Of a stretch of 38,509 nt of DNA, positions 1 to 38,509 are shown one piece after another. The notes beneath the pieces were generated by a model. That model made no database searches. It was not told where the DNA came from and saw only the letters and a program-made list of their open reading frames with translations. Both the position numbers and the translations under genes were made by a program. Position 1 is the stretch's first letter; each line of letters starts with the position of its first letter. The stretch comes from a virus: positions 1 to 38,509 of the IMG/VR virus record IMGVR_UViG_3300042459_000110. One strand, written 5' to 3'.

Positions 1-208
1 ACCAGCATAAACACAGATTATGTTCAATGCGAGTCGTTGCCATCCGCCCTCAAGAAACTCAGTCCACTTGGCAAAGTGATTTGGCGTGACGGACCCATCC
101 TCAACAATGACCGTTCACGAACGCTCGCCAAGTTGGGACACGAATGTGTCAGGTCAGGGCTCAACCCATCCGAAACCAAAGTCGTCATCGTAGATGCCGA
201 CCTTCGGT
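1..208. repeat. Terminal overlap, left copy
   Basis: Bases 1-208 match 38302-38509 with two substitutions, G78 versus T38379 and T81 versus A38382. The reading frame of the primase-like gene is continuous across the match. This is most simply an assembly overlap of a circular or circularly permuted genome with slight strain variation; a true short direct terminal repeat is less likely because it would cut a gene and should be identical. Confidence 0.9.
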
Positions 209-279
209 GGGGCAAGTATTATAACCGTACAAACGGGGAACTAGAGATTGATAAACTAGTGGCTAGAGTGTATACCTAG
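1..279 (+). CDS. Primase-like protein, C-terminal part (gene continues across the contig join)
   Basis: This open frame enters at base 1 and stops with TAG at 277-279. The frame starting at 37675 reaches the repeated segment in the same phase, so the two pieces form one gene of about 301 residues in the closed genome. This part is the C-terminal tail, ending in a basic/acidic mixture (KYYNRTNGELEIDKLVARVYT region); the catalytic primase motifs are in the other piece. The next gene starts 8 bases after the stop. Confidence 0.85.
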   Translation, partial: TSINTDYVQCESLPSALKKLSPLGKVIWRDGPILNNDRSRTLAKLGHECVRSGLNPSETKVVIVDADLRWGKYYNRTNGELEIDKLVARVYT

Positions 280-286
280 GAGGTAT
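272..286 (+). promoter_or_regulatory. Shine-Dalgarno in a small hairpin
   Basis: ATACC (272-276) pairs with GGTAT (282-286). The loop TAGGA and the 3' arm carry the AGGAGG ribosome-binding core for the ATG at 288. The TAG stop of the upstream gene (277-279) lies in the same loop. Confidence 0.5.
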
Positions 287-287
287 T

Positions 288-443
288 ATGACACCCGAAG
301 AAGAAAGCAACCGAATTAAACTTCTTGAAGATTATATTTATCGTCTTGAACAAGAAGTCTCGGACATGACCAAAGAGGTCATGATGTGGCGACACAAACA
401 TGACCCAACTGTAAAGTTAGTTGAAGAAGATGACCCCTTCTAA
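288..443 (+). CDS. Small acidic hypothetical protein (51 aa)
   Basis: The ATG at 288 follows a strong AGGAGG, which decides the start. The protein is glutamate-rich at the N-terminus, predicted mostly helical (the NRIKLLEDYIYRLEQEV stretch has a coiled-coil-like heptad), and ends in an acidic EEDDPF tail. No known family is recognised. It sits between the primase and the RusA resolvase and overlaps the RusA start by 14 bases, so it probably belongs to the replication/recombination operon. Confidence 0.7.
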   Translation: MTPEEESNRIKLLEDYIYRLEQEVSDMTKEVMMWRHKHDPTVKLVEEDDPF

Positions 444-792
444 GAAACCACTTTCACACACGATTGTTGTTAACGGCAGACCCGTACCTAAGGGAAGACC
501 TAGGTTGGGTCGCCGTGGTCGTGTGTTCACCCCTGAGAAGACACTCATCGCTGAAGCGGAAATCCGTGAAGCATGGGTAGCGTTAGATGGTCCTATCTTT
601 GAAGGACAAGTCTCGCTAACTGTTTTATTTAACGACAAAGAAACCGTAGTTACGGTTACAGAGTTTGACGGACAGAAATCTAAGTTACGAGGTGACTTAG
701 ATAATTATATTAAAACACTCATGGACGGTTTAAACGGCGTTGCATGGGCTGACGACAAACAGGTGCATCACATTGAAGCGACCAAGGAGTAA
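430..792 (+). CDS. rusA: RusA-like Holliday junction resolvase
   Basis: A 120-residue protein from the ATG at 430; an upstream in-frame TTG at 421 is possible. It has the RusA family pattern: an N-terminal G-R-P-V-P-K-G-R-P-R strand segment (16-25), then G-D-L-D-N (88-92), D99 and W-A-D-D-K-Q-V (106-112). The conserved aspartates D89, D91 and D108/D109 would bind Mg2+. RusA dimers cut four-way DNA junctions in the cytoplasm; in a phage this resolves replication or recombination intermediates before packaging. Length fits the family, about 120 aa. It overlaps the upstream small gene and lies 2 bases before the next ATG. Confidence 0.9.
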   Translation: MTPSKKPLSHTIVVNGRPVPKGRPRLGRRGRVFTPEKTLIAEAEIREAWVALDGPIFEGQVSLTVLFNDKETVVTVTEFDGQKSKLRGDLDNYIKTLMDGLNGVAWADDKQVHHIEATKE

Positions 793-794
793 TT

Positions 795-956
795 ATGGGA
801 CGCAGTGTTACACGCAGACGCAAACCTCCACGCTTGGCAAAGCCTAGAAACAAGTCATTGACTTCTTCGCATCCTCGCCCTGTAAAGATTACATACATGG
901 AAGGTTTTGGACCCGAAGGCAAAAAGCAGGAGGAACCCAATGGGGAAGTTCTCTGA
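795..956 (+). CDS. Small basic hypothetical protein (53 aa)
   Basis: The ATG at 795 is preceded by AAGGAGT at good spacing. The N-terminal half is strongly basic (RRRKPPRLAKPRNK), suggesting nucleic-acid binding; the C-terminal half is acidic. The end overlaps the next gene by 17 bases and supplies its AGGAGG ribosome-binding site. No family is recognised. Confidence 0.65.
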   Translation: MGRSVTRRRKPPRLAKPRNKSLTSSHPRPVKITYMEGFGPEGKKQEEPNGEVL

Positions 957-1422
957 TTATGACTTGCCAGCAAAAAAGTTCAACTTCCATGAAGACCTTA
1001 AGTTCGGTCAGAAAGGTGAGAAACTCGTTGAAGATTTCCTCACCGCAATGGAAGCAGGTTCCTTTGAAGTTAAAACAGACCGTTACCGAAACGGGAAAAT
1101 GGTCCTTGAAATGGAACACAACCCTCGCAGGAAACAAGACGAAGACGGCAAAGCCGTATGGGAACCATCAGGACTTAATGTAACCAAAGCAGCATGGTGG
1201 GTTTATGTTTACACACTGGACGGTGACCAAGGAGCATTCGTTATCGTATCCACGAAACGAATCAAACGATACCTGAAGGTAAACAAAGCGATTTATAATC
1301 GCAAGACTATGTCTAACTTTGCGTGGTCATCATCTAACCCATCTCGTGGGTTTCTTTTGCTACCCGAACAAGTCAACGACTTGATGACAAATCCTGAATA
1401 TGATGAAGTACGAACCATCTAG
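940..1422 (+). CDS. Predicted PD-(D/E)XK-type nuclease (160 aa)
   Basis: The ATG at 940 is chosen because AGGAGG lies at 928-933; an upstream in-frame TTG lacks this. The layout resembles small phage PD-(D/E)XK proteins: a helix with E27 (G-E-K-L-V-E-D-F-L), the core F-E-V-K-T-D (42-47) giving an E-x-K pair, and then V-L-E-M-E-H-N and a K-A-A-W-W-V-Y-V-Y strand. By analogy it would be a Mg2+-dependent nuclease acting on replication or recombination intermediates, or on host DNA. It lies beside RusA. The fold is inferred from pattern only and has not been modelled. Confidence 0.6.
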   Translation: MGKFSDYDLPAKKFNFHEDLKFGQKGEKLVEDFLTAMEAGSFEVKTDRYRNGKMVLEMEHNPRRKQDEDGKAVWEPSGLNVTKAAWWVYVYTLDGDQGAFVIVSTKRIKRYLKVNKAIYNRKTMSNFAWSSSNPSRGFLLLPEQVNDLMTNPEYDEVRTI

Positions 1423-1765
1423 TAAACTAGGACAAACAGAAACCGAACTGCTCATGATGCCATTCATGTACCTAGAAGTGGGCGACTTAGACCCCGACTG
1501 GGATATGCTTGACGCAGTGACAGAGTGTGTGTCCATGCTTAGCGAGAAGGAACAAACCATAATCTATGGTTTGTTTTACGATAGGCTTACATATGAAGAA
1601 CTGAAAACAGTTGTAGGTGTAAAAGCAAAATCGCACGCATGGACGAAAACGCAAACAGCATTGCAAAATTTAAAAACAATCATGGAGCAACATCCAATGT
1701 TGCGCCATCTAGGAGAAAAAAATGAAGAAGACCGACCTAACAACATTAAGAAAGTTGTTGGCTGA
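1400..1765 (+). CDS. Sigma-70 region 4-like DNA-binding protein
   Basis: The 121-residue frame overlaps the previous gene by 23 bases; ATGs at 1400 and 1403 are both possible. Residues 47-95 resemble sigma region 4 (L-S-E-K-E-Q-T-I-I-Y-G-L-F then L-T-Y-E-E-L-K-T-V-V-G-V and a final A-L-Q-N-L-K-T helix), a helix-turn-helix that binds promoter -35 elements. No region 2 is visible, so it is not a complete sigma factor; it could be a transcription co-factor or a sigma-like switch for late genes. The coding sequence contains a 10-bp hairpin (1551-1560/1566-1575). Confidence 0.6.
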   Translation: MMKYEPSSKLGQTETELLMMPFMYLEVGDLDPDWDMLDAVTECVSMLSEKEQTIIYGLFYDRLTYEELKTVVGVKAKSHAWTKTQTALQNLKTIMEQHPMLRHLGEKNEEDRPNNIKKVVG

Positions 1766-1868
1766 CTTGAAGAAAGAAGCGACACAGATGGGACTACCTA
1801 TGGCTAGAATTAGAGATGTAGATGACCTACAGAAAACTATTGAACTCGTGGAGAAAAAGCGTGGATAA
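1722..1868 (+). CDS. Small lysine-rich helical protein (48 aa)
   Basis: The ATG at 1722 follows AGGAG (1711-1715). The protein is lysine-rich and looks like two short amphipathic helices (TLRKLLADLKKEA and DLQKTIELVEKK). It overlaps the sigma-like gene at its start and the next gene by 8 bases at its end. No family is recognised. Confidence 0.65.
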   Translation: MKKTDLTTLRKLLADLKKEATQMGLPMARIRDVDDLQKTIELVEKKRG

Positions 1869-2118
1869 CGAAAAGAAAAAACAAGCATTCTATTGGACCA
1901 AGGCACGGTCTGATTATGAATCGGAAATTACCAAAATGGCAAAACATTATGACTCTTTAAACAAAGCCAAATGGGGCGAACCTGTTTGGGAACAGGTCGC
2001 ACACGAACTGGTGTATGTAATTGGTCTATTAGAAGAAGACCCTACATACCCGAAGAACTGGCGTAAAGTATTTCGTGTGTTACGCACCTACGAGAATTTG
2101 TGCAGGGACAGCAAATGA
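1861..2118 (+). CDS. Hypothetical protein (85 aa)
   Basis: A GTG at 1861 with GGAG at 1850-1853 is preferred over upstream in-frame codons, because it fits the overlapping-gene style here. The product is charged at the N-terminus (DNEKKKQAFYW) with helical segments and a C-terminal W-R-K-V-F-R-V-L-R-T-Y. No family is recognised. The stop overlaps the next ATG in an ATGA arrangement, suggesting translational coupling. Confidence 0.65.
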   Translation: MDNEKKKQAFYWTKARSDYESEITKMAKHYDSLNKAKWGEPVWEQVAHELVYVIGLLEEDPTYPKNWRKVFRVLRTYENLCRDSK

Positions 2119-2345
2119 GTTTTGACCCTGACGACATGAAAGAAATCAGCGCATCATTCGCACAGATTTCAAAGGACGCTTTTGAAGGTTACTGCGTAGA
2201 GTTTCACATCACCAAACTTGGCGCACAAGACATGGTTGCAGAATGGAACAAAGCAATGCTAGGCGACCAAGACTGCCTGTTCCGATGCATGGAAAACTAC
2301 AGTTATATTGTGGGCGAAATTATAGAAGCCCTAAAGTTAGACTAG
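2115..2345 (+). CDS. Hypothetical acidic protein (76 aa), last gene of the plus-strand operon
   Basis: The ATG at 2115 overlaps the upstream stop (ATGA), preferred over the TTG at 2100. It is acidic (F-D-P-D-D-M-K-E at the N-terminus) and likely helical; no family is recognised. Its TAG at 2343-2345 interlocks with the stop of the convergent endolysin gene (2342-2344), leaving no room for a separate terminator between the two operons. Confidence 0.65.
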   Translation: MSFDPDDMKEISASFAQISKDAFEGYCVEFHITKLGAQDMVAEWNKAMLGDQDCLFRCMENYSYIVGEIIEALKLD

Positions 2346-2800
2346 GCAGGAACCCTGTCAGTAACAGGGGTCTTGTTGCTCCACGATGCCTTAGTGGTTT
2401 CAATGTGTAGCCACTTAGCCCACGCCTGACCCATGCCATGACCGTTAGGCTTTGACTTGTGCCAGCCCCTAGATGGTGTCCAAGTACAACAGCCAACATA
2501 ATCAACAATCATTTGGATGCCCAACTCTTTTGAGTTGGCAACCATCCACTTCATGCTAGTAAGACACACTGCCCTTGTAGGGTAACGCCAGTCCACAGCA
2601 GCACCAAAGTAATGCGAGGACGGAGAACCGCCTCCACGCACCTCACGCTTGTTAACAATGCCAACACTAGTGCCACCATAACGCTTAATCAAATGGTCTT
2701 TTAAAGCCACAATGTTCGGGCTTGCATGCCCACCCAGACGAACCTTGTCTAGTTTCGTAGCCTTCTGCCAGTTATAATAATCTGTTTTGTTAACGCTCAT
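2342..2800 (-). CDS. Endolysin, M15-type D-Ala-D-Ala carboxypeptidase-like
   Basis: The 152-residue protein carries the zinc peptidase M15/VanY-type signature: S-S-H-Y-F-G-A-A-V-D-W (61-71; ligands H63 and D70) and W-L-H-I-E (130-134; H132). Such enzymes cleave peptide cross-links in peptidoglycan, here to lyse the host. No signal peptide or separate wall-binding domain is visible, so release would need a holin; membrane proteins at 21103-21484 are candidates. It is the last gene of the long minus-strand late block and overlaps the 1774-aa gene by 11 bases. Confidence 0.85.
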   Translation of the reverse strand: MSVNKTDYYNWQKATKLDKVRLGGHASPNIVALKDHLIKRYGGTSVGIVNKREVRGGGSPSSHYFGAAVDWRYPTRAVCLTSMKWMVANSKELGIQMIVDYVGCCTWTPSRGWHKSKPNGHGMGQAWAKWLHIETTKASWSNKTPVTDRVPA

Positions 2801-5800
2801 TTTTCGGAACCTTACCCTTCTTGCTTAAATCTTTGATTTCTTTAGCCAGTTTAAACTGACGGTTAATTAACTCTCCACGCTGTTGACGAGGACCCACATT
2901 ACGCACAGGCACACCAGCAGCCGTAAGCCAACTGGTCAACATACGCTCATTATAGGTAGCCTTACCGCCGATAGCACCACCTGACAAACGCTGAGCCGTA
3001 CCCAAAGTAGGAATCAAGTTACCCAACGCATAGTTAACCTTTGGGTTAATCGTCAGAGTACCTTCAGCGTCACGCTGTCCAATAGCATCCACACCAAGCA
3101 TGCTAGCCAAAGCCGCAATCGCCTTGTCAGCACCCTTAGCCTCCTCATACTTGTCAGTAAAAGGAATGTCCATAGCCAACTGCTTGTCACCCAGCAACTC
3201 AATCGGAAGTTTCACTAACGGGTTAGCCTGTCCCAGCAAACGCCTTGGGTCAGCCAGCGACTTCGCTGTTGACTGCAGGCGCAACTGAGGAAGGTCAGGA
3301 GCAAGGACAGTGCTACCGCCCAAGCCCATAGGACCCATCTCTCCAAGCCAAGATGGAAGAACAACATCGGATGCAACGGGATTCTCTCGTTGCAGACGCT
3401 CATAGTTTAAATACATCTTGGGATGAATCAACTGTTCCGTCATCTGCAACGGCAAGTTCTTGCTAGTCCACACCCAGAACGGAATGAAGTTCTTCATTCC
3501 TTCATCAAAACTGCTCAGGTCTGTATAATCAAAGTGGTAGCGAGTAATACGGTAAACCGCTTCGTCATATTTGTATCCCTTGCGGAGACTGTCAAGAGCC
3601 ATCGGGAAACGCACAGTGTTCTCAGTGAACTCGTTCGCACGACCCAACATTTCAGTAGCCTTGTTGTTTACAATCTTTTCTCCCACACTACCCTTGAGGC
3701 TAGGAACAATAAAGTCTGACTGAATACCACGACCAGTAGCCATAACAGCACGAATACTATCCTTATACATTGTGCGTTCCGCAGGGTCTGTAATCTTTAA
3801 AACATCAAGCCACTTTTCAGGACCATGTTTATGATAAGCAATCATCGCCTTAGTGCCATCCAAAATAGCCTTGTTGTCAACGCCAGCAACCTTATTCATG
3901 AAGGTAGCAGACATCGCATTACGCACCACAAATCCTGGTGTCATAGTCGCATAAATTTTAAAGATTTGGTTATAACGCTTATAAATATTTAGATACTCGT
4001 TGCTGTTAGCCATCTTACGCATCTTGGCAATATTGGGCTTTAACACATCAGCAAATTCTTTCGGAATTTGCACACCAGTAGATTCAATAGCAGTCCAACC
4101 ATCAAGAATGTCATCCGCTAAACCAGCAAACCCAGCAGCAGTTATATCATCCATAGCCCCAGGAATTATTAAAGAATCATACATAACCAACTTAGCCTCA
4201 TCAGAAGCCAACTGCATGGACACACGCTCCCACGCATCCTTGACACCAGTGCCTTCCAACTTAGCAATATTATTAATGCGCTCAGTAACCTTGCGTGACC
4301 ATTCACGAGAGTTCGTCCCAGCCACACCAGCAGGTGCGTTGGTATGGATTGCCATACTCAACGCATCAATGTCAGCCCTAAGTGCGTCACCAGTAGATGC
4401 ATTCCACTTTTCAATAACACGCTTTTGGTCAACCAAAGTAACCAAGCGTTGCCTATGATAGTTGATGTCACGCTGAATAGGACCAGTAACACGCTCAGTA
4501 CCAGCCAACAGTTTTTCTTCCAAAGCAACAATCTTATTGTTTAACTTTTCTTCACTACGAGTAAGAATACGAGTTGCTTCCTCAGCAGTGACATTAAGCC
4601 TTTTACCCGATTCATCCCTGATGGTTATAAGACCCGACTGTTCATACTGCTTCATCGCACGCTCAGCAGCCTTTACACGGCGTGAACCAACAGACTTAAC
4701 ATTACCAATCTGCCTACCTGTACGCTTGGCTTCTTCAGCGACACCCTCACGCATAAACTGCTGAGTCTGTTGTGTCTGAATAACAGAACCCAACTCCTCA
4801 GACAAACTGTTCACCTCAAGAGAAGCAGTGTGGTAATCAGCATCAACAATAGAACGAACAAACTCGTTTTCGTTGGTAAACGAAACGGGTGTTGCCGTAC
4901 CCTCAATTAAATCATCACCAACAGTTTTCTGACCGTAACGCATCGCATAATTAAACTCGTCAGGCAACAACAAAGAATAAGCACCATCAGCAACATCATT
5001 GTCAAAACCATGAAGCACCCTACTAGGAAACAAAATTGGTGTATAATTTTTACCCTTGGCTGTTTCGTTAACCATAGCCATCATAAAATCGGTCCACATT
5101 TGCTTTGAAACAACCTCAGACCCTTCACGACCAATAGAATAAGCAGCATCCATAAACAAATCATCAAGTGTTTTAAACACACCAATAATTAGTTCATCAT
5201 CAACAGCGTCATGAGGGAATTCGCTACGACTTAAACCAACAATCAACTCCATAATAGAAGCCATCTCAGGATAAACCTGCTCAAACATTGGGTCCATAAT
5301 GTCGCCATCAAGCAAATCATCCAGCACACTAGCCCAAGCATTTTCAGGGTCAATACCAGCACGATTCAACGCATAACCAACAGCATCACCAACACCGTTT
5401 TTCAAATCCCAGAAAGCATTAAATGCTTCTGGGGTTCTCATATCCATAATCTCACTGGTTGGCAAAGCATGGACAGCAACAGTGTTCGGGTCGGACAACT
5501 GGGCACGGCGCATACCTGAAATCTCATCAGAAGTAGATAGCCCATCTGTCCCAGCAATAGGTCGTGTATCCATCACACGCAACACAGGCTCAGCATTAGG
5601 GTCGTATGGTCGCTCCATCAAGTCGTCAAACCTTGCGTACAGCAAACCATCGTCAGCATAATCTGCTTCCATCTTCACATCACCAAGAACACGGTAACCT
5701 TCAATCTGTTCCGTAAGTTGACGCTCAATGTCAAGCAAATCATTAAGTTCATCAGCATCAACAGGCGGAGTATCCGCCAGTTGAGACTGCAAAGACTTCA

Positions 5801-8114
5801 AACGCTTCGTTAACTCTTTCAACTCTTGCGGGTCGTTAATTCCCTGCGCTCTAGCAACAGCATTATAAAGTTCCGTTGCAGACTTAGGAATACGCTTAGC
5901 ATCAGGACGAACCTTAAGGAAGATGTCTTTAAGGATGTCATAAGCAACTTGTTCTTCAACACGACCAAACTCAATCGCTGAACGCAAAGTACGCACTTGG
6001 TCAATCAAGACACGGTGAACATCGGCAAACGCTCCACGCTCCGCCTCGTTCTTAACGCCAGCATTAATCAACGCATTGTTTAACTTAACTTCAAGGTCAT
6101 CCAAAGCAGTGGTAATGTTTTTAATATCGGTGTCAAGAAGGAACTTCTTGGCATCCTTTTCCTCAAGAACCTTGCCAGCAGTCTTTAAAGCATCTTCTGC
6201 TTTGGTCTTTGCAATAACCTGACCTGTTGTTACCTTGGCTGCAAGACGGTTGCGAACCTTTACCAGTCCAGCATGGACACCCGTGAGTGACGCTACAAGG
6301 TCTTTGTCTGGCACTACCTTCGTGTTAATTACACGAGCAACATCGCCACCATAATCCAACAAACGGCGAACATACGCTTCACGCCCACGGGCTGCACCCA
6401 TGCTATAAGCATAAGAATCTGCAATAGCAAAAATATCTGTTTCAAAGAAATCATATTCTTCGCCACTCTTACGGCGGAAAATTTCGTTAACCTTGTCAAC
6501 CACGGTTGGAAAATTGTCGTCCAAGACAACATCTTCATCCATAAACTTTGAGTACTTGATAGTACCGTCAGGTTGCACCTCAGGTGCTCTGAGGGTACGG
6601 TGCATAGCAGCACCTGTGTTTTGACCCAATTCCATTGGTGTCAAATCAGCATCTCTAAAGAAGCCAGTTGCTTGACCCTTCTCGCCATAAGCAAAACGGA
6701 AAGCCTTATCAGTCATTTTGTGGTGAAGATAATCATCCACAAAACCAATCTCTTTCATGTTCGCACCATAATCGGTATTGAACTTCAAACGAATGTTGTT
6801 GACACCGCTACGAACCTCATCCTGCCAAGCCATATAGCGTGTAGCAAAATCTTTCAACTGAACATCGGTTGACTTAGCGAACTCCTCAGGAGATTCAACC
6901 AACTTGTAAACCTTGTTGGTTGCACCAGCCTCACGAATTTCCTTAAGAAGGTCCTTAACGCCACCAACATTCTTACGGTACGCCTCAGACTTGTAACCCT
7001 TGGCAAAACGCTGAGCAGTATAATGAGCAACTTCCTCAACGACCTGCTTATCAGTCAAACCAGCATTATAACCAATACCAGCCATCTTCATAGCCTTGCG
7101 ACTAGCAGGAGTAAACTTACCTGTAGTCTTTGTCACAACACCAGCAGTACGGGCAGCCTTTCCAGTACCAAGACGAGCAGCAGTTATAATACCCTTTTTA
7201 CCAGTTAAAGCACCAGCAATAAACTCCGTCTTAGGGACAATCTGCCCCATATAACGAACACCATAACCAATACCTTCAGCAGCACGCACTTCCTTCGGTA
7301 CAGCAGCAGCACCATACTTGCCAATTTCCGCCAACTTGCCAACAAGTTGCGGATGCTTAGCCAACATCTCAGTGGTACCAAGTTTAACCATCAACTCACT
7401 ACGACCAGCAGCACCGACATACTTCAAAGAACCAACACCAACATAAGTCAACGGGTCAGTAGCAATGTCAATACCAATGTCAATAGTCTTATCAAGCCAG
7501 CCAACACCAGTCTGTGGCATCAAACGGAAATTCTTATCCTTGCCCTGATTAATAAAGTCAGACCAAGAACCTCGTGGACCATTAGCGTTACGACCAGCAG
7601 TACCAGCATCAAAGAACATATAAGTTAAGTCAGCAGCCTCTTTAACACCAGACTGAATATAACGAGAAGCCGTACTGGAAATATCAAGAGCAGTGGACAC
7701 AACTTTAGCAGGAGCAGTGACAACATCTCCAGCAAGACCCTTAACCATAGACCAAGCACTAGAGTCGGGTTGTTCTTGAGTTATACCAGTGTTATAAAGG
7801 TCAGTTAAACGCTTACGGGCTTTGTCCTTGCCTTTTTGGTCAAGAGTAGATGAGCGAGCAATCTTTGCAAGCGAACTACGATACGCCCTATCAAGACGAT
7901 GCATTTCCTGACGAACAGTAGACTTTAACTGCTCACTACCACCACCAGACTTAACAGTGCCAGCAGCACCCAAACCCTGAAGTGTTTGGAAAAGAGATTC
8001 AGATTCTTCACCTTCACTTTGAAACGGATTTAACCCAGCCGAAGATTGCTTCGGCAAGGTTGTATCTGTACTAGAAGTAGGTTTCTTATTAAAAGGCGAC
8101 CTTGAAACAGCCAT
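2790..8114 (-). CDS. Very large internal virion / DNA-ejection protein (1774 aa)
   Basis: One uninterrupted frame covers 14 % of the genome. It has a Ser/Gly-rich disordered N-terminus (1-60), Ala/Gly-rich hydrophobic stretches around residues 120-330, long charged helical segments in the middle (coiled-coil-like), and near residues 1530-1600 an aromatic section (NFIPFWVWTSKNLPLQM) of the kind I associate with giant phage ejection proteins. Position after the tail genes and before lysis matches T7-like internal core proteins, which leave the head with the DNA and span the envelope. I see no clear lysozyme/transglycosylase catalytic motif. Its ATG overlaps the upstream stop (TAATG). Confidence 0.7.
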   Translation of the reverse strand: MAVSRSPFNKKPTSSTDTTLPKQSSAGLNPFQSEGEESESLFQTLQGLGAAGTVKSGGGSEQLKSTVRQEMHRLDRAYRSSLAKIARSSTLDQKGKDKARKRLTDLYNTGITQEQPDSSAWSMVKGLAGDVVTAPAKVVSTALDISSTASRYIQSGVKEAADLTYMFFDAGTAGRNANGPRGSWSDFINQGKDKNFRLMPQTGVGWLDKTIDIGIDIATDPLTYVGVGSLKYVGAAGRSELMVKLGTTEMLAKHPQLVGKLAEIGKYGAAAVPKEVRAAEGIGYGVRYMGQIVPKTEFIAGALTGKKGIITAARLGTGKAARTAGVVTKTTGKFTPASRKAMKMAGIGYNAGLTDKQVVEEVAHYTAQRFAKGYKSEAYRKNVGGVKDLLKEIREAGATNKVYKLVESPEEFAKSTDVQLKDFATRYMAWQDEVRSGVNNIRLKFNTDYGANMKEIGFVDDYLHHKMTDKAFRFAYGEKGQATGFFRDADLTPMELGQNTGAAMHRTLRAPEVQPDGTIKYSKFMDEDVVLDDNFPTVVDKVNEIFRRKSGEEYDFFETDIFAIADSYAYSMGAARGREAYVRRLLDYGGDVARVINTKVVPDKDLVASLTGVHAGLVKVRNRLAAKVTTGQVIAKTKAEDALKTAGKVLEEKDAKKFLLDTDIKNITTALDDLEVKLNNALINAGVKNEAERGAFADVHRVLIDQVRTLRSAIEFGRVEEQVAYDILKDIFLKVRPDAKRIPKSATELYNAVARAQGINDPQELKELTKRLKSLQSQLADTPPVDADELNDLLDIERQLTEQIEGYRVLGDVKMEADYADDGLLYARFDDLMERPYDPNAEPVLRVMDTRPIAGTDGLSTSDEISGMRRAQLSDPNTVAVHALPTSEIMDMRTPEAFNAFWDLKNGVGDAVGYALNRAGIDPENAWASVLDDLLDGDIMDPMFEQVYPEMASIMELIVGLSRSEFPHDAVDDELIIGVFKTLDDLFMDAAYSIGREGSEVVSKQMWTDFMMAMVNETAKGKNYTPILFPSRVLHGFDNDVADGAYSLLLPDEFNYAMRYGQKTVGDDLIEGTATPVSFTNENEFVRSIVDADYHTASLEVNSLSEELGSVIQTQQTQQFMREGVAEEAKRTGRQIGNVKSVGSRRVKAAERAMKQYEQSGLITIRDESGKRLNVTAEEATRILTRSEEKLNNKIVALEEKLLAGTERVTGPIQRDINYHRQRLVTLVDQKRVIEKWNASTGDALRADIDALSMAIHTNAPAGVAGTNSREWSRKVTERINNIAKLEGTGVKDAWERVSMQLASDEAKLVMYDSLIIPGAMDDITAAGFAGLADDILDGWTAIESTGVQIPKEFADVLKPNIAKMRKMANSNEYLNIYKRYNQIFKIYATMTPGFVVRNAMSATFMNKVAGVDNKAILDGTKAMIAYHKHGPEKWLDVLKITDPAERTMYKDSIRAVMATGRGIQSDFIVPSLKGSVGEKIVNNKATEMLGRANEFTENTVRFPMALDSLRKGYKYDEAVYRITRYHFDYTDLSSFDEGMKNFIPFWVWTSKNLPLQMTEQLIHPKMYLNYERLQRENPVASDVVLPSWLGEMGPMGLGGSTVLAPDLPQLRLQSTAKSLADPRRLLGQANPLVKLPIELLGDKQLAMDIPFTDKYEEAKGADKAIAALASMLGVDAIGQRDAEGTLTINPKVNYALGNLIPTLGTAQRLSGGAIGGKATYNERMLTSWLTAAGVPVRNVGPRQQRGELINRQFKLAKEIKDLSKKGKVPKNER

Positions 8115-8890
8115 TACTCTCCCGTAACCTGACGCTTAAGCAAATCAGACAAAGCATAGTTTTTATAGTTCTTTCCAACTTTTTTCTTGATAGCAGTCTC
8201 AAGTTGAGGAACCAAAGCAGTAATCTCAGCATCCTTCAAACCCTGCTTCTTGGCATAATTAGTAAAACCAGAAACCTTAGAGGCAGCAAAAGCATCCACG
8301 CTGGTAGGGACATCAGCCAAACCAGTAATACCAGTTTTTGTAGCCAAGTAATCCCCAGCAGCAGTTTCCCTAGAAGTAATACCTAACTTTTTGCGTCTAT
8401 CTGTGTATGCTGCCATTTGTTTCTTTTGACGCTGAACTTCAGTTCTTTGAAAAGCATCCAAATCGGCATCCATAGAAGCCATAACATCATCATATTCATC
8501 CGATGTCATGTTGAATTTACCGAGAACAACATCTTTGTTGTTGTCGTAGGTGTCACGAATCATAGAAAAGGTAGTCAAGTCAGAACCCTGTCGTTTTACC
8601 TCACCCCAAAATTCGCTAGCAAACTTAGCAATACCACCACGCATATTTCGGTATTTAGCCTCTGTGTCGTTAAACTCAAATGCTGGGTCATAAACTTTAT
8701 CTTTATAAAACCTGCCATAACCAGTGACTTCTTTTTTGGCTCGCTTTTGAAGTGAACCCAAAACACTAGGATTGTTTACTAATGCACGAATAATCTGCCC
8801 AGTGGAAACATCAGCATCCGTCAGCAACTCAACATTGCCACCTGAAAGTTGTAAAATTTGTGCAATTTGGTCATCCGACAACTTAGCCAT
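8114..8890 (-). CDS. Putative internal virion protein (258 aa)
   Basis: Charged and predicted largely helical, with a basic middle (residues 100-170) and a lysine-rich C-terminus. No family is recognised. It is coupled through TAATG to the giant ejection protein, suggesting a partner in the internal core. It is preceded by a TAGAACA-N7-TATATAT motif (8902-8922) and by AGGGG as a plausible ribosome-binding site. Confidence 0.65.
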   Translation of the reverse strand: MAKLSDDQIAQILQLSGGNVELLTDADVSTGQIIRALVNNPSVLGSLQKRAKKEVTGYGRFYKDKVYDPAFEFNDTEAKYRNMRGGIAKFASEFWGEVKRQGSDLTTFSMIRDTYDNNKDVVLGKFNMTSDEYDDVMASMDADLDAFQRTEVQRQKKQMAAYTDRRKKLGITSRETAAGDYLATKTGITGLADVPTSVDAFAASKVSGFTNYAKKQGLKDAEITALVPQLETAIKKKVGKNYKNYALSDLLKRQVTGE

Positions 8891-8901
8891 AATAAACCCC
8901 T

Positions 8902-8922
8902 ATATATAAAGAAAATGTTCTA
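8902..8922 (-). promoter_or_regulatory. Late bipartite motif TAGAACA-N7-TATATAT
   Basis: On the minus strand TAGAACA (8916-8922) is followed after exactly 7 bases by TATATAT (8902-8908), upstream of the 8890 start. The TAG is also the stop codon of the preceding gene. It is one of seven copies with the same 7-base spacing at late-gene boundaries. Confidence 0.55.
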
Positions 8923-10263
8923 TTGTGCAAGTCTATTAGCGGCGTTGGTTTGCCCAGAAATCAACGCCTCAATACCAGCCTGAATAAGTCGTTGACGCAT
9001 AGCCTCAGCCTCAGCCGTAGACCTACCCTGCATCGCAGCAGTATTTTGCGTCACGCCAAGACGAGCAGCAGCCTGCCCACCTATCCCAGCATTCCTCATA
9101 GCCTCAAAATAACCTTGGTCAGCCTGTTGCATCTGCTGTGTACCACGACTCAACAACTGAGACATAAACTGATTAAAACCAGCATCCTGTGTTTGTTGCT
9201 GCTGGGCTTGCTGCCCAGTAGCACCATAAGCATTCAAGTTCTGAGTCAAACCCTGAAGTTGAGGGACCAATTCGGCAATAGGAACATTGCTATATGCAGT
9301 AGGGGCAACAAGACTAGCAAGATAATCGCTAGTTGCTTTATCAATAGAAGTATTTGCCTGTTCTGCCTGTGTCTTATAAAAGGCTTGCGAGGCTGCTTGT
9401 GCCTTGTTGAAAGCATCCGTAGCCATAGTATTATATTGTTCCTGTGCTTTTACACCCGCAGCAGCCAAATCTGCAGCGCCACTCTTGGCTCGTTCAGTCT
9501 CTGCCTGCCTGTCCTGCAGTGTTTCTGCACGCTGACGATTTTGGTCTTGAACTTCAAAACCACGCTGACGGCGTTGGTCCTGCAGTTCCCACTGACGGTC
9601 CTGCCTTTGACTGGCTGTAACAGCACCGCTAGAACCGCTACCGCTAGAACCAAATAAAGCACTTAAAGCAGCAGTTTCTGCAGGTGAATTATCAGGAAAA
9701 GTTTTCTTCAACCATGCATCAAGAACAGGGTTTGCCTGTGTTGCAGGTGGAACAGTAGTCGTTGTAGTCCCCTTAGGAACAGTGGTAGTTGTAGTTCCCT
9801 TGGGAACAGTAGTAGTTGGGCTTCCCTTAGGGACCGTGGTTGTCGGACTACCCTTAGGAACGGTAGTCGTAGGAGAACCCTTTGGTGTTGTAGTGGTAGT
9901 AGTACCCTTAGGTGTTGTGGTAGTAGTCGTACCCTTAGGCGCTGTTGGCTTAGCCGTTCCACCCGTTCGTGGGTTGTTCGCACCAATAGGTGCAGACCCC
10001 TTATATGCTTGACTACCAGCAGGAAGGTTATACGCTACACGCCTACCACCAACAGTAATTTCATACTTTCCTGTTTTTTCATTATAATCCAAAGGAGTGT
10101 CAGGAACACCACCAGCATTTCTGTATTTAACAACACCAGTATTAGCGTCAATATAAACATCACCATGAAAAGCAGGATAATTAGTAATCGGCTTGTCTGT
10201 GCCGTCAACACCCATAGGTGCTCTTTCATATCTGCCAGATTGCGGATTCCATTTTGTAAGCAT
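8920..10263 (-). CDS. Virion-associated protein with Pro-Thr repeat linker (447 aa)
   Basis: Three regions are visible. Residues 1-100 are a compact part rich in G, Y and D. Residues 109-171 hold seven 9-residue repeats of the form PKG(T/S)(T/P)TTT(V/T). Residues 200-447 are Gln/Ala/Arg-rich and coiled-coil-like. This suggests a head domain joined by a flexible linker to a rod. Placement among internal/tail proteins supports a structural role such as tail or ejection component. It is preceded by AAAAGGAG. No known family is recognised. Thr-rich repeats like these occur in surface proteins of some Actinobacteria, but I cannot prove a link. Confidence 0.65.
   Translation of the reverse strand: MLTKWNPQSGRYERAPMGVDGTDKPITNYPAFHGDVYIDANTGVVKYRNAGGVPDTPLDYNEKTGKYEITVGGRRVAYNLPAGSQAYKGSAPIGANNPRTGGTAKPTAPKGTTTTTTPKGTTTTTTPKGSPTTTVPKGSPTTTVPKGSPTTTVPKGTTTTTVPKGTTTTTVPPATQANPVLDAWLKKTFPDNSPAETAALSALFGSSGSGSSGAVTASQRQDRQWELQDQRRQRGFEVQDQNRQRAETLQDRQAETERAKSGAADLAAAGVKAQEQYNTMATDAFNKAQAASQAFYKTQAEQANTSIDKATSDYLASLVAPTAYSNVPIAELVPQLQGLTQNLNAYGATGQQAQQQQTQDAGFNQFMSQLLSRGTQQMQQADQGYFEAMRNAGIGGQAAARLGVTQNTAAMQGRSTAEAEAMRQRLIQAGIEALISGQTNAANRLAQ
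9751..9939 (-). repeat. Seven 27-bp in-frame tandem repeats
   Basis: Seven units of 27 bp encode PKG(T/S)(T/P)TTT(V/T). The central three carry S-P in place of T-T. Units differ at synonymous positions, so the array is not fresh slippage, but copy number could vary between relatives. Confidence 0.9.
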
Positions 10264-10275
10264 AATAAACTCCTT

Positions 10276-10713
10276 TTAGTAACTAGCGTATTGTTTAATA
10301 TCAGTGGCAGAGGACAAAACAGCCTGCTGCTTAGCCAACCTAAGTTCAGCCAGATAACTGTCAAGTTCAGACTGTTGACCAGCATCTCTAAGAGAAATAG
10401 TGTTTAACTCATCTTGAAGATTCTCAGACTCAACGCCCAAATCTCGCTGGAGATTTTTGGCGTACTTCTCTAAACCAGTAGTACGAATACCAGACGAAAC
10501 ATTAGGACCGCCAAAACCACGGCGACCATAATCAGCAACCATTGGAGTAAAGCCCTCGCTATATTGGCGTTGAATATCATCCATGCGGCGTGCGCCACGC
10601 TTCTGCCCCAACAAAGAAGCCTGCAAGTTAGCCGTAGACTGATTTTTACGGCGGCGAATAGCACCAGCCTCAGACACGCCATAATTACCATAAAATGCTT
10701 GGAAATCACTCAT
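10276..10713 (-). CDS. Putative virion protein (145 aa)
   Basis: A basic N-terminal half (RRRKNQ, GQKRGARR) is followed by a Gly-rich turn region (YGRRGFGGPN) and a C-terminal coiled-coil-like helix. AGGAG lies upstream at good spacing, and the ATG overlaps the stop of the 46-aa gene (ATGA). No family is recognised; the neighbours point to a tail or internal-core role. Confidence 0.6.
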   Translation of the reverse strand: MSDFQAFYGNYGVSEAGAIRRRKNQSTANLQASLLGQKRGARRMDDIQRQYSEGFTPMVADYGRRGFGGPNVSSGIRTTGLEKYAKNLQRDLGVESENLQDELNTISLRDAGQQSELDSYLAELRLAKQQAVLSSATDIKQYASY

Positions 10714-10850
10714 GACTTACTCCTTTTCAACTCGTCAATTTCAGCCTGCAACCGTGCAATCTCACGAGAAAGACTATTAAGAATATTAATTAAAACCAAC
10801 CCTTGAGGAAGATTAGAAAGCAAATGTGCTCCAGTAGGTGTCCACGCCAT
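10710..10850 (-). CDS. Small coiled-coil protein (46 aa)
   Basis: The frame runs from the ATG at 10850 to a TGA overlapping the next ATG. It has a hydrophobic N-terminal part (LLSNLPQGLVLINIL) and a C-terminal heptad (SREIARLQAEIDELKRSK). Coupling to the next gene and the lack of a competing frame support it as real. The ribosome-binding site is weak (GAAAG). Function is unknown; it may be a small tail or core subunit. Confidence 0.6.
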   Translation of the reverse strand: MAWTPTGAHLLSNLPQGLVLINILNSLSREIARLQAEIDELKRSKS

Positions 10851-10868
10851 AATTCTTACTTTCTAAAC

Positions 10869-11654
10869 TTAATCATGCTTAATGATGTAGTTAATTAAGG
10901 CTGATGGCTGGACATTGCCATGTGTAGTACCAGTAGGAACATTAGTCATTGTGATGGCTGTACCAACTGTTCCTGAAATACCTGTTGTTGCAGACGCTGT
11001 TGATTCCGTATATGTAGGACCGCCTCCTCCACCTTGAAGAATCTGTGCTACATAATCCAAGCCCGAAAGCGCTTCCTGACCGTTGATGGTGTGGGCGTGA
11101 CCAGGGTCAGTAATGGTGACAGTCCCTGAAGTCAGCACTGCTGTGTTGGCATGGCTGTGAGTTGCAACACCCGTTGTTGAACCAAACTTAGAAAGCAAAG
11201 TCCCCTCAAAAGGCGCTAAACCTTTACCTACAAGAGTGTGACCTTGAAGGTCTGGAGTTATAGCAACATTGCCAAGCAATGCATAAAGAGCAGGATATGT
11301 TGCCGAACTAAACGCAGAACCAACACACAGCAACCAGCCCGTAGGGGCTGTTGCACCTGCATATGCAGCAATAGTTCCAACAGGAACAAGTTTAGTTGCT
11401 ACAGCACTAGCCAACTTTTCCAGAGTTATGTTTGTATTTGCAATCTTGTCAGTAGTTACAGCATTGTTGGCAATCTTGACTTCAGACACTGCGCCGTTGT
11501 TAATCTTGGATTCCGTAATAGCAGAACCATCAATATTTGCCCCAGTAGTAATAGCATCCACGAACGCCTTAACAGCGTTAAAGTTTGCATTAACCTCGGA
11601 TGCTTTAGCAGCCGTACTAGGAGTAAACGAATATAAACCATTCAAAGTAGCCAT
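10869..11654 (-). CDS. Tail fibre protein with collar domain (261 aa)
   Basis: Residues 40-85 hold repeats of the type I-x-x-x-K-I-x-x-x-A-V, typical of triple-stranded fibre shafts. Residues 91-145 match the phage tail collar domain (P-V-G-T-I-A-A-Y-A-G, P-T-G-W-L-L-C, then P-D-L-Q-G-H-T-L-V-G-K-G). The C-terminus has Gly/Thr-rich loops and ends in Q-P-S-A-L-I-N-Y-I-I-K, a usual end for this family. It would form part of a receptor-contacting fibre. AAGGATAGG precedes the ATG. Confidence 0.8.
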   Translation of the reverse strand: MATLNGLYSFTPSTAAKASEVNANFNAVKAFVDAITTGANIDGSAITESKINNGAVSEVKIANNAVTTDKIANTNITLEKLASAVATKLVPVGTIAAYAGATAPTGWLLCVGSAFSSATYPALYALLGNVAITPDLQGHTLVGKGLAPFEGTLLSKFGSTTGVATHSHANTAVLTSGTVTITDPGHAHTINGQEALSGLDYVAQILQGGGGGPTYTESTASATTGISGTVGTAITMTNVPTGTTHGNVQPSALINYIIKHD

Positions 11655-11660
11655 AATAAC

Positions 11661-13304
11661 CTATCCTTTAACCCTTCGTGGGGTCCACTTATAACCAATA
11701 CTGTTGATGCCCCAAGGCTTGCCCAGTTCACCAGAAAAACGAAGTTGCACCGTCTTAGCCAAACCAAGATTCTTTGCTGTTTTAATTGTGCTAGACACAA
11801 CACCACTAGACCAAACAGAACCAGACACCGAACCATCAAGCGACTCATTAGCCCATGAATCATCATCCCAAAACATACCCAACGAGGCAGTAGGAAGAAC
11901 AATGTCAAATGTCCGTGCTTCAGAACCATCAGACTCTTGGAAGTCATGGTACACGCCAACAGCAACCTGTAGGCGTGTCTCTGATTCCTTCATAACAAAG
12001 TCAGGTCGGCGGAACATTTTACGCTGCATATAAGAACCAGCATCAAACCACTTAGTACGATAAACAGTTGGATAACCAGCCGATGCGCCACCAGCAGCAA
12101 TCTTGTCTACGGATTCGTCATACATGTCAACCTGCATAATTGCTGCAGTTGTAGGGTGAAGCATTAACTTCAAATCTGCACCTGATGAGTTTCTAAAGTC
12201 ACATCCACTCAGAACTCCTTTGGAGTCTGCAGTGGAAAACATCATGTATGCATTAATGGTTGGGTCAAAAATTAAGTTAATTGTTGGACCTGTGGTATTG
12301 CCAACAGTGGAGTAAGGCAGGGACAACCAAAGGCGTCGACCAACCCAACTCAAAGTAACAGCGATGTCTTGTGCAGGGTTGATATAGTTCAAGTCAAATG
12401 CTGGTTTCATGTTGTTGAAAACATCAATAATGTTTGAACCGTCAAAGAAAAACAAACCATCATCATGGCTATAAAAATAAACACCAGTGTCCGTTGCTGC
12501 CATTTGTGCATGGTCACTGCAACCAAGTGATGTTGATACTTGTACTACACGGAAATCAGTGTAAGTATAACCATACAAAACATAAATAGCATAAGGCTTA
12601 AAAATGACCAGTGCGCCATTAACAACGACAATGCCACGGATGCCATCGCCACCACCCTGAATATCAATATAATCTTCTTTGACCCAGTTCTCTGGGAGTG
12701 ATTCATCCGACCAGCGAAGACGGTTTGGAAACTCTGAACCGTCTTCATGGATGTGTGCTGCAAACATTTTATTAGCGTGAACAGCAAGATGCTCGGCACG
12801 AGGAACATGACCGCCACCAGAACCGCCCCTAGTAGCCCAAGTGTTAGGAGAAGTACTAACCCTAGGTAACGCCACAGCATTCCCAGCACCAGACCACTTA
12901 TAAAAACCAGTAGTACCAACATCACCTGCACCTATATATAAAGTTTCACCCCAAGCAGCAAAACAAGCCCCATCAACACTTTCAATATTAACAGGACCAG
13001 CGCTGGTGTTTAAAACAGCAAAGTTGTTGCTTGTAGACATATAATAAACACGGTTATTATTAGCCAACATTAAATGGTTTGTCGCACCATAAAAAGAAAA
13101 CAACTTATGAGGAACCCAAGCAACACCAGAAACATTATCAGGATTTAAACGCTGCATAGCACCACGGCTAAAAACACCACCACGAGGGTCAATCTCAACA
13201 TTAAGCATCTCAGGAGATTCGTTGTCTTTCAACTGGAACTGGTCCGAACGCAAGTTCAGACCACCAGTAAAATCCTTCTGCTCATAAATCTGGATAGCCG
13301 ACAC
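11661..13304 (-). CDS. Tail tube / nozzle-like protein (547 aa)
   Basis: A beta-rich protein with repeated blade-like segments (L-F-S-F-Y-G-A; L-Y-I-G-A-G-D; V-Y-F-Y-S-H-D-D-G-L-F-F-F-D-G), compatible with the propeller-containing T7 gp12-like tail proteins. It follows the adaptor-like gene, the same order as in podoviruses (adaptor, nozzle, fibre). The start is a GTG sharing one base with the upstream TAG, and a G-run upstream could serve as ribosome-binding site. Assignment rests on length, beta pattern and gene order. Confidence 0.6.
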   Translation of the reverse strand: MSAIQIYEQKDFTGGLNLRSDQFQLKDNESPEMLNVEIDPRGGVFSRGAMQRLNPDNVSGVAWVPHKLFSFYGATNHLMLANNNRVYYMSTSNNFAVLNTSAGPVNIESVDGACFAAWGETLYIGAGDVGTTGFYKWSGAGNAVALPRVSTSPNTWATRGGSGGGHVPRAEHLAVHANKMFAAHIHEDGSEFPNRLRWSDESLPENWVKEDYIDIQGGGDGIRGIVVVNGALVIFKPYAIYVLYGYTYTDFRVVQVSTSLGCSDHAQMAATDTGVYFYSHDDGLFFFDGSNIIDVFNNMKPAFDLNYINPAQDIAVTLSWVGRRLWLSLPYSTVGNTTGPTINLIFDPTINAYMMFSTADSKGVLSGCDFRNSSGADLKLMLHPTTAAIMQVDMYDESVDKIAAGGASAGYPTVYRTKWFDAGSYMQRKMFRRPDFVMKESETRLQVAVGVYHDFQESDGSEARTFDIVLPTASLGMFWDDDSWANESLDGSVSGSVWSSGVVSSTIKTAKNLGLAKTVQLRFSGELGKPWGINSIGYKWTPRRVKG

Positions 13305-14026
13305 TAATCAAGCCCCCAATTAGAACGATTAGAACCAAGGCTGTTGAGCCAACCATTATAAGTAGGACGGCGCTTGGTTTGTCCATTCGTCAAAATCATT
13401 GGGTTGTGACTGGTTGGGGTTGTTGCGTTGCGAACAGCAAGAGCAACACCCTCATCATACGCACGCTTATACATTTCAGCCATAGAAGAATCTTCCAACT
13501 GCTGATACACACGACTGCACGCATAGTAAACTAACGGGAAATGCAACGAAGCAGGCGCATCAACATCGCCACCCTCAGTCTGCCAGTCAAATGGCTCACG
13601 ATAACCACGAGCAACCAACTGACGCACATTATTAGGCTTAGGATACAAATGAATCTTGTTAGCCCACACCGCATAAAACAACGGGTCGCTGTTGGTGTCG
13701 TAAGAACCAATATAGGTTTGCTCAGCCATATCATAACCAATCATGTCCAAACGGTAACCAGTGCCACGGTTGTCAACAATAGACACAACCTGCCCAAGAG
13801 GTTCATCGGTTAAAGTAGCAATTTCATACTCACGAACACCCGTTCGTGTGTTGAAAGTAAATGAATACTCCAAGAAACCCCAACGCTTTTCTGTATCCAA
13901 AATACGGTAATACCCGTCACGGATATAAAGATTCAACAACGCATCCGACAAGTCATCAGAATCAAGGTCAGTAATACTTCTTACAGCAGCCCGAATATCG
14001 GCTGCAGTCATAGTTCTAAACGCCAT
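13304..14026 (-). CDS. Head-tail adaptor-like protein (240 aa)
   Basis: The ATG at 14026 is chosen for GGAAG upstream; a start at 14059 is less likely because it lies deep in the previous gene, and 14011 is possible. The N-terminal helical part (TAADIRAAVRSITDLDSDDLSDALLN) resembles phage adaptor/T7 gp11-type proteins that bind the portal ring, followed by a beta-rich middle (L-G-Q-V-V-S-I; Y-A-V-W-A-N-K-I-H-L-Y-P-K-P). It lies between the head gene cluster and the tail-tube gene, which supports the call. Confidence 0.65.
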   Translation of the reverse strand: MAFRTMTAADIRAAVRSITDLDSDDLSDALLNLYIRDGYYRILDTEKRWGFLEYSFTFNTRTGVREYEIATLTDEPLGQVVSIVDNRGTGYRLDMIGYDMAEQTYIGSYDTNSDPLFYAVWANKIHLYPKPNNVRQLVARGYREPFDWQTEGGDVDAPASLHFPLVYYACSRVYQQLEDSSMAEMYKRAYDEGVALAVRNATTPTSHNPMILTNGQTKRRPTYNGWLNSLGSNRSNWGLD

Positions 14027-14267
14027 CAGCCACTTCCAAATCCTTCTTGACCTTGGCAACCGACCTCAGATGACCAGCACAAAACTCCTCATTCTTTACA
14101 CGGTTGCCTTCACAGGTGTCGTCCTTGCCAGCACACTTATTACCACGACCCAAATAAGGACCAGAGGCAGCAGCAATACGGGAACCAGCCTGCTCTCCAG
14201 CAGGACGGTTCCCACTTACGGGCTTACCATAATAAGAATGGGCAGGGACAGAACCTAGAATACTCAT
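14016..14267 (-). CDS. Small cysteine-containing, probable zinc-binding protein (83 aa)
   Basis: Possible metal ligands are C45, C52, C63 and H66 (C-x6-C, then C-A-G-H), a pattern I associate with short treble-clef-like phage proteins. A flexible Gly/Ala-rich N-terminus precedes it. The ATG at 14267 has no Shine-Dalgarno and instead abuts a TAGAACA-N7-TATTTGT motif (14268-14288). Located among head genes; role unknown. Confidence 0.6.
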   Translation of the reverse strand: MSILGSVPAHSYYGKPVSGNRPAGEQAGSRIAAASGPYLGRGNKCAGKDDTCEGNRVKNEEFCAGHLRSVAKVKKDLEVADGV

Positions 14268-14288
14268 ACAAATACGGCTTTTGTTCTA
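14268..14288 (-). promoter_or_regulatory. Late bipartite motif TAGAACA-N7-TATTTGT next to ATG
   Basis: TAGAACA (14282-14288), 7 bases, then TATTTGT (14268-14274), immediately followed by the ATG at 14267. No Shine-Dalgarno is present. Confidence 0.6.
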
Positions 14289-14291
14289 TAA

Positions 14292-14807
14292 TTATTTATT
14301 TTTGCCCTTAGGTGGCTTTCTGCCAATACCATACTTTGCAAGGTCAGCACGAATTTCCGCAACAGTCCTATCAGCCTCAAAAGAAGAAGAACCTCGTGGA
14401 GCAGGAGGACGCAAAGTAGCCTTGGAGGGTGGCTTAATAATAGAACCACGAACATCAACAGGCTTAGCATTCCCACTAGGTTTAGACTTAGGTTTTGCAT
14501 CTCCAGTTTGACGCAAAATACGATTAGCCTCACGCTCGGCAGCACGCTTTTCACTATCTGTTAAAGGAAGTTTTTTGCCTTTAGCATAATAATCACGCCT
14601 AGGACGGGCAGGGGTGGTACGAGCAATCTTGCCAACTGGTTTCCCAGAAACCGTTGTTGCACCTTTTGGCTTTGCACCAATCTTGCTTGAACCAGTAGTA
14701 GAAATACCTTTGGTTTTTTGAAGTAAATTATAACGGGCTTTTTGATTACCCTTATTATTTAACTGCTTCATAACAGCCTTGAGAATATCGTCAATAGGTA
14801 ACTTCAT
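14292..14807 (-). CDS. Basic protein with short PIDDI N-terminal tag (171 aa)
   Basis: Begins M-K-L-P-I-D-D-I-L-K-A-V-M-K-Q-L, the core of the tag shared by neighbouring genes, without the MAxRKP preface. The rest is a Lys/Arg/Pro/Ser-rich low-complexity body ending KPPKGKNK. It is expected to be disordered and to bind nucleic acid or capsid surfaces. The ribosome-binding site AAGGAAAG overlaps the end of the upstream gene. No known family; the tag and position suggest a head-internal protein. Confidence 0.65.
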   Translation of the reverse strand: MKLPIDDILKAVMKQLNNKGNQKARYNLLQKTKGISTTGSSKIGAKPKGATTVSGKPVGKIARTTPARPRRDYYAKGKKLPLTDSEKRAAEREANRILRQTGDAKPKSKPSGNAKPVDVRGSIIKPPSKATLRPPAPRGSSSFEADRTVAEIRADLAKYGIGRKPPKGKNK

Positions 14808-14808
14808 G

Positions 14809-15306
14809 TTACTTTCCTTTTGGTTTAACTTTAGGAGGTGTTTTTTTGCCTAAACCAGACTTGGCAAGCATGTCAGTTTTACCACGAGGAGCAACTTTAT
14901 TTACAGTCTTTTCCAAAGCAGTAGAAGCACCAGCAAGCGTGGAACCTTTAAGTAAACCACGGACAGCCTTAGCACCTTTGACATATTTAGCACCCTTGAC
15001 TGTTTTATCAACAATTTTAAATGCTTTACCATAAGGTATAAGCCAAGCACCGCTATTGATGGCAACATCCTGCCAACCCTTTTTAGGGTCACCAAAGGCA
15101 GTTTTTATAGCAGCAGTGGAACCTTTTGCTACAGCGTTTCCAGCCTTGGCTGCGCCTTTAACAGTCTTGCCACGAATGTTTGCTGCCTGTGCAATCTGTG
15201 CAGAAGCCATAGCGTTACCACCCTGCTTGGGTGGTTTACCGCCATTAACAATATTGCTTACAGCATTAAGAATGTCTCTTAAGCCTTGAGGTTTCTTAGG
15301 AGCCAC
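14809..15306 (-). CDS. Basic Ala/Gly/Lys-rich protein with variant N-terminal tag (165 aa)
   Basis: The start is taken as the GTG at 15306, because this yields M-A-P-K-K-P-Q-G-L-R-D-I-L-N-A-V, aligning with the tags of its neighbours; the upstream ATG would add 26 unrelated residues overlapping another gene. The body is Ala/Gly/Lys-rich with an amphipathic middle (NSGAWLIPYGKAFKIVDKTV) that may insert into or contact membranes or capsid. It ends PPKVKPKGK, with AAAGGAAAG then serving as ribosome-binding site for the next gene. Confidence 0.6.
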   Translation of the reverse strand: MAPKKPQGLRDILNAVSNIVNGGKPPKQGGNAMASAQIAQAANIRGKTVKGAAKAGNAVAKGSTAAIKTAFGDPKKGWQDVAINSGAWLIPYGKAFKIVDKTVKGAKYVKGAKAVRGLLKGSTLAGASTALEKTVNKVAPRGKTDMLAKSGLGKKTPPKVKPKGK

Positions 15307-15856
15307 TTGGACGGCGACCAGTCTTGTTTTGCCATTCACGATAAGCACGCTGAGCCTTAAGTCTAGAGGTAGCGTTTGGTGCATTATCTATAGCAGCCTT
15401 TAACTTCTTGCCTTTTTCAATCTGGCTAGCATTTCCTCGTGCGCTCTGAGAACCAGCAGCACCCGAACGGCTCTGAAGATTTGCAGCATCACGGCGTGAA
15501 ATAGGAATTTCACGCCCACCCCTATAAAGCGTACCCTTGGATTTTACACCATCAGCAGCCTGTTGAACATTGACAACACCTTGACCCTTACGGATAATAC
15601 GAGCATCTGACTCTTTTGAAGCAGCCTTTCGTACAGCAGACTTTTGCTCTGCAGCAGATTCCAAACCACGCTTCATAGAAGAACTCAACTTTTTAGCAGA
15701 AGCACCCTTGCCTTGTGAATTCATTTGACCAACAATTTTACCACCAACACGGCTGGCGGCTTTCATGTCGCCTTTTTGCATCTTACGGATAACTGCAGCC
15801 GCAATTTTTGCCACATCATCGCCCCAAGCAATATCTGGTTTCTTGCGACTAGCCAT
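15296..15856 (-). CDS. Basic protein with variant N-terminal tag (186 aa)
   Basis: Begins M-A-S-R-K-K-P-D-I-A-W-G-D-D-V-A-K-I-A-A-A-V, a diverged version of the shared tag. The remainder is Lys/Arg/Ser/Ala-rich with helical stretches and ends G-R-R-P-S-G-S, close to the G-R-R-P-S-S-N end of the 20325-20801 protein. It is translationally linked to its neighbours (TAATG at 15856, 11-base overlap with the next gene). No family is recognised. Confidence 0.65.
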   Translation of the reverse strand: MASRKKPDIAWGDDVAKIAAAVIRKMQKGDMKAASRVGGKIVGQMNSQGKGASAKKLSSSMKRGLESAAEQKSAVRKAASKESDARIIRKGQGVVNVQQAADGVKSKGTLYRGGREIPISRRDAANLQSRSGAAGSQSARGNASQIEKGKKLKAAIDNAPNATSRLKAQRAYREWQNKTGRRPSGS

Positions 15857-16116
15857 TAGCGTCCACCCTTATACTTCTGGAACATCGCATCAGCCTTTTT
15901 CATGTTTTCAGCCTGCTTGCGTGTCTTCCTTTGAGAACGCAAAGTAGAAGGAACGGAATCTTTTCCACTTTTTATAACCTTTTTTTCCAACTTTGCAACA
16001 GACTTAATGTTTGTCTTTGCAACACGGTTAAGGTTTTTCTTTGAAATTTCCTTCATGACCGCTTTGACGATGTCGTCAATCGGTCCAAGTTGAATTGCTG
16101 GTTTGCGTGGAGCCAT
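15856..16116 (-). CDS. Small basic tagged protein (86 aa)
   Basis: The ATG at 16116 lies two bases after the upstream stop. The N-terminus is M-A-P-R-K-P-A-I-Q-L-G-P-I-D-D-I-V-K-A-V (the full tag), the body is Lys/Arg-rich, and the C-terminus is Y-K-G-G-R. The bases encoding this end, AAGGGTGG, could double as a ribosome-binding site for the next gene, so C-terminal similarity to its neighbour may reflect that. Confidence 0.7.
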   Translation of the reverse strand: MAPRKPAIQLGPIDDIVKAVMKEISKKNLNRVAKTNIKSVAKLEKKVIKSGKDSVPSTLRSQRKTRKQAENMKKADAMFQKYKGGR

Positions 16117-16118
16117 AA

Positions 16119-16394
16119 TCAACGACCACCCTTATATGTTGAACGGATGTTTTTTACTTGGTTACGAGTAACTCGTGGCTTGCCTTTTGCTACATGCTTA
16201 ATAATTTGTTCATCGCTCATGCCCTTTGTTGTAGGGTCTTTACGAATTGTGTTATATTGCCCACGGCGTACATCAGCACGAACATTGTTTCGTACAACAC
16301 TGCGGCTTGGTTTTGAACTTTGTTTAAGAACTTTTGCAATAGCCTTTGCAATGTCGTCAATGGGGAATTTTAGTTCTGGTTTTCTAGCAGCCAT
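16119..16394 (-). CDS. Small basic tagged protein (91 aa)
   Basis: Begins M-A-A-R-K-P-E-L-K-F-P-I-D-D-I-A-K-A-I, the clearest form of the shared tag. An Arg-rich body (SRSVVRNNVRADVRRGQYN) follows, with a possible helix-turn-helix-like stretch (MSDEQIIKHVAKGKPRVTRNQVKNI), and it ends T-Y-K-G-G-R. AAGGAAAG at the end of the upstream gene precedes the ATG. Likely DNA- or capsid-binding; family unknown. Confidence 0.7.
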   Translation of the reverse strand: MAARKPELKFPIDDIAKAIAKVLKQSSKPSRSVVRNNVRADVRRGQYNTIRKDPTTKGMSDEQIIKHVAKGKPRVTRNQVKNIRSTYKGGR

Positions 16395-16396
16395 GA

Positions 16397-16591
16397 TTAC
16401 TTTCCTTTACGCATTTCTGCGCTGTTTGCGCCTTTGGACTTTGGAAACTTAAAAGCACCAGAAATCCCGAATTTTTTTCTCTTTGCTGCCACTTCAGCAC
16501 GCTTTTGTTGTTCCATACGATTAATACGAGCAATATGGTCGTAAATAGTGTCTGGTTTAGGTCTTTTGGGGTCAAATGGATTAAATGCCAT
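16397..16591 (-). CDS. Small basic protein after the capsid gene (64 aa)
   Basis: A Lys/Arg-rich protein with a helical middle (HIARINRMEQQKRAEVAAKRKK) and Phe/Pro-rich ends. It lacks the MAxRKP-PIDDI tag of its downstream neighbours. GAGAGAG precedes the ATG. It lies just downstream of the hairpin that follows the major capsid gene. Function unknown. Confidence 0.65.
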   Translation of the reverse strand: MAFNPFDPKRPKPDTIYDHIARINRMEQQKRAEVAAKRKKFGISGAFKFPKSKGANSAEMRKGK

Positions 16592-16620
16592 AATGAAACT
16601 CTCTCTTGTTTAAATAGAAA

Positions 16621-16652
16621 GACGGGGGAGGGATATAATCCACTCCCCCGTC
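16621..16652 (-). terminator. Strong hairpin downstream of the major capsid gene
   Basis: GACGGGGGAG (16621-16630) and CTCCCCCGTC (16643-16652) form a 10-bp GC-rich stem. On the minus strand it is followed by a T-richer stretch. It probably reduces read-through or protects the 3' end of the abundant capsid message. Confidence 0.7.
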
Positions 16653-16670
16653 AATACCTATTATGTTCTA
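16650..16670 (-). promoter_or_regulatory. Late bipartite motif, weaker copy (TAGAACA-N7-TATTGAC)
   Basis: TAGAACA at 16664-16670, 7 bases, then TATTGAC at 16650-16656, placed between the capsid stop and the hairpin at 16621-16652. The second half is a poorer match than in the other copies. Confidence 0.4.
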
Positions 16671-16678
16671 ACTACTAA

Positions 16679-17644
16679 TTAAGCAGTCTTTGCAGTCAAC
16701 TTACCCTGCTTAGCACGGTTACGGATAGTAAGGTTACCGTAGCACATGATAAGAGCGTAACGAGCGTCCATGTTTTCTGGACGAACGAAAGCGGTGTTCT
16801 GGAACCACTTTTCTGAGTGACCAACAAGGCTAATGTACTTAGAGTTGATGAAGAACATCGTACCCGAAGGTGCGTGAACATCATAGGTTACAGGAGCCGA
16901 CTTGAACAGCAAGTTCTGGAAACCAGCATCTGCAGTCTTGGTGTCGGTGTAACGCAACTGTGGCTGCAAGAGTGACTCATACTTTTCAAACAATGTTTGA
17001 GTAGTAAGAACCATATCAGGATGGTCGTTACCAACAGAAACGCTGTTGTAAGCAGTTGCCATCTGTGCAAGAGTCAAAGCACCTGCGGTGTTTTGCTCGT
17101 ATGAACGCCACCAGTCGTTACCCTGACCTGAAGCCGAGTTAATACCACCAACAGTGTTGCCTGATTCAATCAAGTTTCCAAGACCGTTCCAAGACTTACC
17201 TGAGTTTGTACCACCAGCACCAAGGGTGTCGGTTCCGTCACCAAAGAACATCTGGTTGAAGCCTTCACGAAGTGATTCTTCAGCCTGCATAATCTTGGCT
17301 TCCAGCAAGTTAATAACTTCCTGTTCGCCGTTGTTCTTGGCTTCTTCAATACCGCTAATTGCGATAGAAGCAGCATACTGCTTCCAATCAAACTCAGCAG
17401 CCGAAATACCATCTTGTGGGGTAAGGTCAATTGAGTCATAACCAGAGTATGGCTTAACAGTTGAGTTCTGACCATAAATCAAAGGCTCAACAATCTTTGT
17501 ACCACCATTTACCATGCGGATACGACCCTTGTCCATAAGGTGATAGGTCAACGGACGAGCCGTAAACACATTGTCTGTCAACTGGTCACGATAGTTCGCA
17601 AGCGTGGTTGAAAGAATTGCATCAAAGTTACTATTTCCAGGCAT
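16679..17644 (-). CDS. Major capsid protein (321 aa)
   Basis: Length, composition and context (directly after scaffold and portal) fit an HK97-fold major capsid protein. Features include an N-terminal arm (DAILSTTLANYRDQLTDNVF), an E-loop-like region (GGTKIVEPLIYGQNSTVKPYSGYD), a long acidic spine helix (KNNGEQEVINLLEAKIMQAEESLREGF) and a C-terminal domain ending in basic residues. AGGAG at normal spacing precedes the ATG and sits in a small hairpin loop. It is followed by a strong stem-loop. I see no separate decoration gene. Confidence 0.85.
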   Translation of the reverse strand: MPGNSNFDAILSTTLANYRDQLTDNVFTARPLTYHLMDKGRIRMVNGGTKIVEPLIYGQNSTVKPYSGYDSIDLTPQDGISAAEFDWKQYAASIAISGIEEAKNNGEQEVINLLEAKIMQAEESLREGFNQMFFGDGTDTLGAGGTNSGKSWNGLGNLIESGNTVGGINSASGQGNDWWRSYEQNTAGALTLAQMATAYNSVSVGNDHPDMVLTTQTLFEKYESLLQPQLRYTDTKTADAGFQNLLFKSAPVTYDVHAPSGTMFFINSKYISLVGHSEKWFQNTAFVRPENMDARYALIMCYGNLTIRNRAKQGKLTAKTA

Positions 17645-17660
17645 TATATTCTCCTATAAT
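17643..17660 (-). promoter_or_regulatory. Hairpin presenting the capsid gene ribosome-binding site
   Basis: On the minus strand ATTATA pairs with TATAAT around the loop GGAGAA. The Shine-Dalgarno is exposed in the loop just before the capsid ATG at 17644. Similar hairpins occur before several plus-strand genes. Confidence 0.4.
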
Positions 17661-17664
17661 TAAA

Positions 17665-18480
17665 TTAAAAACTGGCGTTATATTGTTGCTTGGCAGCAGC
17701 CCAAGCATCAGCGATAGAGCCAATATGGGCAATAGTTTCGGTAGTTGTACTGCTGGTAGCCGATGAGCCACCCGACACAACCCCTGCTTCACGCTTCTGC
17801 TGAACAACCTGAGATTCTCTCTGTTGCTTAGCCTGCTGTGCTGCAGATTCCAATTCTTTTTGCTTCATAAAACGGTCAAACGCTAACTGCTTATACATTG
17901 CTTCCAAGTTGGTTGTCCCTGCCTTAATAGCGGCATTAACAACCTCTGTTTTATTGAAATCCTCATACTTAGACTGCAAGCGGTTAATTTCCGCATCAAT
18001 CGCCTGTTGCGATTGATGTTCCTCAAACTGGGCAATACGCTGGTCAAGTTCACGCATCTTCCGTTCCACTGGGTCCAAATCCTCAAACTGAGAATCCATA
18101 TCATCAACCAAATCCTGTGCTTGTGCACGAGAAATGCCGTAATGACGACTCAATAGTTCCAGAGTTCCAGCAGGGTCATTATCAAGAGCAGACTGCAGAG
18201 TGGAAGCAAACTCTAAAGATTGCCTTTGCTCTGCTAATTCCTGCGTCTTGCGTGTATAATCTGCTTGACGCTGATAACCAGCAATAGCCTCAGAAAGCGG
18301 AACTTGCAGTTCCTCACCATCAAGTTTAACAGGAATTCGGTAATCCGAATACTCGTTAAGGTCCAAGGTTGGTGATTCTGTGGTTTCAATTACCTCACTG
18401 GAATCGGGTGACCCACCATCAAATTCAACATCTGTTGAAATGGGTTCCACATCAGATACGGGTGCGAAATCTTCGCTCAT
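17665..18480 (-). CDS. Capsid scaffolding protein (271 aa)
   Basis: Placed between portal and capsid, acidic at the N-terminus (VSDVEPISTDVEFDGG) and helical and Gln/Glu-rich in the middle, with coiled-coil character (residues 90-215), followed by a Ser/Thr-rich linker and a short C-terminal helix (SIADAWAAAKQQY) that may contact the coat. This is the usual form of phage scaffolds, which direct procapsid assembly and then leave. An upstream AGGAG is present, and a TAGAACA-N7-TATATAT motif lies 37 bases before the ATG. Confidence 0.85.
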   Translation of the reverse strand: MSEDFAPVSDVEPISTDVEFDGGSPDSSEVIETTESPTLDLNEYSDYRIPVKLDGEELQVPLSEAIAGYQRQADYTRKTQELAEQRQSLEFASTLQSALDNDPAGTLELLSRHYGISRAQAQDLVDDMDSQFEDLDPVERKMRELDQRIAQFEEHQSQQAIDAEINRLQSKYEDFNKTEVVNAAIKAGTTNLEAMYKQLAFDRFMKQKELESAAQQAKQQRESQVVQQKREAGVVSGGSSATSSTTTETIAHIGSIADAWAAAKQQYNASF

Positions 18481-18516
18481 AATATTTTTTTCTCCTAGAG
18501 TCCAAACGGTTGCTCT

Positions 18517-18537
18517 ATATATAAGAATCTTGTTCTA
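18517..18537 (-). promoter_or_regulatory. Late bipartite motif TAGAACA-N7-TATATAT before the scaffold gene
   Basis: TAGAACA at 18531-18537, 7 bases, TATATAT at 18517-18523, then a normal leader containing AGGAG before the ATG at 18480. A start for the scaffold-capsid transcript is plausible here. Confidence 0.6.
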
Positions 18538-18542
18538 GGCTC

Positions 18543-20309
18543 CTATGCAGGAGGTTGTCCTTGCTGCAACATAGCCATAATCTCGGGCGGTAAACCACCC
18601 TGCGGTGCAACAGCACCTTCAGGTGGCATCTGCTCAGGCGGAACAGCACCCTGTGGTGGCATACCACCCTGTGGTGCGCCACCCTCAGGACCTATGGGCA
18701 TAGGAGGAGGCGTGGACAAGAACTTCTCTGGGTTCTTAATGTTGAATCCCTGAGACAATACATATCCAGCCAGTTCCTGCATGTTGACGATTCCAGCACC
18801 AGCGAACGGAGCCATAGCGTCAACCATCTGCAAAGCCATTTGACGGCGTTGAGCCTCGTTATGTGGCTGTGTAGAACCACCTACAACCTCAAAGTCAAAG
18901 TCGCCCTCAAGATAGTCACGGTCATAAGTGACCCACATTGGTTCGCCATCTTTAGAGGTAAGGCGAGCAACTTGCTCACCAGTCATATACTGCTGTGCCA
19001 GCATCAACATACGGCGAGCAACAGCAGAAATGGCAATTTCCACAATTGATAACTTGTCTGATGTTCGTGCGTTAGCAGCGTCCTGCACCGCACTGATTTC
19101 AGTAGCGGTACGGCGAATCTCAGGCAAACCACCTGACATAAACTCAGGCAAACCAGTAATACGGTTAATGTCGTCAGTAATCAACTGTGACTGGTTGTAA
19201 AACTCTGGAGGAGAAATAACAGCAGGCATAGGAATGATTACGCCACCAAGTGGCTCATCAGAAACCACGGGAACCATAACATTGTCTTGGTCTGACTCTA
19301 GTGCTGTGCGACCAAACTGGTCAAATGCTGATTCCTTGTAGAGATACTTACGGGCGAAACGCTTACGATGATTCATCATCTGTGAGCGTGTTTCGTTCAG
19401 TTCTCTTTGGAGTGGTTCAATCTGTTCAAGGTCGCCCATAGGATAAAAACAATCAGGGACATCATAATTGCGTAGCATAACAAATGGATGACCAAACGCA
19501 TATGGCATACGCATTGGGTCCACCAAGAACGACTCGCCACCTTCCGAGAATACACACATAACATTGTTTTGGATGTCATAATATTCCCAAATCTCGGCAT
19601 AACCATAGTTTTTGTCGTAAACCTTGCGAACACTGGGGTCTTCGCTATAACGACCAACAGCAGCAATAGTCACATTTTCACGGGCTGTCTTGTTATAACG
19701 CTTGTCTGTTTTTACTTCGCCAATAGGACGGCGGATACGCTGAGCAATCCACTTAATGTCGTGCATACTGGTAGCATCGCAATCAACAAAAATGTCAAAC
19801 GGTGACACACGCTCCGCAAACGGTGAATCCTGAAGGATAACATTGTTGGTAGTTGCCTCTCCACCCATAATAGGGTCGTTGTCATCGCCTTCTTCTCCGA
19901 TGGCAGATTCTTCAACAAAACGATAACCAGTCTTAACCCAACCCTGACCAGTAATCAACAAGTCTTTAACGGCACGGCGAAACTCAGAACGAATATCACG
20001 ATACTTCCACCAATAGTTAACAACCGCCTCGGCAACGACTGCCTGAGCAGCGTTGTCGGGCTTTACAGCATTAACGGTAATCTTAGGGTAGTTAACAGCA
20101 ACAGCAGGACCAATAACATTGATTGTGGAGAACGCAATGTTAATCAACATGCGGTCTTCATCACTATAGGCATCATAATGCTTGCCTTTATAAAGGTCAA
20201 TTAGTCTACGCCATGTAGCATCATAACCTTCATCTTTACGCCACTTCTTGGAGGCTTCAAGATGCTTGCGATAATTAGCAAGTTTTTCTGATTTTGATTT
20301 ACGAGCCAT
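18543..20309 (-). CDS. Portal protein (588 aa)
   Basis: Podovirus-type portal. It has a basic N-terminus, Y-K-G-K-H-Y-D-A-Y, an early helix-rich wing (SEFRRAVKDLLITGQGWVKTGYRF), a central section with P-F-D-I-F-V-D, the segment L-E-Q-I-E-P-L-Q-R-E-L-N-E-T-R-S-Q in the stem/crown region, and a proline/glycine-rich disordered C-terminus with repeated P-P-x-G-A motifs (about residues 525-588). Twelve copies would form the DNA channel at one vertex, binding terminase during packaging and the adaptor afterwards. It lies upstream of scaffold and capsid as expected. Confidence 0.88.
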   Translation of the reverse strand: MARKSKSEKLANYRKHLEASKKWRKDEGYDATWRRLIDLYKGKHYDAYSDEDRMLINIAFSTINVIGPAVAVNYPKITVNAVKPDNAAQAVVAEAVVNYWWKYRDIRSEFRRAVKDLLITGQGWVKTGYRFVEESAIGEEGDDNDPIMGGEATTNNVILQDSPFAERVSPFDIFVDCDATSMHDIKWIAQRIRRPIGEVKTDKRYNKTARENVTIAAVGRYSEDPSVRKVYDKNYGYAEIWEYYDIQNNVMCVFSEGGESFLVDPMRMPYAFGHPFVMLRNYDVPDCFYPMGDLEQIEPLQRELNETRSQMMNHRKRFARKYLYKESAFDQFGRTALESDQDNVMVPVVSDEPLGGVIIPMPAVISPPEFYNQSQLITDDINRITGLPEFMSGGLPEIRRTATEISAVQDAANARTSDKLSIVEIAISAVARRMLMLAQQYMTGEQVARLTSKDGEPMWVTYDRDYLEGDFDFEVVGGSTQPHNEAQRRQMALQMVDAMAPFAGAGIVNMQELAGYVLSQGFNIKNPEKFLSTPPPMPIGPEGGAPQGGMPPQGAVPPEQMPPEGAVAPQGGLPPEIMAMLQQGQPPA

Positions 20310-20324
20310 TGCTTTTTCTTTTCT

Positions 20325-20801
20325 TTAGTTACTGCTTGGTCGTCTGCCGCCACGGCGTTGAATTTTTTGATAAGATTCTGCAAAGTCATATGCTCTTGTC
20401 ATATCCATACCTTTTCGTTCAGCCATAGTCTGAGCAATATCACGAATACCTTTTTGAGTTATGCTTTCAAGTTTCATGTCGTGTTTAATCATTTCTTTTT
20501 TAATGACATGTGCTGGTGTATTTCGGTTGAATGTAGTAGCAAAAGCCCTTTCATCTGGAGTAAGCGATGACCAGTCAGGCATAGCCTTTGGAGCAGTTTT
20601 CTTTGCAACCGTAGGAGCAGCCTTTTGGGTTGTTTTGGTTTTGCTTGCTGGCGTAACCTTTTTTCCTCCTGTTTTAGTTGCAACTTGCTTAACTTTTGTC
20701 GCAGCAGTCGTTTTGACTGTACCCTGTGCTTTTTTAGTTAAAGCCTTGATTGCTGCTTTTACGGCATCATCAACAAATCCTTGCGGTTTTCTAGGAGCCA
20801 T
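20325..20801 (-). CDS. Basic tagged protein upstream of portal (158 aa)
   Basis: Begins M-A-P-R-K-P-Q-G-F-V-D-D-A-V-K-A-A-I-K-A-L, the same tag as the post-capsid basic proteins although separated from them by portal, scaffold and capsid genes. It continues with a Lys/Thr/Ala-rich linker and a more ordered C-terminal part (DERAFATTFNRNTPAHVIKK, then GIRDIAQTMAERKGMD), and ends G-R-R-P-S-S-N. Function unknown; position and tag suggest packaging into heads. Confidence 0.7.
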   Translation of the reverse strand: MAPRKPQGFVDDAVKAAIKALTKKAQGTVKTTAATKVKQVATKTGGKKVTPASKTKTTQKAAPTVAKKTAPKAMPDWSSLTPDERAFATTFNRNTPAHVIKKEMIKHDMKLESITQKGIRDIAQTMAERKGMDMTRAYDFAESYQKIQRRGGRRPSSN

Positions 20802-20803
20802 AA

Positions 20804-21103
20804 TTACTTCTTATAGTAAGAGTTTGCACGGCGACCCATATCCATAATTTCAGAACCACTTACAGTTCCAGTTGGACTATTGGACAATTTTCTTTTTAGC
20901 ATCTTTTCATAAGCGTTGTCTTGTGCAGACTTTTTAGCGGAAGCGGCAGCCTTTTTAGCGGCAGCCTGTTGTGCTGCCTTTGCTTTTGTTGCCTTTGCTG
21001 ATTTGCTCATGGCAAGTTTTGCTGCAGCCTTTGCTGCTCCTCGTGCAATATCGCTAATGCCCTGAGAATGCAAGCCAGTAATTGCGGGTCCTTTCTTAGC
21101 CAT
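20804..21103 (-). CDS. Ala/Lys-rich histone-tail-like protein (99 aa)
   Basis: M-A-K-K-G-P-A-I-T-G-L then G-I-S-D-I-A-R-G-A-A-K-A-A-A-K-L-A is a distant variant of the shared tag. It is followed by an Ala/Lys-repeat region (residues 35-60) like those of DNA-compacting proteins and an S-P-T-G-T-V-S-G turn. It would bind DNA or RNA by charge. It precedes the tagged 158-aa gene with a two-base gap. Confidence 0.65.
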   Translation of the reverse strand: MAKKGPAITGLHSQGISDIARGAAKAAAKLAMSKSAKATKAKAAQQAAAKKAAASAKKSAQDNAYEKMLKRKLSNSPTGTVSGSEIMDMGRRANSYYKK

Positions 21104-21303
21104 TACTTGCTCCGACCAAACGAGGCATCCTTGGGATTAAGCCAACGGACAATAGGGGGAAGAAATGCTGCCACAAAAGCAGACCAAATCATGCGTGGTG
21201 AAGTTTCACCAGAAATAACAACAGTCAACACTGTTGCGCTAGAACTACGAACATAAGAAGCGAATGCTGACTTGTGTTCTGGTTTAATTGTTAACTTTGC
21301 CAT
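21103..21303 (-). CDS. Small membrane protein, holin-like candidate (66 aa)
   Basis: The start at 21303 (M-A-K-L-T-I-K-P-E-H) is chosen over longer frames that would read far into the previous gene. A probable membrane segment lies at residues 37-54 (R-M-I-W-S-A-F-V-A-A-F-L-P-P-I-V-R-W), with a weaker hydrophobic stretch at 20-31, and the end is N-P-K-D-A-S-F-G-R. It overlaps the next membrane protein gene by 20 bases. The two may act together in lysis. Family assignment is uncertain. Confidence 0.6.
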   Translation of the reverse strand: MAKLTIKPEHKSAFASYVRSSSATVLTVVISGETSPRMIWSAFVAAFLPPIVRWLNPKDASFGRSK

Positions 21304-21484
21304 TATGACCATCCTTAATGTGTTCATCCAGTTTATCTGAAACTTTATCAATTTTTACAGCAACATGCTCCAAAAGATTTCTAGATTCTGCGTGTTGGCT
21401 GGTATTTTCCTTGCGTAATAACTGCAAAAGGACCACTACTGGACCACCAATAATGGCAACCACAACAGGAACCAGCCAATTCAC
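21284..21484 (-). CDS. Putative holin, DUF2746-like (66 aa)
   Basis: One N-terminal membrane segment (residues 3-23, V-P-V-V-V-A-I-I-G-G-P-V-V-V-L-L) is followed by a charged coiled-coil tail (E-N-T-S-Q-H-A-E, V-S-D-K-L-D-E-H-I). This matches the pattern I know for DUF2746 proteins of actinobacteriophages, which are considered holin-like. It would form membrane lesions for endolysin release. It is far from the endolysin gene but in the same transcription direction. Confidence 0.65.
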   Translation of the reverse strand: MNWLVPVVVAIIGGPVVVLLQLLRKENTSQHAESRNLLEHVAVKIDKVSDKLDEHIKDGHNGKVNN

Positions 21485-21717
21485 TAGAAACCATAACTTT
21501 TCGCTGGAACAGCCTGAATACCTTTGGCTGCTGCGTCAGAAACAATATGTTGCTGACGCTCACGAATGGTAGGACCATGAAAATTCTCTTTACCATAGCG
21601 GAAACCAAGGTCAACGCTCTTGACATGACACCCAAAACATATGTCTCCACGATGTGGACGCACTTCTGCGGTCTTATCACGACCACAAACCTCACACTGA
21701 AAACGATAAACTTCCAT
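21484..21717 (-). CDS. Zinc-ribbon protein (77 aa)
   Basis: C8-x2-C11 and C27-x2-C30 form a zinc-ribbon pattern (Q-C-E-V-C-G; I-C-F-G-C-H). The C-terminal half is polar and helical (T-I-R-E-R-Q-Q-H-I-V-S-D-A-A). Such small proteins are common beside terminase genes in actinophages, role unknown. The ATG has no Shine-Dalgarno and directly follows a TAGAACA-like bipartite motif. Confidence 0.65.
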   Translation of the reverse strand: MEVYRFQCEVCGRDKTAEVRPHRGDICFGCHVKSVDLGFRYGKENFHGPTIRERQQHIVSDAAAKGIQAVPAKSYGF

Positions 21718-21738
21718 ATTAATAGCAATCTTGTTCTT
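21718..21738 (-). promoter_or_regulatory. Late bipartite motif AAGAACA-N7-TATTAAT next to ATG
   Basis: AAGAACA (21732-21738; first base differs from consensus), 7 bases, TATTAAT (21718-21724), then ATG at 21717 with no Shine-Dalgarno. The large terminase stop codon TAA overlaps its first base. Confidence 0.5.
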
Positions 21739-23339
21739 TAAAGTGGATTTTGGGTTGTGGAACGAACATTATGCGCCCCAATAGGGATTTTTCCTTCTCC
21801 AACCTCACTAAAAAGATGTTGTTCCCACCACAGAAGACTGTTTTTGGGTACATTTGTGTCCCCACGGTACTCTGGAAGCCAAACATACTTCAACATTTGG
21901 TTAGTAATAGCCAAACTCATGGTTCTGTCGTCATGGGGGGACCCAGCCATCTTCCCGTTGTCCTTGCGAACAAAGGTTCTCAACTCTCCAATGGTCTTGT
22001 AACAGTAAATTATGATATCTTCGTTGCGAATAGCAGCAACTAACTCGTCAATAGCCAACGGCTTTGAGGAAGCCGTTGTGCGCCAACCAAGAGTCTCAGT
22101 CGCTTGTGGCGAACGAATAGTAAGTTTGCGCTGTCTATATAGGTTTCGGTATCCACAACGCTGTGCAGCCTTTAGAGTGGTCAATCCGTGGTTGTTAGAC
22201 TCAACTCCGACCAACGCTTGGTTGTACCACCAACCGAGGTCGGCAAGTAGGTCACCAAAAAGGTCAGGTTCAATGTGACCATGCCAGTGGGCAACAACCT
22301 CACCTGTGGAGGCATTGACAATGTGGGCAGAACTATAGTCGCCATGAACTAAACCTTCCGCCACATCCGCCCCAATCACATAAACACATTCTGGACGAGG
22401 AAAGTCCCAAACTGTTAATGGACCATCATCGGCATTGCGGAACTCGTAGTTTTTGTCCGAGTAAACATGAAGATATCCTTCTTCGGGGTCAATCATTTCA
22501 AACGAATCCAACAGGTCAATGTCAAACACGGGGTTGCCTGATTTTACGAATGCTTCTTCAGGTGACCGTGGGTATTCTTGGTGCAACTGCCAAGATGACA
22601 TGTTTCGTGCTTTGACTGTGTACCAGTCTTCGTCACGGTCACCAGCAGACCACGGAAAGAAAATACCTTCAAACTGGTTGGTCCCAGTTTGGGAACCAAC
22701 CCACAGTTGATGAAAAAAGTTACCTGAACCGTTGGCGGTAGACAAACCAATGACTCGCCCGCCGACATCGGCAATCGGTTCAATAGAAGCCCATGCTTCC
22801 TCAGGGTTAGGCAAGAAACCCCATTCGTCTACAATAACTAAATACACAGACTCACCACGAGCAGGGTCCGAACCGCTAGGTAGCGACTCAATGGCAGACT
22901 CGTTATCAAACATCATTTTTTGCTGATGGTCTGTGGTTTGCTTCGGTCCACGCTCTTTCATCCACTGAGGAATAAAACGATAACCGTACTTAGACTTGGC
23001 AAGCAACTTAACTGATTCACGCTCTGTCCTAGAAAGCATAACTACAAAACGGTCAGGACGGAAATACACCAGCCAAAAAGAATATGCTGCAGCCAGAGTG
23101 GAGAAACCAATCTGGCGTGCCTTAAGAACTACACTGTAGCGTGCTGTCATCCATGTACGCATAGTTTCAATCTGCGCTTCACGCATTTCAAACAAAATAC
23201 GCCCCTGTTCGGGGTGTTTAATATGCCAGTAATGTTCACAGAAGTAAATGAACGCATCCAGTTCTTCTTCTAGGGTAGCGTTTTCTGGTCCACGGCATAA
23301 ACGCCATTCACGCTCGTTAATTAATTGTTGAAGGTCCAT
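21738..23339 (-). CDS. Terminase large subunit (533 aa)
   Basis: ATPase motifs: an unusual Walker A-type L-K-A-R-Q-I-G-F-S-T (72-81), Walker B Y-L-V-I-V-D-E (166-172) and coupling motif L-S-T-A-N (199-203). Nuclease domain (RNase H-like fold) acidic residues: D325 (V-I-G-A-D-V-A), D334, E380 (V-G-V-E-S-N-N-H-G) and D470/D471 (S-P-H-D-D-R). The enzyme pumps DNA into the procapsid through the portal and cuts concatemers. Length is typical. Its start overlaps the end of the 371-aa orphan by 23 bases. Confidence 0.92.
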   Translation of the reverse strand: MDLQQLINEREWRLCRGPENATLEEELDAFIYFCEHYWHIKHPEQGRILFEMREAQIETMRTWMTARYSVVLKARQIGFSTLAAAYSFWLVYFRPDRFVVMLSRTERESVKLLAKSKYGYRFIPQWMKERGPKQTTDHQQKMMFDNESAIESLPSGSDPARGESVYLVIVDEWGFLPNPEEAWASIEPIADVGGRVIGLSTANGSGNFFHQLWVGSQTGTNQFEGIFFPWSAGDRDEDWYTVKARNMSSWQLHQEYPRSPEEAFVKSGNPVFDIDLLDSFEMIDPEEGYLHVYSDKNYEFRNADDGPLTVWDFPRPECVYVIGADVAEGLVHGDYSSAHIVNASTGEVVAHWHGHIEPDLFGDLLADLGWWYNQALVGVESNNHGLTTLKAAQRCGYRNLYRQRKLTIRSPQATETLGWRTTASSKPLAIDELVAAIRNEDIIIYCYKTIGELRTFVRKDNGKMAGSPHDDRTMSLAITNQMLKYVWLPEYRGDTNVPKNSLLWWEQHLFSEVGEGKIPIGAHNVRSTTQNPL

Positions 23340-24432
23340 TTTTAATTGTTTCTACAATAGATTTCTTTTTATTTAAAAGTCCAAACACAATTCTAGGAAA
23401 AATTATGTTATCAGGAAAAGTGTTTAAAATATGTTCACAGACACCATCAACATCACCATGTTCTTTTGGTTCCGTAATGTTGTGTGTTATCAATGCTTCT
23501 TCCCATTCTAGTTTTAGCCACTCTGATTCTAGTTTTACACATTCTTCAAGATTGAAAATTGTTGGATTTGATTCAACGATTTTACTAAAAGTCATATATG
23601 GAACATTGTTAACAATCAAAGAGTTTATTGTATCAGAAATTTCGTATGTCTTATGAGTACGAACCCTAGCCAAGATATCACCTTGCAAGTATTTTGCTAC
23701 CTGCATATCTGGCTGACCAACAACAAAACTTTCCGATATTCCAAAGGCTTCTACAAAGTGTTTTGCTTTGATTGCAATCTGCTCTGTGTTGTTGAAAGGT
23801 TCTTCAGAAACTTTAGCCCATTCAAGGATTAACTTAATCATTTCAGGAAGCGTTTCTGCTGACTGAGGGAGTTCTGCATTGTTAATGTAGTCAAATCTTA
23901 GGTCAGTATCATCACCTTCGTGCTTGAAGTAAATAATGTGTCCAATCCCGTTAACACTCAGAACTGGTTCGTACACTTTAATTTTTGTTATGCCTTCTAT
24001 AAGTTTCTTTTCTGCTTGACCGACTGGGAAAAATCCACGAGGACCAAACAATGCGTTATCGCAACGCCAATCTTGTCCTTCTAAAACGACAGGGCAAGAG
24101 TTAAGAAACAAAAACACACCAGATGGTTCATCATTTCTGTCTGTCTTGTAGTAATCAACAATTCGTTCATAAGGGTTTAAAGGAATATTTTCTTCTTGAA
24201 AACCATCGTAAGCGACATAGTTGTGTTTTCCAGCGTGTTGAAACAAATCTTTAAAAGCAACAAGAACTTGCCCAGAGCCAACTTCAAACAAATCATATTT
24301 ATCTTTTTCAACAACAGCCATTTCTAGCGACTGTTTATATAATAAAACAATTTCTTGTGAACTTGATTTAATTTTCTTTAAAATATAAAACATTTTATAG
24401 TTTTTAATTTTGTCTAATGTGAACTGTTCCAT
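23317..24432 (-). CDS. Orphan protein, AT-rich gene between fibres and terminase (371 aa)
   Basis: A well-formed single-frame gene with a visibly more A/T-rich coding sequence than its neighbours, suggesting separate acquisition. The protein has a lysine-rich N-terminus (KIKNYKMFYILKKIK), aromatic-rich middle segments (W-R-C-D-N-A-L-F-G-P-R-G-F-F-P) and acidic helical stretches in the last third (K-L-E-S-E-W-L-K-L-E-W-E-E-A). I recognise no family, signal peptide or membrane segment. It could be a fibre-associated or host-takeover protein carried as a late cargo gene; this is a guess. Confidence 0.6.
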   Translation of the reverse strand: MEQFTLDKIKNYKMFYILKKIKSSSQEIVLLYKQSLEMAVVEKDKYDLFEVGSGQVLVAFKDLFQHAGKHNYVAYDGFQEENIPLNPYERIVDYYKTDRNDEPSGVFLFLNSCPVVLEGQDWRCDNALFGPRGFFPVGQAEKKLIEGITKIKVYEPVLSVNGIGHIIYFKHEGDDTDLRFDYINNAELPQSAETLPEMIKLILEWAKVSEEPFNNTEQIAIKAKHFVEAFGISESFVVGQPDMQVAKYLQGDILARVRTHKTYEISDTINSLIVNNVPYMTFSKIVESNPTIFNLEECVKLESEWLKLEWEEALITHNITEPKEHGDVDGVCEHILNTFPDNIIFPRIVFGLLNKKKSIVETIKNGPSTIN

Positions 24433-24443
24433 AATTTTCCTTT

Positions 24444-25565
24444 TTATGGTCCGAAATATTTAAATATTATACCACCAGCAGAACCAGCACCAAACACCGA
24501 GCCGCCACTACCAACAATTGTTCCAGAACCTACAGAGAATCCACCTGCAGAACCATTGCCCTGTGTTCCCTGACCTCCGCCGCCGTTACCGCCACGAAGA
24601 CCATATGCACCGCCGCCTCCACCGCCATTTCCACCAACATGTGATGCACTGTTTTGCGTTGCGGCGTTTCCTCCTGCACCGTCAGTGCCACCGCCGCCTC
24701 CGCCAGCATAGTAGCCACAGTCCCAAGAATAGTTATCTTGAAAATAACCAGCAGTACAACCGTTTTTGTCGGACGCTGTACAAATAAATGTTTGGCTAGA
24801 AACATAATAGTAACCGTAGGTAGTGCAACCTCCGATGTTTGCACCGTTGGTTCCTGAACCGACAGTACCTCCACGACCGCCACAAGAACCGCCACAAGAA
24901 CCAGGGTGCTGCCCTGCTCCACCGCCGCCACCAGTCCACGATGTTGAACCAATGGTTAAAGTAGTGCTGCCACCTGCAGTAGCAGAACCTGTTCCACCAC
25001 CACCATTACCTGCGGCTCCGCCACCACCAACAGTTCCACTAATTGTTTGTGTCCCAGCCGTAGAAGATGTATGACTTGCGGCAAGGCGGTATCCACCGCC
25101 ACCGCCGCCACTGTAATTGGCTCCGCCACCACCACCATAAAGAATCATTTCTGTAATGGTCGGAGCAACACCCGTAATTGAAGGTAAAGAAAATGTAAAA
25201 GAACCAGCAGTTGTATTTAAATAAGTCTTCAGCGACCAAGTAGTTGCGGAAACTGCAGAACCTATTGTTGTTCCAATTTGGCTGGTTGCACGGCAACGGA
25301 CATAATAAATAGTCCCGTTAGACAAACCAGTAACAGTTGAAGAAACAGATTGATTTTGGTTTGATGTAGTTGTTGAAGTTACTGTTGTAAAACTAGAAAA
25401 CACAGAACTTGTTGAATAGTCAAAATAAACAACAGTGGAAAAACCATTAGCACTGACAGTGGCGTTTAAGGTTGCTTGGTTTTGATTAAAATTTGTTATG
25501 GCGTTAGTTGTGACCGTTGGCACTTCACCAATACTAGAAGCAACTGTTCCTCTACGGATTGCCAT
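24444..25565 (-). CDS. Glycine- and cysteine-rich tail fibre/adhesin (373 aa)
   Basis: Residues about 15-110 look like a fibronectin type III-like beta sandwich (T-L-N-A-T-V-S-A-N-G; G-L-S-N-G-T-I-Y-Y-V-R-C-R-A). Residues 140-373 are very Gly-rich with runs of 4-6 glycines, like polyglycine-helix adhesin tips. An insert around residues 226-289 contains six cysteines (S-C-G-G-S-C-G-G, G-G-C-T, F-I-C-T, N-G-C-T, D-C-G-Y) and many tyrosines. It likely forms the receptor-binding end of a fibre, downstream of the collagen-like fibre and coupled to it by TAATG. Confidence 0.75.
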   Translation of the reverse strand: MAIRRGTVASSIGEVPTVTTNAITNFNQNQATLNATVSANGFSTVVYFDYSTSSVFSSFTTVTSTTTSNQNQSVSSTVTGLSNGTIYYVRCRATSQIGTTIGSAVSATTWSLKTYLNTTAGSFTFSLPSITGVAPTITEMILYGGGGGANYSGGGGGGYRLAASHTSSTAGTQTISGTVGGGGAAGNGGGGTGSATAGGSTTLTIGSTSWTGGGGGAGQHPGSCGGSCGGRGGTVGSGTNGANIGGCTTYGYYYVSSQTFICTASDKNGCTAGYFQDNYSWDCGYYAGGGGGGTDGAGGNAATQNSASHVGGNGGGGGGAYGLRGGNGGGGQGTQGNGSAGGFSVGSGTIVGSGGSVFGAGSAGGIIFKYFGP

Positions 25566-26809
25566 TATGCACTCAAGTCGCCAATAAGCACATAACTGTT
25601 AGCGCCAATACAAAAAAGTGTGGCAGAAGAATAAGTGGTACGCAATTTAAGTCCAGGAGTTGCATTTACAGTTACACCACTGGCAACTATTGTAACAGTG
25701 CTACCACCAAGATGCAAAAAGTCAATGCTTTGTCCAGCAACAAGACCAAGAGATGTGTTAACTGTAACAGTTATAGCAGAACCGCCAACAAACCTTAACA
25801 TTTTTCCAAGGTCGCTACCAACCAATGTGTAGTTGTTAGATGTAAGGGGGGGTTGATAAGTGTCTTGTGTTGAAGCAAAACCACCAGTCGCTCCAGTAGG
25901 ACCTGTAGCACCAGTAGCACCAGTCGCTCCAGTTGTTCCCTGTGGACCTTGTGGACCAGTTAAACCAATTGGTCCTTGTGGACCAGTTGGACCAGTAGCC
26001 CCAGTCGCACCCGTAGGACCCGTAGGACCCGTAAGACCAACATCACCCTGAATACCCTGAGGACCTTGAATGCCTTGTATACCTTGAGGTCCTTGTGGAC
26101 CAGTTGCGCCAGTCGGTCCAACCTCGCCCTGAATACCAACAGCACCATTAAGGTTTACCGTCCAAGAAGAAAATGTTCCACTTCCCTGTTTGTCGTAAAG
26201 ATTTAAAACAAGAGCACCAGTTGTGCCATTATAAGAAACAACTTCACCATGCATGTGATTAGTTAAACTATTGGCAACAAGAATCGTTTGGGCTTGTGAA
26301 TAATCTAAATGCAAATCAGCCGTATACAATGTTATTGTTCCAGTGTCTGCAATGGTTAAGGTGGTTGTTGATGTTGTGTGGTAACGGTCACCATCTGCAC
26401 CGTTGTTTCCTGTTGCACCAGTAGAACCAGTCGGACCAGTAGCACCAGTAGGTCCCTGAGGACCAGTTGGACCTTGTGGACCAGTTTCTCCAATAGGTCC
26501 CTGTGGTCCAGTGGGTCCAGTTGCACCAACTGGACCTTGAGGACCAATTCCCCCTGTTGCTCCAGTGGCTCCAGTTAAACCTTGGATACCCTGAGGACCC
26601 GTTGCTCCAGTAGGTCCAGTATTTCCAGTGCTGCCAGTGGGACCAACAGGACCTGTTAATCCAATGGGACCTTGGGAACCCTGAGGTCCAGTTAAGCCCT
26701 GCGGTCCTCTTGGTCCCACATTAGCAGCAAAAACAACATTGACAGTTCCACTGGCTACTACACCATTTACCGTGGAACCCAATTGAATGGAAATATCATG
26801 AATAGCCAT
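25565..26809 (-). CDS. Collagen-like tail fibre protein (414 aa)
   Basis: Two uninterrupted G-x-y repeat tracts (residues 32-142, 37 triplets; 222-310, about 30 triplets) flank a globular part (143-221) and are followed by a C-terminal beta-rich head (311-414). Collagen-like repeats in phage fibres form trimeric triple helices; the short N-terminal segment (H-D-I-S-I-Q-L) would attach to the virion. Thr and Pro are frequent in the repeats, as in other bacterial and phage collagens. Coupled at both ends by overlapping stop/start codons. Confidence 0.88.
25880..26146 (-). repeat. Second collagen G-x-y tract
   Basis: About 30 perfect triplets encoding G-P-T, G-A-T, G-P-Q and G-I-Q units without interruption. 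Internal DNA similarity makes recombination-driven length change likely. Confidence 0.85.
26384..26716 (-). repeat. First collagen G-x-y tract
   Basis: 37 perfect triplets (residues 32-142 of the fibre). It shares short DNA words with the second tract (for example GGACCAGT), so the two could recombine and delete the globular part between them. Confidence 0.85.
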
Positions 26810-27144
26810 CAGCGAGTCACATCAGCAAGAATTGTGCACTTCCCAGCAACAAGAGTTGTAATAACACCAGAATCATTCCTCTGTAAATCCCAATAGGCTA
26901 CGCCTGCATTAAGCAGTGCGCTAGAAACAGGGGAAAGAGTCAGTGTTACCAATCCAGAAGCAGCATCAGCCACAACACAGGTAAATGATGCTGCAATGCT
27001 GGAGTCGTCACGGTTGTAACGAATCTGGGAAGTAAAAACATCACCAGTCAAGTTAAGTGGTGCGTTAGCGGAGTCAGTCATAGAAATATTGAACACTTCG
27101 GTGTCGCCACGCATAATTTTAATATCTTGCTTTGCAGGAACCAT
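26809..27144 (-). CDS. Small beta-sandwich virion protein (111 aa)
   Basis: Predominantly beta: a start typical of phage Ig-like baseplate/fibre adaptor domains ([23 protein letters not shown]) and an end [16 protein letters not shown], as I recall for BppU N-terminal-like proteins beside tail fibres. It may attach the collagen fibre to the virion. No good Shine-Dalgarno; it directly follows the TAGAACA-N7-TATTTAT motif. Confidence 0.65.
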
Positions 27145-27165
27145 ATAAATACCTAGTTTGTTCTA
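27145..27165 (-). promoter_or_regulatory. Late bipartite motif TAGAACA-N7-TATTTAT next to ATG
   Basis: TAGAACA at 27159-27165, 7 bases, TATTTAT at 27145-27151, then ATG at 27144. The TAG is the stop codon of the zinc-ribbon mini-gene. Best-matching copy of the set. Confidence 0.65.
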
Positions 27166-27297
27166 ATCATAATTTCGCATACGGCGAACCTTTGGTTCGG
27201 GTTCCGTATAAAAACACTCTGGACAGCCAAATTCAAAAATAGGCGGATACTCACATCCGCATATCTTACATTCCTCTAGTTCAGGACTCTGACTCAC
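27163..27297 (-). CDS. Zinc-ribbon mini-protein (44 aa)
   Basis: A GTG at 27297 opens a frame ending at TAG 27163-27165, overlapping the end of the small terminase gene by 17 bases. Four cysteines are in ribbon spacing, C10-x2-C13 and C25-x2-C28, with an extra C15, and the end is basic (K-V-R-R-M-R-N-Y-D). The CxxC pairs are the main support, since the gene is short. Position in the terminase/fibre operon suggests a late or packaging accessory. Confidence 0.6.
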   Translation of the reverse strand: MSQSPELEECKICGCEYPPIFEFGCPECFYTEPEPKVRRMRNYD

Positions 27298-27709
27298 GAG
27301 ATTCCAGCCGTGCAGACTTCTCTGCACCAGCGACACTAGCAATAAGGTCTTCTAGGTCACTGTCAGAGATTTCTGCCAGCGACTGGGTGTGAGTAATGTT
27401 TACCTGCTGAGGAGCCAACCTGTTGGTAGCCTGAAGGTACAGTTGGGCTGCTTTGTTGTCTCCGCCCAAAGCTCGCTGATAAATCTCGTCCAGCAACTTC
27501 TGAGTGCGCTCAGGAGAACCCTGAAGGTCCTCTACACGCTTCTGCCACTCAGTCTTAAAGTGGGGCTTTTTCTGCCAACGGCGCAAAGTGGTAGTATCAA
27601 TATTTTCCGCCTTCGCATAGGCTTCCTGCGTTGCAGGCTGCCTGTGTGGGGCTGGTATCAATAGCCAGTTCAGGTATTTTTCTTGTCGTTCGTCTAGGAT
27701 GTTGTCCAT
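27281..27709 (-). CDS. Terminase small subunit-like protein (142 aa)
   Basis: The N-terminal half has the helix-turn-helix pattern seen in phage small terminases (L-D-E-R-Q-E-K-Y-L-N-W; A-T-Q-E-A-Y-A-K-A-E-N-I-D-T-T-T-L-R-R-W), followed by an oligomerising helical region (R-T-Q-K-L-L-D-E-I-Y-Q-R-A-L-G-G-D-N-K-A-A-Q) and an acidic tail. It would recognise phage DNA and load the large subunit. Unusually, four or five genes lie between it and the large subunit. It opens the minus-strand late block; its ATG follows a TAGAACA motif and lacks a Shine-Dalgarno. Confidence 0.8.
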   Translation of the reverse strand: MDNILDERQEKYLNWLLIPAPHRQPATQEAYAKAENIDTTTLRRWQKKPHFKTEWQKRVEDLQGSPERTQKLLDEIYQRALGGDNKAAQLYLQATNRLAPQQVNITHTQSLAEISDSDLEDLIASVAGAEKSARLESRESES

Positions 27710-27730
27710 GCAAATAGGTGTGTTGTTCTA
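27710..27730 (-). promoter_or_regulatory. Late bipartite motif TAGAACA-N7-TATTTGC at the head of the late block
   Basis: TAGAACA at 27724-27730, 7 bases, TATTTGC at 27710-27716, then ATG at 27709 for the small terminase. No Shine-Dalgarno. This is the first copy in the late direction. Confidence 0.6.
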
Positions 27731-27755
27731 GGTGTTTACCAGTAGACGGGTGGTT

Positions 27756-27776
27756 TAGAACAGTGGGGGGGATTAT
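27756..27776 (+). promoter_or_regulatory. Possible divergent copy of the bipartite motif
   Basis: On the plus strand TAGAACA (27756-27762), 7 bases, GGATTAT (27770-27776). The second half is a partial match only. It faces away from the 27724-27730 copy, as a divergent control region would. Confidence 0.3.
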
Positions 27777-27777
27777 A

Positions 27778-27835
27778 GGGGGGGTTAAGGAAACCCCCCG
27801 ATGGTTACGATAACGCTAGTGACAGTAACCATCGG
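27778..27835. other. Two stem-loops in the divergent intergenic region
   Basis: A G-run (27778-27784) pairs with a C-run (27794-27799). Directly after, CCGATGGTTAC (27798-27808) and GTAACCATCGG (27825-27835) form an 11-bp inverted repeat with a 16-base loop. They lie between the late start (27709) and the rightward genes at 27899, so an operator or an insulating terminator is plausible. Confidence 0.5.
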
Positions 27836-27893
27836 ACTGGTACTAGAATAGGCTAATGTGCTGCCCAAATAGTGGGGCAGCATTATTGACAGG

Positions 27894-27905
27894 TTGGCAT
27901 GGACA
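27894..27905 (+). promoter_or_regulatory. TTGGCATGGACA element, copy 1
   Basis: Identical to 35123-35134, and 11 bases of it recur inverted at 29320-29330. It overlaps the first codons of the 45-aa gene. TTGGCA with TATATA 18 bases downstream (27918-27923) could also be read as a promoter, in which case transcription would begin inside that gene. Confidence 0.4.
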
Positions 27906-28036
27906 AAATGAGAGCATTATATAGAATTGCTTTAGGGATAGTAGTCGGGTCCTTTTTCGGCACGGCAGTTGTCTCCGCCTTTATTTATAGTGTTCTAAAG
28001 TCTGCCAAGGAGTTTAAGTCTTTCCCTCTAGACTAA
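27899..28036 (+). CDS. Single-pass small membrane protein (45 aa)
   Basis: An ATG at 27899 (another at 27908) opens a frame with one clear membrane segment, residues 9-33 (R-I-A-L-G-I-V-V-G-S-F-F-G-T-A-V-V-S-A-F-I), flanked by basic residues, and ends before the 28046 gene. No good Shine-Dalgarno. It might be a lysis regulator or superinfection-related peptide; no family is recognised. Confidence 0.5.
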   Translation: MDKMRALYRIALGIVVGSFFGTAVVSAFIYSVLKSAKEFKSFPLD

Positions 28037-28045
28037 AGGTTTAAT

Positions 28046-28351
28046 ATGGACAACATAATGCAGTTTGTAAATAACCTAGAAGAATGGCATGAGGTTCGGG
28101 TTACTTGGCGTGATGCCCATGCCCCCCATTCGGGGTGGCATGAGGTAGAAGAATACGAACCAGAAGATGCCGTTGCTGTGACAATCGGCAGATACTGGAA
28201 AAACTGTCAACCACACTATTTAACCACTGCGGGGACAGTATTCAAACCAGAAGATGGTATAATTAAAACCGTAGGGGACATTAACCATATTCCACTATCG
28301 TGGATTATAGACATTGAACTGATAGGCAGGGACAACAATGGCATCAATTAA
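28046..28351 (+). CDS. Hypothetical protein (101 aa)
   Basis: Aromatic and acidic (E-E-W-H-E-V-R-V-T-W-R-D; E-V-E-E-Y-E-P-E-D-A-V), probably a small beta-rich domain. No family is recognised. AAAGG upstream gives a modest ribosome-binding site, and the end overlaps the next gene by 14 bases. The coding sequence contains a strong GC hairpin near 28115-28140. Confidence 0.65.
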   Translation: MDNIMQFVNNLEEWHEVRVTWRDAHAPHSGWHEVEEYEPEDAVAVTIGRYWKNCQPHYLTTAGTVFKPEDGIIKTVGDINHIPLSWIIDIELIGRDNNGIN

Positions 28352-28616
28352 GCGTGGCGCAGAAACTTTTGCAGGGTACAACAAACCCAAGCGCACTCCA
28401 TCACACCCAACCAAGTCCCACGCTGTACTCGCCAAAGAAGGGTCCACAACCAAACTCATCAGGTTCGGACAACAAGGAGTCACAGGCTCACCCCAGAAAC
28501 AAGGCGAGTCAGCAGCATATGCTGCACGCCGCAAGTCCTTTCAAGCCCGACATGCTTCTAACATAGCCAAAGGTAAACTATCTGCAGCATACTGGGCAAA
28601 CAAAGTAAAATGGTAG
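28338..28616 (+). CDS. DUF6321-like small basic protein (92 aa)
   Basis: The pattern K-L-I-R-F-G-Q-Q-G-V-x-G-S-P followed by G-E-S-A-A-Y-A-A-R-R-K-S-F-x-A-R-H-A-x-N-I-A-K-G-K-L-S-A-A-Y-W-A-N-K-V-K-W closely resembles DUF6321 proteins, which I know from cyanophages and other phages. Function is not known; basic charge suggests nucleic-acid binding. It is the last gene of the short rightward operon and is followed by a strong terminator. Confidence 0.75.
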   Translation: MASIKRGAETFAGYNKPKRTPSHPTKSHAVLAKEGSTTKLIRFGQQGVTGSPQKQGESAAYAARRKSFQARHASNIAKGKLSAAYWANKVKW

Positions 28617-28664
28617 CCCACAAGGGTATCAAACCTTTATAGTATATAGCCCAAATAGGGACCC

Positions 28665-28696
28665 AAAAAAAGACCCCCCCTACGGGGTCTTTTTTT
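28665..28696. terminator. Bidirectional rho-independent terminator
   Basis: AGACCCC (28671-28677) pairs with GGGGTCT (28684-28690), with an A-run before and a T-run after, so it can act on both strands. It ends the 27899-28616 operon. Confidence 0.9.
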
Positions 28697-28906
28697 ATTG
28701 CATGGTATCCAAATTACCCAAAAATAACGCATCGGCTCTAGATAGTATGATTCCTTAGCATGTGCAGGGGCGTACCCCCCCATGCCCCCCTCCGCATGCG
28801 AGGTTATAATGCGATGAGTCAATGAATATAGGTATAATCTACCATTATGCCCCCCGATTATAGTACCCGCTACAATGAGCCAACACGGGCAGGAGCGCAT
28901 GCATGT

Positions 28907-28957
28907 ACCGAGTGTGTGCGTGTGTGCTAGGTATGTGTGTTTTATGTGTGTCGTGTG
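28907..28957 (+). repeat. TG-rich alternating purine-pyrimidine tract
   Basis: A run of GTGTGTGCGTGTGTG-like sequence continuing with interruptions. Such tracts can adopt unusual DNA structure and often lie in control regions. It does not encode a plausible protein. Confidence 0.6.
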
Positions 28958-29109
28958 AAATCGTGGGCGCATTATGCGTGTCATTTCGGCGGCTAGGCGT
29001 GACGGTGTTCCACCGTTGACGGGAGCGTGCGAGGCTCTAGTCGGTGACTGTTCACAAATTTTTTTTCCTTATTTTGCAAGGGTTTGAGAGGGGTGAAGAA
29101 AATTAATGG

Positions 29110-29138
29110 TTGACAAGTGGAATTTGAGGTTTTATTGT
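29110..29138 (+). promoter_or_regulatory. Candidate sigma-70-type promoter for the right-hand cassette
   Basis: TTGACA (29110-29115), 17 bases, TATTGT (29133-29138). Perfect -35, moderate -10. Transcription would give a long leader of about 400 bases containing several hairpins before the gene at 29548. Confidence 0.45.
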
Positions 29139-29387
29139 GATGGTCAACAAGTCGCCATTTCGGTGGTGGCTTAGTCGTCAAGTGGTGACACGGTGACGGC
29201 GGACTAGATAGCGGTAACGGGATGTTCCGAGTGTCTAGCCACGGCAATAGCAATGGCGTGTTCTCTCCGAGAATGCGTTCTGCGGTTCGTCCGATATACG
29301 ATTTACTGGGGTAAATCTTTGTCCATGCCATGATTGGTTGGCTAGGACAATGGTTTGACCTGCACCTTGCGGTGGTCGCAGATAGGT

Positions 29388-29417
29388 ATTATATACAATA
29401 TCTTTATTGTATATAAT
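29388..29417. repeat. Perfect 13-bp palindrome with 4-base loop
   Basis: ATTATATACAATA (29388-29400), loop TCTT, TATTGTATATAAT (29405-29417). It is AT-rich, so a poor RNA terminator and more like a repressor or origin-protein binding site. TATAAT is part of the right arm. Confidence 0.65.
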
Positions 29418-29450
29418 GGAACCGTCCTTAACCTCGTCATGAACTAGTGT

Positions 29451-29517
29451 CGTACTTCCTTTGGGAAGTACGGACAGTGCGATTCTGTCTCATGTTCCAC
29501 ACTCTCTCCGAGAGTGT
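29451..29517 (+). promoter_or_regulatory. Three consecutive leader hairpins
   Basis: Stem 1: CGTACTTCC (29451-29459) with GGAAGTACG (29464-29472). Stem 2: GACAG (29473-29477) with CTGTC (29485-29489). Stem 3: ACACTCTC (29499-29506) with GAGAGTGT (29510-29517). They lie immediately upstream of the first gene of the cassette and could act in attenuation, mRNA protection or protein binding. Confidence 0.55.
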
Positions 29518-29530
29518 TCACCCACATTAT

Positions 29531-29547
29531 AATTACTGGAGGTAATT
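29531..29547 (+). promoter_or_regulatory. Shine-Dalgarno presented in a hairpin loop
   Basis: AATTAC (29531-29536) pairs with GTAATT (29542-29547) around TGGAG, ending exactly at the ATG at 29548. Confidence 0.6.
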
Positions 29548-29802
29548 ATGTCACTTACAACCGAAAACGCATTTCTCCTGAAGTTTCAGGGTTACAAGTT
29601 TGCCTTTGAAAAAGGCATTGACTTCACTGAAGTCGTTGTTCCTCAAGCATCGCTTGACTTTGGCTTTGACTTCCACCCCGATTACCAATTCTTGGTAAAC
29701 ACCGTTGAAGTTCACACAACCGAAGGTTGCTGGGTTGTTGTCGTTGACGAAAACTACGAAGTAGTTGACTCAATGCTTGAAGCCTTTTCTTACGACTTCT
29801 AA
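29548..29802 (+). CDS. Small acidic protein (84 aa)
   Basis: Acidic and aromatic, with alternating hydrophobic segments suggesting a small beta-rich fold (F-L-L-K-F-Q-G-Y-K-F-A-F; W-V-V-V-V-D-E-N-Y-E-V-V-D). No family is recognised. The coding sequence is exceptional for its short perfect hairpins (stems at 29601-29607, 29620-29625, 29643-29648, 29682-29688, each with a 3-base loop), and the stop codon lies in the loop of another. First gene of the right-hand cassette. Confidence 0.65.
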   Translation: MSLTTENAFLLKFQGYKFAFEKGIDFTEVVVPQASLDFGFDFHPDYQFLVNTVEVHTTEGCWVVVVDENYEVVDSMLEAFSYDF

Positions 29803-29816
29803 CGAAGTCGCTTTTT
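29793..29816 (+). terminator. Hairpin with stop codon in the loop, then T-run
   Basis: CGACTTC (29793-29799), loop TAAC containing the stop codon, GAAGTCG (29804-29810), then CTTTTT. It could partially terminate transcription after the 84-aa gene, making that gene the most strongly expressed of the cassette. Confidence 0.6.
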
Positions 29817-29836
29817 CCATCCCAACGCCACTATCA

Positions 29837-29855
29837 AATTTACTGGAGGTAAATT
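29837..29855 (+). promoter_or_regulatory. Shine-Dalgarno presented in a hairpin loop
   Basis: AATTTAC (29837-29843) pairs with GTAAATT (29849-29855) around TGGAG, immediately before ATG 29856. Confidence 0.6.
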
Positions 29856-31085
29856 ATGGCTCATCCAATGCCCACCATCAACTCAGTTGAGTTTTCAACT
29901 CAACGAGTTACCTATACCGACCATGAAGGTCGGACTAAAACTGACCGTTTCGGTTGGTTGCCGAAGAATGGCAAAATTGCCACTCTTAAGCACTGTGGCT
30001 TCAAGTTCACAGGCAAGACTCCATTAGGATGGAGTGACGATGAACTTGCCAATGCTTGGCAACTTGTCCTTGCCGACAATGGAACTAAGGTTCCACCAAC
30101 ACCAACACCAACTCCGAAGGAGGAGACACCCAAAATGGCTACGCCATCAACCAAGTCCAAACCACAAAGTGGTTCACTTGACGAGATGATTCGTCAAATC
30201 GTTGTGGATACTGTCGGTGATACCGACATTATCGCTCCAATGATGGACGAAATGGCTTCCCTCAAGGAAGCAATCGCCAAGATTCAACCGAAGGTTACCG
30301 AAATTAAAATCGGTGACCATGAGACACGAAAGTTGGATGGAATCCAACACCACATGTTCTCCAAGGTTTTGGCTAACATTGCCAGTGGCGTACCGTCCTA
30401 CCTTGTAGGACCTGCAGGAACTGGTAAGTCAACCATTGCTCAGAACGCTAGTCAAGCCCTTGGCTTGGAGTTCCGTTCTAAGTCATGCTCTAGCCAGTCA
30501 ACAGAGTCCTCTCTGTTGGGTTATATGTCGGCAACTGGCGATTATGTCGGTACTGGCTTCAGAGAAGCCTTTGAGCATGGTTATGTCTATCTTCTAGACG
30601 AAGTAGACAACGGCAACGCCAACATCCTCACTGTTCTTAACAGTGCATTGTCCAACAACTTTATGGCATTCCCTGATGGAATGGTGAAGCGTCACGAGAA
30701 CTTCGTTCTCATCGCCACAGCCAACACCTTCGGTCATGGAGCCACGGCAGAGTATGTGGGTCGTAATCCTTTGGATGCAGCGTTCCTTGACCGTTTCGCT
30801 AGCCTTGAAATTGGCTACGACAACGAAGTTGAAGAAGCGATGTTGCAGTCCGTAGGACTTGACCCAACACTTGCCACGAAGTGGCTTAAGGTTGTTCGTC
30901 AATGCCGACAGAACGCTACCGACTTCGGTCTTCGTGTCGTGGTTTCACCACGAGCCACAGTTCACGGAGCAAAAATGCTCCGCCATGACGGTATCTATAA
31001 CTTCAAAGAAGTTGTGGAAGCCACCATCCTTAAGGGTGCTAAGCCCGAAGTTGCCCACAAAGTGTTGACTGGTGTGGCTCTCTGA
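29856..31085 (+). CDS. CobS/MoxR-like AAA+ ATPase (409 aa)
   Basis: An N-terminal domain (1-75) with a conserved-looking W-L-P-K-N-G-K segment joins a Pro/Thr linker (80-96) and a helical region. The AAA+ module follows: Walker A G-P-A-G-T-G-K-S-T (185-193), Walker B Y-L-L-D-E-V-D (245-251), sensor I A-T-A-N (287-290) and arginine-finger-type L-D-R-F (311-314). This pattern is close to CobS, MoxR and dynein-related AAA proteins, which remodel protein partners, often a vWA-type one. The next gene is the likely partner. An in-frame ATG at 30135, after AAGGAGGAG at 30117-30125, could give a shorter form lacking the N-terminal domain. Confidence 0.85.
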   Translation: MAHPMPTINSVEFSTQRVTYTDHEGRTKTDRFGWLPKNGKIATLKHCGFKFTGKTPLGWSDDELANAWQLVLADNGTKVPPTPTPTPKEETPKMATPSTKSKPQSGSLDEMIRQIVVDTVGDTDIIAPMMDEMASLKEAIAKIQPKVTEIKIGDHETRKLDGIQHHMFSKVLANIASGVPSYLVGPAGTGKSTIAQNASQALGLEFRSKSCSSQSTESSLLGYMSATGDYVGTGFREAFEHGYVYLLDEVDNGNANILTVLNSALSNNFMAFPDGMVKRHENFVLIATANTFGHGATAEYVGRNPLDAAFLDRFASLEIGYDNEVEEAMLQSVGLDPTLATKWLKVVRQCRQNATDFGLRVVVSPRATVHGAKMLRHDGIYNFKEVVEATILKGAKPEVAHKVLTGVAL

Positions 31086-31093
31086 GCCACACC
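31071..31093 (+). promoter_or_regulatory. Stem-loop over the AAA+ gene stop codon
   Basis: GGTGTGGCTC (31071-31080), loop TCT, GAGCCACACC (31084-31093). TGA (31083-31085) straddles loop and stem. No T-run follows, so mRNA 3'-end protection or translation effects are likelier than termination. Confidence 0.6.
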
Positions 31094-31115
31094 AAAACAC
31101 CTAATCATCCCTACT

Positions 31116-31134
31116 ATAATTCTGGAGGAATTAT
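31116..31134 (+). promoter_or_regulatory. Shine-Dalgarno presented in a hairpin loop
   Basis: ATAATTC (31116-31122) pairs with GAATTAT (31128-31134) around TGGAG. The pairing reaches into the start codon at 31133. Confidence 0.6.
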
Positions 31135-31972
31135 GAACATCATTGAACAAGATAAAATGCGAATTGAATACTTCAATTCGTTTGGCGACTTTTATAACTA
31201 CGCCAAGGACAACATCCAACCTCTTTCTTCTGATAAGAAAGAGGAAAATAACTGGTCGGGGACGAAGTCCCTTGCTCAGGCTTGCGATTTAGCCCGTAAC
31301 GGTTGGACTGCCGTTCGTCCTGAGGTTGACGAGTTGCTAGGCGACTTGACCGAACGACTTGCCGACAAGTTGGATAACTTGTATAAGCCAATGTACGACT
31401 TCGGCGGTGCTTATGTTGACATGGGTCGCTTCGTAGAAGGTGACCCTGAATGCATGGTAACTTTCCAAGCGGTCCCCGAAGGGGCTATGGGTCGTGTTAT
31501 AAAAATTGCAGTTGCTGGAACAGCAAGTGCAATGATTGACCCTGAATGGATTCGGAAGCGTGGCGTTGCAGTCATCTCGCTTGTTGATACCATCAACAAG
31601 TTAGGCTTCGGCGTGGAATTATGGTGGGACTCCACCATTGAAGGCAAGGACGGTCTTGACCATTCCACGGCAGTGAAACTGCATGACTCATCGGACACTT
31701 TGGACATTAACTCCGTTATGTTCGCATTGGCTCATCCTTCAATGTTGCGCCGACTCACTTTCAGTGTTCAGGAACAGTCCTCAACAGCCAAGGCACAGGG
31801 TGTCGGCAGGGGATACGGAAGCATTGGACGAATGGCAACACCAAGGGTGTTTGACTTTGATGTCACCGTGGAGCGTCTACAAGACGGTTATGGCGATGTC
31901 GTTCGCAACCCATTCCAATGGGTTCTCAGCACCCTCAAGGGTTTGGATATCATCGGAGATACGGAGGTCTAA
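31133..31972 (+). CDS. DUF7192-like protein, probable partner of the AAA+ ATPase (279 aa)
   Basis: N-terminal pattern F-N-S-F-G-D-F-Y-N-Y-A, W-S-G-T-K-S-L-A-Q-A-C-D-L-A-R-N-G-W, then a central D-M-G-R-F-V-E-G-D-P-E-C segment and beta strands (V-I-K-I-A-V-A-G-T-A-S-A; V-A-V-I-S-L-V-D-T-I-N-K-L-G-F-G-V-E-L-W-W). I recall this arrangement from actinophage proteins called DUF7192, encoded beside CobS-like AAA proteins; the second half may be a degenerate vWA-like fold. A MoxR-vWA style pair would remodel a host or phage complex. The stop codon lies in a 12-bp hairpin loop. Confidence 0.7.
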   Translation: MNIIEQDKMRIEYFNSFGDFYNYAKDNIQPLSSDKKEENNWSGTKSLAQACDLARNGWTAVRPEVDELLGDLTERLADKLDNLYKPMYDFGGAYVDMGRFVEGDPECMVTFQAVPEGAMGRVIKIAVAGTASAMIDPEWIRKRGVAVISLVDTINKLGFGVELWWDSTIEGKDGLDHSTAVKLHDSSDTLDINSVMFALAHPSMLRRLTFSVQEQSSTAKAQGVGRGYGSIGRMATPRVFDFDVTVERLQDGYGDVVRNPFQWVLSTLKGLDIIGDTEV

Positions 31973-31985
31973 GGACCTCCGTATC
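31958..31985 (+). promoter_or_regulatory. 12-bp hairpin with the stop codon in its loop
   Basis: GATACGGAGGTC (31958-31969), loop TAAG, GACCTCCGTATC (31974-31985). Perfect stem. The 5' arm includes GGAGG, which would be masked. No T-run follows. Confidence 0.7.
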
Positions 31986-32019
31986 ATAATCACAACAACA
32001 CAAACAAAGGAATCACAAA

Positions 32020-32274
32020 GTGAAACACAAAAAATTCAAGAAACTGAGCAATGCTCAACAGTTGTCCACGCTTGTCGCTTTATTAAGCGACTTTACCGAA
32101 TCATATTTCGGGGATGACTTCGTCATTGACCAAGCAATGGCTACCGATATTGCATATCTCAAGGGTATCGTTGACTCCCTTGACGCTACTAACAAGGGTT
32201 CACTCACAACCCACAAGAACATTGCTGAACAATGCATTGCATTGCAGCCCAAGCCATTCAACCCATTTTTCTAG
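32020..32274 (+). CDS. Hypothetical protein (84 aa), GTG start
   Basis: GTG at 32020 with AAAGG upstream. Basic N-terminus (K-H-K-K-F-K-K) then a helical body; no family is recognised. Its TAG lies in the hairpin loop that also carries the ribosome-binding site of the next gene. Confidence 0.6.
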   Translation: MKHKKFKKLSNAQQLSTLVALLSDFTESYFGDDFVIDQAMATDIAYLKGIVDSLDATNKGSLTTHKNIAEQCIALQPKPFNPFF

Positions 32275-32283
32275 GAGGAAAAA
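32266..32283 (+). promoter_or_regulatory. Hairpin holding both a stop codon and the next Shine-Dalgarno
   Basis: TTTTTC (32266-32271), loop TAGGAG, GAAAAA (32278-32283). The loop contains the TAG of the upstream gene and the GGAG core for the ATG at 32283, suggesting stop-start coupling. Confidence 0.55.
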
Positions 32284-32495
32284 TGAAAACTACAACACCA
32301 ACCTATATGGGTTTCAATACTGAAACCAAGTTTTGGGGCTTTAGCCCTTCCCCCATTAAGGGGGCGGATTATGTTTGGGACATATCCGACTGGACCTTTA
32401 ACGAAGTTACCAACTTTATGCAGTTGGCTAATGACGAGGTTCGTTTTAATTTCCTTGGAAATATCGGCACAAAAATGGTGGAGTTTAACTCATGA
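32283..32495 (+). CDS. Hypothetical aromatic-rich protein (70 aa)
   Basis: Starts at ATG 32283 after AGGAGG. Rich in Trp and Phe (T-K-F-W-G-F-S-P-S-P; D-Y-V-W-D-I-S-D-W-T-F), probably a small beta domain; no family is recognised. The end overlaps the next ATG (ATGA). Confidence 0.6.
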   Translation: MKTTTPTYMGFNTETKFWGFSPSPIKGADYVWDISDWTFNEVTNFMQLANDEVRFNFLGNIGTKMVEFNS

Positions 32496-32785
32496 TAGAC
32501 CAAAAGTTCACACCGTTCATGATGCACCACGAGGTGTATCATGACAAGCAACGCTTCTATGACCTAGCCCTTGAGGATTGTACTTGCGAAGAATGCGGAA
32601 CCGATATCGGTTGGCATGGTAGTGAGTTTATAAACTACTGGGTTACCGATGAGGATTCATCCACTCCCTATTGTGTGGACTGTTGGGAACAGTCTGCAAG
32701 TTGGGAGATGGGTGACTGCACAGGTTGTGACCGTCCTCGTTGGGTTAACCATCAGGGCAACTGCCAAGAATGCGAAGGTAAGTGA
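32492..32785 (+). CDS. Cysteine-rich zinc-binding protein (97 aa)
   Basis: Nine cysteines in CxxC-type pairs: C30/C32/C35, C61/C64, C76/C79 and C91/C94, compatible with two zinc sites (two ribbons or one cross-braced). Acidic and aromatic between them. Coupled at both ends (ATGA; TGATG). The family is unknown to me; such proteins often bind nucleic acid or host regulators. Confidence 0.65.
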   Translation: MIDQKFTPFMMHHEVYHDKQRFYDLALEDCTCEECGTDIGWHGSEFINYWVTDEDSSTPYCVDCWEQSASWEMGDCTGCDRPRWVNHQGNCQECEGK

Positions 32786-33078
32786 TGAAACAAGAATCCG
32801 ACAAGGGCGAATTCTTTTTCGCTTTAATGTTAAACCTGTTTGGTTTAATGCCCATCACTGGTTTAATTAGCGGCTTGGTTTATGATGATTCCATATGGAA
32901 TTCATCATTTTGGGTAGTCGTTAATTTCATATTGCTAGCAATAGCACTATGGGTTGAGTGGATTCTGCTAAAGTATACCCGTAGGGTTTACCGCCGAGAG
33001 TTCAACGGAATTCGGGACATAATTAGAACTATCCGTTCTATATGGTCCGACATAAAGAAAGAGGTCAACAATGCTTGA
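32785..33078 (+). CDS. Two-pass membrane protein (97 aa)
   Basis: ATG at 32785 overlaps the upstream stop (TGATG). Membrane segments at about residues 11-32 and 42-62 are followed by a strongly basic tail (Y-T-R-R-V-Y-R-R-E-F), so both ends are probably cytoplasmic. A role at the membrane during early infection (for example superinfection exclusion) is possible but unproven. Confidence 0.65.
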   Translation: MKQESDKGEFFFALMLNLFGLMPITGLISGLVYDDSIWNSSFWVVVNFILLAIALWVEWILLKYTRRVYRREFNGIRDIIRTIRSIWSDIKKEVNNA

Positions 33079-33262
33079 CAAATGCCCACGCTGTCTAGGA
33101 GAAATGAGCAGGTATCCAGCCCTGTCAAGAATTTCCACACCCAACAACCCAATCCATGTCTGTTCATGGTGTGGAGTAGACGAAGCAATGCTTCAATTTA
33201 AAAACAACGGCGTAGCCGTTCAATGGGAAACCCCAACAACAACTCCAAAGGAGGAGTCATAA
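33071..33262 (+). CDS. Zinc-ribbon protein (63 aa)
   Basis: C5-x2-C8 and C31-x2-C34 (K-C-P-R-C-L; V-C-S-W-C-G) form a ribbon, followed by a tail ending T-T-T-P-K-E-E-S. The bases coding for that end contain AAAGGAGGAG, the ribosome-binding site of the next gene. Overlaps both neighbours. Confidence 0.65.
   Translation: MLDKCPRCLGEMSRYPALSRISTPNNPIHVCSWCGVDEAMLQFKNNGVAVQWETPTTTPKEES
33242..33257 (+). promoter_or_regulatory. Short stem over the Shine-Dalgarno of the DUF3846 gene
   Basis: ACTCC (33242-33246) pairs with GGAGT (33253-33257) around AAAGGA, just before ATG 33262. In this case part of the ribosome-binding site would be paired. Confidence 0.4.
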
Positions 33263-33873
33263 TGAGCAAGTTAACCGTAGGAATGTTCCTTCCGAAAGGA
33301 ACAATGGTTGAACCTGAACCAATCTTCATTGAAGATTACCAGTCCATCCAACAAGCAGTTGGTGGACATTTTGATGTGGTTGTAACCAACCTTGGCAAAG
33401 ACGATGTTTCCATTGTGGGTTATGTCCACGATGAGGGACTCATCCTAGACATGGAGTTGAACTACCTCGCCACCAACTTGTTCCAAAAGGAACTTCGTGG
33501 TGACTGTGTAATTGTTTGGGGTCTGTCACCTAACGGTGAATATGACGGCGACAACTACGACATTCCCGAATGGATTACAGACTTCATTATGAAGGACCTC
33601 GTAATCTCAACGGCAGGCAACTACAACATGGCTAGCCTGTTGGGTGATGTTTGCAAGTATGCAATTGCCAACAAGATTGCAACACTGGAAGAAGTTATGG
33701 GGATTGCCGATGCTTTGCATCGTTCAGCCGTCAACCAAGAGGTAGACATTGAATCAGAAGAAAATCTGATTCAAGTCCTTGAAAGAATCATTGCATTCAC
33801 CGACATGGACGAAATGGTTGAGTTCTGTAATTTGGTAATTGAACTGTTCCGCAAGAACCACGAGGAGGGCTAA
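33262..33873 (+). CDS. DUF3846 domain protein (203 aa)
   Basis: ATG 33262 after AAAGGAGGAG. Residues about 18-90 match the DUF3846 pattern: Y-Q-S-I-Q-Q-A-V-G-G-H-F-D-V-V, then G-Y-V-H-D-E-G-L-I-L-D-M-E-L-N-Y-L-A-T and L-R-G-D-C-V-I-V-W. The remaining half is acidic and helical. DUF3846 proteins are common in phages and plasmids with no established function. Coupled by TAATG to both neighbours. Confidence 0.75.
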   Translation: MSKLTVGMFLPKGTMVEPEPIFIEDYQSIQQAVGGHFDVVVTNLGKDDVSIVGYVHDEGLILDMELNYLATNLFQKELRGDCVIVWGLSPNGEYDGDNYDIPEWITDFIMKDLVISTAGNYNMASLLGDVCKYAIANKIATLEEVMGIADALHRSAVNQEVDIESEENLIQVLERIIAFTDMDEMVEFCNLVIELFRKNHEEG

Positions 33874-34073
33874 TGGATATTGCAAAAGCAACACCCAAGC
33901 CAAAGCCTAAGAAGAAAGCGGTGGGGGCGAAAGCCCCTACCGTCTTCAGGGCAGGTACTTGGGTTTGTCCACGCTGTAACAACACCGTTGTTATTGAAGT
34001 AAAGATGACGGCTCCGCCGTCCTGTTGTAACCACAAAGGCGGAGCCTTTGTTATTATGGAAAGGCAAAAATGA
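33873..34073 (+). CDS. Basic protein with zinc-ribbon-like end (66 aa)
   Basis: A Lys/Pro-rich N-terminal tail (P-K-P-K-P-K-K-K-A) is followed by C32-x2-C35 and C51-C52-x-H54, an irregular ribbon. Probably binds DNA or RNA. Its mRNA contains a GAAA-tetraloop hairpin (33919-33928 with 33933-33942, one G-U pair) and two further perfect hairpins. ATGA overlap with the next gene. Confidence 0.6.
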   Translation: MDIAKATPKPKPKKKAVGAKAPTVFRAGTWVCPRCNNTVVIEVKMTAPPSCCNHKGGAFVIMERQK

Positions 34074-34228
34074 AAATGCAATATACAGTCACTATTCATA
34101 GTGACATGGATGAGCAAACAATGAGGTCAATTTGGACAACACTGGGTGTTGAGATAAACTGGATTGTTCACGACATTGCAGAAATGCATGGTCACAACAT
34201 TACACTAAAGTGGGAGGAAGCAGAATGA
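34070..34228 (+). CDS. Small hypothetical protein (52 aa)
   Basis: Runs from ATG 34070 (ATGA overlap with the previous gene) to TGA 34226-34228. Looks like beta-alpha-beta (Q-Y-T-V-T-I-H-S; W-I-V-H-D-I-A-E-M-H-G; N-I-T-L-K-W-E-E). Coupling at both ends supports it. Family unknown. Confidence 0.6.
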   Translation: MKMQYTVTIHSDMDEQTMRSIWTTLGVEINWIVHDIAEMHGHNITLKWEEAE

Positions 34229-34362
34229 ACCCTAGAGATAGAGATGATGAGCGTGGAGACTGGGATGACCACCTAGACCCCGATGAGCGCCGTGAACAAA
34301 TGGCGTGGATGCGGAACCGTAACCGCCGATGGAATGAGGAGGCTGGAGATTATGAAGACTGA
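34225..34362 (+). CDS. Small highly charged protein (45 aa)
   Basis: Runs from ATG 34225 (ATGA overlap) to TGA 34360-34362, overlapping the next gene by 11 bases. Nearly all Asp/Glu/Arg/Asn/Trp (R-D-R-D-D-E-R-G-D-W-D-D; R-N-R-N-R-R-W-N). Likely disordered. Its GGAGGCTGGAG end gives the next ribosome-binding site. Confidence 0.55.
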   Translation: MNPRDRDDERGDWDDHLDPDERREQMAWMRNRNRRWNEEAGDYED

Positions 34363-35104
34363 AGACTGGATTGGTTGTGGCGTTAGCGCCCACAGCCCCG
34401 ATTGTTTGTGTGATGTAATCATCACACAACCTTTGCCTCCACTGGAGGAAGTCCTTAAGGATGGTGTTTATGATTTGTGGATGGGGAAGGAATTGTGCGA
34501 CCTGAAAGGTTACTGCATTCCTTGGACTCAAGATAAAATCTTGGATTACCTGACCGACCTTGAAAAGTTTTATGATGCTTGGCATGAAAATATCCGTATG
34601 GGGTTGGACGCTGAACAACTAGTTGATGTTCAGCCGTTGGTCTTCAACGAAGGAGAACCGCAGTTCGTGCATTGGCGTGTCATTCGTGAAGCGTTCCAGT
34701 ATTGCATGACCAAGTTCACCGATAGTCCCACAGCCATAATTATGCAGTTATGCATAACACCCCAGGAACTTCTGGATGCATTATGCACTGGGAAGTCAAA
34801 TGGTAAATGGGATTATAACGACATCAACAAGTTGGATAGTCTGTTCATGGAACAAGCCATCCAGTACACAACGATAGCCGATGAACTGAATATAACTGTG
34901 GCAACAGTTAGAGGGTTAAAGAAGTATTGGGATTCACGCAGGGTGCGTGGTGACAATCCCGCCAAGTCTTTAATGCATAACCTAGCGACAACCACAGACA
35001 TGCCGCCCCGTGAAGTTATAGATGTAGTCTATAAACAGTATGGGGTTCTCTATTCCCGTAGCACAGTAACGAAAACCCGTTCCCGTGCGAAAGATAAACA
35101 ATAA
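34352..35104 (+). CDS. HTH-containing hypothetical protein (250 aa)
   Basis: Start at ATG 34352 after GGAGG/GGAG; upstream in-frame codons would overlap two other genes. A C-x-C-type N-terminus (C-G-V-S-A-H-S-P-D-C-L-C-D) may bind metal. Near residues 172-196 there is a helix-turn-helix-like stretch (T-T-I-A-D-E-L-N-I-T-V-A-T-V-R-G-L-K-K-Y-W), and the C-terminus is basic. It may be a regulator acting on the control regions. Its mRNA has a 10-bp hairpin at 34406-34429. Confidence 0.6.
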   Translation: MKTEDWIGCGVSAHSPDCLCDVIITQPLPPLEEVLKDGVYDLWMGKELCDLKGYCIPWTQDKILDYLTDLEKFYDAWHENIRMGLDAEQLVDVQPLVFNEGEPQFVHWRVIREAFQYCMTKFTDSPTAIIMQLCITPQELLDALCTGKSNGKWDYNDINKLDSLFMEQAIQYTTIADELNITVATVRGLKKYWDSRRVRGDNPAKSLMHNLATTTDMPPREVIDVVYKQYGVLYSRSTVTKTRSRAKDKQ

Positions 35105-35174
35105 CAATAGCAATAGACAGTATTGGCATGGACATAAACAGAACCTTTGACTTGTCCATGCTAATATTGTTATT
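35100..35174. repeat. Large nested inverted repeat containing TTGGCATGGACA
   Basis: Inner stem: TATTGGCATGGACA (35121-35134) with TGTCCATGCTAATA (35153-35166), 14 bp with one G-U. Outer stem: AATAACAA (35100-35107) with TTGTTATT (35167-35174). It separates the HTH-protein gene from the nuclease-helicase-primase group and could be an operator or an internal control point. Confidence 0.6.
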
Positions 35175-35217
35175 GTCAACGCACGACCTTCGTGCACTAC
35201 CACAGGAGACAACATGA
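35128..35217 (+). CDS. Possible leader peptide (29 aa)
   Basis: ATG 35128 to TGA 35215-35217, with an ATGA overlap onto the nuclease gene. Hydrophobic middle (L-S-M-L-I-L-L-L-S-T). No Shine-Dalgarno, and the frame lies within the inverted repeat, so it may be accidental. Like the 27899 gene, it starts inside a TTGGCATGGACA element. Confidence 0.3.
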   Translation: MDINRTFDLSMLILLLSTHDLRALPQETT

Positions 35218-36107
35218 GATTTGACCACAGTAAAGGCGTAGTTTATGTACGCCAATCTTGGCTCAACGACTTAATCATCTGCCCCGAACGGGCTAGATTT
35301 AAACTGCAGAAACCAGAAATGTCTGGAGCATCAGACGCAACCATTATGGGCACAGCCCTACATTATGGCATTGAGCAGGTGCTCGGCGGAGCCAACCCTG
35401 ATGACATGGCTACGATTGCTTTGGAGCATTGGGAAGAATTAAAAAAGCAACCTTACAAGCAGACAAACCTTGACCCTGAGAAGTCCGTAGGACAAATTGA
35501 GGGGATGAGCCAAGCGTTCATTGACGGGATTATGCCTAATGTGCAGTTTGGTGGTCAAGTGGAAATGAAGTTCTCATTTCCGCTTGGCATAGTCATTGGT
35601 GATTGGGCTGTTCATTGTGAAGGCACGATGGATTATGTTCAACCTGATGGAACCATTTGGGATTGGAAGACCGCTTCTCGTCCGTATTATGCGAAAGAGA
35701 AGCAGTCGCAATCCATTCAGGCAACCGTATATTCCGCAGCACTTGTGCAAGGGATGATGACGGGATATCCAGTTGACTTCCGTTATGGCGTTATGGTTCG
35801 CCAAGAAAAGCCGAAGTCACAAATCGTTTACATGCAACGAACAGCAGAACACCATCGTTGGTTGATTCACACATTGCGTCCTGCCGTAATGACTCACCTA
35901 CGCTTGGGTACTCACGAGTCGTGGCTTATGAACGACACCAGTGCGCTGTGTTCAGCGAAATGGTGCGACTATTGGAGCATCTGCAAAGGTGCATTTATTT
36001 CCGAGGAAGGGCTGAGTTTGCCGTTCCAAGGACAACCGTTGACATTTTTGGAACCACCGTCTGATACAGTGTCAACCGACAACAACCCACAAGGAGGGTT
36101 ACAATGA
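35214..36107 (+). CDS. Cas4/RecB-like PD-(D/E)XK nuclease with Fe-S cysteines (297 aa)
   Basis: Motifs of the Cas4/AddB/RecB nuclease group in order: C23 (I-I-C-P-E-R-A-R-F), G-T-A-L-H (46-50), D140 (C-E-G-T-M-D-Y), D150-x-K152 (W-D-W-K-T-A), Q169/Y173 (Q-A-T-V-Y-S-A-A-L), and C246, C251 and C257 near the end, which with C23 could hold a 4Fe-4S cluster. It would be a DNA end-processing exonuclease or recombination factor. It opens the nuclease-helicase-primase group; ribosome-binding site CAGGAG upstream. Not linked to any CRISPR array here. Confidence 0.85.
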   Translation: MRFDHSKGVVYVRQSWLNDLIICPERARFKLQKPEMSGASDATIMGTALHYGIEQVLGGANPDDMATIALEHWEELKKQPYKQTNLDPEKSVGQIEGMSQAFIDGIMPNVQFGGQVEMKFSFPLGIVIGDWAVHCEGTMDYVQPDGTIWDWKTASRPYYAKEKQSQSIQATVYSAALVQGMMTGYPVDFRYGVMVRQEKPKSQIVYMQRTAEHHRWLIHTLRPAVMTHLRLGTHESWLMNDTSALCSAKWCDYWSICKGAFISEEGLSLPFQGQPLTFLEPPSDTVSTDNNPQGGLQ

Positions 36108-36583
36108 CAGTAAGTAAAGACCAATCCATCATTATGCAAGTCTGTGCAAAGATTGCTAGTGAACTAACACCTAAGTCTGAGGATGTTAACGCAAACATCA
36201 CAATGTTTGCTGATGCATACGAAGCAGTGTGTGAGATTATCCTCACATCACAGGGCTTGACAAACCAGCCAGCCCCTGTTGCTCCTCAACCACTAGTTCA
36301 GCAAAGCCATAATCCAGCACCAGCACCATCACCAGCAAATGATGAAGCAACCTTTATGCACGCTTTCCCTAGTGCAACACCAAGCACAGCACCAACTGGC
36401 TTCAGTGTTCGCATTAAAGGCAAGCAACACGGACCAATCCCCGAATGGCTTAACGAACAGTGCGCTATGAAGGGTGTTACAGAAGTGTGGGACAACCGTG
36501 ATGGTTTGAGTGCTAACCCGAAGCGCCCTTGGTTCAAGTCCACATCAACAAACGATGCGTTTTGGGAACCAAAGCGTAAGTAA
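36104..36583 (+). CDS. Replication-associated protein, possible ssDNA binder (159 aa)
   Basis: A helical N-terminus (1-55), a Pro/Ala/Gln linker (56-80) and a compact C-terminal part with V-W-D-N-R-D, N-P-K-R-P-W-F-K-S and F-W-E-P-K-R-K. The C-terminal pattern resembles short phage domains near replication genes, and the Trp/Lys content suits single-stranded DNA contact, but I cannot name a family with certainty. It lies between the nuclease and the helicase, coupled to the nuclease by ATGA. Confidence 0.5.
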   Translation: MTVSKDQSIIMQVCAKIASELTPKSEDVNANITMFADAYEAVCEIILTSQGLTNQPAPVAPQPLVQQSHNPAPAPSPANDEATFMHAFPSATPSTAPTGFSVRIKGKQHGPIPEWLNEQCAMKGVTEVWDNRDGLSANPKRPWFKSTSTNDAFWEPKRK

Positions 36584-36598
36584 ACAGAAAGAATCATA

Positions 36599-37672
36599 AT
36601 GGCTCTGAATTATACAGAGCGTTGGGATGCACTTGGGCGTGGGGATACAATCTCCACGCCTGATGTGTCTAACGCCTCAAAACCAAGACAGTTTTATAAT
36701 CCTCTTAGTCACGCAGCAGACGACTTTGTGCATTGGGCACAGAATCCGAACGAGCGTATCTACCTAGGGTTTAAAGACATTGACGAAGAAATGCGTGGTA
36801 TCGCACCATCGGAAATGTGTCTTATTAACGGATACTCACACTCAGGCAAGACCATGTTCCTGCTACAAATCCTTGTAGCAAATGCGGATAAACCTGTTGT
36901 GTACTTCTGTCCCGATGAGCCTAGAACCTTGACTCTCATAAAGTTGACCTGCTTAATGCATGGCATTCCAGCAGACATACTTGAAGAACAAGTCGCTAAC
37001 AACGACACGAAAGCGATTGCGCTGTTGCGTGAAACCGCTAACGAGTCGTTCCCTAATCTTGCGGTCTTTGACCAAATGATGACACTCAACGAGATGGAAC
37101 ACGCACTAGGAGAAATCCGTGACATGTGGGGCAAGCCTGCACTGCTTGTCTTTGACTATTTGGAATTGCTTAATGGTGGCGGTGAGGATGTACCATCCAA
37201 AGCCAACACGCTGAAAGCGTTCGGTAAGCGTCATAATATTCCACTGCTGGTATTGCACCAGTCGTCACGCACCGCAGGTGCTGACGGCAAGAAGATGACC
37301 ATATCTTCTGGTGCATACGGTGGTGAGCAGCAAGCAACACACATTATAGGTGTACGCCGTAAAAAGTTTGAGATTGAATCAAACATTCGTGACATTGAAG
37401 AACGACTAGACACCTCCAAAAATACGGAGCGATTACTGGAGCGTTTGGATGCGTTGCGTTATGACTTACGCATTCATCAGAACACAGTGACGGTCAACCT
37501 TGTAAAGTGTAAACGCCCAGCGTCACGACTGCTAGATGATATAGACTTTGAGATTGAACAGGGCACAGGTAGGCTCACTCGTTTACCTACTGGTCACTTT
37601 CCTAGTAATGTGCCAACCGTAGCCGACCAAGTCGGTGAACAATTAAGTATCCTTGATGATGATTGGATTTAA
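36599..37672 (+). CDS. DnaB-like replicative helicase / RecA-fold ATPase (357 aa)
   Basis: RecA-fold core: Walker A G-Y-S-H-S-G-K-T (78-85), Walker B L-L-V-F-D-Y-L-E (182-189), then L-L-V-L-H-Q-S-S-R (216-224, the sensor Q/H3-type motif) and a G-G-E-Q-Q-A-T-H segment. It lacks the N-terminal DnaB hexamerisation domain, as in several small phage helicases. Expected to unwind DNA at the fork with the downstream primase. AGAAAGAA is a weak ribosome-binding site. Confidence 0.85.
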   Translation: MALNYTERWDALGRGDTISTPDVSNASKPRQFYNPLSHAADDFVHWAQNPNERIYLGFKDIDEEMRGIAPSEMCLINGYSHSGKTMFLLQILVANADKPVVYFCPDEPRTLTLIKLTCLMHGIPADILEEQVANNDTKAIALLRETANESFPNLAVFDQMMTLNEMEHALGEIRDMWGKPALLVFDYLELLNGGGEDVPSKANTLKAFGKRHNIPLLVLHQSSRTAGADGKKMTISSGAYGGEQQATHIIGVRRKKFEIESNIRDIEERLDTSKNTERLLERLDALRYDLRIHQNTVTVNLVKCKRPASRLLDDIDFEIEQGTGRLTRLPTGHFPSNVPTVADQVGEQLSILDDDWI

Positions 37673-37674
37673 GC

Positions 37675-38509
37675 ATGGACATAAAACAAGAACAGATGCT
37701 TCGCTTCTTAAAACTCTTTCGTGGAAGAGGAGATGTTTACGGCTCGGAGGAAGGCTCTTGCGTAAAGCAGGCGTTGACCGCACAAGTCTTTACAGACCAC
37801 TTGAATGGCATAACGCCAATCGGTGTTTACCCGATGGTTCCCATCAAGGGCGACTGGTACACCGTGTGGGGTTGCACGGATATAGATACGGGCGACCTAC
37901 AAGCAGCGATTAATCTTCGTGACTGCTTTGAGTCTGCCAATGTCCATGCCTTTATAGAAAAGTCCCGTTCCAAGGGTTACCATGTGTGGGTGTTCGCTTC
38001 AGAGCCAGTGCCTGCACGAGACATGCGCCGTATGTTCCTAGCCTGTCATCAGGTTGCAGACTACCCAGCCCGTGAAGTAAACCCCAAACAGGAAACACTG
38101 GCAAATACAAACCAATACGGCAACTATGTCCGTCTTCCATATCCTAATTATGATGACCTGACGATTCCTAATCGTAGGGTCATCATGGATGACGAGACAC
38201 CTATCAGCCTAGATACATTTCTTGACTTGGCAGAATCCTGCCTAGTCAGTCCCAGTGATGTGCAACGGCTCGCATCGTACTACAAGCCTCCAGCAGTTAG
38301 TACCAGCATAAACACAGATTATGTTCAATGCGAGTCGTTGCCATCCGCCCTCAAGAAACTCAGTCCACTTGGCAAAGTTATATGGCGTGACGGACCCATC
38401 CTCAACAATGACCGTTCACGAACGCTCGCCAAGTTGGGACACGAATGTGTCAGGTCAGGGCTCAACCCATCCGAAACCAAAGTCGTCATCGTAGATGCCG
38501 ACCTTCGGT
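37675..38509 (+). CDS. Archaeo-eukaryotic-type primase, N-terminal and catalytic part (partial at window end)
   Basis: ATG 37675, two bases after the helicase stop. Catalytic motifs of the AEP superfamily: C-T-D-I-D (67-71; D69 and D71 bind metal), K-S-R-S-K-G-Y-H-V-W-V-F (96-107; H103) and E-V-N-P-K-Q with G-N-Y-V-R-L-P (134-155), as in the primase domain of TOTE-type and plasmid/phage primases. It makes RNA or DNA primers. The frame continues into base 1 of the window, giving about 301 residues in the closed genome. Confidence 0.85.
   Translation, partial: MDIKQEQMLRFLKLFRGRGDVYGSEEGSCVKQALTAQVFTDHLNGITPIGVYPMVPIKGDWYTVWGCTDIDTGDLQAAINLRDCFESANVHAFIEKSRSKGYHVWVFASEPVPARDMRRMFLACHQVADYPAREVNPKQETLANTNQYGNYVRLPYPNYDDLTIPNRRVIMDDETPISLDTFLDLAESCLVSPSDVQRLASYYKPPAVSTSINTDYVQCESLPSALKKLSPLGKVIWRDGPILNNDRSRTLAKLGHECVRSGLNPSETKVVIVDADLR
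38302..38509. repeat. Terminal overlap, right copy
   Basis: Duplicate of 1-208 with two substitutions, both within the primase-like gene (the codons change GTG-ATT to GTT-ATA, which are synonymous Val-Ile). Both copies keep the frame open. Confidence 0.9.

Follow-up and report, generated by a model that had tools for sequence, protein, structure and literature searches.

A shared N-terminal peptide on unrelated basic proteins as a candidate capsid-targeting signal in a clade of P22/SU10-type phages

Why should small basic proteins that are unrelated over most of their length, and are encoded around the capsid genes of one phage, all begin alike? The question was raised by a 38.5-kb virus record (the whole stretch of DNA that we analyzed, hereafter the window), in which the starts of seven such proteins had been seen to align. 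The original proposal was that the common start, or tag, would be a capsid-targeting signal, different from that of phage T4, on a set of cargo proteins delivered with the DNA. We studied the tag in the window and in related phages, using profile searches, comparisons of gene bodies and DNA, and structure models.

Seven tagged genes among the head genes

The head genes of the window all lie on the minus strand and include a large terminase (21738..23339; phrog_2, E 5e-31), a portal protein of the P22/SU10 type (18543..20309; PF16510, P22_portal, E 8e-21; PF23899, SU10_portal, E 2e-18), a scaffolding protein (17665..18480; phrog_3927, head scaffolding, E 1.5e-14), the major capsid protein (16679..17644; phrog_9953, E 4e-76) and a head–tail adaptor (13304..14026; PF24175, SU10_adaptor, E 1.5e-17). 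The terminase gene opens an upstream block of tagged genes and the adaptor gene closes a downstream one, with two tagged genes before the portal gene and five after the capsid gene, the order originally described.

The seven genes, all on the minus strand, were found with the starts claimed for them (21103, 20801, 16394, 16116, 15856, 15306 and 14807); the E values that follow come from a tag profile trained on other phages, unless stated otherwise. Between terminase and portal, a protein of 99 residues (MAKKGPAITGLHSQGISDIARGAAK...; 20804..21103, tag at about 21020-21103; E 3.1e-9) has orthologs with the same tag in two relatives (L003 and L013; family F11), and one of 158 residues (MAPRKPQGFVDDAVKAAIKAL...; 20325..20801, tag at 20742-20801; E 4.8e-8) has its body replaced in close relatives. 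After the capsid gene come proteins of 91 residues (MAARKPELKFPIDDIAKAIAKVLK...; 16119..16394, tag at about 16323-16394; E 2.1e-8) and 86 residues (MAPRKPAIQLGPIDDIVKAVMKE...; 15856..16116, tag at about 16042-16116; E 2.6e-11), the start at 16116 being an ATG internal to an open reading frame that opens with TTG at 16122. These are followed by proteins of 186 residues (core family F1, MASRKKPDIAWGDDVAKIAAAV...; 15296..15856, tag at about 15785-15856; E 2.9e-4 with the full profile, E 0.74 and rank 7 of 1,244 in the leave-out search), 165 residues (core family F2, with a GTG start, MAPKKPQGLRDILNAV...GDPKKGWQDVA...; 14809..15306, tag at about 15247-15306; E 7.1e-7) and 171 residues (core family F0, MKLPIDDILKAVMKQL...; 14292..14807, tag at about 14757-14807; E 4.8e-5). 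The tag at 21103 had been called weak and is in fact among the strongest. The caution that C-terminal similarity (KGK, YKGGR) may reflect overlap with the next ribosome-binding site was justified, as these codons coincide with the place where ribosomes would bind for the following gene (AAAGGAAAGTAAxxATG). All seven bodies are basic (pI 10.5-11.3), and none matched Pfam or PHROGs below E 0.001. A further small basic protein, encoded in the interval between the capsid gene and the tagged genes (16397..16591, minus strand), is untagged (tag profile E 15, not significant).

Other parts of the record have features of their own. Just before the adaptor, positions 14016-14267 encode an 83-residue protein (MSILGSVPAHSYYGKPVSG...GRGNKC..DDTCEGN...CAGHLRS) that is kept in most relatives, tagged and untagged alike, and whose conserved Cys and His residues resemble a metal site; it matched no family. 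The region 2790-10713, at the position of the P22 ejection proteins, encodes a 1774-residue protein and three further late gene products, with no family matches and no tag. The plus-strand genes begin with a pair consisting of 29856-31085 (phrog_249, annotated as porphyrin biosynthesis, E 3e-62) and 31133-31972 (phrog_1909, of unknown function, E 8.5e-53).

Relatives of the capsid protein are encoded on at least 599 IMG/VR stretches, and the clade is thus large. The closest capsid in a deposited phage, the uncultured record MW202803.1, is 40% identical and comes from an untagged phage. No capsid relatives were found in the bacterial genomes of GTDB, so that no host could be assigned, and in cultured phages neither F0, F2 nor the one accessory body searched for had a convincing homolog.

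A conserved peptide heading about 40 protein families

The tag profile was built from the seven window genes and their relatives, then refined, and was used to scan every possible start codon in 168 related loci. Among the capsid-bearing loci of these contigs, it matched 205 genes at E<=1 on the coding strand (146 distinct proteins once redundant contigs are discounted), none on the opposite strand of the same loci and none among shuffled N-termini. Strong "internal" matches were few, all within the first 50 residues, and mostly explained by misplaced starts. As the window genes had helped build the first profile, we repeated the search after training only on phages with a major capsid protein <93% identical to that of the window; the seven genes then took ranks 1-7 among 1,244 window N-termini, with E values from 2.6e-11 to 0.74. 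Under a stricter scheme, in which every body family occurring in the window was also removed from training, five of the seven were the top five of 1,244 (E 1.1e-8 to 1.3e-3), 15306 dropped to E 4.8, and 15856 was not among the matches listed. No further open reading frame in the rest of the window matched the profile (next E 15). The shared tag was therefore confirmed more strongly than first stated, and the proposed search with the tag alone recovered it across related phages. A search of IMG/VR with a DNA pattern of the tag found it only in this clade wherever the stretch bears marker genes (one, L174, is too short).

The tag can be written approximately as MAx(K/R)KP(A/Q/K)I-(0-10)-(G/P)IxDDIxK. 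By column counts, it consists of M-A-(A/S)-(K/R)-K-P-(A/K/Q)-I, a spacer of 0-10 residues, (G/P)-(I/L) and a D-D core, which reads in full D-D-(I/L/V)-(A/I/V)-(K/R)-x-h-x-K-x-(L/V/A). The column of the second D is occupied in 143 tags, and in all 143 the residue is D. Some members, including the window gene starting at 14807 (MKLPIDDILKAV), carry the second half only. Across 40 family representatives, only the first ~25 residues can be aligned, giving the consensus MAxxxKPAIxxPxGxxDDIxKxxxK with one invariant D, followed by almost nothing. Left out of this set were F37 (L098, TTG start at +5036), probably a false positive, and F38, which has the first half of the tag only. The D-D segment is helical in both predicted models, at residues 9-20 in F2 and 10-25 in F3, at low confidence; the AlphaFold model of F2 (pLDDT 44) is uninformative except for this helix.

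At identical tag residues in different families, the codons differ in 50.7% of cases, against 50.1% expected if codons were drawn freely according to the usage of these genes. The tag is thus conserved as a peptide, with selection acting on the peptide rather than the DNA, and the signal is not a DNA or ribosome-binding feature.

After removal of the tags, 142 bodies formed 46 clusters by BLAST and 42 by profile merging, while reversed sequences gave one chance match below 1e-4. Setting aside one cluster that is probably false and another that is half-tagged, we count about 40 body families, all headed by the tag and without detectable similarity to each other; the agreement of N-termini on differing bodies, described for the window, holds across all of them in the relatives. 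The outcome named as refuting the idea, that the tags are parts of separately conserved whole-protein families, did not occur, because the D-D-(I/L/V) core is kept across the ~40 families, and at the protein rather than the codon level. Tagged proteins have a median pI of 10.6, against 6.3 for other open reading frames. No body was convincingly recognized in Pfam, PHROGs or PADLOC, the weak matches (best E 0.002-0.007) looking like composition, and no tagged protein had a convincing Pfam or PHROG match to known ejection-protein families. The core families F0, F1 and F2 occur in 23, 20 and 17 loci, respectively; the other families are sporadic.

Exchange of bodies and placement in the clade

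Related phages had been expected to swap bodies and keep the tag, and such swaps are seen between the window and L003, L013 and L133. The window and L003, with capsid proteins 98% identical, show 83% DNA homology up to window position 20742, which lies 60 nt into gene 20325-20801 and is the end of its tag; homology is absent over the whole body and returns at 20326, at the stop codon of the gene. When the two proteins are compared, only MAPRKPQGFVDDAV and MPPKKPQGFIDDAV align. In L013 and L133, the homology to the window breaks within the same tag, 38 nt in. Elsewhere in the clade, L108 and L158 have tags 97% identical as protein and DNA that is near-identical for ~90 nt, followed by unrelated bodies, and L157 bears the L158 body (74% identity over 54 residues, E 1e-26) behind a different tag. 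A search for the pattern RQGHPxGIIDD found the same tag on still more bodies, on stretches that, apart from one too short to judge, all carry clade marker genes. Tags and bodies recombine.

The body replacing that of gene 20325-20801 in L003 and L013 belongs to family F3, which is absent from the window itself. A model based on five F3 sequences (pTM 0.52; block means of pLDDT in the beta core ~65-82) had as its top three matches among solved structures the Arr rifampin ADP-ribosyltransferases (best E 0.036, probability 0.89), with further ADP-ribosylating proteins lower down. Among viral proteins, the matches included Arr-, DarT- and PARP-like ones, the strongest being unnamed. Residues H48, Y94 and E130 are invariant in the five sequences and would fit an active site of the H-Y-E type. 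The model thus makes F3 a candidate ADP-ribosyltransferase-like cargo, paralleling Alt, an ADP-ribosyltransferase that T4 packages and injects (PMC9026906).

As predicted, the tag is N-terminal and tagged genes are confined to the head-gene blocks: 203 of the 205 lie in two of them, 37 between terminase and portal and 166 between capsid and adaptor. A tagged phage carries from one to seven. At the threshold used, roughly half of the different capsid types that we sampled lack the tag, which makes it dispensable in the clade at large and counts against a targeting role, although some of these are missed calls, as in L132 (MAQKPRPQWEDDLAKKF). Mapped on a tree of the capsid proteins, having or lacking tagged genes requires eight changes, at least four of which are forced by well supported branches.

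Other proteins occupy the region after the capsid gene in some phages. L101 (9620-10720), L078, L104 and L057 have larger proteins in place of the tagged set, several starting with MAQSRNPSERNKVGEKKK and with a tag-like WxDxI or DDAxKA segment further in; these may be fused cargo. The untagged L025, L034, L035 and L056 have other Lys-rich, low-complexity proteins, possibly cargo without a signal or with a different one.

Explanations of the tag and comparison with known systems

We consider it probable that the tag serves injected cargo as a capsid-targeting signal, similar to that of T4 in its working and unrelated in sequence. We infer the virion location, the docking site, the injection and the function of the bodies, and the course of events would be as follows. 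The seven proteins would be made from the late operon together with the head proteins, and their common peptide (basic K/R-K-P residues and a flexible spacer, then a short helix with D-D-(I/L/V)-x-K) would dock during procapsid assembly on a shared site inside the head, be it the scaffold, the portal or the capsid interior, so that different bodies could be loaded. The Lys-rich bodies would stay among the packaged DNA and be injected along with it, the variable bodies then acting on different host targets, and new cargo would be gained through recombination in or just after the tag. The original interpretation was supported in part, and every prediction of it that sequence could address was borne out. 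No protease family was recognized among the genes scanned, which took in part of the small open reading frames and among which divergent proteases could be missed; cleavage therefore looks unlikely, and the tag probably stays on the cargo. We also considered mimicry of the scaffold C-terminus (ISDAWAAAKRQL) by the tag helix and rejected it: at the median, the resemblance got no higher than the top 0.5% of all windows, and tagged phages did not score better than untagged ones. The more elaborate claim, of an independently evolved and uncleaved loading code of ~25 residues in P22/SU10-type phages, freely shuffled among at least 40 cargo families and delivering a fast-changing injected arsenal that includes ADP-ribosyltransferases, we hold tentatively, at slightly under an even chance.

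The tag could instead be a docking peptide through which the proteins assemble, mutually or on a single hub, into an internal core or ejected complex, and not an address for cargo. Most phages in that part of the clade to which the window belongs have the core families F0, F1 and F2, always in one order, like the subunits of a machine, and F2 is predicted, at low confidence, to be helical. Most families, however, are sporadic and exchanged between close relatives, the set ranges from one to seven, and we found no constant partner that every tagged phage has; we regard such an assembly as unlikely. The strongly basic bodies (median pI 10.6) also resemble DNA-binding proteins, as would suit proteins acting in the infected cell rather than in the virion, with the tag binding a host factor (nucleoid, polymerase or protease) late. 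That account is less probable again, given that tagged genes lie in head-gene blocks, with none in the replication region at the opposite genome end, and that one of the exchanged bodies looks like an ADP-ribosyltransferase, the kind of enzyme that the T4 virion delivers.

Descent from one old, tandem-duplicated family, in which the bodies diverged beyond recognition and the N-terminus changed most slowly, would agree with neighboring genes of similar size and composition that share a start, and with a tag identity only modestly above body identity in the core families (0.47-0.61 against 0.35-0.41). Yet the bodies can be aligned within families and not between them, even though tags are up to 97% identical between families; the sharp breaks in DNA homology at the tag end and the occurrence of one body with different tags lead us to reject divergence alone as the source. 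Tandem duplication is contradicted for the exchanged genes and may be the origin of some families, but as a general explanation it is very improbable. There is hardly any case for the idea that the apparent peptide signal is really a property of the DNA at gene starts, serving ribosome binding, translational coupling or recombination: short DNA matches around start codons do exist, such as one of 29 nt between L013 and the window gene starting at 16394, but codon choice at identical residues is free and the conserved residues lie 10-25 codons into the gene, behind spacers of variable length.

Returning to capsid targeting, the closest precedent is T4, in which diverse basic injected proteins have only the targeting sequence in common (PMC3012670, PMC12373910, PMC9026906). 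Outside their N-terminal leader Ip1-Ip3 have no similarity, and each blocks a different restriction enzyme (PMC12373910); the loading of IPIII requires its first ten residues (PMC9026906). As here, IPI, IPII, IPIII and Alt are small, basic, unrelated proteins sharing only a short N-terminal peptide, and the bodies vary between related phages at fixed loci. The T4 cargo also includes an ADP-ribosyltransferase, Alt, to which F3 would be the candidate counterpart here. The T4 signal of 10-20 residues is removed by the protease gp21, whereas no protease was recognized among the genes scanned here, and the T4 genes lie at separate loci, those of the window inside the operon for head genes of a P22/SU10-type podovirus. 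The N-termini of IPI, IPII and IPIII are not matched by the tag profile, in line with the original view of a different tag. Because of this and because no prohead protease was recognized among the scanned genes, we propose that the window system is not a member of the T4 system and that the tag is a second, separately evolved targeting signal. The T4 targeting sequence has allowed injected anti-defense proteins to be recognized from sequence alone (PMC12373910); if our reading is true, about 40 unknown families become candidate injected effectors, in phages whose host takeover is uncharacterized. Under the more elaborate claim of a shuffled loading code, the tag would by itself give the list of injected effectors for an entire uncultured clade.

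The inner head proteins of SPN3US and phiKZ, many and different, are likewise thought to be targeted by N-terminal stretches (PMC5694885), but these are giant myoviruses, several of whose propeptides are longer than 100 residues and are cut off by a prohead protease. P22, with a related portal and head-gene order, has the internal proteins gp7, gp16 and gp20, whose candidate counterparts here (2790-10713) lie away from the tagged genes and have no tag. We know of no common N-terminal tag on the P22 ejection proteins. In encapsulins, a short peptide addresses different cargo into a shell of the HK97 fold, the cargo-loading peptides being C-terminal and the compartments bacterial rather than phage. 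Set beside these systems, the tag, if correctly read, would mean that the use of a portable peptide to load cargo arose at least twice and can do without a protease, and would offer a second, small and simple system for placing chosen proteins in phage heads.
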